A stretch of DNA of 64,000 nucleotides, from positions 558,001 to 622,000 of the forward strand of contig NZ_NPFY01000011.1 of assembly GCF_002259415.1 (NCBI RefSeq). The letters are read 5' to 3'. The notes under the pieces were generated by a model, which did not search any database, was not told the origin of the DNA, and worked only from the letters and a program-made list of their open reading frames with translations. Origin of the DNA: Rhodococcus sp. 14-2470-1b (lineage in GTDB: Bacteria > Actinomycetota > Actinomycetes > Mycobacteriales > Mycobacteriaceae). Position numbers and translations under genes: made by a program. Below, one piece after another: positions 1 through 64,000 of the stretch; positions within the stretch are counted from its first letter, which is position 1; the number at the start of each line of letters is the position of its first letter.

Positions 1-349
1 CCTGCTGAACGGCCGGTAGGTCGACGTCGTCGAAGGAGGCGCGCCAGGAGGCGTCGGGCACGCCGTCGACCAGGATGTTGCCTCCGTTGCTGGTGATGGC
101 GTACCGCCACGGTGCGCCGGGCAGATCGATCCTGTCGAACTGCTCGACGGTCCTCGTCGTCGTCGGGACAACGACTGCCTCGGAGGCCAGTTTCCGGAGT
201 AACTCCGTCGAGCGCATGCTCATGTAGGACAACGGCCCGCCGTCGTACATCTCGACGCAGGTGACCGAGGCGTCTATCGGAAAGCCCAGTGCTGCCGACG
301 AATAGATCATCGTTCGATCCAGGTCCACCGAGATCAGGGCAGTGCTCAC
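1..349 (-). CDS. HAD-superfamily hydrolase of the Ter locus (3' part cut off by the window edge)
   Basis: The first 116 codons are visible and the C-terminal part lies outside the window. The start is the GTG at 349-347, which overlaps the TGA of the upstream PRTase gene (GTGA), so the two are translationally coupled. Near the N-terminus the protein reads ISVDLDRTMIYSS; the DxDxT box is HAD motif I, with the nucleophile and acid/base aspartates. A Thr-rich stretch about 50 residues later (VVPTTTRTVEQF) fits the motif II region. HAD phosphatases in this position are known from actinobacterial Ter loci, where they are predicted to act on a nucleoside-like product. The substrate is unknown. The HAD family call is solid; the role is inference from context. 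Confidence 0.8.
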   Translation of the reverse strand, partial: MSTALISVDLDRTMIYSSAALGFPIDASVTCVEMYDGGPLSYMSMRSTELLRKLASEAVVVPTTTRTVEQFDRIDLPGAPWRYAITSNGGNILVDGVPDASWRASFDDVDLPAVQQ

Positions 350-2673
350 GTGACGTCCTTGATCAGTCCCATGCAGGAGTACGCGAGATCGGGAACTTCG
401 ACGACGGGCACCCCCCTCGCCTCGGCGAGCATCCGAATGTGCTTGTGCTCCGGAGCATTCGAATCACGTACCAGGACTCGCCAGGGAACGCGCCGCAGCA
501 GGACCCTTGTCGTCTCGCCCACTCCGGGCTTGACGAAGTTGACGTGCGAGATGCCGAATTCCTCACGCACCTTCTCCACCGACGCCCACCCGGTCCACGT
601 CGGCGTCCGATCCGACTCCCCGATCGTCGACGCCTCCGCGCTGGCCGCGTCGCGTACGTCGGCGAACTGTGCGGAGACGGTGTCGAGTAGGTGGTTGGAC
701 ACGTCGTCGGCGGCGAGTTCCGCGTAGTACTTGGCTCCGTGGAAGTCGCCGTCGCGGATGAGATCTGCGTTGAGGACGGTGCGTGAGACGAGGCCGGACA
801 CGGTCGAGTTGAGGCAGGCCGACGCGATGAGGAAGTCGTCCCTGGTGCCGTAGGTTCTCGCGCAGTGGCCGGGGTCGGCCAGTACGGCGAGGTCGTCGTC
901 GAAGTCGGCTCCGTCGAATTCGGCCAGTGCGGCCGAGAGTTCGCGCGCGATCGCGCCCTTGCCGGTCCAGCCGTCCACGAAGACGACCGAACGTGGGTCG
1001 TGGTGGTCGGAGAGGTATTTCAGTGCAACGGAGTCGATTCCGCGATCGCGCACGATCGACACGGCGTAGTGCGGGATCTCGATGCCGTGCATCTCGTGAG
1101 CCCAGCGACGCATCAGGATTCCGACCGGTGTGCCTGCGCGTGCAAGCGATGCGAGAACGATGTCGTGTCCCCGCTCGGCCAGTACGAGTTCGGTGACGGT
1201 GCCGACGGCAAGCGCCAATCGAGACGCGCTGTCGTGCAGCACTTCTTCGAACAGCTCGCGGTAGGCGGCATCGGGTTGGTACTCGACGGGCAACGATTCG
1301 GCGTAGTGGGCCGTACCTTCCTGGATCTTGCGCTCGCGTTCGGCGATGTCCGCTTCCAGCGAGATGTCGGAGAGGTCCTTCAGTAGCCACGTCACCTCGT
1401 TCGGTGCGTAGGACCCGAAGGCCGGTCCGGTCAGGGGTTCTGCCCGTCGGGACACGATGAGCCGCTGTGGGTCCGCACCACGGACCACGACGACCAGGAT
1501 GTCGGAACCGGATGCGGCCAGAACGTCGGCGACTCCGCCGGATGCGAACAGACGGTCGGTGTCCGCGGGTGCGTCGACGATCAGCACGATCTGTGCGTTC
1601 TTCGGCCCCGACGCGTTGTAGACGTACCGGTCCTGGGCTTCGCCGTCTTCCGGGGCGAGGAACTTGAACCCTCGGCGCAGGGGGTAGCTCGGCTCGTCGA
1701 GTACGTAGGCCGGCGATCGGGTGGTGGTCTGGAACAGTGCCGGATGGCCGCGGTCCGACAGTGCCGCTGCGACTTTCAGTGGCAGGTACATCAGTTCCTC
1801 GTGCCCGAGTACGACGACCGGCCGCCCGGGCTCGAGTGCCGATGCCACGGCGTCGGCGACCTCGGTGGTCGCAGTGAGGAACGACGCCGTGTCTCCGGCA
1901 CGGAAACCGTGACGGCCACCGTCCGGAACGGTCTCCGGCCAGTGTGCGGCGACTCGCGTGATGGTGCCTGCGTGGTCGGCGACGGGGTTGTACGCCGGTT
2001 CCGGCAACGCGACGACGGAGTCGATCAGGTTGTCCGCCAGCGCGACACGGCCCTGGGCGAGGCTGACCGAGTCGAGCGTGACTCCCAGTTCGTCGGCCAC
2101 GGCGGCGGATTCCGCGAGATGCTCGTCGGTGCGCATGTCCACGAGCGAGGCGATGACGTACCGGGTGCGTGGTGTCACGGCGTGGAGAGCTCGGACAGCG
2201 TCGAGTGCTGTTCTACCGGTCGATATCTCGTCGTCGACGAGAACGAGTGGCAGCTGTGGGTCGAGAACGCCCGGCGAGGTGGGCAACAGTTGGTGATCGG
2301 TGGCGTGGGAGTGGCCTTCCTGGAACTCGGCGTACACCCCGGTTCCCGGCACGTCTCGCCGCGTCGAGTGCAGGTAGCAGTGCGCGTTCAGGCGTGCGGC
2401 AACACAATGGCCGAGTCCAGTTGCGGTTTCCGCGAAACCGAGGACGTCGACGTCGGATCCGCCCACTGCTTCGAGAACCAGGTCTCCCAGTGCGTCGGCA
2501 GCACCGGTCACGACGGATGGATCGACCGGAATGTGTTTGCCGAGTACCTCCGACACCAGCAGGTGTGCTCGGCGGGGATTGCGCCGCAGTCCCGGTCGAA
2601 CGAGCTCCTCGATGGTCCAGTCCGACGAGGTGCTCGTGGTGGTCAGGTGTATTCCCGAGGTCGGGTCGGTCAT
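346..2673 (-). CDS. Ter-associated two-PRTase protein with C-terminal Pelota-like RNA-binding domain
   Basis: The 775-residue cytoplasmic protein has several parts. An N-terminal phosphoribosyltransferase-like domain (about 30-230) has a PRPP-loop motif VLVDDEISTGRT at 144-155. A middle region (about 260-430) corresponds to the TRSP-type extension. A second PRTase-like domain (about 480-660) has VVFVDGWTGKGA at 563-574. A C-terminal segment (about 715-770) resembles Pelota-type RNA-binding domains. Proteins of this design are known from Ter-linked operons and were proposed by Anantharaman, Iyer and Aravind to make a nucleoside-like metabolite; no reaction is proven from this sequence. Its ATG overlaps the stop of the upstream aldolase-like gene (ATGA) and its stop overlaps the GTG of the HAD gene, so the three genes form one tight operon. 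Confidence 0.85.
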   Translation of the reverse strand: MTDPTSGIHLTTTSTSSDWTIEELVRPGLRRNPRRAHLLVSEVLGKHIPVDPSVVTGAADALGDLVLEAVGGSDVDVLGFAETATGLGHCVAARLNAHCYLHSTRRDVPGTGVYAEFQEGHSHATDHQLLPTSPGVLDPQLPLVLVDDEISTGRTALDAVRALHAVTPRTRYVIASLVDMRTDEHLAESAAVADELGVTLDSVSLAQGRVALADNLIDSVVALPEPAYNPVADHAGTITRVAAHWPETVPDGGRHGFRAGDTASFLTATTEVADAVASALEPGRPVVVLGHEELMYLPLKVAAALSDRGHPALFQTTTRSPAYVLDEPSYPLRRGFKFLAPEDGEAQDRYVYNASGPKNAQIVLIVDAPADTDRLFASGGVADVLAASGSDILVVVVRGADPQRLIVSRRAEPLTGPAFGSYAPNEVTWLLKDLSDISLEADIAERERKIQEGTAHYAESLPVEYQPDAAYRELFEEVLHDSASRLALAVGTVTELVLAERGHDIVLASLARAGTPVGILMRRWAHEMHGIEIPHYAVSIVRDRGIDSVALKYLSDHHDPRSVVFVDGWTGKGAIARELSAALAEFDGADFDDDLAVLADPGHCARTYGTRDDFLIASACLNSTVSGLVSRTVLNADLIRDGDFHGAKYYAELAADDVSNHLLDTVSAQFADVRDAASAEASTIGESDRTPTWTGWASVEKVREEFGISHVNFVKPGVGETTRVLLRRVPWRVLVRDSNAPEHKHIRMLAEARGVPVVEVPDLAYSCMGLIKDVT

Positions 2674-3827
2674 CGTTCTGCTAGCTCTTTCAGTAGTTCG
2701 ACGAAGGTGATGCCCTCGTTGGTCACCCCGAACGCGCGGGCGCGCAGCAGGGTCTGATGCGCCCAGTTGCGGTGCGGGCCGAGCTCGTTCATCTTGTTTC
2801 CGTATCCGGACGCGCGCACACCGCCTGCGTCGGATTCCAGGATGTCGAGAGCGTCGTGGTATTCCTCGTGGGTGACAGCCGACAGCGCGTGCACCGCCGC
2901 TACGTGCGACGGATGGATGACGGTCTTTCCCTGAATTCCGTTGGCGCGGTCGAGGGCAACCTCGCGGAGCAGTGCGTCGAGGTCATGGCTGACGAGTTGG
3001 TGGCGGAAGCGCACGGCTTCCTGCTCGGCGAACGGTGTCTGGCGGAGCATGGGCCGGAACATGCGTTCGTGGTCGGCGAAGTACTCCCACACCGGTCCGG
3101 TGATGACGAACCCGGATTCGTTGCTCCGGCCCAGGTGGTTGACGATGGCGCTGATGACGTCGGCGACGACGCGGACGTCGTAGATGGTGAGGTCTCGGTC
3201 GCGGCGAATTCCGAACATTCCGCACATGTCGGTGGCTCCGATGCGCACGGCGAGGATCTGTTCTCGATGATCCTGCAGCAGAGCGCGGATCGCGACGAGC
3301 TCGGTATCGCGGGTTTCGCGGAACACCACCTCCGGTGACTCCAACACCGGCATCGAGAACAGACGCCGGCCGAGACGAGTGGAACCGCGAACGACCTCGT
3401 CGAGGAAGGCACCTCCTCGTGCGGCGGTGAACTTGGGAATCACGAACCCGGCCAACGCCGACGCGTCGGTGCGGAGCGAGGTGCAGATGCGTTCGATCTG
3501 CTGCGCGGTTCGTGCACGGACGAACACGAGCGAGCCGTGGACGTCGTCGGCGGCGAGGCCGTCGAGCGTCGCGACCGCGTTGTCGATCGCCTCTTCGAGG
3601 TTGTGATCGGCGACCGCGTCCTCGAGATCGATCACGAGCGAGCACACCCCCTCTGCACTGCGCTTGATCAACGTCTCGGTCAGGTCCGCGCGGGTCGCAG
3701 GCATGTAGAGGGTTGCTCCGAGACCGACGGCGACGAGGCCGAGATCGCCCGCGGTGTCGATCTTTTCCGGCGCGTGCAGGAACAGTCGATCCAGGACTGC
3801 CCCGTCGAGATGTCTGAAATGTTGCAC
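2670..3827 (-). CDS. HpcH/HpaI aldolase / citrate-lyase-beta-like TIM-barrel C-C bond lyase (Ter locus)
   Basis: The 385-residue soluble protein has features of the CitE/HpcH TIM-barrel family. YMPATR near residue 40 is followed by SLVIDLEDAV, whose Glu and Asp are the usual metal ligands, and RIGATDMCGMFG lies in the middle. It is the first gene of the leftward Ter operon and is coupled by ATGA to the PRTase gene. In the Ter literature this family is the C-C bond lyase subtype, predicted to cleave or make a small carbon skeleton that the PRTase and HAD proteins then use. The product is unknown. The start ATG at 3827 lies 30 bases downstream of the next leftward gene's stop, so that gene may be part of the same transcript. 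Confidence 0.85.
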   Translation of the reverse strand: MQHFRHLDGAVLDRLFLHAPEKIDTAGDLGLVAVGLGATLYMPATRADLTETLIKRSAEGVCSLVIDLEDAVADHNLEEAIDNAVATLDGLAADDVHGSLVFVRARTAQQIERICTSLRTDASALAGFVIPKFTAARGGAFLDEVVRGSTRLGRRLFSMPVLESPEVVFRETRDTELVAIRALLQDHREQILAVRIGATDMCGMFGIRRDRDLTIYDVRVVADVISAIVNHLGRSNESGFVITGPVWEYFADHERMFRPMLRQTPFAEQEAVRFRHQLVSHDLDALLREVALDRANGIQGKTVIHPSHVAAVHALSAVTHEEYHDALDILESDAGGVRASGYGNKMNELGPHRNWAHQTLLRARAFGVTNEGITFVELLKELAER

Positions 3828-3857
3828 CGAGATCCTTCGCAGGTAGTGACAGGTGAT

Positions 3858-5072
3858 CTAGCGAGCCGAGCCGCGCATTCGGTCGATCACCCCGGAGATG
3901 AAGCCGGAAATACTTCTCAGGTCCTGGAGGTAGGACCAGTAGTCGGGGTGTGTTCCTGTCAGCGTTGCGGTTGCACGGTCGATTCGAGCCAGCTGAGCAT
4001 CCAACACCGACCCCCATTCGGCAACCAGGGAACGATTGACGGCGAGCTGTTGTGCATCTCGTAACTTGAAGCGCACCGCGCGTTCTTCGCCTGTTGGGTC
4101 GAGTTTCACCTCGCGCAGCAGTTCCAGGCGTTCGGTGACGGCGTCGACCAGTTCCTCGGCGTCGGACAGGTGGCTACGCGCCTGGGCGATGTAGTCGAGC
4201 GCCTGCTCGGGGTTGGACGAGGAGAACGAGGCCCGGGCTGCGGACAGGTCCTCCTCGGCTTGCTCGATGTGCCGGGCGCTGTGCTGTTCGTTGTGCGACA
4301 GGTCCGCCGAGCTGGCGACATTGAACTCGCGGAGCAATGCGGAGAATGCGGGGGCGAGGCGGTCGAATCGGGTGCGAACCGCTTCGACTCTTGTTTTCAC
4401 CGACGTCAGCGCAGCCCTCGCCTCGGCGGTGCGCCCTGGTGCCGCGGCAACTGCGGATTCCAGCTCTTCGGCGGCTTCCCGTACCGCCGCCGCGGCGGTA
4501 CGGGCGCGCACGGCGTCGTTCGAACTCATTGCGGTGTCGAGGTCAGCGACCGCGGTGTCGACGGCGCGCCACGCCGAGCGAATCGAGGGGTAGTCGATGA
4601 ATGCAGGATCGGCCGATGCGACGGCCAGTTGGGCCTTCTCGGCCAGAGCTTTGGCGTCCTGAGCCAGTCGCGGTGTCGCGGCGAGCGCGGATCGTGCCTG
4701 CTCGAGGTCGTCGCGATGGGCCGCGTAGAACCGGTCGACGGCTTTGGCTGCCTCGCCCAGCAGGTGGGCGGCGTTCTGGAATGCCGCTTGGGCCGGCCCG
4801 GTCACGATGCCGTCGTACTGTTCCATCGCCGCGAGGTATGCCGCGCCTGCGTCGAAGCAGGCCTTCTCGGCCGGTGCCCACGCGGCGGTCGGATCCCGAT
4901 CGGGGTGCATCGAACGGACGGCGTCGACGCCGGACGACGCGATGGACTGGCGCTTGTCCATATCGAGAAAAGCAGCAACGGCCGTGCTCTGCGCCTGGGA
5001 TGCTCGAGTCTCGCGCGCACGCGGATCCGTCTCGCCCGAGCGGCGGAAGAGTCCAGGTCGGCGACTTGTCAC
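3858..5072 (-). CDS. Ala-rich helical (coiled-coil) protein of the Ter locus, function unknown
   Basis: The 404-residue protein has no signal peptide or membrane span. It is almost entirely Ala/Glu/Arg/Leu helix, with long heptad-like stretches between about residues 90 and 330. A conserved-looking tail, DYWSYLQDLRSISGFISGVIDRMRG, closes it (the last residues form an amphipathic helix). It lies head-to-head with terD, with a 137-base shared promoter region (5073-5209), and directly upstream of the aldolase-like gene. Its position suggests a structural or scaffold part of the Ter system. I do not recognise a named family. ATG at 5072 is the only good start. Confidence 0.75.
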   Translation of the reverse strand: MTSRRPGLFRRSGETDPRARETRASQAQSTAVAAFLDMDKRQSIASSGVDAVRSMHPDRDPTAAWAPAEKACFDAGAAYLAAMEQYDGIVTGPAQAAFQNAAHLLGEAAKAVDRFYAAHRDDLEQARSALAATPRLAQDAKALAEKAQLAVASADPAFIDYPSIRSAWRAVDTAVADLDTAMSSNDAVRARTAAAAVREAAEELESAVAAAPGRTAEARAALTSVKTRVEAVRTRFDRLAPAFSALLREFNVASSADLSHNEQHSARHIEQAEEDLSAARASFSSSNPEQALDYIAQARSHLSDAEELVDAVTERLELLREVKLDPTGEERAVRFKLRDAQQLAVNRSLVAEWGSVLDAQLARIDRATATLTGTHPDYWSYLQDLRSISGFISGVIDRMRGSAR

Positions 5073-5209
5073 CAGCCCGATAGTACTGACGGGAACTTCG
5101 CGGTGTGTGGTGCGCGTTAGCGTTGTGAACCGAAGACGAAAGTGACCAATCGGGCACGCGAGACACTACGGTGTTCCTCGGAAGGGGAACTCACGGCGAA
5201 AGGAAAGTC

Positions 5210-5785
5210 ATGGGCGTCAGCCTCAGCAAGGGCGGCAATGTCTCACTCACGAAGGCAGCTCCCAACCTGACCGCAGTCACGGTCGGCCTCGGATGGGACA
5301 TCCGGTCGACGACCGGAACGGACTTCGACCTCGACGCCAGCGCCATCGCGCTCGGTGCCGACAAGAAGGCTCTCAGCGATCAGCATTTCGTGTTCTTCAA
5401 CAACCTGAAGTCCCCCGACGGTTCCATCGAGCACACCGGTGACAACACCACCGGTGAAGGCGATGGCGACGACGAGCAGATCAAGGTGGACCTCGCCGCT
5501 GTGCCGCCGAACGTCGACACGATCACCTTCCCCGTGTCGATCTACGACGCCGACGCACGCTCGCAGTCGTTCGGTCAGGTTCGCAACGCGTTCATCCGCG
5601 TGATCAACCAGGCCGACCAGTCCGAGCTGGCCCGCTACGACCTGAGCGAGGACGCGTCGACGGAAACGGCCATGGTGTTCGGTGAGCTCTACCGCAACGG
5701 TGCAGAGTGGAAGTTCCGCGCAGTGGGCCAGGGATACGCGTCCGGCCTCGCCGGAATCGCCCGCGATTTCGGAGTAAATGTGTAG
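5210..5785 (+). CDS. terD: TerD-family calcium-binding stress protein
   Basis: The 191-residue TerD/CABP protein begins [15 protein letters not shown], the standard family N-terminus. This fixes the start at 5210, after the ribosome binding site AAAGGAAAG, rather than at in-frame codons 13 residues upstream. The family signatures [29 protein letters not shown] and FPVSIYDA are all present. The acidic residues in DFDLD and GDGDDE are the calcium ligands known from TerD structures. It is cytosolic, possibly membrane-associated through TerC. It belongs to the rightward arm of the locus with terC; a hairpin terminator lies between the two, so terC may need read-through or its own promoter. Confidence 0.95.
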
Positions 5786-5810
5786 TAAAGCCCAGGTCAA
5801 GATTGGGACT

Positions 5811-5843
5811 ACCCCGCCTCTTCCTTCATGATTGAGGCGGGGT
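5811..5843 (+). terminator. Intrinsic-terminator-like hairpin between terD and terC
   Basis: A perfect 10-bp stem (ACCCCGCCTC at 5811-5820 with GAGGCGGGGT at 5834-5843) closes a 13-base loop, 26 bases after the terD stop. It is followed by TTGTCGTG, a weak T-run, so termination may be partial and set the terD:terC ratio. Confidence 0.7.
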
Positions 5844-5910
5844 TTGTCGTGTTTGCACACAGCCCGGTTCGTCCCAATACCTGCGCCGGCTACAGAAAGG
5901 CCACACGCCC

Positions 5911-7008
5911 GTGGTTCTACGCATCTTCGGTTGGTCCATAGGCGTCACCATCGTCTCGGTGATCGTCGCCTTCCTCTACGGCGGCTGGCAGGCACTGTTC
6001 CTGGTGCTGATCCTCGGCGTTCTCGAGGTGTCGCTGTCCTTCGACAACGCGGTCATCAACGCCACCGTCCTTCGCCGCATGAGCGAGTTCTGGCAGAAGA
6101 TCTTCCTCACCATCGGCATCATCATCGCTGTCTTCGGTATGCGCTTGCTGTTCCCGCTGGTCATCGTCTGGGCCGCGTCGGGTCTCGGCCCCGTCGCCGC
6201 CATCGATCTCGCCCTCAACCCGCCGCCGAACGACGCCGCGTACTTCGACGACGGCCGACCCAGCTACGAGACACTCCTGACCGACGCGCATCCACAGATC
6301 GCGGCGTTCGGCGGCATGTTCCTGCTGATGCTGTTCCTCGGCTTCATCTTCGAGGACCGCGAGATCACCTGGCTCAGCTGGCTCGAGAAGCCTCTCGCGA
6401 AGATCGGCAGGCTCGATCAGCTGTCCGTCGTCGTCGCCAGCATCATTCTCGTCCTGACGGCCGAGTTCCTCGCCGAGGACGAGAAGATCTCCACGGTCAT
6501 GGTTGCCGGTGTGCTCGGCATGATCACCTACATCGCCGTCAACGGCCTCGGCGAGTTGTTCCACGTCGAGGAAGAGGGCGAGGAGGGCTCGGGCGGACCG
6601 AGTGAGCTTGCCAAGGCAACCGGCAAGGCCGGCTTCTTCCTGTTCCTCTACCTCGAGGTCCTCGACGCGTCGTTCTCGTTCGACGGCGTCATCGGCGCGT
6701 TCGCCATCACCGCGGACCCGATCATCATCGCTCTGGGCCTCGGCTTCATCGGCGCGATGTTCGTTCGGTCGATCACGGTGTTCCTGGTGCGCAAGGGAAC
6801 GCTCAGCGACTACGTATACCTGGAGCACGGTGCACACTGGGCAATCGGTGCACTGGCGATCATCCTGATGGTCTCCATCGGCGTGCACATCAACGAGATC
6901 GTCACCGGGTTGGTCGGTGTGTTCTTCATCGGTGCAGCATTCATCAGTTCAGTGATGAGGAACCGAAAGCTCGAAGCCGCAGGCACCGACACACACCTGC
7001 ACGTGTAG
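5911..7008 (+). CDS. terC: TerC-family integral membrane protein
   Basis: The 365-residue protein has about nine hydrophobic segments. It carries the family's duplicated acidic motif within membrane segments: GVLEVSLSFDNAVINA near residue 35 and LEVLDASFSFDGVIGAFA near 250. An acidic cytosolic loop (HVEEEGEEGSGG) lies near residue 215. TerC proteins are thought to be metal-ion (Mn-type) transporters or membrane anchors for TerD complexes. The GTG at 5911 follows GAAAGG with a 10-base gap and starts directly before the first helix. It ends 3 bases before the convergent LuxR-type gene, so no terminator is visible between them. Confidence 0.93.
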   Translation: MVLRIFGWSIGVTIVSVIVAFLYGGWQALFLVLILGVLEVSLSFDNAVINATVLRRMSEFWQKIFLTIGIIIAVFGMRLLFPLVIVWAASGLGPVAAIDLALNPPPNDAAYFDDGRPSYETLLTDAHPQIAAFGGMFLLMLFLGFIFEDREITWLSWLEKPLAKIGRLDQLSVVVASIILVLTAEFLAEDEKISTVMVAGVLGMITYIAVNGLGELFHVEEEGEEGSGGPSELAKATGKAGFFLFLYLEVLDASFSFDGVIGAFAITADPIIIALGLGFIGAMFVRSITVFLVRKGTLSDYVYLEHGAHWAIGALAIILMVSIGVHINEIVTGLVGVFFIGAAFISSVMRNRKLEAAGTDTHLHV

Positions 7009-7011
7009 TCC

Positions 7012-7314
7012 TCACCAATCGTCGAGCTTCGTATGGCCGTCCTGTAGCGCACGCGCGAACAGGGCGGCCTTCGTCGGTGCAGGCCTGCCCACGGCGGAGT
7101 ACTTCTGACGAATCCGGGTCAGGTGAGTGTTGATGGTTCCCACGGAGATGTGGACGGATGCGGCCGCGACGGTTTTCGAGTCCGACGCGAACCAGGCGAT
7201 CATCACTTCCACTTCCCGCGCGCTGAGCGGTGGTCTGCGATACACGTGCTTACTACGTTCTCCGATCGGTGAAACGGACGTCGGTGGTTGCGTACGCATC
7301 GGTGCAACGAACAC
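7012..7314 (-). CDS. Small LuxR/GerE-type HTH protein
   Basis: The 100-residue protein is little more than a LuxR-type helix-turn-helix: PLSAREVEVMIAWFASDSK, then VGTINTHLTRIRQKY as the recognition helix region, then GRPAPTKAALFARALQDG. No receiver domain is present. It closely resembles the HTH of the genes at 11317 and 11885, including the unusual tail of the form GR-A-TKA-L-ARALQDG. All three flank the STAND/WD40 gene. The start used is GTG 7314, after a GGGGGT stretch; ATG 7299 is an alternative. It is probably a DNA-binding regulator of the neighbouring genes. The signal is unknown. Confidence 0.75.
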   Translation of the reverse strand: MFVAPMRTQPPTSVSPIGERSKHVYRRPPLSAREVEVMIAWFASDSKTVAAASVHISVGTINTHLTRIRQKYSAVGRPAPTKAALFARALQDGHTKLDDW

Positions 7315-7487
7315 GGAAAATTACCCCCAGACGAGAAGAATCCCGGACTTGAAAAACCATCGATGACGCCCGACCGCCGTGGTCCGATCCTGTAGCCGGA
7401 ACGGCGGTCTGGCCAGTCCAACCAGGGGGTCCGTACAGGTCAATACACCGGAACCCGCTTCGACCACCGTAAAACCGACCGTTCGCT

Positions 7488-7500
7488 TATAGTTCCGCCA
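7488..7500 (+). promoter_or_regulatory. Probable leaderless promoter of the STAND/WD40 gene
   Basis: TATAGT at 7488-7493 is a near-consensus -10 box, and the ATG at 7500 lies exactly 6 bases after it. That places the expected transcription start at the A of the start codon. No Shine-Dalgarno sequence precedes the ATG, which agrees with leaderless translation. No convincing -35 box is seen. Confidence 0.6.
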
Positions 7501-10500
7501 TGACAGCGGTGCAGCCCGATCCCCGCACCATCACCACCAAGGCCGAACTGACCGCAGGCCTGCGCTCGGTGCGGGAGAACTCGGGCAAGACGTATCGAGA
7601 ACTGGTGAAGCTGTCCGGTGCCCTCCACGGCACCATCAGCGGATGGTTCTCCGGCCAACACCTTCCGATGGACGCCAGCGCCGACATGTTCGACAGGGTC
7701 CTCCGCGAGTGCGGCGTCGGCGACGCGGACGAACGCGCTCTGTGGTGGGACGCCGTCGTCCGGGTGCGACCCGCGTCGGGCAAGCGCCCCGACCGCAGCC
7801 GGGCGCCGTACAAGGGCCTCGAATCGTTCGAGGCGTCGGACGCGGAATGGTTCTTCGGGCGGTCCGACGTCGTCGCCGAGCTCAGCGAGAAGGTACGTCG
7901 CGTCGCCGACGACGGGGGCGGGGTCGTCTTCGTCCTCGGGGCGTCGGGATCGGGTAAGTCGTCGGTACTGCGGGCGGGCTTGGCGGCATCGCTCGGCGGC
8001 GCCGGGGTGAACGGTGCTCGGGTGCACACGGGACTGTCCGGCATCGAAGCCTGGGTGGCGACGGCAACCACGAGTTTCGATCCGACGGACCGAACGGACG
8101 GCAGTGTCGTGGTCCTTGACCAGGTCGAGGAGTTGTGGACGCTCGCCGGCTCGGATCGGCGGCACGCCGTTCTGGCTGCGGTGCAGCTGAAGGTTGTGGC
8201 GGGTGCCGTCGTCGTGATGGGTCTGCGCGCCGACTTCTATCAGAACGCGGTGGCCGAGGACGTCCTGAGGCTCGGCCTCGTCGACAATCCGATCGTGCTC
8301 GGTCGCCTTCGTCCGGACCAGCTGCGTGACGCCATCGTCGAGCCCGCGCGCAAGGCCGGAATCGGCGTCGACGACGCACTGCTTCGGACCTTGTTGTCCG
8401 AGATGGAGCCGTCGGGCACGGTGTTCGCCCACGATCAGGGTGCACTCCCGATGCTGTCGCACGCACTGCTCGCGACGTGGTCGACCGCGACGGGTCCGAC
8501 GATGACCGTCGACGACTACTTCTCCACCGGCGGGATACCGGGGGCTGTCGGCCAGTCCGCCGAGGCCGTCTACTCGTCCCTCGACCCGGCTCAGCAGAAC
8601 GCCGCCGCCCTGGTCTTCGTGCGATTGGTCAACATCGAGGACGACGTCCTGACGCGTCGACGCGTGGACAGCGGTGAACTTCTCCGCGGGGAAGGCACCG
8701 ACGCCGACGTCGACGTGGTGGTGGAGCGTTTCGCAGCGGCGCGTCTGCTCACCGTCGAGGAGGACTCGGTATCGGTGACACACGAGGTACTGCTGACGGC
8801 ATGGGATCGGCTTCGCCGGTGGATCGACGGTGACCGGCAGTGGCATCTGGTGCATCGGCGCCTCACCGACGCTGCGGTGCTGTGGGATCACAGTGGGCGC
8901 GATTCGACGGTGCTTCTGCCCGCGAGTCGCCTCGATGCCCTGCACGATTCGCTCGCCGAGGGCGATCGGGAGGGCGACCTCAACGTCGTCGAACGGGACT
9001 ATCTCGCCGCGAGCGAGAGGCGAGTCGATCACACCGAGTCTCAGCGGCGCCGGCGTCGGAGAGTGCTCGAGGTGTTGACGGCGGCGCTGGCAGTGCTGAC
9101 GGTCGTGGCGGTGGTGTCGGCGGTGGTCGCGTTCTCGGCGAGCAGCGATGCCGACGACAGGCGTGTCGAGGCCGAAGCAGCGTTGGCGGGTCAGTTGGCG
9201 GGCTCGGCCGAGCGGTTCCGCACGCTCGACCCGGGCCTGTCGGTGCATCTGGCACTTGCCGCGTACGAGATCGATCCGGCGACGGCGGCGAGATCGGCGC
9301 TGCTCGACGCGTCCGCGGTGCATGCTCCCGTCCGGCTTCCCGGCGTATCGGGCGAGACCGTTGCCCGAGTCGATTCCACCGGTCAGATTCTCGCCGCTGC
9401 GGGCGCCGACGGTACGGTCCGGTTGTGGTCGCTCGGTGCACCGGCTCGGGCTCGCGGGACCATCGATGTCGGGGAACCGGGCAGCGCGCTCACCGTCGAG
9501 TTCGCGCCGACGAGCCGGACTCTCGCGGTATCGGGTGCGTCGGGAACAAGCCTGTGGGACATCGCCGACGTCGATTCGCCGGTGCTCCTGTCAGCCGTCG
9601 GCGACGAGGCGACGACGGCGAAATCGATGGCATTCGCTCCCGACGGATCGTCGTTGGCCCTGGTGTCCGGCGACGGTGCCGTCTCGGTGTGGAACGTGGC
9701 CGACCCGGCGGCGCCCACTCTCGCCGTCGTTCCGGCGACGTCGGTCCCGGTGAATGCCGTGGCGTTCTCGCCCGACGGAACGGCGCTGGTCACGGCGGGC
9801 AAGGCTCGTGGGTTGCAGGTGTGGGAGATGCCGGCGCTGACCACGACGTCCTTCGAGATTCCGTCGGACGGCGGCACCTACGACTACCTGTCGGTGACGT
9901 ACTCCCCGGACGGTCGCACGATCGCTGCAGGAACGACAGGTCGAGACGTGGCGCGTTGGACCGTCGAACCCGGTGGTCGCCTCGCCGGACAGACACCGCT
10001 GACCGGCTTCACCAGTTACGTCAACGACGTGGCATTCGACGGCACCGGATCGGAACTCGCCGCCGTCAGTTCCGACAACTCGATCAAGACGTGGGACGCC
10101 GCGACGGGTGTTCTACGTGAAACATTGCCGGGATCGACGGTGGTCATGTCGGTCGACTACGCACCGGACGATTCCGCTCTGATCACGGCGGGGCAGGACG
10201 GGGTCACCCGCGTGTGGCCGCTGCCGGGACCGGTGATGCCAGGACAGACCGACACGGTCTTCATCAACCCGACGGACGGCAGCGGAACACGAGTCCTCGC
10301 CGGCGTCGGTTCGCGCGGCGACGGCCTCAGGCTGTGGGATGTCACAGATCCGGACCGACCGATCGTGTCCGAGCGCCCGCTGTCCCCGACCACCGGCGAC
10401 CCGCTGACGGGTGCGGCGGCACTGTCGTGGGACGGATCGTTGGCCGCAGGCGGCACATCGTCGGGAGCGTTCCAACTGTGGGACGTCCGGGCGCCGCAGA

Positions 10501-11273
10501 ATCCGATTCCGCTCGGCACCCCGCACGCCGCCGTCGACTCGCTCGTAGGCGTGTTGGTCTTCACCCGTACCGGTGATCTGCTGGCCGTGTCCCCGCAGAA
10601 CACACCTGACGTCGAACTCTGGGACGTTCGCGATCCGTCACGGCCCACACGGCTGTCCGGCTTCGACGTCGGCAAAAATCCGCAGGTCATGGCCTTCAGT
10701 CCGGACGGACGAACTCTGGCTGTTCCGACGCTGAACGACGAAGTCGAACTGTGGAACGTCAGCGACCCGGCGGCCCCGGTCAAGGTGTCGACCGTCGCGG
10801 GCTTCTCCGGCGACGCGCAAGCAACAGCGTTCTCACCCGACGGGCGAATGCTCGCCGCGGGCAGTGCGGACCACACGCTCCGGCTGTGGGACGTCGCCGA
10901 TCCGACGACCCCGCGCCACGTCGCCCAGATCGTCGGTCCGCGGGAGGCGGTGTATTCGGTGGCGTTCGATCCGAGTGGCACCAGACTCGTTGCAGGCGTC
11001 GACGGTCAGTCGATGTGGATGTGGGACATCTCCGACCCGTTCGATCCGACGACGTTCGCCACGCTGACCGCCTACGGCAACCGCGTCAACGACGCCGTGT
11101 TCACCGCCGGCGGCGCCGCAGTGATCGGCGGTGGACCGGAGAAGGACCTACGAGTGTGGCGGACCGATCCCGAGGACGTGGTCGAAAGGATCTGCGCCGG
11201 TGGAGGATCGACGATCACCCGGGAGGAATGGGATCAGTATCTCCCGGGATCGCCGTTCCGGGAGCTGTGCTGA
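7500..11273 (+). CDS. HTH - STAND-type ATPase - TM - WD40 repeat protein (signal-receptor-like)
   Basis: The 1257-residue multidomain protein starts with an XRE-like HTH (about 10-80: YRELVKLSGALHGTISGWFSG). A linker reading APYKGLESFEASDAEWFFGR is the hallmark entry to the nSTAND1-type ATPase. Walker A GASGSGKSS lies near 147-155 and Walker B VVVLDQVEELW near 203-213. An Arg-rich stop-transfer and one hydrophobic span lie near 512-545. The rest (about 590-1240) is WD40 beta-propeller with roughly a dozen blades of the form FSPDG...LWDV. The HTH-ATPase half should be cytosolic and the propeller outside if the span is a true TM. Known STAND proteins oligomerise on ligand binding in signalling or conflict systems. 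The ligand and DNA target are unknown. LuxR-type genes lie on both sides. Confidence 0.85.
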   Translation: MTAVQPDPRTITTKAELTAGLRSVRENSGKTYRELVKLSGALHGTISGWFSGQHLPMDASADMFDRVLRECGVGDADERALWWDAVVRVRPASGKRPDRSRAPYKGLESFEASDAEWFFGRSDVVAELSEKVRRVADDGGGVVFVLGASGSGKSSVLRAGLAASLGGAGVNGARVHTGLSGIEAWVATATTSFDPTDRTDGSVVVLDQVEELWTLAGSDRRHAVLAAVQLKVVAGAVVVMGLRADFYQNAVAEDVLRLGLVDNPIVLGRLRPDQLRDAIVEPARKAGIGVDDALLRTLLSEMEPSGTVFAHDQGALPMLSHALLATWSTATGPTMTVDDYFSTGGIPGAVGQSAEAVYSSLDPAQQNAAALVFVRLVNIEDDVLTRRRVDSGELLRGEGTDADVDVVVERFAAARLLTVEEDSVSVTHEVLLTAWDRLRRWIDGDRQWHLVHRRLTDAAVLWDHSGRDSTVLLPASRLDALHDSLAEGDREGDLNVVERDYLAASERRVDHTESQRRRRRRVLEVLTAALAVLTVVAVVSAVVAFSASSDADDRRVEAEAALAGQLAGSAERFRTLDPGLSVHLALAAYEIDPATAARSALLDASAVHAPVRLPGVSGETVARVDSTGQILAAAGADGTVRLWSLGAPARARGTIDVGEPGSALTVEFAPTSRTLAVSGASGTSLWDIADVDSPVLLSAVGDEATTAKSMAFAPDGSSLALVSGDGAVSVWNVADPAAPTLAVVPATSVPVNAVAFSPDGTALVTAGKARGLQVWEMPALTTTSFEIPSDGGTYDYLSVTYSPDGRTIAAGTTGRDVARWTVEPGGRLAGQTPLTGFTSYVNDVAFDGTGSELAAVSSDNSIKTWDAATGVLRETLPGSTVVMSVDYAPDDSALITAGQDGVTRVWPLPGPVMPGQTDTVFINPTDGSGTRVLAGVGSRGDGLRLWDVTDPDRPIVSERPLSPTTGDPLTGAAALSWDGSLAAGGTSSGAFQLWDVRAPQNPIPLGTPHAAVDSLVGVLVFTRTGDLLAVSPQNTPDVELWDVRDPSRPTRLSGFDVGKNPQVMAFSPDGRTLAVPTLNDEVELWNVSDPAAPVKVSTVAGFSGDAQATAFSPDGRMLAAGSADHTLRLWDVADPTTPRHVAQIVGPREAVYSVAFDPSGTRLVAGVDGQSMWMWDISDPFDPTTFATLTAYGNRVNDAVFTAGGAAVIGGGPEKDLRVWRTDPEDVVERICAGGGSTITREEWDQYLPGSPFRELC

Positions 11274-11300
11274 TTCGTGAGCTGTGCTGATTCGTGAGCT
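11262..11300 (+). repeat. 17-bp tandem duplication across the stop codon of the WD40 gene
   Basis: The unit GAGCTGTGCTGATTCGT occurs at 11262-11278 and 11279-11295, followed by five more matching bases. The first copy contains the gene's TGA stop, so the duplication adds only 3' noncoding sequence. It looks like slipped-strand duplication. Confidence 0.85.
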
Positions 11301-11316
11301 CGGCAGACGGTGGGCG

Positions 11317-11715
11317 TCAGAGATCGGCGATGTCGATCAGGCCGTCCTGCAGGGCACGGGCAACGAGTGACGCCTTGGTGGACGCAGTACGGCCGACAGC
11401 GGCGTACTTCGCGCGAATACGAGTGAGATGAGTGTTGACGGTTCCCAGCGACAGGAACAGCGACTTCGCGACCTCGACCTTGGAGTCGCACTTGATCCAG
11501 CCGGTGAGCACCTCGATCTCGCGCTGGGTGAGCATGGGCCGAGGGAGAAACGGTCCGGTTGCGCGCGATCCGCCGGTCGGAGGCAGCTGGATGGGCGGTG
11601 GGACGAGAGACATGGTCCGTCGCGGGACTGCGGTGCCGAGCCCGCTGCCCGTACTCGAGGCCGAAGCGTCGAAGGCTGAAGCGTCGAAAGCTGAGGCGTC
11701 GATGCTGACTGTCAT
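11317..11715 (-). CDS. LuxR/GerE-type HTH protein with N-terminal Asp-Ala-Ser repeats
   Basis: The 132-residue protein starts at ATG 11715 after a strong GGGGAG site 8 bases upstream; an upstream in-frame start would add 14 residues without a better ribosome site. Residues 4-20 are a low-complexity run (IDASAFDASAFDASAS) encoded by a 15-bp repeat. A proline-rich linker follows. The C-terminal 70 residues form a LuxR-type HTH (LTQREIEVLTGWIKCDSK, then LGTVNTHLTRIRAKY). It shares the VGRTASTKASLVARALQDG tail with the small HTH protein at 7012. It lacks a receiver or ligand domain. It converges with the STAND/WD40 gene and is probably a local regulator. Confidence 0.75.
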   Translation of the reverse strand: MTVSIDASAFDASAFDASASSTGSGLGTAVPRRTMSLVPPPIQLPPTGGSRATGPFLPRPMLTQREIEVLTGWIKCDSKVEVAKSLFLSLGTVNTHLTRIRAKYAAVGRTASTKASLVARALQDGLIDIADL

Positions 11716-11884
11716 GTGAATTCTCCCCGAGGTTCCAGCGGTTGTGGTCTGGCACAACCATTCGCGTAAATGATCTTCACAGTTGACTGCCAGGTTTGTC
11801 TGCCCTGAAAACTAGGGGCATTGAAACGACAACCATGTACACGGCGTGCACTGTGACCGAGATGACGCACAGGCGCGGTGGCCG

Positions 11885-12670
11885 TCAATTCTGGTTCGGT
11901 GGCTCCGGCATCGGGAGCCAGCCGTCTTCGACCGCCCGCTTGTAGAGATCGGTCTTGGTCGGTGCGGGCCTGCCTGCCTCGGCGTACTTGTTTCGGATAC
12001 GCACGAGGTAGTCGTTGACCGTCTGCTCGGACAACCCGGCCAGCCGGGCGACGCGAGCAGCTTTCTCCCCGGACGCGTACAGCGCCAAGACTTCGCGTTG
12101 GCGTGGGCTGAGTCCGACGTCGGGAAGATGCGGATCGCCGTCGATGGCCGCGGCCCAATCGGTCGTGACCACCTGGCCGCCCGCCGCTGCCCGGCGAATG
12201 GCCGACACGATCGCGGCGGCGGGTTCCGACTTACGGACGACGCCGAGCACGCCCGCCCTCGCAGCGGAGCGTACGAGGAACGGGTTCTCGGCACCGGTGT
12301 AGACGAGGACCTGCACGCCGACGGAGTGCAGCTTCTCGACGTTGGACCTCGGTGAGGAACCGTCGCCCAGCCGAAGATCGAGGACGACGAGATCCAGCCG
12401 CTGGCCGAGTCCGACGAGCTCGTCGACGGTGGTGGTCACGGCGACGAGCTCGAGATTGGCTTCGCCGGACAGAATCGCGCGGAGACCGACCGCGACGGAC
12501 TCGTGATCCTCGACCAGGCCGATCCGTCGGCGAGCTGTCGTGGTGTCGCGCACTGTGTCGGCGACCATCGACGTCGGCGCTGATTGCTGTACTGCCACTG
12601 GCTGCGTCGCTGTCGACGGCCGCGTCTCTGCCGCGATGTGCGGTGTCGTCGCCCCCGGAACCACTGTCAT
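11885..12670 (-). CDS. NarL/FixJ-type response regulator (REC-LuxR HTH)
   Basis: The 261-residue protein has a disordered N-terminal extension of about 45 residues, unusual for the family. A receiver domain (about 48-165) follows with acidic E54/D55, phosphoacceptor D98 in VVLDLRLGDG, T125 and K147. The C-terminal LuxR HTH (about 185-250) ends GRPAPTKTDLYKRAVEDGW, the same tail type as the two small HTH neighbours. No histidine kinase gene lies in this cluster, so it is an orphan regulator here. Start ATG 12670 follows GAGGTGGGG. A role with the STAND/WD40 protein is inference from position and shared HTH type. Confidence 0.85.
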   Translation of the reverse strand: MTVVPGATTPHIAAETRPSTATQPVAVQQSAPTSMVADTVRDTTTARRRIGLVEDHESVAVGLRAILSGEANLELVAVTTTVDELVGLGQRLDLVVLDLRLGDGSSPRSNVEKLHSVGVQVLVYTGAENPFLVRSAARAGVLGVVRKSEPAAAIVSAIRRAAAGGQVVTTDWAAAIDGDPHLPDVGLSPRQREVLALYASGEKAARVARLAGLSEQTVNDYLVRIRNKYAEAGRPAPTKTDLYKRAVEDGWLPMPEPPNQN

Positions 12671-12786
12671 TGCCCCACCTCTGATGTTTCAACCGAGGTG
12701 AACTCGGCTGCCTGAGTCGAATGTCGAACAACGCGACCGGTTCGTTACGTCAGTGGTGTGGAACGGGGAGAAGTCAGGGAGCTCGG

Positions 12787-14208
12787 TCAGGGAGCAGCGG
12801 ATGTCGACGTCGTCGACGAGGCGGGAACGTCGGGCGCCGGGACGTCGCTGCCGGAACGGGACGCATCGAAGCGCGGCCGCGCTCGCGCGAACACGAAGAA
12901 CGCAACGACCAGCAGTACGGCGCGACCCCACACACCGAATTCGACGAAGAATTCCTCGGTGCCTGCATCGGTGCCCTGGGCGAGCGCGGCAAAGTATCGG
13001 AAGACGCCGATGCCCATCGACAGATCGGCCACCAGGTAGGCGGCGACCAGAGCCCACGGGACCCGGAGCAGTACGAAGAACGGGATGAGCCACAACGTGT
13101 ACTGAGGCGAATGGACCTTGTGGAGCAGCAGAAATCCGCACAGCATCGATCCGCTGACAGCCACCCACGGATACACGTGCTCGGTACTCGCGCGTCGCAC
13201 ACCGATCCACAGCGCAAGACCGAACGCCGCGAACACCAGAAGGGGCGACAGGATGTCGACGGTGTTCTGGAACGCGGTCTCGGCTTGCTCGTGACTTTCC
13301 GCCGTCATCGCGTCGGTCACCCACAGTTGCCGCAGACCCCAGTACCAGATCGAGTTCGTGGTGATGTCGGCTTGTCGCAGACTCTGGAACGCGAACGAGG
13401 CCTTCCAGCCCTCGTATCCGAGGACCGCGAAGGGAAGGTTGACGACGACGACGGTCGCTGCCGCGGCGGCCAGCACGGACAGCGCGCCGCGGATGTCCAG
13501 CTTGGTTCCAGGCACTCGGCCCGTCGCACCGCCGTACGCGACGTAGGCGGCGAGCGGGAGAACGAAGGCGCCTGGGTACAGCTTGAGACAGAAACCCACT
13601 CCCAGCAGTACCGCCGCGAGAACAGCCTTCACCCGCAACGACATCCGCATGCTCATCACGAACACTGCGCCGACGGCCGTCGCGACCACCGGCAGTTCCC
13701 AGTTGTGGAACGCGTACATGATCAACGGCGGACCCACCGACCACAGCAATGCGGACTTCCCCGCCAGTCGGCCCAGCATCCACGCCGTGATCAGCCCGAA
13801 CGGCGCGAGAAGCAGAGCCGTGTAGAGCAGGAACTCGGCGTCGGTGTGGGCCGGTACTGCGCCGAGCCACATCAACACCCCGCTCAGCACGGGGTACTCG
13901 ACCGTTCCACCCGTCAACACTCCGTTGGAGGTGATCGCACCGTGAAGGTAGGGGAACACGTGGTTGTCGATGTCGCGGCCGAGCCACAGGAACTGAATGT
14001 CCGAGTAGCAGACCCAACTGTCCTTGACGGCGTCGAACGTCGTGCTCCGGCCGTTGTCGTAGAACGGCGCCACGGCACATCTGGCCTTGTTGAGGTAGCC
14101 GAGAATCAACGTCAGCGCACAGGACGCGACCAGGACGATCATCGTCGACGTCGACGCGGCGGCCGATGGCAGGCGACGCCCACGAGACGACCGTCCACCT
14201 GGATGCAT
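12787..14208 (-). CDS. GT87-type (GT-C) polytopic glycosyltransferase
   Basis: The 473-residue membrane protein has about ten to twelve hydrophobic spans. Soon after the first TM comes the actinobacterial GT-C signature region CYSDIQFLWLGRDID...FPY and later VEYPVLSG. The acidic residue in the first extracytoplasmic loop (SDIQ) is the likely catalytic base in this class, which uses polyprenyl-phosphate sugars. It looks related to the GT87/DUF2029 protein next to rpsF in Mycobacterium tuberculosis (Rv0051), but here it is on the strand opposite rpsF. The C-terminus is a hydrophilic Ser/Pro/Ala tail. The sugar and acceptor are unknown; a role in cell-envelope mannan or glycolipid is a guess from the family. 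Confidence 0.8.
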   Translation of the reverse strand: MHPGGRSSRGRRLPSAAASTSTMIVLVASCALTLILGYLNKARCAVAPFYDNGRSTTFDAVKDSWVCYSDIQFLWLGRDIDNHVFPYLHGAITSNGVLTGGTVEYPVLSGVLMWLGAVPAHTDAEFLLYTALLLAPFGLITAWMLGRLAGKSALLWSVGPPLIMYAFHNWELPVVATAVGAVFVMSMRMSLRVKAVLAAVLLGVGFCLKLYPGAFVLPLAAYVAYGGATGRVPGTKLDIRGALSVLAAAAATVVVVNLPFAVLGYEGWKASFAFQSLRQADITTNSIWYWGLRQLWVTDAMTAESHEQAETAFQNTVDILSPLLVFAAFGLALWIGVRRASTEHVYPWVAVSGSMLCGFLLLHKVHSPQYTLWLIPFFVLLRVPWALVAAYLVADLSMGIGVFRYFAALAQGTDAGTEEFFVEFGVWGRAVLLVVAFFVFARARPRFDASRSGSDVPAPDVPASSTTSTSAAP

Positions 14209-14290
14209 GAGGTAAGCCTAGGACGAGCCGAGGCGGTCGTCGGAACCGTCGTCTGATTTCGCAGGTCAGGGCATGGCCGTGTACCCTCCA

Positions 14291-14340
14291 AGGGTTGCTG
14301 ACGCAACGACCCTCCTGCCACGGATCGTCCGTGGCCGTTT
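14291..14340 (+). promoter_or_regulatory. rpsF mRNA leader with two hairpins
   Basis: Just downstream of a possible -10 box (TACCCT at 14282-14287) the leader can form two structures. The first pairs AGGG/TTG with CAA/CCCT and leaves CGA bulged (14291-14313). The second is a perfect 8-bp stem with a 3-base loop (GCCACGGA 14317-14324 with TCCGTGGC 14328-14335) followed by CGTTTTC. The second resembles an attenuator. Leaders of rpsF operons in many bacteria bind S6:S18 to autoregulate, but this exact motif is not confirmed here. Confidence 0.45.
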
Positions 14341-14371
14341 TCACTCAGTCCACAGGAGGTGATGAGGTCTT

Positions 14372-14659
14372 ATGCGTCATTACGAATTGATGGTCATTCT
14401 CGACCCCAATCTGGACGAGCGCACTGTCGCTCCGTCGCTCGATACGTTCCTCAACGTCGTTCGCAAGGACGGCGGCAGCGTCGACAAGGTCGACGTCTGG
14501 GGCAAGCGTCGTCTGGCCTACGAGATCGCCAAGCACGCCGAGGGCATCTACGCCGTTGTGAACATCAACGCCGCGCCTGCCACCGTCAGCGAGCTCGACC
14601 GCCAGCTCGGACTCAACGAGTCCGTTCTGCGCACGAAGGTCCTGCGACAGGGCAAGTAA
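14372..14659 (+). CDS. rpsF: 30S ribosomal protein S6 (bS6)
   Basis: The 95-residue protein has the standard S6 N-terminus [15 protein letters not shown] and the core [22 protein letters not shown]. It lacks the long acidic/Gln C-terminal tail seen in proteobacteria, as is normal for actinobacteria. It partners with S18 in the 30S platform. AGGAGGTGATGAGG lies upstream of the ATG. It is first in the rpsF-ssb-rpsR-rplI operon. Confidence 0.98.
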
Positions 14660-14717
14660 TTGTCGTTGCTCGCCTCTAGGCTGGCATCAACAAAGACTTA
14701 CTACTGAAAGAGGAACC

Positions 14718-15257
14718 ATGGCAGGCGAGACCGTCATCACCGTCGTCGGGAACTTGACGGCAGATCCAGAACTTCGTTTCACCCCGGCCGGTGCGGCCGT
14801 GGCCAACTTCACCGTTGCGTCCACACCGCGCACGTTCGACCGTCAGTCCAACGAATGGAAAGACGGAGACGCACTCTTCATGCGCTGCAACATCTGGCGT
14901 GAAGCTGCGGAGAACGTGGCCGAGAGCTTGACCCGAGGGGCACGCGTCGTCGTGACCGGCAGGCTCAGGCAGCGTTCGTACGAAACGCGTGAAGGCGAGA
15001 AGCGGACTGTTGTCGAGCTCGAAGTCGACGAGATCGGTCCTTCGCTTCGCTACGCCACCGCCAAGGTCAACAAAGCCAATCGTGGTGGAGGTGGCGGAGG
15101 CGGCGGCTTCGGTGGTTCCTCGGGTGGATCGGGCGGCGGACGCTCGAACTCCAACTCGGGATCGAATTCCGGTGGAGACGACCCTTGGGGCAGTGCCCCG
15201 CAGGCGTCGGGCTCCTTCGGTGGGTCTCGCGGTGGGGACGACGAGCCTCCGTTCTAG
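14718..15257 (+). CDS. ssb: Single-stranded DNA-binding protein SSB
   Basis: The 179-residue protein has an N-terminal OB fold (about 1-115: [28 protein letters not shown]). A Gly/Ser/Asn-rich flexible linker (about 118-170) follows. The acidic tip DDEPPF at the end recruits partner proteins in replication and repair. It sits between rpsF and rpsR, as in other actinobacteria. Start ATG 14718 follows GAAAGAGGAACC. Confidence 0.98.
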
Positions 15258-15300
15258 ATCCTTCGTGATCGAGAACAATCAGACGTAACGGAGAAAGACC

Positions 15301-15543
15301 ATGCCGAAACCGCCATTGCGCGACAAGGTGCTCAAGAAGAAGGCGTGTTCCTTCTGCAAGGAAAAGAACACACAGATCGACTACAAGGACACGACGCTGC
15401 TGCGTAAGTACGTCAGCGACCGCGGAAAGATCCGCGCGCGTCGAGTCACCGGCAACTGCGTCCAGCATCAGCGTGACGTGGCCGTTGCCGTGAAGAACTC
15501 GCGTGAGGTAGCTCTGCTGCCTTACGCCGCGACGGCACGATAA
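15301..15543 (+). CDS. rpsR: 30S ribosomal protein S18 (bS18), zinc-binding (C+) form
   Basis: The 80-residue protein carries CSFC near residue 16 and GNCVQHQ near 52, which together supply Cys/His ligands typical of the zinc-binding C+ paralogue. Mycobacterial relatives also encode a zinc-independent S18 elsewhere; none is seen in this window. GGAGAAAGACC precedes the ATG. It is 17 bases upstream of rplI. Confidence 0.96.
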
Positions 15544-15559
15544 GAAAGGAGCGATCATC

Positions 15560-16015
15560 ATGAAGCTGATCCTCACCGCTGATGTGGACAACCTCGGTGC
15601 GCCCGGCGACACCGTAGAGGTCAAGGACGGATACGGCCGCAACTTCCTGCTGCCCCGTGGACTGGCCATTCAGGCCACCCGCGGAGCTCAGAAGCAGGTC
15701 GAAGGCATCCGCCGCGCTCAGGAAGCTCGCGCCGTTCGCGGCCTCGAGCACGCCAACGAGCTCAAGCAGGCCATCGAAGGCCTCGAGTCGGTTTCTCTGT
15801 CGGTCAAGACCGCAGGTGACTCGGGCAAGCTGTTCGGCTCCGTAACGGCCTCGGACGTCGCGTCTGCCATCAAGGCAGCCGGCGGACCGGTCGTCGACAA
15901 GCGCAGCATCGATCTCCCCAAGGCTCACATCAAGGCAACGGGCAAGCACGACGTCGTCGTGAACCTGCACCCCGATGTGGCTGCGAAGTTCAAGCTGGAG
16001 GTCGTCGGAAGCTGA
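15560..16015 (+). CDS. rplI: 50S ribosomal protein L9 (bL9)
   Basis: The 151-residue L9 has the N-terminal rRNA-binding domain ([36 protein letters not shown]), a long connecting helix (about 40-75) and the C-terminal domain. AAAGGAG lies upstream of the ATG. It is the last gene of the ribosomal operon and is followed by a strong terminator. Confidence 0.98.
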
Positions 16016-16045
16016 TTCAAGCTTCTGGCCCGATACGGCTGGGAA

Positions 16046-16079
16046 AAGCCCCACGAACCTTGGTTCGTGGGGCTTTTTT
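16046..16079 (+). terminator. Strong intrinsic terminator after rplI
   Basis: A near-perfect GC-rich stem (AAGCCCCACGAAC paired with GTTCGTGGGGCTT) has a 4-base loop and runs into six T's. It ends the rpsF-rplI operon 30 bases after the stop. Confidence 0.95.
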
Positions 16080-16257
16080 CGTGGTTTGTCACAAAAAATA
16101 CACTGCGGCAACGGTTTTCAATTGTGAGGAGGCTCTCATCGCGGGCGTGTGACCGAAGGTTTGCGTACCCTTTAACGAGGGGCGACAGAAGCACACAGAT
16201 GTGCGTACGCGACACGCAAACGACCGACCAGACGCCTAGACGCCCGGAGGAACTGCC

Positions 16258-18516
16258 GTGACCACGACAGTCGACAAAGATTCATCGGACAGCGAGTCAT
16301 CAACGAAGGGGTCCGAGTCTCCATCTCGGATCGGGAGCATTCTGAAATTCGACGTACCGGCATCGCTGGTCGTATTCCTTGTGGCGGTGCCACTTTCGAT
16401 CGGTATCGCAGTTGCATCGGGTGCGCCCGTGATGGCCGGACTGATCGCAGCCGTGATCGGCGGCATTCTCGCCGGCGCACTGGGTGGATCGCCGCTGCAG
16501 GTCAGTGGGCCGGCCGCAGGTCTGACCGTGGTGGTGGCCGAGCTCGTCAATCAATTCGGTTGGGCCGTAACGTGCCTCATCACCGTTGGTGCAGGTGCGG
16601 TCCAGATCCTGTTGGGTCTGAGCCGAATTGCCCGCCACGCGCTGGCCATCTCACCGGTGGTGGTGCATGCCATGCTTGCCGGAATCGGTGTAACCATTGC
16701 GCTGCAACAGATTCACGTTCTGCTCGGTGGTGAATCCGAGAGCTCGGCGGTCGAGAATCTGCTGGCCATCCCCACGTCGGTTGCCGACGGCCAGTGGCCG
16801 TCCATCCTCGTCGGTGGCGTCGTCATCGCGTTGATGTTGCTGTGGCCGAGGCTGCCGGGCGCAGTGGCGAAGGTGCCCGGTGCGCTCGTGGCTGTCGTAG
16901 CGGCTACCGGCTTGTCCGTCGTTCTCGATCTGAACGTCGAACGAATCGACCTGCCAGGCAACCTGATCGAGGCGTTGAGCCTCCCCGCGCTTCCCGAAGG
17001 CCAGTGGGCAGGCGTTGCCACCGGTGTTCTGACCATTGCACTGATCGCCAGCGTGGAGAGCTTGCTGTCCGCCGTCGCGGTGGACAAGATGCACACCGGA
17101 CCGCGCACCAACTTCGACCGCGAACTGCTCGGGCAGGGTGCGGCCAACATGGTCTCCGGCGCCGCAGGTGGTCTCCCCGTCACCGGTGTGATCGTGCGCA
17201 GTTCCACCAACGTCAAGGCCGGAGCCAAGTCGCGTGCGTCGGCGATCCTGCACGGTCTGTGGATCCTGGTCTTCTCCGTTCTCTTCATCTCGGTCGTCGA
17301 ACTGGTTCCGTTCGCCGCACTCGCCGGTCTGCTGGTCATGATCGGTGTACAGCTGATCAAGTTGGCGGACATCAGGATTGCCCGCAAGACGGGTGACATC
17401 GCGGTGTACGCGGTCACCGTTCTCGGCGTGGTCGCACTGAACCTGCTCGAGGGCGTGCTCATCGGATTGGCGCTCGCCATCTTCCTGGTTCTGCGACGCG
17501 TCGTGTGGGCGCACGTGCACGCCGACGAGACAGTCGACGGTTCCTGGCGTGTACACATGCAAGGTTCGCTGAGCTTCCTGTCGCTTCCTCGCCTGACCCA
17601 CGTATTGTCCTCCGTACCAAGCGGTTCCAAAGTCAACATGGAACTCGCCGTCGACTTCCTCGACCACGCAGTGCACGAACATCTGCACGAATGGGTGCGT
17701 CAGCACGAACTCGGTGGCGGCACGGTGCAGATCGAAGAGAACGGATCCGCCTCGCTCGCAGCCGCAGCCGAAGCACCGCCGAAGCGCGGACTCGCAAGCG
17801 TCCGTGGCTCGTTGGCCCCGTGGTCGGCATGGCAGCTGAAGGAAGACAGTGCGGTCGACGACAACCCACCCGCACTGCGACCGGTCCTGTCCGGCGTCGC
17901 CGAGTACCACCGGACACACGCGGAGGCCATCAAACCCCACCTGCAGGGTCTCACCGAATTCCAGGACCCGGACACGTTCTTCCTGTGCTGCGTCGACTCG
18001 CGGGTCATGCCCAACACCATCACCAGCAGCGGACCGGGCGACCTCTTCACGGTGCGGAACATGGGCAACATGATTCCGGCACAGGGTCAGGACACCTCGG
18101 TGGAAGCCTCGCTCGCCTACGGAGTCGACGTCCTCGGCACCAGCTCCGTCGTCGTCTGCGGTCACTCCGGCTGTGGTGCGATGAAAGCTGTCCTCGCCGG
18201 ACCGGACAAAGCAGGCGACGAACGCGTCGTCGAATGGCTCGAACACGGCCTCGCAAGCCTAGAGGCCTACCGCAGCGGTCACCCCGTCGGACGCGCAGCC
18301 GCAGAACTCGGCTTCTCCGAAGGCGACCAACTCGCCATGGTCAACGTCGCCGTGCAGCTGCAGACCCTCACGCGACACCGCGTCGTCGGCCGCGCCTCCG
18401 CAGAGGGCAAACTGCGGGTCACAGGGCTCTTCTTCGACATCCCCACCGCCCGCGTCCTCCAAATCAGCACCAAGGACATCACCGTCCTCGATGCAGCCGA
18501 GGCTCAGCCCGTCTAA
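16258..18516 (+). CDS. SulP-type anion (bicarbonate) transporter fused to beta-carbonic anhydrase
   Basis: The 752-residue fusion has an N-terminal SulP membrane domain (about 30-440) with some ten spans, starting FDVPASLVVFLVAVPLSIGIAVASGAPVM. A short linker follows. The C-terminal beta-carbonic anhydrase (about 550-740) carries zinc-site motifs CCVDSR near 576-581 and GHSGCGAMKAVL near 634. Mycobacterial Rv3273 has the same architecture. The likely job is bicarbonate uptake coupled to CO2/HCO3- interconversion at the inner membrane face; sulfate transport is less likely given the fusion. GTG 16258 follows GGAGG at a good distance. The gene interrupts the usual rplI-dnaB neighbourhood. Confidence 0.9.
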   Translation: MTTTVDKDSSDSESSTKGSESPSRIGSILKFDVPASLVVFLVAVPLSIGIAVASGAPVMAGLIAAVIGGILAGALGGSPLQVSGPAAGLTVVVAELVNQFGWAVTCLITVGAGAVQILLGLSRIARHALAISPVVVHAMLAGIGVTIALQQIHVLLGGESESSAVENLLAIPTSVADGQWPSILVGGVVIALMLLWPRLPGAVAKVPGALVAVVAATGLSVVLDLNVERIDLPGNLIEALSLPALPEGQWAGVATGVLTIALIASVESLLSAVAVDKMHTGPRTNFDRELLGQGAANMVSGAAGGLPVTGVIVRSSTNVKAGAKSRASAILHGLWILVFSVLFISVVELVPFAALAGLLVMIGVQLIKLADIRIARKTGDIAVYAVTVLGVVALNLLEGVLIGLALAIFLVLRRVVWAHVHADETVDGSWRVHMQGSLSFLSLPRLTHVLSSVPSGSKVNMELAVDFLDHAVHEHLHEWVRQHELGGGTVQIEENGSASLAAAAEAPPKRGLASVRGSLAPWSAWQLKEDSAVDDNPPALRPVLSGVAEYHRTHAEAIKPHLQGLTEFQDPDTFFLCCVDSRVMPNTITSSGPGDLFTVRNMGNMIPAQGQDTSVEASLAYGVDVLGTSSVVVCGHSGCGAMKAVLAGPDKAGDERVVEWLEHGLASLEAYRSGHPVGRAAAELGFSEGDQLAMVNVAVQLQTLTRHRVVGRASAEGKLRVTGLFFDIPTARVLQISTKDITVLDAAEAQPV

Positions 18517-18572
18517 CCCGCTCGGCCCGTCTAACCCGCTCGGCCCTCGGGCCGTTGTCCCGTCCCACGCTC

Positions 18573-18652
18573 CACGCCCCCATTTCGGACCGAATGTACC
18601 GTCCGGTCACTCAGAGTGACCGAACGCCACATTGGGTCCGGATGGGGGCGTG
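18573..18652. repeat. 80-base near-palindromic intergenic element
   Basis: The two arms are roughly 39 bases each around a centre at 18613. The outermost CACGCCCCCAT (18573-18583) pairs with ATGGGGGCGTG (18642-18652). The innermost CGGTCACTC (18604-18612) pairs perfectly with GAGTGACCG (18614-18622). Mismatches lie between these blocks. No T-run follows, so it is unlike an ordinary terminator. Confidence 0.8.
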
Positions 18653-18670
18653 TGTGGTTGGCCCGGCTTC

Positions 18671-18726
18671 GTGAGCGAACGTGCCGTTTGGTCCGTCTGA
18701 CTGACTGGAGCTCACTTTCGGTCCGG
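18671..18726 (-). repeat. Diverged second copy of the intergenic element, inverted
   Basis: Read on the minus strand this stretch matches the first arm and core of the element at 18573-18652 at roughly two thirds of positions (for example GGACCGAA, GTCA-TCAGA, GACC-AACG blocks). The two copies lie 18 bases apart in opposite orientation. Confidence 0.5.
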
Positions 18727-18896
18727 GGCGGGGACGGTGCGGTGCACGGCGGGGTGTTACGGGCGGAGTGGGGTGGAGTGGGCGGGTGCAGAATCGGGAG
18801 GAATGCGGCGAAACCGGGCTGACGCCTGGTTTTGTGAGTGTTCCCAGACACTGTGACGTGAATCACTGGTTTGTTCACTTCGCATTTACTCAACAC

Positions 18897-18917
18897 GCCC
18901 GAGTTGTCAACTTGGGC
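18897..18917. promoter_or_regulatory. 21-bp palindrome in the dnaB upstream region
   Basis: GCCCGAGTTG (18897-18906) and CAACTTGGGC (18908-18917) form an inverted repeat around a central T with one mismatch. It is a candidate operator for a dimeric regulator; no regulator gene lies adjacent. Confidence 0.5.
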
Positions 18918-19000
18918 GACACGCCGCGCAATAATTCATACACAGGACAGAAAGTTTATGTACACCCTTTGAGCTGGCGAAATGGTCGATATTCGGAAAG

Positions 19001-19076
19001 TTATACCCAGGTTATCCCCAGATGGTCAACACGGTTGTTCAGCACTATCCACATTCGATCCACAGTTTCATCCACA
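19001..19076 (+). promoter_or_regulatory. Cluster of DnaA-box-like 9-mers upstream of dnaB
   Basis: Five same-strand 9-mers resemble the DnaA box TTATCCACA/TTGTCCACA: TTATACCCA 19001, TTATCCCCA 19012, CTATCCACA 19045, CGATCCACA 19056 and TCATCCACA 19068. The last three share ATCCACA or close to it and start 11 and 12 bases apart, about one helical turn. They lie 204-279 bases before the dnaB start. Confidence 0.6.
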
Positions 19077-19279
19077 GGCTGTGTTGTGACGGGAAACGAT
19101 TACGCCTAACGTCCCAGCAGCGTGTCTCCACCGGCAGAAGGGGTGACGCACGGAAGCGCCCGATCGCTGGTGCGCGTGCGGGATTCTTGTCGGTGGCGAG
19201 GGGTAGAAATTGTGTCGGTACGTAGTCGTGCGGTAGTCGGCTGCGAGGTTTCGTACGGGGAAAGGACGGTCGACTTCAC

Positions 19280-20677
19280 GTGGCAGTTGTGGACGATCGA
19301 GGGCAATCGGACTACTCCTCCGAGCCGCCGCCCAGTGAAGCCCCGGGCGAAGATTTCGGTCGTCAACCCCCACAGGACATGGCTGCGGAGCAGTCGGTGC
19401 TGGGCGGCATGCTCCTCAGCAAGGACGCCATCGCCGACGTGCTCGAGGTGCTCCGTCCCGGCGATTTCTACCGCCCGGCGCATCAGAGCGTGTACGACGC
19501 CATTCTCGACCTCTACAGCCGTGGAGAGCCCGCTGACCCGGTGACTGTCTCGGCGGAGCTGGATCGTCGCGGTGACCTGAAGCGGATCGGGGGTCCTCCG
19601 TACTTGATCACGCTCACGCAGACTGTTCCTACTGCGGCGAACGCCGGTTATTACGCGGAGATCGTGGCCGAGAAGTCGATCCTGCGCAGGCTCGTGCAGG
19701 CCGGCACTCGCATCGTGCAGTTCGGGTACGCGGGTTCGGACGGCCAGGACGTCGCCGAGGTCGTGGATCGTGCGCAGGCAGAGGTGTACGAGGTCACCGA
19801 GCGTCGTACCTCCGAGGACTTCCTCCCTCTGGAGGAGCTGCTGCAGCCGACGATGGACGAGATCGACTCCATCGCCAGTCGCGGCGGTATCTCCCTCGGT
19901 GTGCCCACCGGATTCGCCGAACTCGACGAAATCACGAACGGTCTTCACCCTGGTCAGATGATCATCGTCGCGGCGAGGCCTGGTGTGGGCAAATCGACCC
20001 TGAGTATGGATTTCATGCGGTCGTGCTCGATCAAGCACGGTATGCCCAGTGTCATTTTCTCGCTGGAGATGAGCCGCACCGAGATCGTGATGCGTCTGCT
20101 GTCGGCGGAGGCCAAGATCAAGCTCGGTGACATGCGTTCGGGAAAGATGACGGACGACGACTGGACCAAGCTTGCTCGACGGATGAGCGAGATCAGCGAG
20201 GCGCCGCTGTTCGTCGACGACTCCCCCAACCTGACGATGATGGAGATTCGCGCCAAAGCTCGGCGTCTGAAGCAGCGCAACGGTCTGAAGTTGATTGTCG
20301 TGGACTACCTTCAGCTGATGTCGTCGGGCAAGAAGGTTGAGTCGCGTCAGCAGGAAGTCTCGGACTTCTCCCGTCAGCTCAAACTTCTCGCCAAGGAACT
20401 CGAATGCCCGGTGGTTGCCGTGTGTCAGCTCAACCGTGGTCCTGAGCAGCGCACCGACAAGAAGCCGATGGTGTCCGACCTCCGTGAGTCCGGATCGCTC
20501 GAGCAGGACGCCGACATGGTGATCCTCCTGCACCGCCCCGACGCCATCGAGCGCGACGACCCCCGTGGCGGCGAGGCCGACCTCATTCTGGGTAAGCACC
20601 GTAACGGTCCGACGGCGACCATCACGGTGGCTCACCAGCTGCACCTGTCGCGTTTCGTGGACATGGCGAGGGGCTGA
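19280..20677 (+). CDS. dnaB: Replicative DNA helicase DnaB
   Basis: The 465-residue protein has an N-terminal DnaG-interaction domain (about 33-140: PPQDMAAEQSVLGGMLLSKDAIADV). The RecA-like helicase domain (about 190-460) has Walker A ARPGVGKST near 232-240, Walker B LIVVDYLQLM and the Q-rich QRTDKKPMVSDLRESGSLEQDADMV region. The P-loop is continuous; no intein interrupts it, unlike dnaB in several mycobacteria. GTG 19280 follows AAAGGA and sits upstream of the conserved DMAAEQSVLG box at normal distance. DnaA-box-like sites upstream suggest control tied to replication state. Confidence 0.97.
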   Translation: MAVVDDRGQSDYSSEPPPSEAPGEDFGRQPPQDMAAEQSVLGGMLLSKDAIADVLEVLRPGDFYRPAHQSVYDAILDLYSRGEPADPVTVSAELDRRGDLKRIGGPPYLITLTQTVPTAANAGYYAEIVAEKSILRRLVQAGTRIVQFGYAGSDGQDVAEVVDRAQAEVYEVTERRTSEDFLPLEELLQPTMDEIDSIASRGGISLGVPTGFAELDEITNGLHPGQMIIVAARPGVGKSTLSMDFMRSCSIKHGMPSVIFSLEMSRTEIVMRLLSAEAKIKLGDMRSGKMTDDDWTKLARRMSEISEAPLFVDDSPNLTMMEIRAKARRLKQRNGLKLIVVDYLQLMSSGKKVESRQQEVSDFSRQLKLLAKELECPVVAVCQLNRGPEQRTDKKPMVSDLRESGSLEQDADMVILLHRPDAIERDDPRGGEADLILGKHRNGPTATITVAHQLHLSRFVDMARG

Positions 20678-20693
20678 TCGCCGCGCTGGGTGT

Positions 20694-21380
20694 CTAGCCG
20701 GATGGGCCGTGGTGGCACACGAGCATCTGTGTGGCGCCCCGTTGGAACTCGTAGTCGACGTCTGCTGTGCGGCAGTGAATGTTTCGGTTGCGCAGTTCGT
20801 CGAGCAACTCGACGAGCCGAGGATAGGGCTCCGACGACCCGACCGGGACGAGCGGAAATATTCGCAGCTCGTGGGACGTGACTCGCATGAGTTCGACGAT
20901 CGTGTCGAGGTGGAACGTGACGTCGAGGCTGTCGGCGTAGCTGAACAGTAGGTGGGAGCTGAGCACCAGATCGAAGCTGGCATCGCTGAACGGCAACGAC
21001 GGTAGCCGCCCGGGAACGTACCGGCCGGGGTGCCGCTCTATATCGGCCGAAAACTGTTGCGCAGCGGTGTGTCTGGCGAGTCGGTGTTCGTCGGGTCCAG
21101 CGAAGAACGTCCATGCGTAGTGGTCGGCGTGCGCGAGTACGTATGCGTGCCCGCGATCAGTCTCGGACAGTGCAACGGACGCGAGTTCCTCCGGGTCGTC
21201 CGCGAAATACGCCACGTCGCAGGCTGTTACGTCGCCTCCGCGGTCGGTTGCCTCGCAGGTGAACCCGGAGGCGCCCGCAGGGCAGTCGAGGATGCGACGG
21301 GACAGATCGGAGTCGGTCAGGCCGAACATCGCACGATATTCGTCGAACGATCTGGCGGTCATCACTACGTCGAGGGTCAT
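20694..21380 (-). CDS. SAM-dependent methyltransferase (class I-like)
   Basis: The 228-residue soluble protein has a Rossmann-type motif I (ILDCPAGASGFTCEATDRG, about 30-48) followed by TACDVAYFAD. A later LPFSDASFDLVLSSHLLF (about 132-149) is the typical post-II/motif IV region. The substrate is unknown. GAGAGG lies before ATG 21380. It converges with dnaB and stands alone. A 282-base noncoding gap (21381-21662) separates it from the next gene. Confidence 0.75.
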   Translation of the reverse strand: MTLDVVMTARSFDEYRAMFGLTDSDLSRRILDCPAGASGFTCEATDRGGDVTACDVAYFADDPEELASVALSETDRGHAYVLAHADHYAWTFFAGPDEHRLARHTAAQQFSADIERHPGRYVPGRLPSLPFSDASFDLVLSSHLLFSYADSLDVTFHLDTIVELMRVTSHELRIFPLVPVGSSEPYPRLVELLDELRNRNIHCRTADVDYEFQRGATQMLVCHHGPSG

Positions 21381-21662
21381 GGGGTGGTCCTCTCGGGATG
21401 GGGGCCACCTCGGGCGTCGACCACGAACGCGATGTGCAGGTGAGAATCGTCGGCCGACATGAGGCGGCCGAAGGAGTGCACAGGTCAGGGCCGCGGGTTC
21501 AGGGCCGCCACCGAAGCTGTACGAACGTGGTCACCTGATCAGTGAAACACATCAGCCCGTGAAAGGGCCCGACACGGATTGCTCGATACGCGGCCGAATC
21601 GGCGGATCCCGTCGAACAGGCGAAGTATCGGGCAATTCATGCCGCTGCCCAGCCCCTGACCC

Positions 21663-22274
21663 CTATGCATCGACGGTGGCACGCCCTGACACTCGGGTTG
21701 CAATAGCGTCGGCGATGACGTTCACCTCGGCAGCAAGGGTTTCGCGACTCTTGGTTTCGGATTCGTGGAGGAAGGTCGAGGATCCGAGTGTTGCGCCGAC
21801 GTATTCGACGATGCCGCGCTCGATCTGGATGGCGAAGGCTTGGTCGATGCCGTGGCGCCCGAAGCTGTCGGCGTCGTCGGCTGCGACGGCGACGAGGTGC
21901 ATGGTGAGTCGACCCAGTTTCTTGACGAACCCGGTGTCGGGGCTGTCGTCGAAGGCCCATCCGTTGATGAACACGCGGTCGATCCAGCCTTTCAGCTGAG
22001 CGGGCATGGACCACCAGTACATGGGGAAGACGAGGACGAGGTGGTCCGCACGGTCGACGCGGGCCTGCTCGGACGCTATATCGGCGCCCACGGTTCCGGT
22101 TCCGCGGAAGAGGTCCAGGTCGGCCCGGGTGAAGCGGGGGTCGAAGTTCTCGGCGGCGAGGTCTGCGAACTCCACCGTGTCGCCCGCGTCGACGAGCGCG
22201 TCGATGGTCGAACGTGCGACGTGGTGGGTGAGGGAGTTCGGGTCGGAATGGGAGACTACGACGAGGCTGCTCAC
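21663..22274 (-). CDS. Flavodoxin-fold NAD(P)H:quinone/FMN oxidoreductase
   Basis: The 203-residue protein fits the MdaB/KefF/YwrO-like flavodoxin family. It has an N-terminal SLVVVSHSDPNSLTHHV phosphate-binding loop, FADLAAENFDPRFT, and the signature PMYWWSMPAQLKGWIDRVF near 95-115. Such enzymes reduce quinones or electrophiles using FMN. The GTG start at 22274 follows AAAGGA. It is divergent from a TetR-type gene, with a perfect inverted repeat between them, so it is probably repressed by that TetR and induced by a small electrophile or quinone. Confidence 0.85.
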   Translation of the reverse strand: MSSLVVVSHSDPNSLTHHVARSTIDALVDAGDTVEFADLAAENFDPRFTRADLDLFRGTGTVGADIASEQARVDRADHLVLVFPMYWWSMPAQLKGWIDRVFINGWAFDDSPDTGFVKKLGRLTMHLVAVAADDADSFGRHGIDQAFAIQIERGIVEYVGATLGSSTFLHESETKSRETLAAEVNVIADAIATRVSGRATVDA

Positions 22275-22299
22275 GGAGATCCTTTCGTTGGGCGAAGAA

Positions 22300-22338
22300 C
22301 GCTATGTACCAAAGGTAGGTTACTGTTGGTACATAGCG
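22300..22338. promoter_or_regulatory. TetR operator between reductase and tetR-type gene
   Basis: Perfect 13-bp inverted arms CGCTATGTACCAA (22300-22312) and TTGGTACATAGCG (22326-22338) flank a 13-base spacer, centred in the divergent promoter region. This is the size and position expected for a TetR dimer site controlling both genes. Confidence 0.85.
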
Positions 22339-22353
22339 CAAGGAGGTGTGTGG

Positions 22354-22938
22354 ATGGCTCGGACCAGGTTGTCGCGTGCCGAGAGGTACGACCAATTGAT
22401 CGAGGTGTCGTGGGCGCTCGTCCGCGCAGAGGGCGCCGACGCCCTCACTCTCGGCCGGCTCGCGGAACGGGCGGGAGTTGCAAAACCCGTGGTGTACAGC
22501 CATTTTGCCTCCAGAGCAGTGCTGTTGGCCGCGCTCTTCCAGGAGTTCGACGACCGTCAGGCGGCCATGCTCGAGGAGTACCTCGACAACGCAGAAGCGA
22601 CGCTCGACGGCCGGGCCGCGGCCATTGCCAACTCGTACGTCGGGTGCGCGCTCGCGCAGGGCCGCGAACTCACCGGAGTACTCGCTGCCCTGGAAGGATC
22701 TCCGGAGCTGGAACAGGTCAAACGCGCTGCAGACCAGGCTTATTCGCAACGATGCCGCGAGATTCTCGCCCCGTTCGTCCAGTCGTCGACGGGGGTGTCC
22801 GTACCCTCGATCACCGCGATTTTCGGCGCGGCAGAGGCGCTGTCTCGTGCGGCGGTGACGGGTGACCTGTCCCCGGATCAGGCCACGGGTGAACTGGCCG
22901 AGACCATCGTCGCCGTCGCCGGCAGGAGCGGGGCATAG
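22354..22938 (+). CDS. TetR-family transcriptional regulator
   Basis: The 194-residue protein has an N-terminal TetR HTH (LSRAERYDQLIEVSWALVRAEGADALTLGRLAERAGVAKPVVYSHF, about 5-50). The C-terminal ligand/dimer domain is all-helical. ATG 22354 follows AGGAGGT at 22341-22347; the longer open frame upstream overlaps the divergent reductase and its operator and is not used. It probably represses itself and the reductase through the inverted repeat at 22300-22338. Confidence 0.9.
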   Translation: MARTRLSRAERYDQLIEVSWALVRAEGADALTLGRLAERAGVAKPVVYSHFASRAVLLAALFQEFDDRQAAMLEEYLDNAEATLDGRAAAIANSYVGCALAQGRELTGVLAALEGSPELEQVKRAADQAYSQRCREILAPFVQSSTGVSVPSITAIFGAAEALSRAAVTGDLSPDQATGELAETIVAVAGRSGA

Positions 22939-23015
22939 AGCGGGCGGATTCCCGCGCTCGACGTGACATGCCGAGAAGCTTGTACTGTTGTCTCGGCGAC
23001 GCGAACGTGAGGTGA

Positions 23016-23429
23016 GTGCACGTGAAGTGGAAGAAACGGCCCGCTGACGCAGGCATCGCTCTGGGCCCGAGCATCCCGATTCTTCGCATGTTCGACGACG
23101 CGGCTACGCGCGCGTTCTACATCGATTATCTGGGTTACGACGTGGAGTGGGAGCACAGGTTCGAGCCCGGGATGCCGTTGTACATGAGGGTTCGTCGTTC
23201 CGGTTCGGTGCTCGATCTGTCGGAGCATCATGGAGATGGAACACCGGGGACTGTCGTGTGGATTCCGGTTGAGGACATTCGGGCGTTCCATCGGCAGCTC
23301 GACGCCGCCGAGTATCGGTCGATGCGGCCGGGTCTGGACACCGATGCGCCGGGTGGGCCGACGGTGACCGTGATCGATCCGTCGTCGAACGTGCTGCGTT
23401 TCTGCCAAGTAGAGGACCCGGACGAGTAA
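23016..23429 (+). CDS. Glyoxalase/bleomycin-resistance (VOC) superfamily protein
   Basis: The protein has 137 residues (135 if GTG 23022 is used, which has better spacing to GTGAGG). It shows a VOC half-fold layout: SIPILRMFDDAATRAFYIDYLGYDVEWEHRF, then LDLSEHHGDGTPG, then TVTVIDPSSNVLRFCQ. The segment LDLSEHHGDGTPG is the form found in bleomycin-resistance-like proteins. Any substrate is unknown. Confidence 0.8.
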   Translation: MHVKWKKRPADAGIALGPSIPILRMFDDAATRAFYIDYLGYDVEWEHRFEPGMPLYMRVRRSGSVLDLSEHHGDGTPGTVVWIPVEDIRAFHRQLDAAEYRSMRPGLDTDAPGGPTVTVIDPSSNVLRFCQVEDPDE

Positions 23430-23447
23430 TTCGACCGGTGACACCGT

Positions 23448-24668
23448 TCACGGGTCGTAGCGTCGTCGGCGCTGTTTGCGGGCAGGTACTTCCAGTGTCG
23501 GCATCGTTCGTAGCAGAAAACTCTCGAAGTGCGGTGTGGTGAAGACCGATTCGTTGTTCTTCGTGATGTGCAGCAGCCCTCTGTTCACCAGTCCCGCTCG
23601 CGTCTCCGCGCACTGCGCGACGGTGCGTTCGAGGGCTCGTGCGGTGTCGATCTCGGCGGGAGCATCAACGACGGCGCGCAGGTATGCGAGGTCCAATTCG
23701 CCGACACGAGGGAGGTTTCGGCGGAAGAATGTCTTGTCCACGAACTTTTGGTATTCGGGGACGGCGGTCTCGACGTCGGCCTCCGTGACGGCGTCACTAT
23801 CCTGCGCGTCCCAGACGACGAATCCGAGGGCGTGCAGCAACGCCGGAAATCGCCCGGTGATCGTCGACGCGGCCAGGACCGCTCCGTCCGTCCACGACCC
23901 TCCGCTGCGCAGCGTCGCGGCGGCATCGGCGTCGGCGAGAGCGCCGAGAACCGGGAATTCGAACAGGCGGTCCGCGCGCGATCGAACCTCGTCCACTGTC
24001 GGTCGGTTCGGCGGCTGCGCGCCCTCTGGTATCTCGTCGACGGGATCGGTGAGCCCTGCACCGACGACCGTGAGCGGCAGTTCGCGAAGGTAGCAACGAT
24101 GGAACGCGTCGATCAGTGCGGAGAGCTGTGCCGAGGTGAGCCGCTGTAGCTCGTCGATCACGAAGACGATGCCTGTGTCGTGGGCACGCGCGGCCTCTCC
24201 CAGCGCCAGGAAGGTCGCCGTCGTGTCCGCGGCCAACTGTCCGGTGTCGGCTGCTCCGGGCGTCGTCTCGGTCCAATCCGCGGTGAGGGGACTGCTCGGT
24301 CCGAGCACGGAGGCGAACGAGCCGAGCACACCGGACGCTCTTTTGGCCTCCGATCCCCAGTGCCCGCGCGCGGACACGGCCAGCAGGGCACTGCGGCATT
24401 CGAAGGCCAGTTGTCGTCGGAATCCGTCGTCGTCTCGTCGGACCGCATCGATGTCGACGATCGCCCATCGTCTCGACCGCGCGATCGAGACGTACTCGCG
24501 AAGCAGTACGGTCTTACCGGTGCCGCGCATGCCGGTGATCAGCTGCGATCGTGCAGTGTAACCGCGTTCGAGGCCGTCGAGCAGAGTGATGAACGCCGAT
24601 CGGTACTTCTCGCGTCCCGCCAGTTCCCCCGGCACCTCGCCCGACTCGGGTGTGTAGGGATTGTTCAT
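23448..24668 (-). CDS. Orc1/Cdc6-like AAA ATPase (AAA_16 type)
   Basis: The 406-residue protein starts at MNNPYTPESG; the in-frame codons 20 residues upstream give no domain extension. Walker A is GMRGTGKT (46-53) and Walker B IVFVIDELQ (167-175). The start ELAGREKYRSAFITLLDGLERG is the standard entry of Orc1/Cdc6-like ATPases. The C-terminal part (about 280-400) looks like a winged-helix region and ends in basic KQRRRRYDP. No Shine-Dalgarno site is visible; TATAAC lies 7 bases before the ATG, so it may be leaderless. It is divergent from the SNF2/SWIM pair. A DNA-linked role is inferred, but the target is unknown. Confidence 0.75.
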   Translation of the reverse strand: MNNPYTPESGEVPGELAGREKYRSAFITLLDGLERGYTARSQLITGMRGTGKTVLLREYVSIARSRRWAIVDIDAVRRDDDGFRRQLAFECRSALLAVSARGHWGSEAKRASGVLGSFASVLGPSSPLTADWTETTPGAADTGQLAADTTATFLALGEAARAHDTGIVFVIDELQRLTSAQLSALIDAFHRCYLRELPLTVVGAGLTDPVDEIPEGAQPPNRPTVDEVRSRADRLFEFPVLGALADADAAATLRSGGSWTDGAVLAASTITGRFPALLHALGFVVWDAQDSDAVTEADVETAVPEYQKFVDKTFFRRNLPRVGELDLAYLRAVVDAPAEIDTARALERTVAQCAETRAGLVNRGLLHITKNNESVFTTPHFESFLLRTMPTLEVPARKQRRRRYDP

Positions 24669-24945
24669 AGGAAGAGTTATATGGGCACTCGGCAGGTAAG
24701 TACATCGCTGCGAGAAACTCTGTGACATGCGAGAAAAGTGACGTACACCGGCCGCGCAGATCGGTTATTGCACACTTCGGCACTTCGGTCTACTCTCGAC
24801 GGTCTTCAACCGACGGATGGTGGCAGACCGCGCTGTCCCACTGCCGATCACCGAACGATCGGAACCCGCCATCCCTCACCGCCCACCAGGTTGGGTCCGA
24901 CGCGGTTTGTCGGACCTCACAGTGCCCTGACCGGAGGTCACGAAT
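24669..24945. promoter_or_regulatory. Divergent intergenic region between AAA ATPase and SNF2 genes
   Basis: The region is noncoding. It contains a small inverted repeat TCCGAC (24897-24902) and GTCGGA (24909-24914), and a tandem CACTTCGG at 24775-24790. GGAGG at 24933-24937 is the SNF2 ribosome binding site. Nothing else is recognisable. Confidence 0.5.
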
Positions 24946-24948
24946 ATT
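24933..24948 (+). promoter_or_regulatory. Ribosome binding site with apparent ATT start codon of the SNF2 gene
   Basis: GGAGG (24933-24937) is followed after 8 bases by ATT TCC ACG ACG (24946 onwards) in frame with the helicase and with no stop before it. No ATG, GTG or TTG occurs in frame until TTG 25033, which has no ribosome binding site. Translation from ATT would give MSTTVDVRTDE and add 29 residues. A TGA at 24928-24930 closes the frame upstream. Confidence 0.5.
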
Positions 24949-25032
24949 TCCACGACGGTAGACGTCCGAACCGACGAACCATCGGTCGATGCGAGCCTCC
25001 CCGGAACACTGCAAGCGTGCTACTCGATCGAG

Positions 25033-26835
25033 TTGGACAAGTTCGTGTGGTGGGGCACGGACGCGCCCTCTCATGACGCCGCCGAGGCCGGACTACCTTC
25101 GGGAACTCCGGCGTCGTTGACCATCGCTTTGCCCGACGCCGCCGCCGAATCGGTGCACGCGCGGTCGGTTCCGGTTGCACTGGTGGACACGCAGGACGCG
25201 CTCACTGCGCTCACCACGTGGCGACCGGGAGATCACGCGAGTCGGTCGCTGCGGGTCTGGGCGCGGATTGCAGTGGTGGCCGCGGCTGGTGGGAACGTGG
25301 AGGGACTTGTCTCGTCGCTCCCGGTTGCAGGACACGCGGCGGTCGGTCTCGACACGACGACGATCTGGTCCGCGATGTCCACAGTCGACGCAGCGCTGCA
25401 TCGGCAGCCGGGTGAGCCGACGCTTCTGCGGGCAGAACTCCGGCCCTACCAGCGGGCAGGCGTCGCGTGGATGAATGCCGTTGCAGCGAGCGGCGGCGGA
25501 ATCCTGGCCGACGAGATGGGCCTGGGAAAGACTGTGCAGGCGATCGCGGTCTTCACACTGCGCTGCGCCGCGCCGCATCTGGTCGTGTGCCCGACGTCGT
25601 TGGTCGGCAACTGGGCTCGGGAACTGGCCAAGTTCGCGCCGGGTGTCGAGGTTCACGTTCATCACGGGCCGTCGAGGATGCGGAGCCTCGCGCACGTTCG
25701 GTCGGGTTCCGTTGTGATCACCAGCTATCCGACGCTCCGGAGCGATGCGGAACTGCTCACGGAAGCAGGCTGGGACACAGTGGTTCTCGACGAGGCACAG
25801 CAGATCAAGAACTCCGATTCGCAACAGGCGCGCGCGGCCAGGAGGCTGCAGGCGCAACTGCGCATCGCGATGACAGGTACTCCGGTGGAGAATCGACTCG
25901 ACGAACTCTGGTCCCTGATGGCGTTCGCATCGCCCGACGTTCTGGGAGCACGCGCGCGCTTCCGTCGCCGCTTCGTCGTCTCCATCGAGCAGAAGCGGTC
26001 CGATGCCGCCGCCGGCCGGCTTCGGGAGCTCGTGGGGCCGCACATTCTGCGGCGACGCAAGGTCGATGTTGCGCCCGAACTTCCTGCCAAGGTGATGAAT
26101 TCGGTGGTCTGCACGCTCACCCAGGAGCAGGAGCGGCTGTATCGGCGTCACCTCGACAGCTCGTTGACCGAAGGATTCGGGACGGGGATAGGACGCAGGG
26201 GACGGATCCTGACGTTGCTCACTCGCCTCAAACAGATTTGCAATCATCCCGAGCTCGTCGACGGCACCGGCGCCGAAATCCAGGGCAGATCAGGCAAACT
26301 CGATCGGGTGACGGAGATGCTGTCGGAGATCGTCGACGACGGGCAGGCGGCGCTCGTGTTCACCCAGTATCGCGGAACCGGCGAGTTGTTGTCCCGTCAT
26401 CTCGGTGACGAGGTCACCGGACATCCGGTGCCGTTCTTGCATGGCGGTCTGTCCACCGCGGCCCGCGAGACGATGGTCGACGACTTTCAATCGGGCGACG
26501 GCCCACCGATTCTGATTCTGAGTCTGCGCGCGGCCGGGTTCGGCCTCAACCTCACTCGTGCGTCCCACGTCGTTCATTTCGATCGCTGGTGGAACCCGGC
26601 CGTGGAGAGCCAGGCGAGCGATCGCGCCCACCGAATCGGGCAGACGCAGACCGTCACGGTGCACACGTTGCTCACCGAACGAACCCTCGAGCAGTCGATC
26701 GACGACATGCACGGACACAAGCGTGACCTCGCGGACATCGCGACCAGCGAAGCGGCGCTCGACATCGGTGGCGATCTGGCGAAACTGTCGGACGGTCAGC
26801 TTCGCGAGCTGCTCGAGATCGGAGCAGGCCGATGA
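25033..26835 (+). CDS. SNF2-family DEAD/DEAH-box helicase
   Basis: The protein has 600 residues from TTG 25033; a longer form from ATT 24946 (629 residues) is plausible. The SNF2 ATPase is complete: LRPYQRAGVAWM, Walker A ILADEMGLGKT near 158-168, DEAQ box near 252, MTGTPVENRLDELW, and the C-lobe GLNLTRASHVVHFDRWWNP...SDRAHRIGQ. The N-terminal part (about 1-130) is shorter than in full-size actinobacterial homologues. These ATPases move or remodel protein-DNA complexes. It is coupled by ATGA to the SWIM-finger gene and is divergent from the Orc1/Cdc6-like gene. Confidence 0.9.
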   Translation: MDKFVWWGTDAPSHDAAEAGLPSGTPASLTIALPDAAAESVHARSVPVALVDTQDALTALTTWRPGDHASRSLRVWARIAVVAAAGGNVEGLVSSLPVAGHAAVGLDTTTIWSAMSTVDAALHRQPGEPTLLRAELRPYQRAGVAWMNAVAASGGGILADEMGLGKTVQAIAVFTLRCAAPHLVVCPTSLVGNWARELAKFAPGVEVHVHHGPSRMRSLAHVRSGSVVITSYPTLRSDAELLTEAGWDTVVLDEAQQIKNSDSQQARAARRLQAQLRIAMTGTPVENRLDELWSLMAFASPDVLGARARFRRRFVVSIEQKRSDAAAGRLRELVGPHILRRRKVDVAPELPAKVMNSVVCTLTQEQERLYRRHLDSSLTEGFGTGIGRRGRILTLLTRLKQICNHPELVDGTGAEIQGRSGKLDRVTEMLSEIVDDGQAALVFTQYRGTGELLSRHLGDEVTGHPVPFLHGGLSTAARETMVDDFQSGDGPPILILSLRAAGFGLNLTRASHVVHFDRWWNPAVESQASDRAHRIGQTQTVTVHTLLTERTLEQSIDDMHGHKRDLADIATSEAALDIGGDLAKLSDGQLRELLEIGAGR

Positions 26836-27362
26836 GTGACGATCTCGGAGTCACTGCGTGGGGGCGTGACTGGGTACGGCTGGCGCAGCCGACGTCCATC
26901 ACCCGACCGAATCCCGCGCTTCCTCGGGCTCGATCACTGGTCCGAAACGACAAGGTCGGCGACGTCGTTATCGCGGCCGGGTCGATCACGGCAACCGTGT
27001 TCGGGGCGCGTGACCAGCACGTCAGCCTGCACTGTCCAATCTGGGCGGACGACGCTGCGAAGTCTGCCCGAGCAGCGCTGCGCGGTCTACCCGCCGGCGA
27101 CGTGCCGGATTCAGTCCACGCCGATTGGTCGAAGGCAGGCATGCCCGCCGGTCCGAGTCGTGACGAGCTGACCGCCGACTGCGACTGCCCGCAACGAACT
27201 CGTCCCTGTGTGCACGTGCTCGCGGTGTTCTTCGAGATTGCTCGACGCATGGACGAGCGCCCGGTGTCGGCGATCGAGTTGCGCGGGGTGAGTACCTCGC
27301 CCGACGCCGATGCGGCTCGGCTGCCGATCGACGGCCTCGACCCGGCGACCTTCTACGGGTAG
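26832..27362 (+). CDS. SWIM zinc-finger protein, partner of the SNF2 helicase
   Basis: The 176-residue protein has the SWIM motif CDCPQRTRPCVHVLAVFFEIA near 118-138 (CxC...CxH). SWIM proteins bind DNA or partner proteins and are commonly encoded beside SNF2 helicases in actinobacteria. ATG 26832 overlaps the helicase stop (ATGA), so stoichiometric production is likely. Its family role with the helicase is inferred from this pairing. Confidence 0.9.
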   Translation: MSDDLGVTAWGRDWVRLAQPTSITRPNPALPRARSLVRNDKVGDVVIAAGSITATVFGARDQHVSLHCPIWADDAAKSARAALRGLPAGDVPDSVHADWSKAGMPAGPSRDELTADCDCPQRTRPCVHVLAVFFEIARRMDERPVSAIELRGVSTSPDADAARLPIDGLDPATFYG

Positions 27363-27372
27363 GACAGCGCAT

Positions 27373-27945
27373 CTACTCCGGCCACGGGAGAACCGTCAGA
27401 TGCGGCCAGATCGACGTCCACCGGGCGGCCTTCGACTCGTAGACGTGCCGCATCGGGAGGAGCGGGTTCGGCCTGATCACCCCGGCGAACACGTCGTCGA
27501 ATCCGTGCGGTGCGTACACCGTCGTCGTTCCGTCGTTCTCGCTGCGTGCCCCGAAACAGCAGGTGGTGGACACGAAGTGGTCGATTCCGTCCTCCGTGCT
27601 CCGGAACGGCTTCACCGGTGCGCCGAAGCGATCTTCGTACCAGAGATGAACGCGGGCTTGGTTGCGCACCTCGACGTCGACTCCCAGATCGGCGAACAGA
27701 GTTTCCGCACGTCGAATGACGCGATCCTCTGATTCGTACGACAGGTCCGTGCCGTCGTAGTAGAGAAAGTCGTAGTCGCGTATGCCGGCTCGAGGATCGG
27801 AACCGGTGACGTGGTTCCAGACGGTCTGGAACAGGCCACCTGCCGTCAGATACCAGTCGGTGAACCCGAGTTCTGGTCCACGCTCGAGGATCTCGACGAC
27901 CACAGGGTTGGTTCCGATGGCCGCCAGAAAGTCGTCACGCCCCAT
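27373..27945 (-). CDS. Nucleotidyltransferase-family protein
   Basis: The 190-residue protein starts at ATG 27945 (MGRDDFLAAIGTNPVV); longer in-frame starts add a Cys/Pro-rich segment with no domain. WYLTAGGLFQTVWNHVTG followed by RDYDFLYYDGTDLSYESED gives the Gly-rich and D-x-D pattern of this compact nucleotidyltransferase-like family. The substrate is unknown. It converges with the SWIM gene with 10 bases between stops. Confidence 0.75.
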   Translation of the reverse strand: MGRDDFLAAIGTNPVVVEILERGPELGFTDWYLTAGGLFQTVWNHVTGSDPRAGIRDYDFLYYDGTDLSYESEDRVIRRAETLFADLGVDVEVRNQARVHLWYEDRFGAPVKPFRSTEDGIDHFVSTTCCFGARSENDGTTTVYAPHGFDDVFAGVIRPNPLLPMRHVYESKAARWTSIWPHLTVLPWPE

Positions 27946-28088
27946 TCGTCCGATCGTGCCACAGCACCCGAGGTCGGGGTCGAGTCGTTCCGAAGGCGTA
28001 CGGAATGTACATCGCAACGACGATGTGTGACGGCTCCCGCGTTCGTAGGGTGGAGTGCACATCACCGCTTCGACGAAAGGAACGTTCG

Positions 28089-28349
28089 ATGTTGCTGGAA
28101 CTCAGCGCGCAGGACGACACGGCCACCACGGTTTTCGGGCTCGGTTTCGGGGTTCTGATTCTGATCCTTGTCGTCGCGGCGTTCGCGTTGTTCGTCGCCG
28201 CCCTGGTCAGCATTCTGCAGTCGAAGAACTACACGACCGCTGGCAAAGCGATCTGGGTCCTGATCGTGCTGGCGTTCCCGTTTCTGGGGACGATCGTGTG
28301 GTTCGTCTGGGGTCGCGGTTCGAGTTTCACGACCGACCGTCCGCGGTAG
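28089..28349 (+). CDS. Small PLD_N-like membrane protein
   Basis: The 86-residue protein has two membrane spans: VFGLGFGVLILILVVAAFALFVAALVS and AIWVLIVLAFPFLGTIVWFVWGRG. The second motif, with FPFLGTIVWFVWGR, is typical of the PLDc_N family, named for the N-terminal part of cardiolipin synthases but often free-standing. ATG 28089 follows AAAGGA. Role unknown. Confidence 0.8.
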   Translation: MLLELSAQDDTATTVFGLGFGVLILILVVAAFALFVAALVSILQSKNYTTAGKAIWVLIVLAFPFLGTIVWFVWGRGSSFTTDRPR

Positions 28350-28390
28350 GACGCATGGACTGCACCGACGTGGCGTGCGACGCTGGTCTC

Positions 28391-28960
28391 ATGCGTACGG
28401 GGCGGATCGCAGGGCGAGTCGTGTTGGTCGGTGCCGTGGCGGCAGGGTTGGCGACCGGCATCACTCCCCCCGTCGCGCAGGCTTGCACGTGTGCCTACGG
28501 CCTGTCTCAGGTGAGTGACCGTGTTCGACAGCACTCGTCTCCCGACGGCGCGGTCTTCGTCGGGGTGGCGACCGATGTCCGCGACGACGGCAGCACACTC
28601 ACCTACAGCGTTCGGGTCAGCGAGATCTACGACGGTGACGTGGATGCCGACGCCGTGGTGTCGACGGCCGCGGAGTCGGCCGCGTGTGGCTCGACGCTGG
28701 CGGTCGGTGACGAATACATCTTCTTCGCCCAACGCGGTGAGTCGTCGCGGGATCGTTTGCAGGTCAACAGCTGTTCGGCCACGGCGCCGGGGACCGATCG
28801 TACGACGCGCGACGCTGCCGAGCGCTCCTACGGCACTCCCACCGTGCTGGAGACCGATTCCCCTCCGATCGGTGCGACGCTGTGGCTCGGGGTCGCCGGA
28901 GTGGTCAGCGTGGTCGTTGCCGTCGGCGGGGTTCTTCTGCTGGGTAGGCGTCGATCCTGA
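28391..28960 (+). CDS. Exported NTR-like (TIMP/netrin-like) protein with C-terminal anchor
   Basis: The 189-residue protein has an N-terminal signal sequence (about 1-30) ending TPPVAQACTCAYG. The mature protein begins with CTC, as in tissue-inhibitor-like NTR folds, and keeps further Cys at SAACGS and NSCSA. A C-terminal span (about 163-185) followed by RRRS anchors it at the membrane. Function unknown. Its stop codon is the first triplet of a 35-bp tandem repeat array. Confidence 0.7.
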   Translation: MRTGRIAGRVVLVGAVAAGLATGITPPVAQACTCAYGLSQVSDRVRQHSSPDGAVFVGVATDVRDDGSTLTYSVRVSEIYDGDVDADAVVSTAAESAACGSTLAVGDEYIFFAQRGESSRDRLQVNSCSATAPGTDRTTRDAAERSYGTPTVLETDSPPIGATLWLGVAGVVSVVVAVGGVLLLGRRRS

Positions 28961-29093
28961 CCTTCGGTGGGGCGGGAGTGGAGCCTGCGGAATGACCTTC
29001 GGTGCGGCGGGAGTGGAGCCTGCGGAATGACCTTCGGTGGGGCGGGAGTGGAGCCTGCGGAATGACCTTCGGTGAAGCGGGAGTGGAGGATGA
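28958..29093 (+). repeat. 35-bp tandem repeat array (about four copies)
   Basis: The copies start at 28958, 28993, 29028 and 29063. Each begins TGACCTTCGGTG and continues through GCGGGAGTGGAG to CTGCGGAA; the fourth diverges after 28 bases. There are no spacers. The array sits between the stop of the exported protein and the start of the next gene. Confidence 0.95.
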
Positions 29094-29114
29094 AGTGGAA
29101 GAGAAGGGGATGTG

Positions 29115-29871
29115 ATGACGCGATTCGGTGTTGTGCTGAGACCGGAACTGCCGCCGGAGGCCATCGTCGACGCGGCGCGTGCGGCCGACACGGCGGGGGT
29201 GGACGAGATCTGGCTGTGGGAGGACTGTTTCTTCTCCGGGGGAATCTCCATGGCCGCAACTGTTCTCGCGGTGACGCCGCGGGTGAAGGTCGGGATCGGA
29301 GTCCTGCCCACCCCGCTGCGGAACGTCGCGTCCACGGCGATGGAGGTCGCTGCTCTGGCTCGGCTGCACCCGGGACGGACGCGGGTCGGGCTCGGTCACG
29401 GTGTGCAGGATTGGATGGGCCAGGTTCGGGGCGCGAGTGCAGTCCCCGCTGACTCTTCTTCGCGAGCAGATGACGGCACTGACTAGTCTGCTGGCAGGTG
29501 AGACGGTTGACGTTCGAGGCCGCTACGTCTCGTTGGACAACGTCCGCTTGGATTGGCCGCCGGCGGTGCCTCCGCCACTTCTGGTCGGTGCGACGCGACC
29601 GAAAACCCTTAGTGTGAGCGGCGAGACGAGCTGCGGGACGATCCTGACGAGTTCCACGACGCCGCAGCAGGTCCGCGACGCCATCGGCCACATCGTCGGT
29701 GGGCCGGGCCACGACATCGTCGTGTACGTGTCGGATCAGGTGGATGACCTCGACGCGTACGTCGAGGCCGGTGCGACCACTCTGGTCCTCGAACCAGGCC
29801 CGCAGACAACCGATCTGAACGGTGTGTTCCAGCGCGCCGTCCACCTCGCCTCCGGGGGACCTCCCCGGTGA
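29115..29871 (+). pseudogene. LLM-class (luciferase-like) flavin oxidoreductase, broken by a one-base insertion
   Basis: The first part (29115-29424) reads TRFGVVLRPELPPEAIV...RVGLGHGVQDWMGQV, the F420/FMN LLM pattern. After this the frame shifts. The second part (from about 29427, ending 29871) reads GARVQSPLTLLREQMTALTSLLAGE, then LLVGATRPKTLSVSGE and a normal C-terminus. Removing one T at 29425-29426 (GTTCGGGG to GTCGGGG) restores a continuous protein of about 251 residues. As given, the first frame stops at 29486. It is either a real frameshift or a sequencing error. The last bases overlap the next gene (GTGA). Confidence 0.85.
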
Positions 29872-30434
29872 CGACGGTCGACGTGCAGAACGCACGAGTG
29901 CGGAACGTTCACCTCGACTTCGATCTGAGTATCGGCTTCGACGACGGTTCGGCGGTGGCGTTCAGTCAGCTCGACATCGGTGGCACACGGTTCGACGAGG
30001 ACAACCAGTTCGAGGGGCTGCGTGCATTGACGTCCCTGCTGACCGCGCGGTGCACGTTGTCCGAGTTGTCTGCGGACGGCACGCTGACGCTGCAGTTCGA
30101 CGATGGAACTGCCGTCACCGCAGCCCCCCGGGAGGAAGTCGAGTCCTGGGAATACACGGCGCCGGACGGTGCGACGGTGCTGTGCCTTCCCGGCGGCATC
30201 ATCGAGACGCTGGACGCGCCGGAAACGTCCGCCGCGCCTGCGTCACCGACCGGTTCACCGGCAATCGGCTCGACCGTCGTGCGTGTTTCGTCCGGTGAGC
30301 ACGGTGGGATTCAATTCTCGGACGGTACTGTGCTGGCGACGAATGTGGATCTGGAGTCGGCCTATCTGATTCTGCGCGAGAGCGTCGTTCGGGTCGGGCG
30401 GGGTATCGAGCTGTCCTCGGGTCATGTTCTCTGA
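29868..30434 (+). CDS. DUF6188-like protein, function unknown
   Basis: The 188-residue soluble protein is rich in beta structure. It contains two related stretches, one near residues 14-100 (LDFDLSIGFDDGSAVAFS, then LTLQFDDGTAVTAAPREEVESWEYTAPDG) and one near 130-188 (GEHGGIQFSDGTVLATN). The first part resembles the DUF6188 family. GTG 29868 overlaps the stop of the broken LLM gene, so the pair was translationally coupled before the frameshift. Confidence 0.6.
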   Translation: MTTVDVQNARVRNVHLDFDLSIGFDDGSAVAFSQLDIGGTRFDEDNQFEGLRALTSLLTARCTLSELSADGTLTLQFDDGTAVTAAPREEVESWEYTAPDGATVLCLPGGIIETLDAPETSAAPASPTGSPAIGSTVVRVSSGEHGGIQFSDGTVLATNVDLESAYLILRESVVRVGRGIELSSGHVL

Positions 30435-30468
30435 CATCGGAGTTCTCGGGTAGGCGGGCTCCGAGCGC

Positions 30469-31377
30469 TCAGGGTCGAACAATGAGCTGCTGCGCGTGGT
30501 GGGTGACGTGACGATGGAAGTGCGCGACGGGAGCTGTCGGTCGGCGTCGACCCGTCGCCAGCCCGACCGATCGAGTGCGGTCACCGGTCAAGGGAACGGT
30601 CGTCACTCCGGCGACGGTGACCTCCGGTTTGGGTAGCAGCGCGACCCCGAGCCCGGCTCGTACGAGTGCCTCGATGGTGTCGATCTCACTGATCTCGAAG
30701 GGAACCCGCGGGACGAATCCGGCTTCCGCGCACCACGTGTCGAGCAGGGTGCGGAGCTGGAACGACGGTGGGCTGGCCACGAAGGCTTCGTCGGCGAGAT
30801 CCTCGACCGCGAGTGCCCGACGAGACGCCAACGGGTGTGTGGCCGCTACGTGGACGAAGATCTGCTGGCTGCCCAGCACCGTCACGTCCAGATCGTCGGG
30901 CGGAGGAATCATGACGGCGAGATCCAATCGGCCGTCGCGAATCATGTCCGCGAGGGCTTCGCCGTGTGCTTGCACCAGTCGAACCCTGACGCGGGGAGCG
31001 ACTGCATGAAAGTCCGTCAGAAGGGCGGCCACCGAACGGGATCCGAGCGTCAGAGGGAATCCGAACCCGACGACTCCGCTGTCCGGATCGGCGTCGGACC
31101 GCACCGCGGCGACAGCGTCGTCGAGTTCCCGCATCACATGGTGGGTGCGGTCGAACAACTCTCGGCCCGACGCGGTCAGCGTGACCCCGCGACCCACCGG
31201 TTGTATCAGCGCCAACCCGAGGATGCGCTCGAGGCTGTGCACCCTTCTGCTGACCGAGGATTGGGGCACGTCGAGCCGGGCGGCCGCGCGGGTGACGTGG
31301 CCCTCCGCGGCGACGGCGTCGAAGGCGGCGAGCAGGGGCGCTACGGACTCCGGGCGGTCGAACGAGTAGTCATCCAT
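30469..31377 (-). CDS. LysR-family regulator, divergent from mqo
   Basis: The 302-residue protein has the LysR HTH (VAAEGHVTRAAARLDVPQSSVSRRVHSLERILG, about 19-51) and a substrate-binding C-terminal domain. The ATG at 31377 is chosen; a longer frame upstream runs into mqo. It shares a 67-base promoter region with mqo, so it probably controls that gene and itself in response to a metabolite. Family and position support this; the ligand is unknown. Confidence 0.88.
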   Translation of the reverse strand: MDDYSFDRPESVAPLLAAFDAVAAEGHVTRAAARLDVPQSSVSRRVHSLERILGLALIQPVGRGVTLTASGRELFDRTHHVMRELDDAVAAVRSDADPDSGVVGFGFPLTLGSRSVAALLTDFHAVAPRVRVRLVQAHGEALADMIRDGRLDLAVMIPPPDDLDVTVLGSQQIFVHVAATHPLASRRALAVEDLADEAFVASPPSFQLRTLLDTWCAEAGFVPRVPFEISEIDTIEALVRAGLGVALLPKPEVTVAGVTTVPLTGDRTRSVGLATGRRRPTAPVAHFHRHVTHHAQQLIVRP

Positions 31378-31444
31378 TTCCGCATGATAATTGCTCGAAC
31401 TTCTCATTGGACGGAACGGTCTCGTCGCCGCCAGCATTGACGGC

Positions 31445-32881
31445 ATGACATCACACGCGGAAATCCTGGACGTCGCGCTCGTCGGCGGCGGCGTCATGTC
31501 CACGACCCTCGGAACGCTGATCCAGAAGGTGCTGCCGAACAGGTCGATCGCGTTGTTCGAGCGACTCGACCGGCTGGCCGGCGAGAGCTCGGGTCCGTGG
31601 AACAACGCGGGTACCGGTCACGCAGGTCTGTGCGAACTCAACTACATGCCCGACGCCGACGACTCGTCCCGGACCGAGCAGATCGCACGGCAGTTCGCGG
31701 TGTCGAGGGCATTCTGGGACTCGCTGACGCGGAGCGGGGACCTCGATCCGTCGTTCCTGAACGCAGTGCCTCACATGGACGTGGTGTTCGGCGATGTCGA
31801 TGCGGACTACCTGCGAGTCAGATGGGAGACGCTGAAGTCGAACCCCCTGTTCCAGGGTATGGAGTATTCCGAGGATCGTGATCGAATTCGCGGCTGGGCG
31901 CCGTTGCTCGTCGACGGTCGCGCGCCGGACGAGCGGATCGCGGCGACCTGGGACGCCGGTGGGACCGACATCGACTTCGGCGCGCTCACCGAATCGCTCG
32001 GCCGGACGATGGAGGCCAGCGGGTGCTTGATCCGCACCGGCCACGAGGTGACACGTCTGCGCCGCACGTCGGACGGTCTGTGGCATCTTTCGGGTCGAGT
32101 CCGGTCGACCGGGCGGGTGTTCGAGGTTCGCGCGCGGTTCGTGTTCGTCGGCGCCGGCGGTTACGCACTGCGTCTGTTGCAGAAGGCTCGTGTTCCCGAA
32201 ATCCGCGGGTACGGAGTGTTTCCCTTCGGCGCCGAGTTCTTGTTCACCGATGCCCCGGAGGTCGTCGCGCGGCACGGTGTGAAGGTCTACGGTAAACCGT
32301 CGCTCGGTGCACCCCCGATGTCGTTGCCGCACTTGGACAGAAGGCATGTCGACGGCATGACGTCGCTCATGTTCGGACCGTACGCGACCTTCAGCACCCG
32401 CCTGCTGAAACACGGGCGTCTCCGCGATCTCTTCGGTACCGTCCGCCTTCGAAACCTTCCCGTTCTGTTGTCGGTCGGTATCCGCAACCTCCCCCTCGTC
32501 CGTTATCTCGCCGGGCAGGTTCTGGCGTCGTCGAAACGAAAGTTCGCCGAACTCGAAACGTTCTACCCCGACGCCGATCCCGCGCACTGGCGACTGATCC
32601 AGGCCGGTCAGCGAGCTCAGGTGATCAAGCCACGCAGCAGATTTCGCGGCGATCTGATGTTCGGCACGGAAATCGTCACCGGCGGTGACGGATCGATCGC
32701 GGGCTTGCTCGGTGCCTCGCCCGGCGCCTCGGTTGCGCCCGGAGCGATGATCGAGGTGTTGACGAGATGTTTCGCCGACGATCGAACCGAGTGGCAGCCG
32801 CGGCTCGACGCGATGCTGGCTGCTCCCGTCCCACGGCATGACGCACTGCAGGAACAATCCGAAAGGTATGGTTTTCGGTGA
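31445..32881 (+). CDS. mqo: Malate:quinone oxidoreductase
   Basis: The 478-residue membrane-associated flavoenzyme oxidises malate and passes electrons to the quinone pool. The FAD-binding start DVALVGGGVMSTTLGTLIQ is followed by GPWNNAGTGHAGLCELNYMP, PHMDVVFGD, FVFVGAGGYALRLLQKA and the late GTEIVTGGDGSIAGLLGASPGAS, all in Mqo order and length. ATG 31445 is chosen; 18 in-frame codons upstream overlap the regulator's promoter. It is divergent from a LysR gene. Confidence 0.95.
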   Translation: MTSHAEILDVALVGGGVMSTTLGTLIQKVLPNRSIALFERLDRLAGESSGPWNNAGTGHAGLCELNYMPDADDSSRTEQIARQFAVSRAFWDSLTRSGDLDPSFLNAVPHMDVVFGDVDADYLRVRWETLKSNPLFQGMEYSEDRDRIRGWAPLLVDGRAPDERIAATWDAGGTDIDFGALTESLGRTMEASGCLIRTGHEVTRLRRTSDGLWHLSGRVRSTGRVFEVRARFVFVGAGGYALRLLQKARVPEIRGYGVFPFGAEFLFTDAPEVVARHGVKVYGKPSLGAPPMSLPHLDRRHVDGMTSLMFGPYATFSTRLLKHGRLRDLFGTVRLRNLPVLLSVGIRNLPLVRYLAGQVLASSKRKFAELETFYPDADPAHWRLIQAGQRAQVIKPRSRFRGDLMFGTEIVTGGDGSIAGLLGASPGASVAPGAMIEVLTRCFADDRTEWQPRLDAMLAAPVPRHDALQEQSERYGFR

Positions 32882-32920
32882 CGAGTGTCGCCGGCGGTCT
32901 GGGATGAGGTGGTGGAAGCG

Positions 32921-33427
32921 GTGAAGAAGGTTGTCGCGCCTGTGCTGGTCGCTGTGGCTGCGATCGGCGGGTGTGCCGCGCCGCAGCCGGGCGACCCCAG
33001 TTGCAGCGACGCGGTGGCGTCGGATCTGCGTGTGACTGGGGAGACCGCTCCCGAGTGGGCCGACGAGTGGCTGTCGCAGGCGGGTGGTGCGCTCGGCGGA
33101 GGCTGGGTGGACCCGGAGGGCGACGTCTTCGCGCGGGTCTACTCGTGTGTCGGGTTGGACTCCATCTCATTCCGGGAGATCACCGGTGCAGGAAAGAAAG
33201 CAGAGCAACGTGATGTTCGGGTGGGAGTCGCCGACTACCTCTATCGCGCCGGTGATGTGAGCACCCCGGACGGTCGATACTCGGTCGACATCGCGGTGTC
33301 GCGGTCCGAGCCGGGCCCGGTTCGGTTCGGGGTCGCGTTCTCGCCGCATCAGACGGAACGGACGTACATCGACGTCTACTCCGGGGCGTTCGTCGTGCAG
33401 CAGATGCGCGAGTCCGGCATCCTGTGA
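32921..33427 (+). CDS. Putative lipoprotein, function unknown
   Basis: The 168-residue protein starts at GTG 32921: MKKVVAPVLVAVAAIGGCAA is a signal peptide with a lipobox-like IGGC. The GTG at 32885 would bury this in a longer N-terminus. The mature part has two further Cys (SCSD, YSCVG) and ends with VQQMRESGIL. I recognise no family. It follows mqo by 39 bases and may be co-transcribed. Confidence 0.6.
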   Translation: MKKVVAPVLVAVAAIGGCAAPQPGDPSCSDAVASDLRVTGETAPEWADEWLSQAGGALGGGWVDPEGDVFARVYSCVGLDSISFREITGAGKKAEQRDVRVGVADYLYRAGDVSTPDGRYSVDIAVSRSEPGPVRFGVAFSPHQTERTYIDVYSGAFVVQQMRESGIL

Positions 33428-33436
33428 CACCGCGCG

Positions 33437-34354
33437 TCAGAGCGGCACCGGCGACGGCGCTGTATCGGCAAGTGCAGCAATGAGATCCCGCTGAATATCC
33501 GTCGGAGGGATGGACGAGTCGACCACCGCCGAGACGGGAAGTTTCAGTCTGCGCTGCGCTTCGGTGCGGAACACCAGCCCGGTCTTCGGAGTGCTCTCGG
33601 CCGTGCTCGCGTAGATGATGGACCAGCATTCAGGGTGGTTGAGCAGTTCAGCGCTTGCCGTGTGGTCCATGGCGATAGGTGGGCCGAAGGCCAGGCGTCG
33701 ACCACTTCTCTTCATTGCTCCTTCGATTACCCGATGCAGCAGGATCTGCTCGCTACGCTTGGGTAGGAGCAGAGGGTACTGGGCGAGCTGCTCGAGTCGA
33801 GGATCCGGCCCGGATGCCAGCGGGTGACTGTCGGCGAGAACGACGACGAGGTTCTCCTTCCACAGTTCGGTGACTTCGAGACCGGAGCGCTCGACGTTGC
33901 CTCGGATCAAGGCCACCTGGCAGTCGCCCGACGTGACGGCTTCGATCTGTTCGGCGAATCGTTTCAGAACGAAATCGATCTCGGCTTCCGGATGCCGCTC
34001 GCGTACTTGGACGATCGCGGCGATTGCGTTGGCCGCGAATGTCATGTTGCCGGTCAGTCGCAGCTGATTCCGGCGCCTGGCCGTCAACGCGAGCGCGGAC
34101 TGCTCGAGCTCGACCATGTGACGTGCGATGGACATCAATTGTGTTCCGACAACGGTCAATCGGACCGAGCGCGACGACCGTTCGAACAGTGACTCGCCCA
34201 TCTCGCGTTCCAGTTTGCCGATCTGGAGGCTGATCGCCGACTGCGAGACGTAGCACCGTTCGGCGGCGCGCGAGAAGCTCAACTCCTCGCCCACGGCGAG
34301 GAAGTACTTCAGTTGCCGAAGTTCCACAGCGCTCCATTCATGAGTTTTACTCAT
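33437..34354 (-). CDS. LysR-family regulator, divergent from ndh
   Basis: The 305-residue protein has an HTH (VELRQLKYFLAVGEELSFSRAAERCYVSQSAISLQIGKLERE, about 9-50) and a LysR effector domain (about 95-290). ATG 34354 follows GGAATAG. The long open frame further upstream is antisense to ndh and is ignored. It shares an 84-base gap with ndh and converges with the lipoprotein gene. It likely regulates ndh. Confidence 0.88.
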   Translation of the reverse strand: MSKTHEWSAVELRQLKYFLAVGEELSFSRAAERCYVSQSAISLQIGKLEREMGESLFERSSRSVRLTVVGTQLMSIARHMVELEQSALALTARRRNQLRLTGNMTFAANAIAAIVQVRERHPEAEIDFVLKRFAEQIEAVTSGDCQVALIRGNVERSGLEVTELWKENLVVVLADSHPLASGPDPRLEQLAQYPLLLPKRSEQILLHRVIEGAMKRSGRRLAFGPPIAMDHTASAELLNHPECWSIIYASTAESTPKTGLVFRTEAQRRLKLPVSAVVDSSIPPTDIQRDLIAALADTAPSPVPL

Positions 34355-34438
34355 CGATTCTATTCCAAATTTCCCGTTGATAGACCACTGGCCGGGGCGT
34401 TTCATGGAGTGTGGTTGCTCGATTGGAAAGGAAAACCA

Positions 34439-35749
34439 GTGGATACGTACGAGGTCGTCATCGTTGGATCGGGATTCGGAGCGTTGGCTGCGGCCAAGTC
34501 TCTGGGCAAGGCCGGCGTGAAGTTCTCGCTCATCTCCAGCACGACGGAGCACCTGTTCCAACCGCTTCTCTACCAGGCCGCGACCGGCATGCTGTCGACG
34601 GGCGAGATCGCTCCACCCGTCCGGCGTATCCTCGCCCGCTACGAATCGGCCGACGTCCGGCTCGGCAAGGTCGTCGACGTCGACCCCGAGTTGCACCAGG
34701 TCACCTACATCGGCGCAGGCGGTAGCCACACCATCGGGTACGGCCGACTGATCGTCGCGACGGGTGCGACGCAGGCGTACTTCGGACGCGACGAATTCAA
34801 GGACCGCACCTTCGCGCTCAAGACCGTCGACGACGCCGTCGCCCTGCGCGAGCAGATCCTGAGCTGCTACGAGACTGCTCACCAGACTTCCGACCAGGAG
34901 GCGAGGAAGGAGCTGCTCAGCTTCGTCGTGGTCGGCGCCGGTGCCACCGGTGTGGAATTGGCCGGGCAGATCAGGGATCTCGCCCAGCGGTACTTCGCCG
35001 GATCCTTCCCGGACATCCATCCGGACGACGTGACGGTGACGCTCGTCGACGGCGTCAAGGACGTGTTGCCCGCATTCGGCGGCAAGCTCAGCACCTACGC
35101 CCGCGCGAAGTTGGAGAAGTCGGGCGTGGAGGTTGTCACCGGAGCCATGGTCACCGACATCGTCGACGACGCGGTGACGGTTCAGGACGTGGACACGAAA
35201 ACGTCGCGGACCATCGCCGCCAAGACCGTCATCTGGTCGGCCGGCGTGCAGGCCAGCGATCTGGCGGCCACCGTCGCCGAACGCACCGGTTGCGAGACCG
35301 ACCGCGCCGGCAGGCTTCTCGTCCACGACGACCTGACCGTCGGTACGGCAAAGGACATCTACGCGATCGGCGACGTGACATCGTTGAACGGTCTGCCCGG
35401 TCAGTCGCCCGTCGCGATGCAGCAGGGCCGCCACGTCGCGAAGGTCATCACCGGAAAGACGGAAGCCGGAACCCCGTTCGCGTACACCGACAAGGGAAGC
35501 ATGTCGATCGTCGGCCGGTTCAGTGCAGTGGTGCGGTTGTTCGGAAAGGTCGACATGTCCGGCCCCGTCGCGTGGGTCATGTGGTTGGCGGTGCACCTGA
35601 TGTACATGGTGGGCTTCCGCAACCGCTACGTGGCCGTGGTGTCGTGGATGAGCTCGTACATCGGAGACAAGCGCCCGCACTTTCAGTACACGGACAAATC
35701 CGCCGTACTCACGCAGGCGAAACAGCACGAGGACCGCGAAGCAGCCTAG
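34439..35749 (+). CDS. ndh: Type II NADH dehydrogenase (NADH:quinone oxidoreductase)
   Basis: The 436-residue NDH-2 has an FAD GxGxxG site VIVGSGFGALAAAKSLGK (about 6-22) and an NADH site VVVGAGATGVELAGQIRDLA (about 160-180). The quinone-site region reads AIGDVTSLNGLPGQSPVAMQQGRHVA. A C-terminal hydrophobic helix WVMWLAVHLMYMVGF anchors it. GTG 34439 follows GGAAAGGA; longer frames upstream overlap the LysR promoter. It feeds electrons to the same quinone pool as mqo nearby. Confidence 0.95.
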   Translation: MDTYEVVIVGSGFGALAAAKSLGKAGVKFSLISSTTEHLFQPLLYQAATGMLSTGEIAPPVRRILARYESADVRLGKVVDVDPELHQVTYIGAGGSHTIGYGRLIVATGATQAYFGRDEFKDRTFALKTVDDAVALREQILSCYETAHQTSDQEARKELLSFVVVGAGATGVELAGQIRDLAQRYFAGSFPDIHPDDVTVTLVDGVKDVLPAFGGKLSTYARAKLEKSGVEVVTGAMVTDIVDDAVTVQDVDTKTSRTIAAKTVIWSAGVQASDLAATVAERTGCETDRAGRLLVHDDLTVGTAKDIYAIGDVTSLNGLPGQSPVAMQQGRHVAKVITGKTEAGTPFAYTDKGSMSIVGRFSAVVRLFGKVDMSGPVAWVMWLAVHLMYMVGFRNRYVAVVSWMSSYIGDKRPHFQYTDKSAVLTQAKQHEDREAA

Positions 35750-35767
35750 GAGCAAGGCCGATTGTTT

Positions 35768-36136
35768 TCACTCCACTGCGTACAGGGTGTTGCCGTCGAT
35801 GTCGTCGAACTCGAACATCGGCGGCAGCCCCTCCCAGAGGAGAAGTTCGTTCACCTTCGCCTCGTGCCCGACGAGGTGGGCGTGCAGGGCTCCGGCGTCC
35901 CCTGTCACGAACCGCACGCCGGTATCGCGGCCCGCAGAGAACCCCGGGTACTCCTTCAGTAGCGCGATCTCGATACCGGGAGCGCTCATCTGCACCCAAC
36001 GAGATCCGAGTTCCTCGATCACACGGTCCGCGGACTTCGTCAAACCCAGTGCAACGGAGTAGAACTCGATTGCACGGTCTTGGTCGGCGACGGGTATGGC
36101 CACCATTCTCACTCCGGTGACATGTGCGTCGGTCAT
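35768..36136 (-). CDS. VOC (glyoxalase-like) family protein
   Basis: The 122-residue protein starts at ATG 36136, after the ideal site GGAGGTAACC. VRMVAIPVADQDRAIEFYSVALGLTKSAD and the later GVRFVTGDAGALHAHLVG and FDDIDGNTLYAVE show the two babbab halves of a VOC protein. The substrate is unknown. It converges with ndh. It lies 101 bases after the ECF sigma gene and may follow it on one transcript. Confidence 0.85.
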   Translation of the reverse strand: MTDAHVTGVRMVAIPVADQDRAIEFYSVALGLTKSADRVIEELGSRWVQMSAPGIEIALLKEYPGFSAGRDTGVRFVTGDAGALHAHLVGHEAKVNELLLWEGLPPMFEFDDIDGNTLYAVE

Positions 36137-36237
36137 GGTTACCTCCAAGGTCGATGTCTGTCCCTACGCAGAGGTGGACTCGACGGCGCGCTGGAAATCA
36201 TCGTGGTGCACGAGCGGGCTGTGAATGCGCCTCGGTT

Positions 36238-37461
36238 TCACAGCCGATGTAACTGCTTGTTCAGATAGGCACGGGTGGGAGGGTCCGCGGTGAGGGAGAT
36301 GGCTTTCTCGTAGGCGGATCTGGCGGAGTCGATGTCACCCAGCTGAGCTTGCAGGTGAGCGCGCGTGGCCCAGGCGGGCTGGAATCGCTCGGTTCCGTTC
36401 GTTCGATCGAGCAGATGCAGTGCAGCGAGGGCGCCGTCGGTTTCGGCGGTGACGACGGCGAGTGCCACGGCGCTGCCGACTGTCGGTGCCGATGTCTGTA
36501 GTGCGGAATACAATTCGCGCAACGCGGTCCAGTCCGTTCGGCCGGTCTTTCGGCGGCCGCAGTGCACGGCGGAGGCAGCTGCTTCCAGTTGAAAACGCCC
36601 GAGTGCACTGGAGCCTGCAGCCACCAGGCGGTGCGCCGCGGCGAGGTGCTGCTCCCCGCGATGCAACAGGTCTGCGTCCCACAGTCGAAAGTCCTGCTCG
36701 GCCAACGGAACCAGTACCCCGCCTCGGCAGCGTGCCGGCATTCGTGCGGCGGACAGTCCGATCAACGCGGCAAGCCCGTGCGCCTCCGCGTCCTCTGGTA
36801 ACACCGCGCACAGTGTCTCGGCGAGGTGCATTGCCTCACCGATCATGTTGTCTCGCACTTCGGATCCCGAGGCGTTCCAGTCGATCGCGAACGCACCGTA
36901 CACGGCCTCACGAATTGCGTCGATCCGTGCCGGCATGGCACTCCGATCGGGAAGTTCGAACGGGATGTGCGCATCCCGGATGCGCTTCTTCGCTCGGCCC
37001 AGGCGTGCCGCCATCGTCGAGGCGGGTAGCGCGAACGCCTGCGCGATGTCCTTGGCCGTGAACCCCAGCACGACGTCGAGCATCAGCGGTGTCCTGACCG
37101 CACGGTCGACGTCGGGGTGGGCACACACGACCATCAGCTGAAGGCGCTTGTCCGGCAGTGCATCGACATCGATGTCGTCGAGACGCGATTCGGCGTGGAC
37201 CACGGGATCGAGCGCTACCGAGGTTCGGTGTGCCGCCGATTTCCAGACGTCCCGACGCTTGTTCCTGGCGGCGGTGAGGAGCCAGGCGTCGGGATCGGTG
37301 GGCACGCCGTCGCGGGGCCAGGTGGTCAGCGCCCGTTCCAGGGCGTCGGCGAGGGCATCTTCGGCGGCCACGATGTCGCCGTCCGCGGATGCGAGGAGGG
37401 CAAGGAGCCGGCCGTACGACGTGCGCACAGCATGTTCGGCCGACTCCTGCACTGCACTCAT
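36238..37461 (-). CDS. ECF42-type RNA polymerase sigma factor with C-terminal TPR-like domain
   Basis: The 407-residue protein starts at ATG 37461. Sigma-2 lies near 10-75 (GDIVAAEDALADALERALTTWPRDGVPTDPDAWLL) and sigma-4 near 115-160 (LMLDVVLGFTAKDIAQAFALPASTMAARLGRAKKRI). The long helical C-terminal part (about 170-407) is typical of the ECF42 group. In place of an anti-sigma gene it has the DGPF/YCII partner 11 bases upstream, the known ECF42 arrangement. The C-terminal domain is thought to be required for activity. The stimulus is unknown. Confidence 0.9.
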   Translation of the reverse strand: MSAVQESAEHAVRTSYGRLLALLASADGDIVAAEDALADALERALTTWPRDGVPTDPDAWLLTAARNKRRDVWKSAAHRTSVALDPVVHAESRLDDIDVDALPDKRLQLMVVCAHPDVDRAVRTPLMLDVVLGFTAKDIAQAFALPASTMAARLGRAKKRIRDAHIPFELPDRSAMPARIDAIREAVYGAFAIDWNASGSEVRDNMIGEAMHLAETLCAVLPEDAEAHGLAALIGLSAARMPARCRGGVLVPLAEQDFRLWDADLLHRGEQHLAAAHRLVAAGSSALGRFQLEAAASAVHCGRRKTGRTDWTALRELYSALQTSAPTVGSAVALAVVTAETDGALAALHLLDRTNGTERFQPAWATRAHLQAQLGDIDSARSAYEKAISLTADPPTRAYLNKQLHRL

Positions 37462-37472
37462 CGGTTGGCCTC

Positions 37473-37841
37473 TCAGGTCCACGCGCCGTCGACGAAGGAG
37501 GTGGCGGCCGCTCGAACTTCCAGCACTCCGTACTGCGCGCCGGGGCACCGTTCGGCCCACATGAGCGCGGCGTCCTCGTCGGGTACCTCGATCACGAAGA
37601 CACCGCCGACGCCTTCCTTCGTATCCGCGAAGGGACCGTCCTGAACCTGCAGTTCGCCGGTGCGTAGAGACAGCGTTCTCGCGGACGAGCTGGATGTCAG
37701 AACTTCCGCGGCGACGAGCACACCGGCGGACTCGAGTGCGCGGCCGTACGCTCCGAACGCCTCCTGCATCTGGGCGATCGTCTCCTGGTCGAGGACGCCC
37801 TCCTCGGGCTCGGCATTGTTGAGGATCAAGGTGTAGCGCAT
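37473..37841 (-). CDS. YCII/DGPF-domain protein, partner of ECF42
   Basis: The 122-residue protein carries the diagnostic DGPF motif (QVQDGPFADTKEGVGG, near 67-81) and the YCII ferredoxin-like fold pattern (MRYTLILNNAEPEEGV start). DGPF proteins are the conserved neighbours of ECF42 sigma factors and are likely targets or effectors. It is first in the two-gene unit with the sigma factor. Confidence 0.9.
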   Translation of the reverse strand: MRYTLILNNAEPEEGVLDQETIAQMQEAFGAYGRALESAGVLVAAEVLTSSSSARTLSLRTGELQVQDGPFADTKEGVGGVFVIEVPDEDAALMWAERCPGAQYGVLEVRAAATSFVDGAWT

Positions 37842-37952
37842 GTTTCTCTCCTGGCGTCGATGTCCATTTTGTACCGGATCCTTCGTGGTTGTACGTAGAC
37901 ATGACGATCGAGGGTTGTCGAAATCGACACGTAAGAGAATCCGTACGCCGGC

Positions 37953-39110
37953 CTACCCGGCCTCCAGATCCCCGGCGAAGGCCTGGATGTCTGCGACGAC
38001 GAGTTCGGGCACTTCGAGGGCGGCGAAGTGTCCACCACGAGGTTGGACCGTGTAGCGGACGACGTCGAAGAAGCGCTCCACGAATTCGCGCGGTGGCCGG
38101 CCGATGTCTCTGGGGAACAAAGCGATTGCCGTCGGAACGTGGATGACCTGGTCCCAGTCTGCAGTATCTGCCCAGTCTTCGGTACCTGCCCAGTCCTGAT
38201 CGCCGCTGTCCTCATCCCAGGCTGCACCTTCGCTGTACAAGCGCGTCGATGAGTGGATGGAGTTGCGTACCCAGTAGGTCATGACGTTGGTGATCAAGTC
38301 CTCGCCGCTCGGTAACGAGTCCGAGAGGCGACCGAAGTGGTCGACGATCCAGGCTGCGAGGCCGACCGGCGAGTCGCTGAGACCGTAGGCGAGAGTCAAG
38401 GGCCTCGACGACTGGATGGACACGTAGGCGGCGTCGTTCTCGCTCCAGGAGTCGAGCGCTTCCAGGAAGGTCTTCTCGTCATCGGTGACGGACTCTCGGT
38501 CGACCATGAACAGGTTGGGAAACGGAATGTCCGTGAGGTGCAATCCGAGTATCCGGTCCGGGTTCGCGCGCACCACTTCCTGGCCGACGACGCTGCCCCA
38601 GTCGCCACCGTGGACGAAGTACCGGTCGTACCCGAGGGTCTCCATCAGCGCGACGAGCGGTGCGGCCGTGGTCTCCGGGCCCGCGTCGCCGTCGGGCAGT
38701 TGTTCGGAGAATCCGAATCCGGGCAGGGATGGCACCACCACGTGGAACGCCGGCGCATCGGCGTTCACGGGGTAGCGCAATGCGTCGATGATCCCCACGT
38801 ACTTGGCGAACGAGTCTGCCCAGCCGTGGAGCAGCAGTATCGGACGGGCGTCCGGACGATCCGATCGGGCGTGGACGAAATGCAGAGTGCCGTCGGCGAG
38901 ATGGTGTGGGAACTCGTTCAGGCGTGCTTCGATGCTGCGCCAGTCGTACTCCTGCGCCCAGTAGGAGGTGAGGCGGCGCATCGTGTCGAGGTCGGTCCCC
39001 GTTTCCCATCCGGTGGCGCGGCCGTTCGGGAAGCGGGTTCGCGTCAGCCGGGCGGCGAGGTCGTCCAGGTCCGCTTGCGGTATGTCGATCGTGAAGTCGC
39101 TGATGTTCAT
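37953..39110 (-). CDS. Epoxide hydrolase (alpha/beta-hydrolase, EHN type) with acidic insert
   Basis: The 385-residue protein starts at ATG 39110. The N-terminal EHN-type lid reads FTIDIPQADLDDLAARLTRTRFP. The nucleophile region HGGDWGSVVGQEV (Asp of GGDWGS) and PILLLHGWADSF oxyanion region are present, and the catalytic His lies in RGGHFAALEVPE. An unusual insert of about 20 residues, DQDWAGTEDWADTADWDQ, comes from an 18-bp repeat at about 38155-38200. It may be a surface loop or a slippage expansion. Confidence 0.88.
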   Translation of the reverse strand: MNISDFTIDIPQADLDDLAARLTRTRFPNGRATGWETGTDLDTMRRLTSYWAQEYDWRSIEARLNEFPHHLADGTLHFVHARSDRPDARPILLLHGWADSFAKYVGIIDALRYPVNADAPAFHVVVPSLPGFGFSEQLPDGDAGPETTAAPLVALMETLGYDRYFVHGGDWGSVVGQEVVRANPDRILGLHLTDIPFPNLFMVDRESVTDDEKTFLEALDSWSENDAAYVSIQSSRPLTLAYGLSDSPVGLAAWIVDHFGRLSDSLPSGEDLITNVMTYWVRNSIHSSTRLYSEGAAWDEDSGDQDWAGTEDWADTADWDQVIHVPTAIALFPRDIGRPPREFVERFFDVVRYTVQPRGGHFAALEVPELVVADIQAFAGDLEAG

Positions 39111-39127
39111 GTAGCCCAAGCTAGAGC

Positions 39128-39156
39128 GGATTGCGGACATTTCCGGTCCGCAATCC
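39128..39156. promoter_or_regulatory. Inverted repeat upstream of the epoxide hydrolase gene
   Basis: GGATTGCGGAC (39128-39138) and GTCCGCAATCC (39146-39156) form a perfect 11-bp palindrome with a 7-base loop, 18 bases before the hydrolase start, in a 267-base divergent region shared with the PucR gene. It could be an operator or a leader hairpin. The sequence TTGCGGAC looks like a DNA-binding half-site. Confidence 0.6.
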
Positions 39157-39377
39157 TGAATCCCGGGTGCGTTGTTGAAATGTGAAAATGTCCAGTTCTG
39201 CCGTGGACTCGTCACAATTGCAGGCCCGAATGCGTGAGTAGATGTCCCCGAATCCAACTTCAGATCCATGTTCAGGCACCCAAACATTCTCTCGGTCCGT
39301 TTGTTGCTCTATCGTGACCTTCTACGACAATGGCGGACGCCCCGGCCGCCCCGAACGTTTCGGAAGGTGAGAAGCGT

Positions 39378-40619
39378 ATGGCAACGACGATGGTGTCCTC
39401 CGATTCGGCAGAGGGGCTGAGCTTGGGAGGGCGTCCGGCATCCCATCAACTTCGAGTCGCGCGGGACTCGACGCAGAAGATCATCGACCACGTCCTCGAC
39501 ACCACCCAGTGTCGTGAGCTGACCGGAAGGTCCGGCCGGACCGTCGTCGCCGAGGTGACCGCAGAATGCGTGGCGCTTGCGGCGGATGTACTGGACAGCG
39601 GCGTACAGCCGTCGGCCGAAGCGCTCGGCAGGCTGCGCCGGTCCGCGGGCAAGTGGGCTCGAATCGGCGTTCCGCTGGCCGCCATCCAGCATGCGTTCCA
39701 CGAGGGGTTCTCGCGATGCCTTCGCATGATCGCCGGGCGCGCTGTGGACGGTGAGCACGGGGCGCTCGTCGACGGCGCAGTGCTGATGTTCGGACTTCTC
39801 GACGTGGTGTCCGAGGTGGTCTCGTCGGGGTATCTGGACGAGTACAAGGCCGTGGCAGCGCAGGGTCAGGACCAGACGCAGGCATTGGTCACCGCCCTGC
39901 TCACCGGGGACCAGAGTGCCGCGTCCATCGCCGAGAGGCACGGCACCGAGCTCGCCGAGCGATACGAAGTCGTCGCGGTGCACTTTCCTCCGCACGCCGA
40001 GGAGGTAGGCGCCCCTGTCGCACGGGAGGCAGCGGCCACTCGCAAACTGCAGCGAATTCGATCCGCGCTTGCCGACTTCCACGCTGCCGAGCCGCCGTTG
40101 GCGATTCTCAGTGCGACCGGCGGAACGATCCTCGTGCCGGATCCGGTGGCAGGTATCGTCGAATCCCTGATCACCCGGTTGACGGAGGCAGGTGGCGTTC
40201 CCGTGTCGGCCTCGGCGGCGGTGTCGGTGACATCGCGCATCGCGGCTGCCGCGGAGAATGCCTACGAGTTGCTCAGGCTGGTGCAGCGCTTGGACTATCG
40301 ACCCGGCGTGTATCGAATCGCAGACTTGGCGTTGGAGTTCCAGATCGCTCGACCAGGTGTCGGCCGCCGACATCTCAAGAGGATGCTGGATCCACTGCGC
40401 CGCGTACCGGATCTGCTGCCGACCCTTCAGGTGTTCGTCTCCACCGAGGCCAATCGTAAGAAGGCGGCGAAACAGCTTGTGGTACATCCGAACACCGTTG
40501 ACTATCGGCTGAAGCGAATTCAGCAGATCACCGGAATCGATCCGATGAAGTCGTCCGGACTCCGATCGCTCCACGCTGCGTTGATCGCGGACTCGCTCGA
40601 CCCGAAGAGAACGGTGTGA
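39378..40619 (+). CDS. PucR-family transcriptional regulator
   Basis: The protein has 413 residues from ATG 39378, after GGAAGGTGAGAAG; ATG 39330 gives a longer form. The middle has the helical sensory-type domain, and the end has the PucR HTH (LQVFVSTEANRKKAAKQLVVHPNTVDYRLKRIQQITG, about 355-390). Its stop overlaps the start of an EAL-domain gene (GTGATG), so they form an operon. It is divergent from the epoxide hydrolase and may control it via the inverted repeat at 39128. Confidence 0.85.
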   Translation: MATTMVSSDSAEGLSLGGRPASHQLRVARDSTQKIIDHVLDTTQCRELTGRSGRTVVAEVTAECVALAADVLDSGVQPSAEALGRLRRSAGKWARIGVPLAAIQHAFHEGFSRCLRMIAGRAVDGEHGALVDGAVLMFGLLDVVSEVVSSGYLDEYKAVAAQGQDQTQALVTALLTGDQSAASIAERHGTELAERYEVVAVHFPPHAEEVGAPVAREAAATRKLQRIRSALADFHAAEPPLAILSATGGTILVPDPVAGIVESLITRLTEAGGVPVSASAAVSVTSRIAAAAENAYELLRLVQRLDYRPGVYRIADLALEFQIARPGVGRRHLKRMLDPLRRVPDLLPTLQVFVSTEANRKKAAKQLVVHPNTVDYRLKRIQQITGIDPMKSSGLRSLHAALIADSLDPKRTV

Positions 40620-41356
40620 TGGCGCCGGTCACGTCTCTGTCCGCTCGCGCCGCACTCGTCGCGATCGACGACATGGTTCCGTGCTTCCAGCCGGTGGTCG
40701 CGTTGCGGAGCGGTGACGTCGTCGGAGTAGAGGCGCTCGCTCGGTGGCCGACGGTGGTCGGAGTCGATCCCGCGGAGGTGTTCGCTCTCGCCCGCACGCG
40801 TGGTGTGGTGTCGGACATCGACTTCGTTTGTCGTGCCGCGGCATTGAAGGAAGCACGCTCGGCAGATCTGCGGCGCGGACTGGCGCTGTACTTGAACTAC
40901 GAGCCGTCGGGTATCACGGATATCGAACGAACCGAGGCACATCTCGACGCGTTGGAAGGCGACGGACGGGTGGTTCTCGAGATCACCGAACGCGGACTCG
41001 TCGGGGACGCAGACAGGCTTCGGTCGATGGTGACCTCGGCCCGACGGCGCGGATTCTCCATCGCTCTCGACGACGTCGGTGCCAACCGCGGCACTCTCGA
41101 AGCGCTGCCGATCGTCGAACCGGACATCGTGAAACTCGACGCGTCGGTGCTGCGTCGGCCCCGTGCGTTCGGAAGCATGCGCGCCCTGTCGGCCGTCCGA
41201 CGGTACGTCGCGTCCACCGGTGCAGTGATCCTCGCGGAGGGCATCGAATCCGAGCGGGATCGAGCGCGGGCGCTCGGCCTCGGTGCGACGTTAGGGCAGG
41301 GCTGGTTGTTCGGCGCCGCTGCTGCGGGCGCCGATCTTCGGGCCCGATTCGGCTGA
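40619..41356 (+). CDS. Stand-alone EAL-domain c-di-GMP phosphodiesterase
   Basis: The 245-residue single-domain protein starts at ATG 40619, overlapping the PucR stop. The catalytic EAL residues look intact: VEALARW (Glu), LNYEPS (Asn), VVLEITERG (Glu), IALDDVGA (Asp pair), DIVKLDASVL (Lys), ILAEGIES (Glu) and LGQGWLFG (Gln). It should hydrolyse c-di-GMP. It lacks any sensor domain, so the coupled PucR protein may supply the signal. Confidence 0.88.
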   Translation: MAPVTSLSARAALVAIDDMVPCFQPVVALRSGDVVGVEALARWPTVVGVDPAEVFALARTRGVVSDIDFVCRAAALKEARSADLRRGLALYLNYEPSGITDIERTEAHLDALEGDGRVVLEITERGLVGDADRLRSMVTSARRRGFSIALDDVGANRGTLEALPIVEPDIVKLDASVLRRPRAFGSMRALSAVRRYVASTGAVILAEGIESERDRARALGLGATLGQGWLFGAAAAGADLRARFG

Positions 41357-41953
41357 CGCGCGGAAGACGACGTGAAGCCATCTCGCGTCGAACCGCCGCA
41401 GCACCGTCCGGCGGGCCAGCGCGACGAGTACTGCTGTGCCGGTGACGGCCATCCACGTGGGCATCGGGTAGAGCGCCAGGCGTTCCCCCAGACCGAATCC
41501 GAATGTCTGCGCCAGCATCAGGATCGCGCCGACGACACCGACGAGTGCACAGACTGCGGACCAGAGTGCCACTACTCGTCGCTCACGCCAGAAGTGCCAG
41601 GCGATCAACGCCAGAACCACGTGCCGAGCGATGAAGCCGGGTAGCACGGCGGCCCAGTGCAGGATGGTTCCGTCGTCGGCGGGAAAGAGTCCGGTTGCCG
41701 CGGTGCTGACCGCGATGATCACGGCGAGCGACAGGATCGCCTTCTTCACCCGTCCACTTCTGATGTGGCGATGCAGAAACAGTGCTCCGACGAGAGTCAG
41801 GACCCCCAGGGCAACGAACGCAGCGTTCATGACGTCGTGCAGGGGTGAGCAGGACCCGACGTGGCACGTCGTCACCCCGAGCGAGCTGATCGAGTTCTCC
41901 TCGAAGCTGTACGGGGTACTCCACGCTGCCGCGGTGAACACTTCCGCGAGCAA
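41291..41953 (-). CDS. DUF998 membrane protein (5' end uncertain)
   Basis: The protein has 220 residues from TTG 41953, with several spans typical of DUF998 (AAFVALGVLTLVGALF, AILSLAVIIAVSTAATGLFPADDG, HVVLALIAWHFW). The frame continues upstream through further coding-looking sequence (HHAAAGIAWVLCFAYL, the missing first helix) to a TAG near 42140, without any ATG or GTG. An ATC at 42028 follows AGAGAG with 6 bases between and would read MASPTPTHDVHH. Its 3' end overlaps the EAL gene by 66 bases on the opposite strand. Confidence 0.7.
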   Translation of the reverse strand: MLAEVFTAAAWSTPYSFEENSISSLGVTTCHVGSCSPLHDVMNAAFVALGVLTLVGALFLHRHIRSGRVKKAILSLAVIIAVSTAATGLFPADDGTILHWAAVLPGFIARHVVLALIAWHFWRERRVVALWSAVCALVGVVGAILMLAQTFGFGLGERLALYPMPTWMAVTGTAVLVALARRTVLRRFDARWLHVVFRASAESGPKIGARSSGAEQPALP

Positions 41954-42191
41954 GTAGGCGAAGCACAGGACCCAGGCAATTCCTGCGGCAGCGTGATGGA
42001 CGTCGTGGGTGGGTGTCGGTGAGGCGATAAGGAACTCTCTTCGTGGCGAGTCGGCGTTCGGTGAACGCTGTACGGACGATGGCGTGACTGTACGTGCCCA
42101 ACCTGAGAGTGCAGCCCGAACGACGGCTCTGCTCGTCGACGCCTACCTGCCCAGAGCACCCGACCGATTCTCAGGATGCCCTCGCCCTCGA

Positions 42192-43070
42192 TTACCTGGC
42201 CCGACGCGGCTGAATCAACACCTGGGTGTCCACCGAAAGTCCGGACATGGCACTGGCGCAGGTCTCGCGGAGTGCAGCGGCCGACGCGAGGAGATCTGCC
42301 GACGGTGCGCCCGCGTCGCTTGCGCGGGCAGAGATACGGAGCAGTCGGTGCTTTCCGGTGTCCACCACACGACCGCTGGCTGCATCCACCCCGGGTGACG
42401 AGGCCAGTGCTGCGGCAGCGTTCTGGGCGGCGGAGGTCAGATCCACCTTGGCGTCGTCGGTACCGATCAAAGAGGCGGCACGCCTGGGCCGGTGTGCCCA
42501 CAGCCAGTACAACCCAGCGACGGATACGACGACCGTGGCGCCGGTGAGCGCCCACGGCCACCACGACGTGTCTGCCCACCCGGTGGGGTTCCACGACTCG
42601 ACCGTCCGCCTGGCGTCGTGAACGAACTGTGGTAGCCGGTCGCGTTCCCACGCGGCCGCCGCCAGTCCGGCTGCGCCGAGAAGGATGCCGACCAGCGCGG
42701 TGACCAGACGGTCGACAGCGGCGGTACCGACACTGATCGACGAAGTTCGTGCCGGCGCTGTGCCCTTGGCGATCCACACCCCATCGGAACCCGACGGCCG
42801 GTGAGTTCGGCTGCGCGGCAACACCGCACAGATGATCAGGACGAGCCCGATCACCGCGGTGACGACGCCGATCGGCAGCATCGCGCCGAGTACGGTGACG
42901 CCCAGAACCCAGTCGATCGCAGGCGCGATCCATGGCGCACCGTCGACGAAACCGAATTCGATCGATGTGTCGCGACCGAGAACGACACCGACGACACAGA
43001 GGGCCAACGCGAGGACCACAGCGACTGCACTCGCGCGAGGCGCGGCCTTGGGCGATACCTGTGTGGTCAT
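42192..43070 (-). CDS. AmaP/DUF6286-like membrane anchor of the Asp23 cluster
   Basis: The 292-residue protein starts at ATG 43070 after GGGAGG and overlaps the upstream Asp23 stop (ATGA). Spans lie near 15-35 (SAVAVVLALALCVVGVVLG), 60-85, 120-145 and 180-200. A soluble C-terminal domain carries repeated Asp/Ala motifs (SPGVDAASGRVVDTGKHRLLRI). In other Gram-positives AmaP anchors Asp23 at the membrane; this is the likely counterpart, inferred from synteny and topology rather than a clear motif. Confidence 0.7.
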   Translation of the reverse strand: MTTQVSPKAAPRASAVAVVLALALCVVGVVLGRDTSIEFGFVDGAPWIAPAIDWVLGVTVLGAMLPIGVVTAVIGLVLIICAVLPRSRTHRPSGSDGVWIAKGTAPARTSSISVGTAAVDRLVTALVGILLGAAGLAAAAWERDRLPQFVHDARRTVESWNPTGWADTSWWPWALTGATVVVSVAGLYWLWAHRPRRAASLIGTDDAKVDLTSAAQNAAAALASSPGVDAASGRVVDTGKHRLLRISARASDAGAPSADLLASAAALRETCASAMSGLSVDTQVLIQPRRAR

Positions 43071-43411
43071 TCCACTCGCCTCCCTGAACTCGTGACCTTC
43101 TCCGGCGCGACGTAACGCATCACGACATCCACAGTGTCGACCTCCAGCCCACTGGATTTCCGAAGGTCGTCCGCCACGCTGGTTCGCACTCGCGCAGCGA
43201 CCTCGGCGATGGGCGTCGGCCACCGCGTGGCGGCTTCGACCGTCGCCCTCACTTTTCCGTCTCGGACGGTTGCCTCCACGCGCGGCAGGGTTTTCGAGGT
43301 GAGACCACCGGTGACGCGTTCCACGCCGTCCACCCGGCTCGCCGTGATCTCGGCGATGCGGGTGACGGCGCGAACTCGTACCTCGAGGTGGCCTCGTTCG
43401 TCAGCGGTCAT
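43067..43411 (-). CDS. Asp23/Gls24-family protein
   Basis: The 114-residue protein starts at ATG 43411. It shows the Asp23 pattern RVRAVTRIAEITASRVDGVERVTGG, then the C-terminal VDTVDVVMRYVAP. It overlaps the upstream small membrane gene by 11 bases and the downstream AmaP-like gene by 4. It is a probable cytosolic face partner of the membrane anchor in an envelope-stress complex. Confidence 0.8.
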   Translation of the reverse strand: MTADERGHLEVRVRAVTRIAEITASRVDGVERVTGGLTSKTLPRVEATVRDGKVRATVEAATRWPTPIAEVAARVRTSVADDLRKSSGLEVDTVDVVMRYVAPEKVTSSGRRVE

Positions 43412-43601
43412 GGCGGCGGCCACGCGAGAACGCGTCGCGGCTCTGGAACATCGACACGTCCAGTTCGCCGTCGATGTAGCGACCGACGGCAAATCCGACG
43501 ACCGCGAGGATCACGGCGAAGAGAAATCCGGTGAATCCGCCGGCAGCGGCCGCAATGGCCAACAGAAGTCCTACGAACAAGCCGATGGTGGACGTCGTCA
43601 T
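43401..43601 (-). CDS. Small two-span membrane protein of the Asp23 cluster (DUF2273-like)
   Basis: The 66-residue protein has two close hydrophobic helices (TIGLFVGLLLAIAAAAGGF and LFAVILAVVGFAVGRYIDG) and a basic tail GRRHDR. Small proteins of this type (DUF2273) occur with Asp23/AmaP genes in other bacteria. Function unknown. Confidence 0.75.
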   Translation of the reverse strand: MTTSTIGLFVGLLLAIAAAAGGFTGFLFAVILAVVGFAVGRYIDGELDVSMFQSRDAFSRGRRHDR

Positions 43602-43614
43602 GATGATGCTCCTG

Positions 43615-43839
43615 CTAGATGTCGAAGTAACGTTTGGACCGCAGCCGCCCTGCGGGCCCGAAGATCCTGCGGTAGTAGTGCTTCCACGTGCGCCGACGAA
43701 TCGTGGTGGGTGCGCGAGAAAACCTGCGGTCGACGGCGGCGAGTTCGGCTGCGTACACAGCCGGGTCGCCGCCGACGTCCGGATGGTGCTTTCTCGCCAC
43801 CGCGCGGCGGGCGGCGGTGTGCTCGGCCGAACGGCTCAT
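43615..43839 (-). CDS. Tiny J-domain-like protein in the Asp23 cluster
   Basis: The 74-residue protein contains ARRAVARKHHPDVGGDPAVYAAELAAVDRRFSR, the HPD-xGG-D core of a J domain (HPD at 19-21), but with helix I missing or shortened. A strongly basic tail (TWKHYYRRIFGPAGRLRSKRYF) follows. It may recruit DnaK/Hsp70 or just reuse the fold. It lies within the Asp23 operon, 13 bases from the small membrane gene. Confidence 0.6.
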   Translation of the reverse strand: MSRSAEHTAARRAVARKHHPDVGGDPAVYAAELAAVDRRFSRAPTTIRRRTWKHYYRRIFGPAGRLRSKRYFDI

Positions 43840-43858
43840 GCGTGAGTGGACCGCATCA

Positions 43859-44152
43859 TCAGCGGATTACGTCCTCGACGGTGACGTGAACCGGTCCGTC
43901 GGCCACAGCGGCTACGGCCGTTCGGATCGCGTCGGCAGTGGCCGGAATCGGGCTGCCCTGACGCAAGATCACGTGCACGTCGACGCTTCCGTCCTCACGG
44001 ATCCGAACGCCGGAAACGCGCCTGCCCGGCAGGTATGTCGCGGCTTCACCGAACATACCGCCGTGCAGACCCGCGACACCCGCCGTCGCGGTCACCGCGT
44101 CGGCGATGACTTCCGAGACGTCGGGTGCGCCCATATCGGGTCCTGATGTCAC
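43859..44152 (-). CDS. Short Asp23-cluster protein, function unknown
   Basis: The 97-residue protein starts at GTG 44152, overlapping the stop of the Asp23 gene upstream (GTGA). IADAVTATAGVAGLHGGMFGEAATYLPGRRVSGVRI, SVDVHVILRQGSPI and DAIRTAVAAV resemble a shortened Asp23/Gls24 fold. It is coupled to its neighbours on both sides. Confidence 0.65.
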   Translation of the reverse strand: MTSGPDMGAPDVSEVIADAVTATAGVAGLHGGMFGEAATYLPGRRVSGVRIREDGSVDVHVILRQGSPIPATADAIRTAVAAVADGPVHVTVEDVIR

Positions 44153-44628
44153 TGAACTCGCGTCCCGGACACTTCCTGCCCGGACTCGTCGTCACCCTCG
44201 TCGAGAAAGACGTCGTGCACGACGATGTTGACCTCGGTGACCTCGAGGCCCGTCATCCGCTCCACGGCGGTGATGACGTTGCGACGGATGCCCGACGCCA
44301 GATCTGCGATCGACACTCCGTACTCAGCGACGATGTCGATGTCGACGGCTGCCTGACGCTCGCCGACCTCGACCGACACACCCTGCGACTGGTTGACGCG
44401 TGCACCTGGGATGCGCTCGCGGAGTGCACCGATGGCGCGGGAGGTTCCGCCGCCGACGTCGTGCACGCCCTGGACCTCGCGGGTGGCGATACCGGCGATC
44501 TTCGATACGACGGTGTCGGCGATGGTGGTGCGTCCGGTGGTGCTGACCAGTGCGGACGTTGTGGTCGCGCTCTTGGCAGCCGTTCCGGATGCGGCTTCTG
44601 TCGACTTGTCCAGCGTCTGGGTGCTCAT
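44149..44628 (-). CDS. Asp23/Gls24-family envelope stress protein
   Basis: The 159-residue protein starts at ATG 44628 after GAGAGGACAG. The Asp23 core is TTIADTVVSKIAGIATREVQGVHDVGG...VNQSQGVSVEVGERQAAVDIDIVAEYGVSIADLASGIRRNVITAVERMTGLEVTEVNIVVHDV. It is the first and most typical Asp23 gene of the leftward cluster. The divergent ECF sigma gene starts 194 bases away. Confidence 0.88.
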   Translation of the reverse strand: MSTQTLDKSTEAASGTAAKSATTTSALVSTTGRTTIADTVVSKIAGIATREVQGVHDVGGGTSRAIGALRERIPGARVNQSQGVSVEVGERQAAVDIDIVAEYGVSIADLASGIRRNVITAVERMTGLEVTEVNIVVHDVFLDEGDDESGQEVSGTRVQ

Positions 44629-44821
44629 GTTCTGTCCTCTCGCGAATCGATTGTGACGCCAAGTAGGTCGTAGCGAAATCGGAAAAGCGCACGTCTGAAA
44701 ATAGTGGCGTGCGTCACACTTGTGAAGCGCTGGTAGAACGGTGTCGAATGCATCTCGTCCAGGTGGGCACACGCGGCACGAGCACTTCGAGGACGGGGGC
44801 ACAGATGGCGGACACGCTCCG

Positions 44822-45403
44822 ATGACCGACGAGCTGCCTGGCCGCGTCATGTCCGACGGCCGGCCACTGTCCGACCACGTGCTCGTCAGCAACGCGGCTC
44901 TGGGTGACACCGACGCCTTCGAGCTGATCGTCGCCAGGTACGGACCGGAGATGTTCCGCTACGCCCGCAACATGCTCTCCGATCACGGGGCCGCCGAGGA
45001 GGTGGTCCAGGACGCCTTCGTCGCAGCGTGGAAGGGATTGGATACGTTCAGGGGCGACTCGAAACTACGGACGTGGTTGTTCTCGATGGTCTCGCACAAG
45101 GTCGTCGATCATCGGCGCAAGCGTGCGGTCGCACCTGCCGAGGACTGGGTGTTCGAGCGCCGAAGCACCGATGCACGCGCGGATCCCGAGGTCAGTGCCA
45201 CCAATGATGACTTCATGGCGGATCTGGGGCGTGCTCTGGCCGAACTGCCCTACCGGCAGCGAGCATGCTGGCTGCTGCGAGAAGTGGAGGGGATGACACA
45301 TCCGGAAATCGGGCAGATCATGACATTGTCGGCAAGCGCGGTACGCGGTCACCTGGTTCGCGCCCGAGCAACGTTGAGTGAAAGGTTGGCGGCATGGCAG
45401 TGA
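44822..45403 (+). CDS. ECF sigma factor of the Asp23 island
   Basis: The 193-residue protein starts at ATG 44822 (GTG 44741 would add 27 residues). Sigma-2 is DTDAFELIVARYGPEMFRYARNMLSDHGAAEEVVQDAFVAAWKGLDTFRGDSKLRTWLFSMVSHKVVDHRRK. Sigma-4 is LAELPYRQRACWLLREVEGMTHPEIGQIMTLSASAVRGHLVRARATL. The next gene, 7 bases on, is Asp23-like and takes the place of an anti-sigma gene. It is divergent from the Asp23 cluster, which it probably controls. Confidence 0.9.
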   Translation: MTDELPGRVMSDGRPLSDHVLVSNAALGDTDAFELIVARYGPEMFRYARNMLSDHGAAEEVVQDAFVAAWKGLDTFRGDSKLRTWLFSMVSHKVVDHRRKRAVAPAEDWVFERRSTDARADPEVSATNDDFMADLGRALAELPYRQRACWLLREVEGMTHPEIGQIMTLSASAVRGHLVRARATLSERLAAWQ

Positions 45404-45410
45404 TGCAGCT

Positions 45411-45869
45411 ATGACGTCGGAACCGGACGACTGGGTGTTGCAGCGGGCGGCGCGGGAGCTGCGGGAGGCGCCGGAGGAGCCGCGCTGGTTCGATATCAGC
45501 AACTCCATCATCTCCAAGGTCCGTGCGACGACCCGTCGGACGTGGCCGGTGGATGCGCAGTTCCCCACGTCGCCGGAAGGCCGTGGATCCGACACACTGC
45601 GCGTCAGCGATCACGTCGTGCGTACCGCGGTGCTGCGGGCGCTGTCCGGAGTTCACGGGTGTCAGCCGACCGAGATCGCCGTGCATACCGACGGGCACGT
45701 GTGCACCGGGGTATCGCTCTCGGTGGTCGGTGCATACGACAGCGACCTCCAAGCCGTCGGAAACGACCTGGCGCGCATCGCCATGTCGATCGTGGCCGAG
45801 ATCCTCGGTGTGTCGCTGACGCGTGACGACGTCGACGTGCACGTCGACGACATCGAGATCCGGCCGTGA
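45411..45869 (+). CDS. Asp23/Gls24-like protein following the ECF sigma factor
   Basis: The 152-residue protein starts at ATG 45411, 7 bases after the sigma stop. After a hydrophilic N-terminus (WVLQRAARELREAPEEPRWFDISNSIISKVRATTRRTWP) comes an Asp23-like core ending AMSIVAEILGVSLTRDDVDVHVDDIEI. Its position fits an anti-sigma factor, but it has no zinc-binding HxxxCxxC or TM. Its stop overlaps the sensor kinase start (GTGA). Confidence 0.7.
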   Translation: MTSEPDDWVLQRAARELREAPEEPRWFDISNSIISKVRATTRRTWPVDAQFPTSPEGRGSDTLRVSDHVVRTAVLRALSGVHGCQPTEIAVHTDGHVCTGVSLSVVGAYDSDLQAVGNDLARIAMSIVAEILGVSLTRDDVDVHVDDIEIRP

Positions 45870-46996
45870 CCCGTCGGCTCACGGTTCGACGAGCAGCATC
45901 GAGTTGGATTGCTGCAGTGGTGGTTCCGTGTGCCGCGGCAGGACTCATCGAAGTGCTGGGAGCCGATTTCGACTCGAGTGGAATCAGTGCGCTGTTCTTC
46001 GTCGTCGTCCTGTGCGTCGCCCTTCTCGGGGGCGTCGTGCCCGCAGCATTGTCGGCCCTGATCTCCGGGTTCCTGCTCAACTACTTCTTCACCGAACCCC
46101 GCTACAGCCTCACGATCGCCGAGCCCGAGAACTTTCTCGTCACCGTGGTGCTGCTGGTCGTCGCAGTGGCGGTGGCCGTCCTGGTCGATCTCGCTGCTCG
46201 ACGCGCCCAGCAGGCCAGTCGCGCAACAGCTCTGGCCGAGGCGGACGCACTGCGCCGCGCGCTCCTCTCTGCCGTCAGTCACGATCTGCGCACCCCGCTC
46301 GCCGCCGTCAAAGCCGCGTCGTCGTCGCTCCGCAGCACCGATGTGGAGTTCTCGGCCGAGGACACCGCCGAACTGATCGCGACCATCGACGAGTCGGCGG
46401 ATCAGCTGACGTCTCTGGTGGAGAACCTGCTGGATTCTTCCCGGTTGCAGGCAGGTGTGGTACGGCCGGCCCTCGCACCGGTCTACGTCGAGGATGCAGT
46501 GCAGCGAGCGTTGATCGGACTGGAGGCCGATCCGTCGTCGACCGTCACCGACGTCGGCAGCGCCTGTGTACTCGCCGACGCAGGCCTGCTCGAGCGTGTA
46601 CTGGCCAACCTCGTGAGCAATGCCGTCCGGCACGCTCCCGGTAGTACGGTGTTCATCCGTGCAACGGAGAGCGGAGGCGAGACGACGATCACCGTCGCAG
46701 ACAACGGTCCAGGTGTCACTCGAGCTGCCCAGCAGACGATGTTCGACGCCTTCCAGCGACTCGGGGACACCGACAACAGCGCAGGCGTCGGCCTGGGCCT
46801 GTCCGTCGTACGCGGATTCGTCGAAGCGATGGGCGGCCACGTCCGCGCCCTCGACACCCCGGGCGGAGGGTTGACGGTGGCCGTGCAGCTCATGTCCCCG
46901 GAACCGACGGTGTCCTCGGAACTGACGGTGTCCTCGGAACTGAGGGCGTCGGGTGCTCGGCCCGTTCCGTCGCAGAGCTCGGAGGGCGCGCAGTGA
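45866..46996 (+). CDS. KdpD-type sensor histidine kinase (DUF4118-HisKA-HATPase)
   Basis: The 376-residue protein has about three to four spans in the first 112 residues (DUF4118-like). HisKA has phosphoacceptor H139 in SAVSHDLRTPLAAVKA. The HATPase domain has N box NLVSNAVRHAP and G boxes VADNGPGV and GVGLGLSVVRG. It lacks the large N-terminal KdpD/USP regions of full KdpD. TVSSELTVSSEL repeats near the C-terminus come from an 18-bp duplication. GTG 45866 overlaps the Asp23-like gene. No kdpFABC genes are in this window. Confidence 0.88.
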   Translation: MTRRLTVRRAASSWIAAVVVPCAAAGLIEVLGADFDSSGISALFFVVVLCVALLGGVVPAALSALISGFLLNYFFTEPRYSLTIAEPENFLVTVVLLVVAVAVAVLVDLAARRAQQASRATALAEADALRRALLSAVSHDLRTPLAAVKAASSSLRSTDVEFSAEDTAELIATIDESADQLTSLVENLLDSSRLQAGVVRPALAPVYVEDAVQRALIGLEADPSSTVTDVGSACVLADAGLLERVLANLVSNAVRHAPGSTVFIRATESGGETTITVADNGPGVTRAAQQTMFDAFQRLGDTDNSAGVGLGLSVVRGFVEAMGGHVRALDTPGGGLTVAVQLMSPEPTVSSELTVSSELRASGARPVPSQSSEGAQ

Positions 46997-47679
46997 CCGA
47001 ATCGCCGAGTATCCGCATCCTCGTGGTCGAGGACGAACCCCAGATCGTTCGCGCGTTGCGCATCAACTTGAAAGTGCGTGGATACGACGTCGTGGCCGCG
47101 GCGTCGGGAGCCGAAGCGCTCCGTCTGGCGGCGGATTTTCACCCCGAGGTGGTACTCCTGGATCTCGGTCTGCCGGATTTCGATGGTGTCGAAGTCATCG
47201 GGGGTCTGCGCGGATGGACCGACGTTCCGATCGTCGTGCTCTCGGCGAGAACGGATTCCGCCGACACGGTGGATGCACTGGACGCCGGGGCCGACGACTT
47301 CGTCACCAAACCGTTCGAGATGGACGTGCTCTTGGCGCGGTTGCGTGCGGCCTTGCGTCGCGGCCCGAGGGCGGTGGAAGACGCAGTGGTGGAGACAGAT
47401 TCGTTCACCGTCGACCTGTCCTCGAAGACCGTCACCCGCGGCGGGGACGTCGTCCATCTGACCCGCACCGAGTGGGGAGTGCTGGAGCTGCTGGCCCGCA
47501 ACTGCGGAAAGCTGGTGTCCCAGCGCGAGATCCTGAAGACCGTGTGGGGTCCGAAGCACGAACGTGAGACGCACTATCTGCGAATCTATCTAGCCCAGCT
47601 ACGTCAGAAGCTCGAGGACGATCCGTCCCGTCCGCGGCACTTACTGACCGAGACCGGGATGGGATACCGACTGAAGTAG
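46993..47679 (+). CDS. KdpE/OmpR-type response regulator
   Basis: The 228-residue protein has a receiver with acidic VVEDEP, phosphoacceptor D57 in VVLLDLGLPD, VVLSARTD and the Lys of FVTKPFE. The winged-helix Trans_reg_C domain contains VVHLTRTEWGVLELLARN and ETHYLRIYLAQLRQKLEDDPS, close to KdpE. GTG 46993 overlaps the kinase stop (GTGA), so the pair is a two-component system. Whether it senses K+ is unproven without kdp genes nearby. Confidence 0.9.
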   Translation: MTESPSIRILVVEDEPQIVRALRINLKVRGYDVVAAASGAEALRLAADFHPEVVLLDLGLPDFDGVEVIGGLRGWTDVPIVVLSARTDSADTVDALDAGADDFVTKPFEMDVLLARLRAALRRGPRAVEDAVVETDSFTVDLSSKTVTRGGDVVHLTRTEWGVLELLARNCGKLVSQREILKTVWGPKHERETHYLRIYLAQLRQKLEDDPSRPRHLLTETGMGYRLK

Positions 47680-47709
47680 CGGGTGCTGGGGTACTGGGGT
47701 GCCTGGGTG

Positions 47710-49968
47710 TTACTGAACGGGCACGGACGACGAGGCGGGGCCGCTGCCCTGCTTCAGCCAGTGCTGCAGCGGAGCAGGCCGCCCGTACAGGTACCCCTGG
47801 GCGAACCGGCAGTGCAGTGCCTCGATGGCGCGGGCCTGATGCTCGGTCTCGACGCCCTCCGCGACGATGGAGACGGGTAGTGCCCGTGCCATCGCGGCGA
47901 TTGCCGACACCAACGAGCCACCCGAGGCATCGGTCCCGATCTCGGCGATGAACGAGCGGTCGATCTTCAGCAGTGCAATGGGCAGTTCACGAAGGCGACT
48001 GAGCGAGGAGTAACCGACTCCGAAGTCGTCCAACACGATCAGCACATCCAGCGCAGCGAGGCGGTCGAGGATCTTCTTCGCGGCGAATACGTCGTCGATC
48101 AACGCCGTCTCGGTGACCTCCAGTGCCAGATCGGATCCCTGCAATCCGAGCTCGGCCAACAACTGTCCGACGAGTACCGGCAGTGACTCGTCGCGTAGCT
48201 GTACGGGTGAGATGTTGACGGACATCGTGACGTCCTGGCCCTGCGCACGCAGCTCGGCCAGGTCCGTGAGGGCGGTACGAAGGACGGCCGCACCGATCTC
48301 ACCGATGAGGTCGGTCGATTCGGCAATGGCCACGAACTCGCCTGGTCCGCGCAGTCTTCCACCGTGCTGCCACCGCACCAGAGCCTCGTAGACGACGGTA
48401 GCGCGGGTCGAGGTCATCACGATCGGCTGGTAGTAGACCACCAACTCTCCGCGCCGGACGGCGCCGCGCAGAGCGGTCGCCGTCTCGATCGCGGCCGTGG
48501 ACGACGCCCGCAGGGACTCGTCGAAGTATGCGATGCGGGACGCGCCTTGCGACTTGGCGTGATACATCGCGGTGTCGGCTTCGCGAATGAGGTCGTCGAG
48601 ACGATGCGCCCGGTTGGTGGTCGCGGCGATGCCGACCGACGCGGTGATGTACGCGCTGGCGGCACTGAGAACGAACGGCTCGGCGATTCGATCGACTATC
48701 GACTTCGCCAGCGCTTCCATCTCGGGTCGAGTGCAGCGGCCGATCACGATGAATTCGTCACCCGCGTAGCGAACCACGGTATCGACCGAGCGGACCGTGG
48801 ACCGAATTCGGTGCGCTGTCGCCGCGATCATTTCGTCTCCGACGCGATGCCCGTACGAGTCGTTGACGACTTTGAAGTTGTCGAGGTCGACGAACAGGAT
48901 GAAAATTCTGCCCGGCTCGTCCCGCGCCCCGAGGCGCTCGAACTCGTCGGGCAGCATCGTGCGATTGGGTAGGCCGGTCAGCGCGTCGTGCGCCGCGCGA
49001 TACCTGGCGTCGTCCTCGCTGCGTTCCATCAGGCTCATGGCGCGTTCGCCGCGGAGGAAGCTGCCGATGAGGATGGCCGAGAGCAGTGTGGAGCGAACCG
49101 CGAGATCGGCGGTGGACAACGAGGTTCCGAGGACAGGGATTGCCGCGCACACCAACAGCATGACGAAGAGGAACGCGGACCGACGCCGGTGACGGGGTGT
49201 CGCACGCTGACGCTGAGCCATCGTGGCCATCTGCGGGTGCAGCGCCGCGAGTCCGAGCGAGACGTAGCCGACGAGGTAGATGCCGTCGAGCAGGCCAGGT
49301 GACAGCGGTGACGCCCGAGACAGGAAGTGCGCGTAGGCGATGTCGCCGACGAACACCGACAGCAACGCGAGCATCAGCAACCGCAGTGAGGTGTTGCCGC
49401 GCTTGGACGACATCAACAGATACGCAGTCAGCGTGATCATGCCTGCGTCGATGGCCGGGTAGATGCCGTTGAGAACGGCGAGGGCAGTGTCCATCTCGCT
49501 GTCGAGAAGGGGTGAGATCAGCAGGACCCACGACAGGAACAACCCACCGATTGCGGTCAACGTCGCGTCGATCAGCGGCGTCACGTCGTCGCGGGAGCGG
49601 CGTTCGAGAATCCACCGGGCCAGTGCGACACCGATCAACACGTACCCGCCGAGCATGAACGTGTTCGACAGCGCCGTCACGCCCGAGGGGTAGATACTCG
49701 GGTCCCCGCGGAGGCTGACGCCCACCAGAAACAGGATCGCGGTCCCGAACAGGCACCACCATGAGGTGGCGTCGGCCGGCCTGTGTCTGCGGATGCCGAC
49801 GCCGATCGCGAGTATGGCTCCGATGGCGAACGTGCCGAGAACCATCGACCGAACCGACGCGTCACCGACGAGGAACAGAACGGCGCCGACGGCGAGAACA
49901 CTCGCCGCACCGACGAACTTCGGTGCCCCGGCAAGCGTTCGATGCATCGACGGCGCCTTCGTGTTCAT
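47710..49968 (-). CDS. Membrane GGDEF-EAL c-di-GMP protein
   Basis: The 752-residue protein starts at ATG 49968. The N-terminal half (about 10-310) has around nine membrane spans of an uncharacterised sensor type. The GGDEF domain (about 330-500) has the active-site variant RYAGDEF near 398-404, with an I-site RSVD five residues before it. The EAL domain (about 510-740) has EALVRW near 526, MSVNISPVQL, LALEVTETALIDD, LDDFGVGYSSLSRL, IDRSFI and VAEGVETEHQ. Both catalytic sets look intact, so it may make and break c-di-GMP. It converges with kdpE-like DNA. Confidence 0.93.
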   Translation of the reverse strand: MNTKAPSMHRTLAGAPKFVGAASVLAVGAVLFLVGDASVRSMVLGTFAIGAILAIGVGIRRHRPADATSWWCLFGTAILFLVGVSLRGDPSIYPSGVTALSNTFMLGGYVLIGVALARWILERRSRDDVTPLIDATLTAIGGLFLSWVLLISPLLDSEMDTALAVLNGIYPAIDAGMITLTAYLLMSSKRGNTSLRLLMLALLSVFVGDIAYAHFLSRASPLSPGLLDGIYLVGYVSLGLAALHPQMATMAQRQRATPRHRRRSAFLFVMLLVCAAIPVLGTSLSTADLAVRSTLLSAILIGSFLRGERAMSLMERSEDDARYRAAHDALTGLPNRTMLPDEFERLGARDEPGRIFILFVDLDNFKVVNDSYGHRVGDEMIAATAHRIRSTVRSVDTVVRYAGDEFIVIGRCTRPEMEALAKSIVDRIAEPFVLSAASAYITASVGIAATTNRAHRLDDLIREADTAMYHAKSQGASRIAYFDESLRASSTAAIETATALRGAVRRGELVVYYQPIVMTSTRATVVYEALVRWQHGGRLRGPGEFVAIAESTDLIGEIGAAVLRTALTDLAELRAQGQDVTMSVNISPVQLRDESLPVLVGQLLAELGLQGSDLALEVTETALIDDVFAAKKILDRLAALDVLIVLDDFGVGYSSLSRLRELPIALLKIDRSFIAEIGTDASGGSLVSAIAAMARALPVSIVAEGVETEHQARAIEALHCRFAQGYLYGRPAPLQHWLKQGSGPASSSVPVQ

Positions 49969-50171
49969 CGGAGGCCCCCTCACCTGCTGCTGTAGTCCAC
50001 GAACCGGCTGTCAAGTTCGCCCTGACGGGAAGATTACTGTAGGACCCCTCCACTGTGCTGGGAACCTCGTCACGAGTCCTGCGTCGGTGTGCGATGAGTT
50101 CTCGGATCGGTACGGGTCTGCTCTGTCGAAGCAAGGCGACCCTGGTCCTTGCGTACAGGCAGGAGTCACCC

Positions 50172-50612
50172 ATGACCACGTCGATTTCAGGAATTTCTGC
50201 TCGCTCGTTGTCGCGGCCGCGAGCAGTGTTGTTCTCCGTGTTGCTCGCTCTGGTGCTCAATCTCGTTCTCTGGGTGATCGGGCTGGCAGCGGGCGGAAAT
50301 TTCGAGCTGACCGACACCGGAACCACCATGGCGGTCGCACCGGGCGGAGTCGTCATGTTGACGGTCGTGCCCATGGTCGTGGGAATGGGCGTCGCCGCCC
50401 TCGTGTCCCTGAAGTGGCTTCCCGTCGTTCGCATCGCACAGGTCGTCGGAGTCGTCGCACCGTTGGGCACCATCGCGATGACCGTCGCCGCCGACTTCGA
50501 CGCGGCCAGCACGATCACCCTCGCACTCATGCACGTCGTGATCGCGGTGGTCGTGCCGCTGGGTCTGGAAGCCCTGCGCCGGGGGGCCGTCGGGAGTGGG
50601 CAGTCCAGATGA
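50172..50612 (+). CDS. Four-span DUF6069-like membrane protein
   Basis: The 146-residue protein starts at ATG 50172 after AGGAG. Four hydrophobic segments lie at VLFSVLLALVLNLVLWVIGLAAGG, VVMLTVVPMVVGMGVAALVSL, VVRIAQVVGVVAPLGTIAMTVA and ITLALMHVVIAVVVPLGLEAL. The pattern fits the DUF6069 family, of unknown role. It lies 20 bases before the HadA-like gene and may share its transcript. Confidence 0.7.
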   Translation: MTTSISGISARSLSRPRAVLFSVLLALVLNLVLWVIGLAAGGNFELTDTGTTMAVAPGGVVMLTVVPMVVGMGVAALVSLKWLPVVRIAQVVGVVAPLGTIAMTVAADFDAASTITLALMHVVIAVVVPLGLEALRRGAVGSGQSR

Positions 50613-50631
50613 ACGCGTAAAATCGGACACC

Positions 50632-51216
50632 ATGAGTGCATCGGACGGCACAGGATCGCAGGACGACGCCGCATCACAGGACGACGCCGCATCGCAGGAC
50701 GTCCCTGGGCAGGTTCGGGCCATGGTCGGGCAGAGTTACCGAATCGACGATGTGTACGAGGTCGGCAAGGCCAAGGTCTCGGAGTTCGCGAACGCGGTAC
50801 AGAATTTCCATCCCGCGCACTTCGACCAGGACGAGGCGACGGCTCTCGGCCACAGCAGCCTCGTCGCGCCGCCGACCTTCATGTCGCTCATCGCGTTCGT
50901 GGCGCAGCGACGGATGTTCGAGGAAACGTTCAGTTGCTACGCGATGCCTCAGATCCTCCAGGTGGATCAGCGATTCACCTTTCACCGGCCGCTGCTGGCC
51001 GGGGATCGGTTGAGCTGCGAAGTGTCACTGGTGTCGGCGCGGCGGGCCGTGGGTGCGGATCTGATGGTCGTGGAGAACGAGATCTTCGACCAGCGTGATC
51101 AACCGGTGCTCACGGCGGCGACGACGATCGCTGCGTCCACGGACATCCAGGCACCGGAGGACTTCATGAGCGCCGTCGAGCAGATCATGATGGCCGGAAC
51201 GGCTCCGGTGGCATGA
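50632..51216 (+). CDS. MaoC-like (HadA/HadC-type) hydroxyacyl dehydratase subunit
   Basis: The 194-residue protein has a low-complexity N-terminus (QDDAASQDDAASQD from an 18-bp repeat). The single hot-dog domain (about 45-190) contains VGQSYRIDDVYEVGKAKVSEFANAVQNFHPAHFD and APPTFMSLIAFVAQRRMF, then ILQVDQRFTFHRPLLAGDRL, as in the non-catalytic HadA/HadC subunits of mycobacterial FAS-II dehydratases. A hydratase partner (HadB) is not in the window. ATG 50632 is used; the next gene overlaps it by 4 bases. Confidence 0.8.
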   Translation: MSASDGTGSQDDAASQDDAASQDVPGQVRAMVGQSYRIDDVYEVGKAKVSEFANAVQNFHPAHFDQDEATALGHSSLVAPPTFMSLIAFVAQRRMFEETFSCYAMPQILQVDQRFTFHRPLLAGDRLSCEVSLVSARRAVGADLMVVENEIFDQRDQPVLTAATTIAASTDIQAPEDFMSAVEQIMMAGTAPVA

Positions 51217-51935
51217 GCAGCGGCTCGCCTACTCCTGATCTGCCGGGGCCGGAGGCCATGCGTGGTCGCTGGGCGTTGTGTGCGGCCCTCACGGCGGCGC
51301 AGGGTTGGCCGGACCACTGCCACGCCCGCCCCGGCAGCAGTGCAGCGCCCGGTGCAACGTGGCACTACGACGACGGCGGGGGCAACTGGGCGGCACTGAG
51401 GATCGCGGCACCGAGGATCGCGGGACTGAGGATCGCCGACGCGTCCGCTTCGGTGTCGAGTGAGATCTCGCGGGCAGTTCTGGTGGGGTACGACCACGAG
51501 TACAGCGAAACGTACTTCGGTGCAGCCGCCGAGTACTTCGGTGAACCCGAGACGGACCTCCTGCGCGGGTTACCTGCCTGGACGGGCGACGTGGTGGCCG
51601 ATTACATCGCGGACATTCAGCGGTCGGGCATGTGGCTCGGGTTCGTCTACGTATTCGATAAGGGCCGGTGGTCACGCGCCGCGTACAGCGCTCCCGACGG
51701 TTTCGCGATGTTGAATCTGCCGCCCGTCAGTGCGCAGGCGACGACCGAGCATCTGGCGGAGTTCCTGAACGGCATCGCGGGCGACCAGGGCGTCGCCGCG
51801 GGAGTCGACGCGACGGCGGTGGCCGCCGCGGTGGCTGCGGGTCCGGCGGTCACGTCGGAGCAGCTGCGGGCGATGTTCGGAGCACGGCAGGTCGACATCG
51901 AGGCGGGCGTCGCTGCTGCGCGGCTGTTCGCCTGA
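51213..51935 (+). CDS. Hypothetical protein coupled to the HadA-like gene
   Basis: The 240-residue soluble protein overlaps the HadA-like stop (ATGA). A near-repeat RIAAPRIAGLRIAD (about 68-81) is coded by a 15-bp tandem repeat. It contains YDHEYSETYFGAAAEYFGEPETDLLRGLPAWTG and ends in an Ala-rich VAAAVAAGP helix region. I recognise no family. Confidence 0.6.
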   Translation: MSSGSPTPDLPGPEAMRGRWALCAALTAAQGWPDHCHARPGSSAAPGATWHYDDGGGNWAALRIAAPRIAGLRIADASASVSSEISRAVLVGYDHEYSETYFGAAAEYFGEPETDLLRGLPAWTGDVVADYIADIQRSGMWLGFVYVFDKGRWSRAAYSAPDGFAMLNLPPVSAQATTEHLAEFLNGIAGDQGVAAGVDATAVAAAVAAGPAVTSEQLRAMFGARQVDIEAGVAAARLFA

Positions 51936-51938
51936 GAT

Positions 51939-51985
51939 CGTCAACTGGGAGTTGACGAAGCTCGATCGTCAACTTATGGTTGACG
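51939..51985. promoter_or_regulatory. Twin operators over a leaderless promoter of the Clp_N-like gene
   Basis: Two 19-bp palindromes lie 28 bases apart: CGTCAACTGGGAGTTGACG (51939-51957) and CGTCAACTTATGGTTGACG (51967-51985). TTGACG (51952-51957) as -35 and TATGGT (51975-51980) as -10 have exactly 17 bases between them, and the ATG at 51987 falls 6 bases after the -10. Each palindrome covers one promoter element, so binding would block the start of the leaderless gene. Confidence 0.85.
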
Positions 51986-51986
51986 C

Positions 51987-52709
51987 ATGGTCGAATCAAC
52001 GAAAGTTCAAGTCCCTGTCCGCCTCGACGATCTGATCGACGCCATCAAGAAAGTGCACGACGACGAGCTCGAGCAACTGTCCGACGCGGTCGTCGCGGCC
52101 GATTCCCTCGGCGATCTGGCCGATCACCTGATCGGTCACTTCGTCGATCAGGCGCGCCGGTCGGGTGCGTCGTGGACCGAGATCGGCCAGAGCATGGGCG
52201 TGTCCAAGCAGGCCGCGCAGAAGCGATTCGTTCCGAAGGGGCCGGGCGGATCCGATTCCGCGATGGACGCCTCCGAGGGCTTCAAGAGGTTCACGCCTCG
52301 GGCCAAGAACGTCGTTGTCGCGTCCCAGAACGAGGCTCACGCCGTGGGCAGTGCCGAGATCGCTCCTGCCCACCTGGTTCTCGGCATGCTGACCGAGGAG
52401 GAGTCGATCGGCACTCGATTCCTGTTGTCCGACGGCCGGACCGAACAGCAGGTGCGCGACGCCGCGCAGGCGTTGCTTCCCGCGTCGGAAGGCGAGTCGC
52501 CTGCACTGATCCCCTATGACGCAGGCTCGAAGAAGGTGCTCGAACTCACCTTCCGCGAGGCACTGCGTCTGGGGCACAACTACGTCGGGACCGAGCACGT
52601 GTTGCTGGCAATGCTCGAGTTCGAGAACGGCGAGGGTCTGCTCACCGACCTCGGCTTGGAGAAGAATGCCGTCGAGGAGCAGTTGGTGGCGGCTCTCGGC
52701 TCGCTCTGA
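51987..52709 (+). CDS. HTH plus Clp N-domain protein, probably autoregulated
   Basis: The 240-residue protein has an N-terminal helical part (about 10-60) leading to an HTH-like SWTEIGQSMGVSKQAAQKRF (about 62-81). It is followed by a duplicated Clp_N domain (about 98-238: FTPRAKNVVVASQNEAHAVGSAEIAPAHLVLGML, then LGHNYVGTEHVLLAML). It has no AAA ATPase, so it is not a full ClpA/C. The Clp_N part may sense substrates or adaptors of Clp, and the HTH probably binds the two palindromes at its own promoter. The function is inference; the domains are clear. Confidence 0.82.
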   Translation: MVESTKVQVPVRLDDLIDAIKKVHDDELEQLSDAVVAADSLGDLADHLIGHFVDQARRSGASWTEIGQSMGVSKQAAQKRFVPKGPGGSDSAMDASEGFKRFTPRAKNVVVASQNEAHAVGSAEIAPAHLVLGMLTEEESIGTRFLLSDGRTEQQVRDAAQALLPASEGESPALIPYDAGSKKVLELTFREALRLGHNYVGTEHVLLAMLEFENGEGLLTDLGLEKNAVEEQLVAALGSL

Positions 52710-52749
52710 GCACCAGGCCTCTGTCCTCTGTTCCGAGGCCTCTGCCTGA

Positions 52750-53946
52750 TCAGTCCTTTCGGCTCACGAAGCAGGCACCGGCGGCGATGAGTGCGCTGAC
52801 GAACATGGCGATGACCATGGGAACGGCGGTCTCCTCGCCGCCCAGGCCGACTAGTGGCGAAATGAGTGCGGCAAGACCGAATTGGAGTGCACCCAGCACA
52901 GCCGAGCCGGTGCCGGCGAGATGCGGAACCTGTGCGACGGCAAGGCTCGTCGCGTTGGCGAAGACGAAGCCCTCGGCCACGAGTGTGAGGAACAGCAAGA
53001 GGAGCGTCGGCCACAGGCTGATTCCGACCATGACGAGAACGAGGAGCAGCGTGGTCGTGACAACGAGTACGCCGATCCCAGCGGTCATCATGCGGTGCAG
53101 GGAAATTCGGTCGGCGAGCTTCGCGGTGATGGCACTTCCGACCATGAGTCCGAGTGCGTTCACGGCGAATGCCGCCGAGTACTGGCCCGCCGACAGGCCG
53201 AGCATGTTCTGCAGTACGAACGGTGACGCAGAGATGTATGCGAACATCACGCTGAAGGCGAAGGCGAACGTCAATGTGTAGGCAACGTATCGGCGGTTCT
53301 TCACGACGGATCCCATACCGCTGATCATGTGGGCGAGGCCTCCATCACGGCGGTTCTCGCGGTCCAGTGACTCGGGGACCAGCGCGATGGCACACAGGAG
53401 CATCACTGCAGTCAGGCCCGCAATGATCCAGAAGACGCCGCGCCATCCGAGGGAGTCGACGACGGCGCCGCCGATGAGTGGTGCGATGACCGGGGCAACG
53501 CCGCCGATGATCATCATCAGCCCGAACAGCTTGGCGGCGTGGCTTCCTTCGGTCCGGTCGGCGATGATCGCCCTCGACAGCACGACGCCCGCAGCTCCGG
53601 CGAGGCCTTGGACGAACCTGGCGGCGATCAAGAACTCGACCGACGGTGCGAGGGCGGAGGCGATGCCTGCGACGAGGCACACGGCGGCTCCGACGACCAG
53701 CGGGACTCGTCGGCCGAGTTTGTCCGACAGGGGTCCGATGATCAGCTGGCCGATGGCGAGGCCGATGAGAAAGGTGGTCAGCGTGAGCTGAATGCTGCTG
53801 GCGGAGGTGTTCAGATCGGCTGCCATCGCCGGGAACCCGGGGAGGTACATGTCGGTCGCGAGCGGTGGTACGGCGGTGAGCAGTGCGAGTGCGCCGATGA
53901 GTACGGCGTTCGGTGCTGCAGTCCGGGAGGGCGTGGTGGTAGTCAT
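52750..53946 (-). CDS. Bcr/CflA-type MFS multidrug exporter
   Basis: The 398-residue protein has twelve spans. The DHA1/Bcr signatures include LLTAVPPLATDMYLPGFPAMAADLNT at the N-terminus and LSDKLGRRVPLVVGAAV (MFS motif A) after TM2. It exports drugs or metabolites by proton antiport. It is divergent from a MarR regulator, with an AT-rich operator region of about 40 bases between. ATG 53946 is adopted. Confidence 0.92.
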   Translation of the reverse strand: MTTTTPSRTAAPNAVLIGALALLTAVPPLATDMYLPGFPAMAADLNTSASSIQLTLTTFLIGLAIGQLIIGPLSDKLGRRVPLVVGAAVCLVAGIASALAPSVEFLIAARFVQGLAGAAGVVLSRAIIADRTEGSHAAKLFGLMMIIGGVAPVIAPLIGGAVVDSLGWRGVFWIIAGLTAVMLLCAIALVPESLDRENRRDGGLAHMISGMGSVVKNRRYVAYTLTFAFAFSVMFAYISASPFVLQNMLGLSAGQYSAAFAVNALGLMVGSAITAKLADRISLHRMMTAGIGVLVVTTTLLLVLVMVGISLWPTLLLLFLTLVAEGFVFANATSLAVAQVPHLAGTGSAVLGALQFGLAALISPLVGLGGEETAVPMVIAMFVSALIAAGACFVSRKD

Positions 53947-53977
53947 CGACTAGGACAATAGCTTATATTTTTATATG

Positions 53978-53989
53978 TATTATGTCGGT
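53978..53989 (+). promoter_or_regulatory. Leaderless promoter of the MarR gene
   Basis: TATTAT (53978-53983) lies 6 bases before GTG 53990, the leaderless spacing. The surrounding sequence from about 53956 to 53986 is very AT-rich with GACAATA and TATTATGTC as imperfect inverted arms, probably a MarR operator. Confidence 0.55.
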
Positions 53990-54439
53990 GTGACGGACAC
54001 GACCGGACCTGCAAGCCTCGCCTCGGTGCTGCACGACCTGAGTTGGATCATTCAACGCGGGGATCGCGTGGAAGGGCTCGACATCGAACCGTTGCCTGCA
54101 CCGGAGGTGACCGTGCTCAAGCACATCGACAGGCATGCGGGCATCGGAGTCTCGGCGCTGGCAGACATGTTGGCGATGCAACCCTCCAACGTCAGTGCCG
54201 CGGTCCGCACCCTCGTCGAGCGTGGTCTAGTGGTCAAGAGTCCGTCGCCGGTGGACCGACGTGTCACGCAACTGAACGTCACCGATCGAATGCGGCGCCA
54301 CCGAACCCGCATCGAAGCGGCATGGTCGGCACGGATCACCGGAGCTCTGGGGCGACTGCCGGACGAGTCCGCCGCGCAGCTCGTCTCGGCAGCGCCGGCC
54401 CTGATGCTGCTGATGAACGAGTTGCGCGACCGCGCTTAG
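53990..54439 (+). CDS. MarR-family regulator of the exporter
   Basis: The 149-residue protein starts at GTG 53990 (MTDTTGPASLASVLHDL); ATG 53975 would add five residues. The winged HTH is EVTVLKHIDRHAGIGVSALADMLAMQPSNVSAAVRTLVERGLVVKSPSPVDRRVTQLNVT. A helical dimer region follows. It is divergent from the Bcr-type exporter, the usual regulator-target pair. It converges with the NAD(P)/FAD oxidoreductase, sharing 4 bases at the stop codons. Confidence 0.9.
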   Translation: MTDTTGPASLASVLHDLSWIIQRGDRVEGLDIEPLPAPEVTVLKHIDRHAGIGVSALADMLAMQPSNVSAAVRTLVERGLVVKSPSPVDRRVTQLNVTDRMRRHRTRIEAAWSARITGALGRLPDESAAQLVSAAPALMLLMNELRDRA

Positions 54440-55404
54440 CGTGCGGCGCCGGTCGAGTCGTCCGGGCCGGCGGGCAGGCGAGTGTCCTCCTCGATGAGGC
54501 TTGCGACGACACCGCCCGCCGCGCGGACGCCCGCTGCGGCAGAACCGATCACGTTCTCCATGGGGGCTGCGACGTTGCCCGCGGCGTAGACGCCGGCAAC
54601 CGACGTCGCGCCGGTCTGATCCGTCGCCACGAACGACGCCCCGGCGGGTACGTCGCCCATCATCATGTCGGTGACCTCCAGTCCGAGGCTCACCAGAACG
54701 CCGGCGTTGGCGGTGAACGTCGGCTTGGTCACCACTGCGTCCACCGGAACCACCGAACCGGTGGTCAGCTGAACGCCTACGAGCGCATCGTTCTCGACGG
54801 CGATCTTCTGCACGGCGTCCGATATCACCGCGACGCCGCGTGCAGCGAGTTTCTTCGATTCGTCTGCGGTGGGCACGAATTCGCGGGTGAAGAGCACCAC
54901 GTCGTCGACCCACTGCCGCCACATCAGTGCCTGATGAACGCCGAAGGGGCTGCCGATGATGCCGACCTTCTTGTCGCGCACCTCCCAGCCGTGGCAGAAC
55001 GGGCAATGCAGAACTTCACGCCCCCACCGCTCGGCGAGACCGTCGATGTCGGGCAGTTCGTCCGTCAGGCCTGTCGTCACGAGCAGGCGTCGGGCGGTGA
55101 GAGTGACGCCGTCGGCGAGTTCGACGGTGAAGTGGTCTCCGTGCGCAGCCGCCTTCACCGCCGTGCCCGCCTTGATTTCTGCGCCGTATCCCTGTGCTTC
55201 CTCGCGTCCGCGTGCCAGGAGTTCGAGAGGCGGAATCCCCTCCAGCCCTAGGTAGTTGTGGGCGTGGTCGGCAGGTGCGTTGCGTGGTGAGCCCGCGTCC
55301 ACGACGAGAACTCGTAGGCGCGCACGTCCGAGCGTCACCGCCGCTGCAAGTCCGGCCGGGCCGCCGCCGACGATGATGACGTCATGGTCGAGGTGTGTAG
55401 TCAT
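54436..55404 (-). CDS. Thioredoxin-reductase-like NAD(P)/FAD oxidoreductase
   Basis: The 322-residue protein starts at ATG 55404. The FAD site is DVIIVGGGPAGLAAAVTLGRARLRVLVVD. The CxxC redox pair is HCPFCHGWE (near 141-145), as in TrxR-like enzymes of this type. The second nucleotide-binding motif reads VGIIGSPFGVHQALMW, with Ser/Pro replacing the normal Gly positions. It ends in VYAAGNVAAPMENVIGSAAAGVRAAGGV. It may serve a dedicated thioredoxin or act on a small disulfide. Confidence 0.85.
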   Translation of the reverse strand: MTTHLDHDVIIVGGGPAGLAAAVTLGRARLRVLVVDAGSPRNAPADHAHNYLGLEGIPPLELLARGREEAQGYGAEIKAGTAVKAAAHGDHFTVELADGVTLTARRLLVTTGLTDELPDIDGLAERWGREVLHCPFCHGWEVRDKKVGIIGSPFGVHQALMWRQWVDDVVLFTREFVPTADESKKLAARGVAVISDAVQKIAVENDALVGVQLTTGSVVPVDAVVTKPTFTANAGVLVSLGLEVTDMMMGDVPAGASFVATDQTGATSVAGVYAAGNVAAPMENVIGSAAAGVRAAGGVVASLIEEDTRLPAGPDDSTGAAR

Positions 55405-55635
55405 GCGACCACTGTGGCCCACCTGCAGCCGCATGGCAAGTAGGTTTGCCGATTCGGCAAAAGATAGGGCCCTTTCGGATTCTGAGTCGGTTTGGACCGT
55501 CCCAACCGAGTCGATCGACGGTGAAACCGCAGCTCAGCCGACTGGCTACGACTTGAAGACCCCGCTGGGGTGAGGTTGACTCGAGGCCGGAACCGCAGGA
55601 GTCACGGACCGCAGGGATCGAAATTGGGGGGATAC

Positions 55636-55893
55636 ATGAGGAGAGGACAGCACTTGCACCGGCGAGGTGACGTAGTGGTGGCCGCACGCAATCTGGGCAA
55701 GCGTGCATGGTGCAGCGGGGTACCGGCCGGAACCGTCGGGGTGGTGGTCGACATCGACTGGCTCGGGGATCTGCGCGTGGAATTCGACATCGCCGGAGAT
55801 TGGCTCTCCGGTCGATGCGTCGTCGAAAAGGTCGTGACCGACAGTGACGTGCACCTGCTCAGGCCTGCCGAGCATCGGCTTACCGGAACCTGA
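55636..55893 (+). CDS. Small SH3/KOW-like hypothetical protein
   Basis: The 85-residue protein starts at ATG 55636 after GGGGGG. RGDVVVAARNLGKRAWCSGVPAGTVGVVVDIDWLGDLRVEFDI has the beta-rich pattern of an SH3-type barrel. It stands alone, with 231 bases of upstream noncoding sequence. Function unknown. Confidence 0.6.
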   Translation: MRRGQHLHRRGDVVVAARNLGKRAWCSGVPAGTVGVVVDIDWLGDLRVEFDIAGDWLSGRCVVEKVVTDSDVHLLRPAEHRLTGT

Positions 55894-55901
55894 GGGTCAT
55901 C

Positions 55902-55943
55902 GACACACAGGGATCATTCGGTGACACACAGGGATCATTCGGT
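55902..55943 (+). repeat. Perfect 21-bp tandem duplication
   Basis: A unit beginning GACACACAGGGATC and ending ATTCGGT occurs at 55902-55922 and 55923-55943 with no mismatch. The second copy contains the stop codon of the 55-residue gene on the minus strand, so the first copy is a 3' duplication. Confidence 0.95.
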
Positions 55944-56102
55944 GTCGGTGGCGGGGCCCTCATGGGTTGCGCCGCCTTCACCGGACCAATCCCCGGACTC
56001 CTCGCCTGCAGCGGGGTCGGACTGAACGTCGTCGTCGGCACCCGTCGGCGACGTATCGGTATCGGTCGTGGCGGGATCGGGCTGCTTGTTCGTTTCACTC
56101 AT
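55935..56102 (-). CDS. Small acidic disordered protein (55 residues)
   Basis: The short frame starts at ATG 56102: MSETNKQPDPATTDTDTSPT, then an acidic part GADDDVQSDPAAGEESGDWSGEGG and the end GPATDTE. It has a coding-like base pattern and a composition common in small actinobacterial proteins. No family is recognised. It lies 29 bases downstream of the alpha/beta-hydrolase gene and may be co-transcribed. Confidence 0.5.
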   Translation of the reverse strand: MSETNKQPDPATTDTDTSPTGADDDVQSDPAAGEESGDWSGEGGATHEGPATDTE

Positions 56103-56130
56103 GCGGCCGGGTTACCCCGAGTGCGGGATC

Positions 56131-57777
56131 TCAACCCGCGATGATCTCGCGAAGACGCTCGGTGTCCTGCGAGGTCCAGCCCTCGGGCTGAAGGATCTCG
56201 GCCCACAGGTCGACGGCGTCCTCGCCGTAGTTGTGGCCGTATCCCTGCGGAACGTCGGTGGAGAACACCATGTCGAACGTCGTCTGCCAGAAGGTGACGA
56301 ACGGGAACCATCGAACGCCGGGGTCGACGTCGACTCCTCGGGGCTCGCGCAGCCAGTCCGGTTGATGCAGAAGCAGATCCGGCGACCACCACGTGATGGG
56401 ATCCGACGCGTGCTGCCAGTACACCACACGAGGTTCGGCCCAAGGAGTGCCGATGTCGAGGTCGCTCGGTCTGCCCGCGAACCGGACGTAGCGGCCGCCC
56501 GATATCACCGGGAGGATCTCGCGTGAACCCGCGTCGCGGTTCGCCGTCGTCTCCGCCCACTGCTTGGTGAAGTTTGGGTTACCGACCCACAGAGCACCGT
56601 CGGTGCGCGCCACCATGTCCCGTGCGCCACCGAAGGCGTCCTGCCCGCCGTACGCGCCCAGGCTCTCTCCGAATGCCACCAGTTCGGGCCGCGTGCCCTC
56701 GGGACGCTCGAGGATGGCGTCGTACACCTTGTCGAACAGCGCGCGTCCTGCTTCACGCGGTGAATCACGATCTGCGAGAAACGCTATGGGGCTGGGCAGG
56801 AACGAGTACTGCATCGACGCGATCGCCGTGTCCCCGCCGTTCATGTACTCGAACGATCCGGCGACGGCTTCGTTGACCCAACCGCGTCCGGTGGTGGTGG
56901 CCACGGCGACGACGGCCCGGTCGAACGCATCGGTACGTTCCAGTTCCGCGACGACGCGGTCGGCGGCCTCGTCGATCGAATCGGCCTCCGCAGCCCCGAC
57001 ATACGCCCGGATCGGCGTGAGAGCATCTGCACCGGTGAACGATTCGATCTGCTCGGCAGTCGGGCCGGAGGCGACGAAGCGCCTCCCCTCCATTCCGAGG
57101 GAGTCCCAGTCTTCGTACGAGTCCGGTGATCCCGATTTCTCCATCGCGGCAGGCTGCTCGACGCCGGGGTGGCTACCTTCGTCGGCCAGTTTCGACGAGC
57201 TGGCAATGGTCGCGATGAGAACGTTGTTCACCGCCCCGTTGACGACGAACAGCGTCAGGATCGTGACGACGGCGATTCCGATTGCCTTCGCCGCGGGGAT
57301 CGGTACGAACCGCGTGCACAGAACAGCCAACCGACGTGCGCACCAACGGAGTCCGCGGGCGGCGAGAAGCAGGAGAACGGCAACGACTACCGCGACGAGA
57401 AGTACTGCGATGTACAGGATTCGGCCCGGGCCTTCGTCGTCGACCTCGACGAGCCGTCGCACGATCTGCTGCCACCATGATCCGAGTACCAGAAAGAGTG
57501 GCACGACGATCGCGGTGAATACGGCGAGGGCCCACCAGCCGTACCGTTTCGTCGCGTCGGACCATCGAGGACGAATCCCGCACCGATGCACCAGCCACAC
57601 CACGGCGCAGCCGACGCCGTAACCCGTGGCGATGCTGATGCCCGACGCCACGCCCTGTAGATACCAGGCGCGCGGCAGCAGCGACGGGGTCATCGAGAAG
57701 GCGAAGAACACGACGCCGAGGAACAGTGCGGCCGGTTCGAGTCGCGAGCTGAACAGCCGCAGCGAGTGCATCGTCAC
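56131..57777 (-). CDS. Membrane alpha/beta-hydrolase (Abhydrolase_9/DUF2319 type)
   Basis: The 548-residue protein has four to five N-terminal spans (about 10-190), then a large extracytoplasmic hydrolase domain. The nucleophile elbow is VAFGESLGAYGGQDAF near 362-377 (GxSxG-like GESLG). The conserved WVNEAVAGSFEYMNGGDTAIASMQYSFLPSPIAFLAD and PVISGGRYVRFAGRPSDLD and YWQHASDPITWWSPDLL blocks mark this actinobacterial family. The substrate is unknown, perhaps an envelope lipid. Starts at 57777 and 57771 (MHSLRLF) are equally possible. Confidence 0.82.
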   Translation of the reverse strand: MTMHSLRLFSSRLEPAALFLGVVFFAFSMTPSLLPRAWYLQGVASGISIATGYGVGCAVVWLVHRCGIRPRWSDATKRYGWWALAVFTAIVVPLFLVLGSWWQQIVRRLVEVDDEGPGRILYIAVLLVAVVVAVLLLLAARGLRWCARRLAVLCTRFVPIPAAKAIGIAVVTILTLFVVNGAVNNVLIATIASSSKLADEGSHPGVEQPAAMEKSGSPDSYEDWDSLGMEGRRFVASGPTAEQIESFTGADALTPIRAYVGAAEADSIDEAADRVVAELERTDAFDRAVVAVATTTGRGWVNEAVAGSFEYMNGGDTAIASMQYSFLPSPIAFLADRDSPREAGRALFDKVYDAILERPEGTRPELVAFGESLGAYGGQDAFGGARDMVARTDGALWVGNPNFTKQWAETTANRDAGSREILPVISGGRYVRFAGRPSDLDIGTPWAEPRVVYWQHASDPITWWSPDLLLHQPDWLREPRGVDVDPGVRWFPFVTFWQTTFDMVFSTDVPQGYGHNYGEDAVDLWAEILQPEGWTSQDTERLREIIAG

Positions 57778-57857
57778 ATAGTAGATCCGTAGGCGCGGAA
57801 CGGTGCTGTTTGTCGGTCAGGGTATTTCTGGACCGCACCGGGGTCTGCCGCGCCCGG

Positions 57858-58709
57858 TTACTCCAGCGCCAGTATGTGTTCGCGTGCGCCGATGTGTTCG
57901 AAGTACCGGCGTGCGGAGCGCACGACCGCCGCGTGGGCATCGTCGGTGATGATCCGGTCCCACCATGCGCCGTACAAGGATTCGAAGCTGTAGGGAGCGA
58001 CCATCTTCACAGCGCGCAGGATGGTGTCCGGGTGCTCGGGGATCAAGTTGGGATAGCTGTACATGAATCCGACCCACCGGCGGTCGGCAACCACGGTGAA
58101 GATGTCGCCTGCGCAGAGCGCTCCGCGCCCGTCGACGCCGTCGGCCCAGTGCATGACCGTTCCGCCGTCGAAGTGGACGCCTGCACGGAGGAGGGTGCGG
58201 CCGGGCAGGATTTCCGTGCGCTCACCGGACCACAGGACGACGTTGTCGGTCCGCGTCAGCCAACGGGCGTCACGTTCGTGAACGTAGATCGGGGCGTCGT
58301 CGAAGGCTCGGGACCATTCGACCATCGAGCTGTAGTAGTGCGGATGCGATAGCGCGATCGCGGAGATGCCGCCCAACTCGGCGACTCGGGCGACGGCGGC
58401 GTCGTCGATGTAGGTCACCGAATCCCACATGACGGTCCCGCCGTGGCCGGGGACGAGGAGTGCACGCTGTCCGATGGCGAGTGCGGGGGAGGTCGCGAGT
58501 CCCCACAGACCCGGAATTTCCTCACGGATCTCGACGCTGTGGCCCTGCTCCCGAAGTTTCGCGAGCGATGTCCACCGCTGGCCGTCGTAGCCGATGTACT
58601 GGCGCTCGTCCTCGCAGATGATGCATGCGGCGGGCCGATCGTCGCGGCCTGCGGAGTCACGGTCGTACTGGACTCCGCAGGTCACGCAGATCGGAAGCCG
58701 ATTATTCAT
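57858..58709 (-). CDS. MBL-fold protein with N-terminal zinc ribbon and altered metal motif
   Basis: The 283-residue protein starts at ATG 58709. A small zinc ribbon (PICVTCGVQYD...AACIICEDERQYIGYDGQRW) opens it. The MBL core has ALLVPGHGGTVMWDSVTYIDDAAV and ISAIALSHPHYYSSMVEWSRAF. In the latter the usual HxHxDH is HPHYYS, lacking the Asp-His pair. Later GALCAGDIFTVVADRRWVGFMYSYPNLIP fits the third motif. It may be inactive or use a different metal set. Confidence 0.8.
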   Translation of the reverse strand: MNNRLPICVTCGVQYDRDSAGRDDRPAACIICEDERQYIGYDGQRWTSLAKLREQGHSVEIREEIPGLWGLATSPALAIGQRALLVPGHGGTVMWDSVTYIDDAAVARVAELGGISAIALSHPHYYSSMVEWSRAFDDAPIYVHERDARWLTRTDNVVLWSGERTEILPGRTLLRAGVHFDGGTVMHWADGVDGRGALCAGDIFTVVADRRWVGFMYSYPNLIPEHPDTILRAVKMVAPYSFESLYGAWWDRIITDDAHAAVVRSARRYFEHIGAREHILALE

Positions 58710-58751
58710 GACGGACAACTGGAGAAAGCCCTGTCAGAGGAGAGCGGGCTG

Positions 58752-58856
58752 TCAGAGACCGAAGGGGAGAACGCCCGGCTGCAACTCGAAGCCGCTGCTT
58801 CCGGCGGACGCGGTGCCGATGCCGCCGAGGATCAGGTTGATGAAGTTCGTGATCAT
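58752..58856 (-). CDS. Small hydrophobic peptide (34 residues)
   Basis: ATG 58856 follows GAGACACCT. The peptide begins MITNFINLILGGIGTASAGS and ends ELQPGVLPFGL; one hydrophobic stretch is long enough for a membrane helix. Its length makes the gene call uncertain. It lies between the MBL gene and the beta-lactamase. Confidence 0.4.
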   Translation of the reverse strand: MITNFINLILGGIGTASAGSSGFELQPGVLPFGL

Positions 58857-58991
58857 AGGTGTCTCGTCTTTCGTATGTATTCCAGGTGAACCCGGTCGAG
58901 GGTACCGGCCGAATGCAGGCCCGACCAGGTACACAGGCCTTTCGGCACTGGGAGCTTCCTGTGAATCGGCATCCGTGTTCTCCTGGGATGC

Positions 58992-59912
58992 ATGGCGCAC
59001 ACCCGATCACGCAGGCAGTTCCTCGTCATCGCAGGCTCGGCGGCTCTCGCGGTCTCCTGTGGCGCGGACCCCTCCCCCGACTCCGCGGGATCTGGGCAGC
59101 CGAACTCCTCCGAGCAACAGCCGGCCGGCCTCGAGGAGCAGTTCGCGGCGCTCGAGCAGCGATTCGACGCGCGGCTGGGAGTGTTCGCCGTCGACCTGGA
59201 TTCGGAGGTGACCACGACGTATCGGGCGGACGAGCGATTCGCATTCTGCTCGACCTTCAAGGTCTATGCGGCCGGCGCCGTACTCGCCGCCGCAGACGCC
59301 GGCACGTTGTCGCTGACCGAGACACGCGTCGTCGAAGCCGAGGACAAGGTGCCGGGATCGGCGATCGACTGGGAGGCCGGCCAGGCGGTGACGCTGGAAC
59401 AGCTGTGCGCGGCCGCACTGACCCGCAGCGACAACACCGCAGGCAACTTGTTGATCGACGCGGTCGGCGGGACCGGCGAGCTGACGGCGTTCGCGCGTTC
59501 CCTCGGTGACGGGCAGTTCCGTCTGGACCGCATCGAACCCGACCTGAACACCGCCCTGCCCGGCGACGACCGTGACACCACGACCCCGGCCGGCCTCGCC
59601 GCGGGATATCGGTCCCTGCTCACCGGCGGGCCGCTGTCGAACTCGTCGAGGGCCACGCTCCTGGACTGGATGGCGGGCACGCAGACGTCGGACACCCGAT
59701 TCCGAGCCGGAGTTCCAGCCGGCTGGACGACGGCGGACAAGACAGGCACCGGGTCCTACGGAGTCTCCAACGACGCCGGTCTTCTCCTCGCAGCCGACGG
59801 GCGGCGGATTCTCGCGGTCGTGCTGTCGAGAACGGCGAGCGACGATCCCGACGCCGCGGCCATGAACGAGTTGGTCGCGGACGCCGTCCGGGAAATCGTC
59901 GCGCGGGAGTAA
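58992..59912 (+). CDS. bla: Class A beta-lactamase, Tat-exported
   Basis: The 306-residue protein has a Tat signal (SRRQFLVIAGSAALAVSC) that also looks like a lipobox, so it may be membrane-anchored. All catalytic motifs are present: STFK near 87 (Ser/Lys), SDN near 146, EPDLN near 182 (Glu166 equivalent) and KTG near 249. It hydrolyses beta-lactams. It is monocistronic or with the SGNH lipoprotein 11 bases on. ATG 58992 is used. Confidence 0.93.
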   Translation: MAHTRSRRQFLVIAGSAALAVSCGADPSPDSAGSGQPNSSEQQPAGLEEQFAALEQRFDARLGVFAVDLDSEVTTTYRADERFAFCSTFKVYAAGAVLAAADAGTLSLTETRVVEAEDKVPGSAIDWEAGQAVTLEQLCAAALTRSDNTAGNLLIDAVGGTGELTAFARSLGDGQFRLDRIEPDLNTALPGDDRDTTTPAGLAAGYRSLLTGGPLSNSSRATLLDWMAGTQTSDTRFRAGVPAGWTTADKTGTGSYGVSNDAGLLLAADGRRILAVVLSRTASDDPDAAAMNELVADAVREIVARE

Positions 59913-59923
59913 CGTCGTCCACT

Positions 59924-60874
59924 ATGCGGCGCGCAGCACCGGGGATTCCTGTATCCACCGGGTTCACTGCTGCACTCGTCCTGGGCGCGGTGAGCATGCT
60001 GGCCGCCTGCTCCACCGAATCCCCCAACGCTCCCGAATCTCCCGCCGCTCCCGAGTCTTCTGGGCTCCAAGCGCCTCGGCCGACGGTCTCCGAAGGCACG
60101 GATATCGACTACGTGGCATTGGGCGATTCGGCAGCATCGGGGCCGTTGATTCCACGATCGACGGGGACACCCGGGTGCCTGCAGTCCGACTCCAACTATC
60201 CGCATGTCCTCGCCGGTCTCGTCGGTGCGGCGTCGTTCACGGACGTCTCGTGCTCCGGGGCGCGGTCGGAGAACATCGTCACCGATCAGCAACAGACCAA
60301 CAGTGGGCCGATCCCGCTGCAGATCGAGGCACTGTCTCCCGAGACGGATCTGGTGACCGTCACCATCGGCGGAAACGACGTCGATCTCGTCGGGCAGGCC
60401 CGAGGGTGTGTCAACTTCTCCCCCGAGCCGGACGGCACGTCGTGCGCAGATGCGCTGACCGCCGGAGGCACCGATGTGCTTGCCGACGCCGTCGCCGCGG
60501 CCGCTCCTCGATGGGGTGAGGTGTTCGACGCGATCGGCGAGAGGGCGCCGAACGCGCAGGTGGTCGTCGTCGGATACGGAACGTACGTTCGTCCCGGTGG
60601 GTGTTACGGAACGCAGGCGGTGTGGGCCCGCGATGCGGATTATCTGCAGGCGAGCGTCGACCGGATGAACGACGCACTGGCCCAGCAGGCAACCGAGCAC
60701 GGTGCTCGGTTCGTCGACGTGCGTCCGGTCAGCGTCGGACACGATGCATGTGCCGCACCTGCGGAGAGGTACCTCGAAGGTGTCGTTCCGGCGAATCCCG
60801 CAGCGCCACTGCATCCGACTGCCGCGGGAATGGCGGCATTCGCCCGGGTCGTCGCGGATTCGATCGATCTCTAG
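59924..60874 (+). CDS. SGNH/GDSL-type exported esterase lipoprotein
   Basis: The 316-residue protein has a signal peptide ending SMLAAC (lipobox LAAC). Block I is VALGDSAASG near 64-73 (catalytic Ser), block III TIGGNDVDL and block V LHPTAAGM (His). Two disulfide candidate Cys lie in GCLQSDS and VSCSGA. It probably de-esterifies an envelope or external substrate. It follows bla by 11 bases, suggesting a shared transcript. Confidence 0.85.
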   Translation: MRRAAPGIPVSTGFTAALVLGAVSMLAACSTESPNAPESPAAPESSGLQAPRPTVSEGTDIDYVALGDSAASGPLIPRSTGTPGCLQSDSNYPHVLAGLVGAASFTDVSCSGARSENIVTDQQQTNSGPIPLQIEALSPETDLVTVTIGGNDVDLVGQARGCVNFSPEPDGTSCADALTAGGTDVLADAVAAAAPRWGEVFDAIGERAPNAQVVVVGYGTYVRPGGCYGTQAVWARDADYLQASVDRMNDALAQQATEHGARFVDVRPVSVGHDACAAPAERYLEGVVPANPAAPLHPTAAGMAAFARVVADSIDL

Positions 60875-60985
60875 CTGACTGCGCCCGACGGGGGGTGCAC
60901 CGAATCAGCTGTCCGAAGAGTGAGCGGGCCAGGATCGTAGAACTGGACCGATACATCGGCGTCCGTCGGTGACACTGTTGAAGGC

Positions 60986-61627
60986 ATGGTGTCCACGGCA
61001 GCTGTGCTGGGTGTCTTCGCCGTCGCTCTGGCGATGGTGCTGACTCCCGGCCCCAACATGGTGTATCTGGTGTCGCGCAGCATCTCTCAGGGACGCAGCG
61101 CTGGACTGGTGTCCTTGGGCGGTGTCGCGCTGGGGTTGGTGGTGTACGTGATCGCCACCAATCTCGGCCTCGCTGCCGTGTTCGCGGCGGTCCCGACGCT
61201 GTACCTCGCGATCAAGATCGCCGGTGCGTGTTACCTGCTGTGGTTGGCTGTCTCGGCGGTGCGAGGTGCGACGAAGGTGTTCGAAGTCGAAGGTGTGCAA
61301 CGGGATTCGAACCGAAGACTGTTCACGATGGGGCTGTTCACCAACCTGCTCAACCCCAAGATGGCCGTCATGTACATCTCGGTCATTCCACAGTTCGTCG
61401 ATCCCGCAGCGGGTTCGGTGTTCCTGCAGGGCGTCACCCTGGGCGGGGTGCAGATTGCCGTCGCGGTGACCGTCAATGCGCTGATCGTTGTCGGTGCCGG
61501 ATCCATCGCCCGGTTCCTGTCGCTACGTCCGACCTGGATGAGGGTGCAGCGCTACATCATGGGAACTGTGTTGGGCCTGTTGGCTGTTCGGCTCGCGACC
61601 GACGGAAGCCGCCCGGCTCCTGCGTGA
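60986..61627 (+). CDS. LysE-family amino acid exporter
   Basis: The 213-residue protein has about six spans. It shows the LysE/RhtB features GVFAVALAMVLTPGPNMVYLVSRSISQGR and FTMGLFTNLLNPKMAVMYISVIPQFVDP. It exports an amino acid or analogue. Its 3' end overlaps the convergent HxlR gene by 105 bases, covering its last helix. Confidence 0.9.
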   Translation: MVSTAAVLGVFAVALAMVLTPGPNMVYLVSRSISQGRSAGLVSLGGVALGLVVYVIATNLGLAAVFAAVPTLYLAIKIAGACYLLWLAVSAVRGATKVFEVEGVQRDSNRRLFTMGLFTNLLNPKMAVMYISVIPQFVDPAAGSVFLQGVTLGGVQIAVAVTVNALIVVGAGSIARFLSLRPTWMRVQRYIMGTVLGLLAVRLATDGSRPAPA

Positions 61628-62110
61628 GCGTCGCTTGTCCGGATCCTGCCGTTCGCGCATCATGTCCGACGCGGCGGGCCCGGCGACGAAGTGAGCTTTG
61701 CTCTCGGCAAGAGTGCGTCCGGTTCGTCGATCGACGAAGACCGGGTCGATGGTTTCTCCGTCGGCGTCGACGAGAACGACCTCTCGGTCCTCGTGTTCGA
61801 TGTGTTCGTTGCCCCACGCGTACAACGCGACGATGACCGAGCTGAGTTCACGGCTGCGCTCTGTGGCGACGTACTCGAATCGCGGTGGCCGATCACTGTA
61901 CCGACGACGCTCGAGCAGCCCGGATTCGACGAGCGATTTCAGCCTACGGGTCAACATGTTCGGTGCGATGCCGAGGTTGTGCTCGAACTCGTCGAACCGG
62001 GTGAAGCCGTCGAGGGCGTCGCGCAGAATCAGGAGCGTCCACCATTCGCCGACCTGTTCGAGCGCGGACGCGATAGGACACCCCATCGTGTCGAAAGCGT
62101 TGCGCTGCAT
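61523..62110 (-). CDS. HxlR-family regulator with long antisense tail
   Basis: The 195-residue protein has an HxlR winged HTH (GCPIASALEQVGEWWTLLILRDALDGFTRFDEFEHNLGIAPNMLTRRLKSLVESGLLERRRYSDRP). The HTH and its wing end near residue 110, where most HxlR proteins would finish soon after. A basic Ser/Arg/His-rich tail of 40-50 residues is encoded antisense to the exporter gene. It may be a read-through extension of a shorter ancestor. Confidence 0.85.
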   Translation of the reverse strand: MQRNAFDTMGCPIASALEQVGEWWTLLILRDALDGFTRFDEFEHNLGIAPNMLTRRLKSLVESGLLERRRYSDRPPRFEYVATERSRELSSVIVALYAWGNEHIEHEDREVVLVDADGETIDPVFVDRRTGRTLAESKAHFVAGPAASDMMRERQDPDKRRSRRSRAASVGREPNSQQAQHSSHDVALHPHPGRT

Positions 62111-62126
62111 AGGTTGTGCCTCGGCC

Positions 62127-62630
62127 TTACCTCGGAGGGATGACCAGCAGTGAGCTCGTGCCGGTAGCGACGAGCTTACCGTCCTTGTCCACGATCGAAC
62201 CTTCGGCGAAGATCACGCGGGAGCCCCGCTTGGTGACCGTTCCCGTCCCGATCAACGGACCGGAGGTGTCGAGAATGTTCCTGAGGTAGCTGACGTTCAG
62301 ATCGATCGAGGTGTAGCCGACGCCTGCGGGGAGCGTCGTGTGCGCGGCGCAGCCCACGAGTGTGTCCAGAAAGGTGCAGGCCAACCCGCCGTGCACGGTA
62401 CCGATGGGGTTGTAGTGCGCCTCGGACGGTGTGCACTCGAAAACGACCTTGCCGTCGCTCACCTCGACGGGAGCGAACTGCATGAGGACAGCAATCGGCG
62501 GTGGTGGCAGTTCACCGGACGCCACCGCCTGCATGACTTCCAATCCGCTCAGCTTCGATGCCTGACGCAGCACCTCACGGGGGCTGACCCAGGAGAAAGT
62601 CTGCGAACGCTGGTGTTCCTCGGTGAGCAT
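62127..62630 (-). CDS. PaaI-type hot-dog thioesterase
   Basis: The 167-residue protein contains YNPIGTVHGGLACTFLDTLVGCAAHTTLPAG, the PaaI/4HBT active-site helix with HGG and acidic D. The C-terminal pattern VTKRGSRVIFAEGSIVDKDGKLVATGTSSLLV completes the hot-dog fold. It hydrolyses acyl- or aryl-CoA. GAGGGG precedes ATG 62630. It lies 16 bases upstream of the HxlR gene on the same strand, which may therefore regulate or share its transcript. Confidence 0.9.
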   Translation of the reverse strand: MLTEEHQRSQTFSWVSPREVLRQASKLSGLEVMQAVASGELPPPPIAVLMQFAPVEVSDGKVVFECTPSEAHYNPIGTVHGGLACTFLDTLVGCAAHTTLPAGVGYTSIDLNVSYLRNILDTSGPLIGTGTVTKRGSRVIFAEGSIVDKDGKLVATGTSSLLVIPPR

Positions 62631-62796
62631 GGCTACCCCTCGCAGCTAGTAACTTGCATGATGCAAGTCAGTATGCGCCTCCGCTCCTTCACGCGCAATG
62701 TGACCCCGAATCGCACGAAGGTGGATCGAACCGGCGAGGGGCCGACCAGCTGGTCGGCAACGGATGATTAGGCTGATCGACGGACACTCCCATTCC

Positions 62797-62850
62797 GCAA
62801 TCACGAGGCCGCAATCACGAGGCCGCAATCGTGAGGCCGCAATCATGAGG
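62797..62850 (+). repeat. 14-bp tandem repeat carrying the ribosome binding site of the next gene
   Basis: Four copies of GCAATCACGAGGCC start at 62797, 62811, 62825 and 62839. Copies one and two are identical; three has GT for CA and the fourth ends ATGAGGACAGG. The GAGG of the last copy lies 12 bases before the ATG at 62859, so the repeat multiplies Shine-Dalgarno-like sites. Confidence 0.9.
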
Positions 62851-62858
62851 ACAGGACC

Positions 62859-63740
62859 ATGAGTTCGAAGTCGCGCAACCCGAAGGCGCGTCGACCGTCG
62901 GTGGCGCGCACGGGCACCGCCGAGGCTGGGGAGTACCGAATCGAGACCGGGACAGCGACACTCGTGCGCGATTCCCTGTCCGCCGACGGGTGGACGCTGG
63001 AAGTGAACGGTGTACCCAGCTCGCACATCGACGCCCTGGATCCTCAGAGGCTCGATTTCGAGTACATGAGGTGGATCGCGTCTCTCGTCGAGCATCACGG
63101 TTTTTCCAGCCCGTCTCTTTCGCGCTCCTCGAACGGCAAGCTGCGTGCCCTCCATCTCGGCGGTGGCGCGTGCACCCTCGCCCGGTACTTCTCGTCGGTG
63201 TATCCCGATGCGCGGCAAGTGGTCGTCGAGTTGGACGGCAAGCTCGCGGAGTTGGTACGCGACTGGTTCGATCTACCTCGTGCGCCGTTACTCCGCATCC
63301 GGGTGGGCGAGGCCCGGGCCGTCACCGAAACCTTGTCCGAGAACAGCCGTGATCTCGTCGTACGAGATGTGTTCGCCGGTGCGGTGACTCCCCGGCCACT
63401 GACCACCCGGCAGTTCACCGAGCATGTCCGACGGGTTCTGGCCCCCGGCGGACTGTACGTGGTCAACTGTGGCGACACCCGGGACTTGACGATGGCCAAG
63501 CGCGAGGCCGCGACCATCGGCGAGATCTTTCCCCACACCTCGATCATCGCCGATCCTGCGATGCTCAAGGGCCGTCGTTACGGCAACGTCGTGATCGCGG
63601 GCAGCGACATCCCGCTCGGCGATGATCCCGGGCTCGCCCGGGAGTTACTCGGCGGCGGAGTCCCCGCTCAGGTCTGGACGGACGAGCGCGTGCGGGCGTT
63701 CTGCCGCGATGCCAAACCGCTGTCGGACGACGAGGCATAG
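62859..63740 (+). CDS. Spermidine-synthase-like SAM-dependent methyltransferase-fold protein
   Basis: The 293-residue protein has the class I Rossmann core of the spermidine synthase family: LRALHLGGGACTLARYFSSVYPDARQVVVELD near 95-126, then DLVVRDVFAGAVTPRPLTTRQFTEHVRRVLAPGGLYVVNCGD. The N-terminal part includes YRIETGTATLVRDSLSADGWTLEVNGVPSSHIDALDPQRLDFEY. The usual Asp proton-acceptor pair of aminopropyl transferases is not clear, so the reaction may differ. ATG 62859 is just after a 14-bp repeat array. Confidence 0.8.
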   Translation: MSSKSRNPKARRPSVARTGTAEAGEYRIETGTATLVRDSLSADGWTLEVNGVPSSHIDALDPQRLDFEYMRWIASLVEHHGFSSPSLSRSSNGKLRALHLGGGACTLARYFSSVYPDARQVVVELDGKLAELVRDWFDLPRAPLLRIRVGEARAVTETLSENSRDLVVRDVFAGAVTPRPLTTRQFTEHVRRVLAPGGLYVVNCGDTRDLTMAKREAATIGEIFPHTSIIADPAMLKGRRYGNVVIAGSDIPLGDDPGLARELLGGGVPAQVWTDERVRAFCRDAKPLSDDEA

Positions 63741-63816
63741 GCTGGAACAGTCGGTACCAGTATTCATCCCGACAACTGCACCGGCGAACACCCGAAGAAG
63801 CAAGAGGAGATTCACC

Positions 63817-64000
63817 ATGACCTTGGTTGCCCTGCTCGACGTGAAACTGAAGCCCGAAGCGCTCGACGAGGGCAAGCGGGTTCTCGGCCGGGTGCTGGCC
63901 GAGACTCGGGCGTTCGACGGGTGCCTCGGAGTGGACGTGCTCGTCGACTCCGACGACGAGACCCACTGGATCGCTTACGAGCGTTGGGAATCGGCGGAGG
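63817..64000 (+). CDS. Antibiotic-biosynthesis-monooxygenase-like (ABM) protein, 3' end outside the window
   Basis: The first 61 codons are visible: TLVALLDVKLKPEALDEGKRVLGRVLAETRAFDGCLGVDVLVDSDDETHWIAYERWESAE. This is the ABM ferredoxin-like fold with the usual CLGVDV and YERW pattern. The substrate is unknown. GAGGAG precedes ATG 63817. The gene runs off the right edge. Confidence 0.85.
   Translation, partial: MTLVALLDVKLKPEALDEGKRVLGRVLAETRAFDGCLGVDVLVDSDDETHWIAYERWESAE

What the first reader, a model, noticed from the sequence alone, without database searches (positions are those of the whole stretch)
7012..12670. HTH-STAND-TM-WD40 receptor surrounded by three related LuxR-type regulators
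The large protein joins an HTH, STAND ATPase, one TM and a WD40 propeller, so it could carry signals across the membrane to DNA. Two tiny LuxR HTH proteins and one receiver-LuxR protein flank it. All three share the same unusual C-terminal signature (GR-A-TK..LxxRAxxDG). This looks like a multi-part sensory module that I cannot match to a named system.
Basis: partly seen in the sequence, partly recalled or inferred. Interest (0 to 1): 0.72.

Follow-up and report, generated by a model that had tools for sequence, protein, structure and literature searches.

The report
Membrane STAND switch with mini-LuxR partner
In one family of actinobacteria, a membrane-anchored NLR-like switch protein, where present, is nearly always encoded next to a tiny DNA-binding protein, and the gap between them often carries a dedicated control site, so the two genes look like one conserved signalling module whose trigger is unknown.

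Summary
The described genes are there: HTH-nSTAND1-TM-WD40 (7500-11273 +), two LuxR-HTH-only proteins (7012-7314 -, 11317-11715 -) and a receiver-LuxR protein (11885-12670 -), all three with the stated signature. The four are not one unit. The WD40 gene and the first mini-LuxR are: a mini-LuxR lies beside 65 of 69 orthologous WD40 genes examined (15 of 18 genera; 61 divergent, 4 co-directional), beside 0 of 12 paralogues, and near 0 of 80 relatives from a named-genome scan. Their gap carries a tandem repeat, GTCCRTAC-N2-4-GTCMRTAC (window 7429-7446), found in 20 of 25 chosen genomes with the pair and 0 of 5 without; 21 of 22 sites lie in this gap. The second mini-LuxR and the receiver protein form another unit, present without the WD40 gene, with their own single-copy element (11799-11825 -, 29 of 37 genomes). 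Best reading: a membrane STAND switch whose expression is set by a dedicated GerE-like regulator at one local site. Which protein binds the site, the signal and the output are inferred. Parts are known kinds; nine paper searches showed no description of the pairing. New variant of a known kind.

The parts
7012..7314 (-). mini-LuxR 1 (P0002, 100 aa): LuxR/GerE DNA-binding domain with no sensor domain; conserved partner of the WD40 gene
   Evidence: GerE 28.4 bits; predicted fold closest to B. subtilis GerE 1fse, TM 0.89 on the target, Foldseek E 0.027, no match at E 0.001 or better; a mini-LuxR beside 65 of 69 orthologues
7429..7446 (+). tandem direct-repeat element GTCCGTAC-AG-GTCAATAC in the divergent gap (candidate operator)
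   Evidence: only match in the window, 4 of 100 shuffles had one with up to 2 mismatches (the pattern was drawn from this site); one site per copy of the locus in this genome (2 in all, because the contig holds the locus twice), reversed control 0; conserved in alignments
7488..7493 (+). TATAGT, -10-like hexamer 6 nt before the ATG of the WD40 gene (suggests a leaderless mRNA; inference)
   Evidence: sequence; the same hexamer in most of the genus loci shown (not in L018 and L034)
7500..11273 (+). HTH-nSTAND1-TM-WD40 protein (P0001, 1257 aa)
7548..7742 (+). N-terminal HTH_31 domain
   Evidence: Pfam 29.4 bits; 49% mean pairwise identity among 17 orthologues, the highest of the four regions compared
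7806..8906 (+). nSTAND1 NTPase with Walker A GASGSGKSS and Walker B region
   Evidence: 307 bits; invariant columns; predicted fold matches Cdc6/Orc1, CED-4 and Apaf-1 at low TM-scores
9072..9128 (+). transmembrane segment, N side inside (prediction)
   Evidence: a hydrophobic middle segment in 80 of 81 proteins, more K/R on the N side in 75 (the 81 include 12 paralogues)
9300..11219 (+). WD40 region, about 14 repeats, predicted outside the membrane
   Evidence: Pfam WD40, motif list, few gaps among 17 orthologues (0.8%)
11317..11715 (-). mini-LuxR 2 (P0003, 132 aa from ATG 11715); belongs to the separate P0003-P0004 unit
   Evidence: GerE 38.1 bits; beside or near the receiver gene with no WD40 gene in place at 13 of 13 loci examined; start
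11799..11825 (-). second conserved element TTCAATGCCCC-N9-GGGCAGA upstream of P0003
   Evidence: 29 of 37 genomes of the genus, one site each (two here because the contig holds the locus twice), each upstream of the P0003-type gene by the places; reversed control 0 of 37
11885..12670 (-). receiver-LuxR response regulator (P0004, 261 aa); core gene of the genus
   Evidence: Response_reg 32.1 bits, GerE 32.0 bits; match in 37 of 37 genomes

Best explanation
The heart of the finding is a two-gene, one-site module. One gene makes a membrane-anchored STAND switch: HTH and NTPase in the cytoplasm, one membrane helix, a WD40 sensor outside. The other makes a GerE-like DNA-binding protein with no sensor of its own. 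This mini-LuxR binds a tandem direct repeat (GTCCRTAC twice, 10-12 bp apart, about one helical turn) in the gap and controls its own gene and the switch gene. The STAND protein then senses an envelope signal and acts through its HTH, most simply at or near the same promoter, closing a feedback loop. Shown: domain make-up, predicted topology, conserved pairing, the repeat and its near-uniqueness in the genomes searched. Inferred: who binds the repeat, direction of control, signal, downstream targets. P0003 and P0004 are a neighbouring, separable unit (two-component regulator plus a second mini-LuxR with its own element).
For: Pairing: a mini-LuxR beside 65 of 69 orthologous loci in 15 of 18 genera, 61 divergent and 4 co-directional; 0 of 12 paralogue loci; 0 of 80 loci of the named-genome scan. 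The four co-directional partners fall outside the clade that holds 56 of 60 upstream mini-LuxRs (98/82; only 75 columns), so the partner seems to have been recruited more than once. The pair is kept in several different surroundings. Repeat: strict shuffle test passed in 40 of 61 divergent loci, 3 of 4 co-directional, 1 of 4 without an adjacent partner, 0 of 12 paralogues. Whole-genome pattern in 30 genomes chosen by me: present in 20 of the 25 with the pair, 0 of the 5 without; 22 sites, 21 of them at this gap, reversed control 0 in all 30 (the odd site lies within a predicted coding gene). In the loci that pass, its orientation relative to the mini-LuxR is the same in divergent and co-directional arrangements. 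In two genomes of genus g20 (one identified as Lolliginicoccus) the WD40 gene has neither partner nor repeat, while a mini-LuxR elsewhere has the repeat in front of it (score 14 of 16). Switch: Walker residues invariant in 17 orthologues; STAND fold; HTH as well conserved as the NTPase.
Against: G063 has a repeat (one letter off the pattern) at its WD40 gene but no mini-LuxR found in the 20 kb around it. Six genomes keep P0002 after loss of the WD40 gene, yet the repeat is not found in front of it by pattern; by eye a degenerate form remains in three of the four read. 21 of 61 divergent loci fail the strict shuffle test: 14 narrowly (score 13 of 16) and 7 clearly (L057, L073-L075, L082, L085, L096). 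For L073-L075, L082 and L096 repeats are visible by eye, so the scan window or the letter scheme may be at fault. Five of 25 genomes with the pair have no exact pattern match. The pattern was drawn from some of the loci it was then counted in. The distance of the repeat from the WD40 start varies, so activation and repression cannot be told apart. No binding data.
Confidence: 0.58

Rival explanations
1. The repeat is bound by the N-terminal HTH of the STAND protein itself (autoregulation), and the mini-LuxR is a partner with another site.
For: The HTH is the best conserved region (49%, NTPase 48%). G063 has the repeat at the WD40 gene without an adjacent mini-LuxR. In six genomes that lost the WD40 gene but keep P0002 the repeat is not found by pattern.
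Against: In genus g20 (G080, G096) the repeat stands before a stand-alone mini-LuxR and not before the WD40 gene. G198's WD40 gene has no adjacent mini-LuxR and no repeat. Orientation is fixed relative to the mini-LuxR, not to the WD40 gene.
Confidence: 0.17
2. It is an NLR-like defence system: the STAND protein senses an invader and the mini-LuxR only sets its expression.
For: nSTAND1 was named in conflict systems (PMC8195603, passages seen); the fold matches Apaf-1 and CED-4.
Against: No effector domain seen: Pfam shows HTH, nSTAND1 and WD40-type models (the best 25 of 44 families were displayed). PADLOC gives weak partial matches only, to ATPase parts for P0001 and to the HTH part of CARF proteins for the LuxR proteins. 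The WD40 part has few gaps and 35% mean identity among 17 orthologues, not the hypervariability expected of an arms race. One full-length copy per genome in the genus, near rpsF-ssb-rplI in several genera.
Confidence: 0.15
3. The four genes form one sensory module.
For: All four kinds lie together in the window and in one other genus (G110, L190), at the same rpsF place.
Against: P0003-P0004 persist without the WD40 gene, lie apart from it in one clade, have their own element, and the receiver gene has a kinase-like gene beside it in three genomes.
Confidence: 0.07
4. Neighbourhood inherited by descent with no functional link.
For: The genes share an old position beside rpsF-ssb-rplI in several genera; the 65 loci are related and not independent.
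Against: The pair is kept after relocation and orientation change and with partners from different mini-LuxR branches; a conserved repeat in the gap.
Confidence: 0.03

Closest known systems
GerE of Bacillus subtilis and other single-domain LuxR proteins
   Same: A LuxR DNA-binding domain and nothing else; best structural match of mini-LuxR (1fse, TM 0.89 on the target; Foldseek E 0.027, so fold-level support only). Single-domain LuxR proteins are counted in many actinobacteria in PMC3466318 (passages seen)
   Different: 22% identity to GerE in the structural alignment; GerE is a sporulation regulator without a STAND partner (recalled)
MalT and LAL regulators (STAND NTPase fused to a LuxR HTH; recalled)
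   Same: STAND NTPase working with a LuxR-type DNA-binding domain
   Different: Here the LuxR domain is a separate small protein; the STAND protein has an HTH_31 domain, a membrane segment and WD40 repeats
Apaf-1 and CED-4 (STAND switches; Apaf-1 with WD40 propellers, recalled)
   Same: Same NTPase fold; NTPase followed by WD40, as in Apaf-1
   Different: HTH in place of CARD, and a membrane segment between NTPase and WD40
ToxR/CadC membrane-tethered transcription regulators (recalled)
   Same: Cytoplasmic HTH, one membrane helix, outside sensor (predicted)
   Different: Large NTPase switch between HTH and membrane; WD40 sensor; HTH of another family
nSTAND1 proteins of conflict systems (PMC8195603, passages read)
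   Same: Same NTPase clade by Pfam model
   Different: No effector domain seen here; conserved mini-LuxR partner and repeat

Membership tests
nSTAND1 STAND NTPases | Pfam nSTAND1 match over the whole profile | tested here: met
   307 bits, profile 1-378 of 379
nSTAND1 STAND NTPases | conserved Walker A and B residues | tested here: met
   G147, G152, K153, S154, D207, E210, E211 invariant in 17 orthologues
nSTAND1 STAND NTPases | STAND fold | tested here: met
   predicted model matches Cdc6/Orc1, CED-4, Apaf-1 at E about 1e-5; TM-scores over the whole chain are low (0.2-0.35)
Single-domain LuxR/GerE regulators | GerE domain and no other domain | tested here: met
Single-domain LuxR/GerE regulators | sequence-specific DNA binding | not testable with these tools
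   the site is inferred from conservation only
MalT/LAL regulators | STAND NTPase and LuxR HTH in one polypeptide | tested here: not met
   the fused HTH is HTH_31; the LuxR domain is a separate gene
NLR-like anti-phage systems (Avs type) | effector domain in the STAND protein | tested here: not met
   none seen in Pfam, NCBIfam or PADLOC scans; Pfam table cut at 25 of 44 families
NLR-like anti-phage systems (Avs type) | protection against phage | not testable with these tools
   none
Membrane-tethered transcription regulators (ToxR/CadC type) | N-terminal HTH inside, one TM, sensor outside | tested here: met
   by prediction only: hydropathy and positive-inside count, HTH_31
Membrane-tethered transcription regulators (ToxR/CadC type) | HTH binds a target promoter | not testable with these tools
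   none
Two-component system (P0004) | receiver domain | tested here: met
   Response_reg 32.1 bits, cut-off 30.2
Two-component system (P0004) | cognate kinase gene adjacent | tested here: not met
   none beside it in the window; adjacent HATPase-like genes in G011, G198, G110; a relative of the G011 kinase lies elsewhere in the own genome (44% identity)

The most novel reading that the evidence does not exclude
A split STAND transcription switch: an extracytoplasmic WD40 ligand drives NTP-dependent assembly of a membrane STAND protein whose HTH joins, at a single local operator, a GerE-like protein that supplies in trans the LuxR domain that MalT-type regulators carry in cis. A mini-LuxR of the same family also lies beside TetR-like plus NACHT-like ATPase genes, so mini-LuxRs may be general partners of STAND NTPases in this family of bacteria.
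Probability: 0.22. Interest if true: 0.72.

Novelty: new variant of a known kind. Interest (0 to 1): 0.5.

Why it matters
Relatives that match this protein from HTH to WD40 occur in many actinobacteria, yet the papers I searched gave no described output for the architecture. A conserved partner and a near-unique candidate operator give a direct handle: one binding assay and one reporter fusion would tell how such switches connect to transcription, and whether NLR-like NTPases can act as envelope sensors rather than as defence.

Tried and rejected
Four-gene module: rejected as a unit. Defence system: no effector, no useful PADLOC match, kept as a rival. One shared operator for all mini-LuxRs: not supported; the scan found no site at the start of the P0003-type or C16-type genes in the loci tried (L014, L097-L100, L102-L105 and others), though some sites of score 13-14 lie elsewhere in those loci. 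Repeat as the -35 box of the mini-LuxR: considered, since the reverse strand reads TTGACC in this genus, but other genera have GTCCRTAC at that place. Known structured RNA at the locus: no Rfam match at E 1 or better in window 6900-12900. Plasmid-borne module: the 18 plasmid records matching P0001 at E 1e-60 are all Streptomyces and none covers 80%. Papers: nine full-text searches; passages seen of PMC8195603, PMC7159879 and PMC3466318; PMC10907252 seen as search listing and start of abstract only. The passages seen do not describe this pairing or repeat; preprints and most subscription papers are not in that library. The mini-LuxR model used for the counts was built from genus sequences, so distant forms could be missed. 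Gene predictions come from a simple codon-usage script of my own. The P0001 step failed, so only its LuxR part is used.
Full report
What is there. The window holds, between a DUF475 membrane gene (5911-7008 +) and a mannosyltransferase-like gene (12787-14208 -; best Pfam match just below its cut-off) followed by rpsF, ssb and rplI (14372 on; names recalled from the sequences), four regulatory genes: mini-LuxR 1 (P0002, 7012-7314 -), the large protein (P0001, 7500-11273 +), mini-LuxR 2 (P0003, 11317-11715 - after correction of the start) and a receiver-LuxR protein (P0004, 11885-12670 -). Domain calls are: HTH_31 (29.4 bits on the N-terminal fragment), nSTAND1 (307 bits), WD40; GerE in all three regulators. 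The shared C-terminal pattern occurs three times in six frames of the window, once in each regulator. The predicted fold of residues 1-572 matches Cdc6/Orc1, CED-4 and Apaf-1 at E about 1e-5 with low TM-scores; the predicted fold of P0002 is closest to GerE (E 0.027, TM 0.89 on the target, no match at E 0.001).

The genome. The window lies in an unnamed 5.9 Mb genome (G000). The genus has 37 held genomes of 4.0-6.4 Mb; from recall of genome sizes I think it is Rhodococcoides (Rhodococcus fascians group), but no call names it. The contig carries a perfect inverted duplication of about 74 kb per arm: one search saw it at 100% over the stretch fetched, and the rest follows from the two places of the window on the contig. 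This looks like an assembly fold-back; it makes features here appear twice in own-genome searches and does not affect the finding.

Pairing. In the genus a full-length P0001 match is in 21 of 37 genomes (a 22nd, G015, has only a partial WD40 match and is not counted), and a mini-LuxR lies upstream of it, divergent, in 21 of 21. At family level 68 of 201 sampled genomes have a match at E 1e-90 (some are genus members again). I examined 81 loci: 69 orthologues (460 bits or more to P0001) and 12 lower-scoring paralogues (347-434 bits). Six partial or broken places listed (G100, G062, G213, G049 twice, one in G092) and the duplicate copy in G000 were left out. A mini-LuxR (HMM score over 80 bits) is beside 65 of 69 orthologues, 61 divergent and 4 co-directional; 9 of these have another one convergent downstream; 0 of 12 paralogues have one. 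By the genus labels the 65 lie in 15 genera and the four exceptions (L047, L048, L053, L062) in three others. In one of the 65 (L085) the WD40 gene is split into two frames. In the named-genome scan 0 of 80 loci have a mini-LuxR in the flanks held (up to 6 kb a side, shorter in some); two weak LuxR matches (13.9 and 23.5 bits) lie about 2.7 and 4.8 kb away in longer reading frames. That scan includes one member of the family, Lolliginicoccus lacisalsi (L112), whose contig length equals that of G080 C3. In a class-wide sample the mini-LuxR model hits 16 of 296 genomes at E 1e-20, ten of them in this family; several of these hits lie in reading frames of 230-660 aa and need not be mini-LuxRs, and only 16 candidates per genome were scored.

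History. In five genomes outside the window's clade (G110, G115, G191, G133, G002) the WD40 gene sits near the rpsF-ssb-rplI place; in others the pair sits in different surroundings. In G110 the order is mini-LuxR, WD40 gene, mini-LuxR, two genes, receiver-LuxR, mannosyltransferase, rpsF, so the four-gene grouping looks ancestral. Of the 16 genus genomes without a full-length WD40 gene I looked at the locus in 12: six (G020, G021, G028, G029, G032, G034) keep a P0002-type gene there, six do not. In the tree of mini-LuxR domains (75 columns, many forks unresolved) 56 of 60 upstream partners fall in one clade (98/82), together with P0002 copies from genomes that lost the WD40 gene and one downstream copy; the four co-directional partners fall outside it. 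This suggests repeated recruitment, with the caution that so short an alignment demands.

Repeat in the gap. Alignments of the divergent gap show GTCCRTAC..GTCAATAC in the two main clades of the genus and TCCGAAC repeats in the third. With spacing 9-13 allowed and a criterion of at most 2 of 100 mononucleotide shuffles reaching the score, it is found in 40 of 61 divergent loci, 3 of 4 co-directional, 1 of 4 without an adjacent partner and 0 of 12 paralogues; spacings found are 10 (7), 11 (27) and 12 (10). Of the 21 divergent loci that fail, 14 have score 13 (3-8 shuffles reach it) and 7 fail clearly. Whole-genome search with GTCCRTACN{2,4}GTCMRTAC in 30 genomes gave 22 sites in 20 genomes and 0 for the reversed pattern. 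I chose the 30: 25 have the pair (20 with a site, 5 without an exact one: G024, G009, G133, G037, G067) and 5 do not (G010, G015, G063, G198, G080; none with a site). 21 of 22 sites are at the WD40/mini-LuxR gap (two of them the duplicated copies in G000); one, in G149, lies within a predicted coding gene.

Who binds it. For the mini-LuxR: in the loci that pass, the repeat keeps its orientation relative to the mini-LuxR when the WD40 gene is turned round, and in G080 and G096 it stands before a mini-LuxR that is away from the WD40 gene, while the WD40 gene has none. Against: G063 has it at the WD40 gene with no mini-LuxR in the 20 kb fetched (its nearest relative, 58% identical to P0002, lies by rpsF), and in six genomes that lost the WD40 gene but keep P0002 the repeat is not found by pattern in front of P0002; of four of these read by eye, three show a degenerate form and one none. 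I give the mini-LuxR the better odds.

The second unit. P0004-like proteins are in 37 of 37 genomes. At 13 of 13 loci examined without a WD40 gene in place, a P0003-type mini-LuxR lies beside or within about 2.5 kb of the receiver gene; these loci were fetched around earlier P0003 and P0004 matches, so the count is of adjacency, not of presence. Upstream of P0003 stands TTCAATGCCCC-N9-GGGCAGA: 29 of 37 genomes (up to 1 mismatch), one site each (two in G000 because of the duplication), all just upstream of the P0003-type match, and 0 for the reversed pattern. Beside the receiver gene a HATPase-type protein is encoded in G011, G198 and G110 (L227, L238, L190; the G110 match is just below the Pfam cut-off). 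None is there in the window, but the own genome has a relative elsewhere (44%). So P0004 is most simply the regulator of a two-component system, and the second element a candidate site for P0004 or P0003.

Mini-LuxR and other STAND proteins. The copy at C16:43026 of the own genome (L014) lies beside a TetR-like gene followed by a NACHT-like ATPase gene (NACHT 28.1 bits, cut-off 26.7); the same order occurs in L099 and L103, where the NACHT match is below the cut-off; in L098 the TetR-like gene is there without the ATPase (TetR was confirmed by Pfam in L103 only).

Mechanism. Shown: the architecture, the predicted topology, the pairing, the repeat. Inferred: WD40 outside binds an envelope ligand; the STAND domain changes state; the HTH acts on DNA; the mini-LuxR sets expression at the repeat. 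Among 17 orthologues the HTH and the NTPase are equally conserved (49% and 48% mean pairwise identity), the WD40 part less (35%) but with few gaps. That fits a fixed receptor better than an arms-race sensor.

Verdict. The pairing and the repeat are, as far as nine paper searches and passages of three papers show, undescribed; the parts are of known kinds.

Noticed in passing
window 1-12632 and beyond; contig C1 of G000, centre near 548817: The contig carries a perfect inverted duplication with arms of about 74 kb reaching the contig end; probably an assembly fold-back.
   Followed up: partly
window 11799-11825 (- strand): A conserved element TTCAATGCCCC-N9-GGGCAGA upstream of P0003, one per genome in 29 of 37 genomes of the genus (two in the own, duplicated contig), no Rfam match; candidate operator of P0004 or P0003.
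   Followed up: yes
L014 7024-10380; L099; L103: Another mini-LuxR beside a TetR-like gene and a NACHT-like ATPase gene: a second association of this small family with a STAND-type NTPase.
   Followed up: partly
L227 4277-6507; L238 8880-11083; L190 12190-14504: P0004-type receiver genes beside a HATPase-type kinase gene and a gene with no Pfam match; both missing beside P0004 in the window.
   Followed up: partly
L085 (G163): The WD40 gene is split into two open frames; assembly error or a real frame change not resolved.
   Followed up: no
window 28958-29088: A short tandem repeat with a period of about 35 bases, seen in a self-comparison.
   Followed up: no
window 3858-7008: A TerD-like gene (name by sequence resemblance, recalled) and a DUF475/TerC gene stand next to the module; the same neighbours recur at this locus in the genus genomes.
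   Followed up: no
L217-L222: Six genomes have lost the WD40 gene but keep an intact P0002 reading frame, which suggests P0002 has work beyond the WD40 gene or that the loss is recent.
   Followed up: partly
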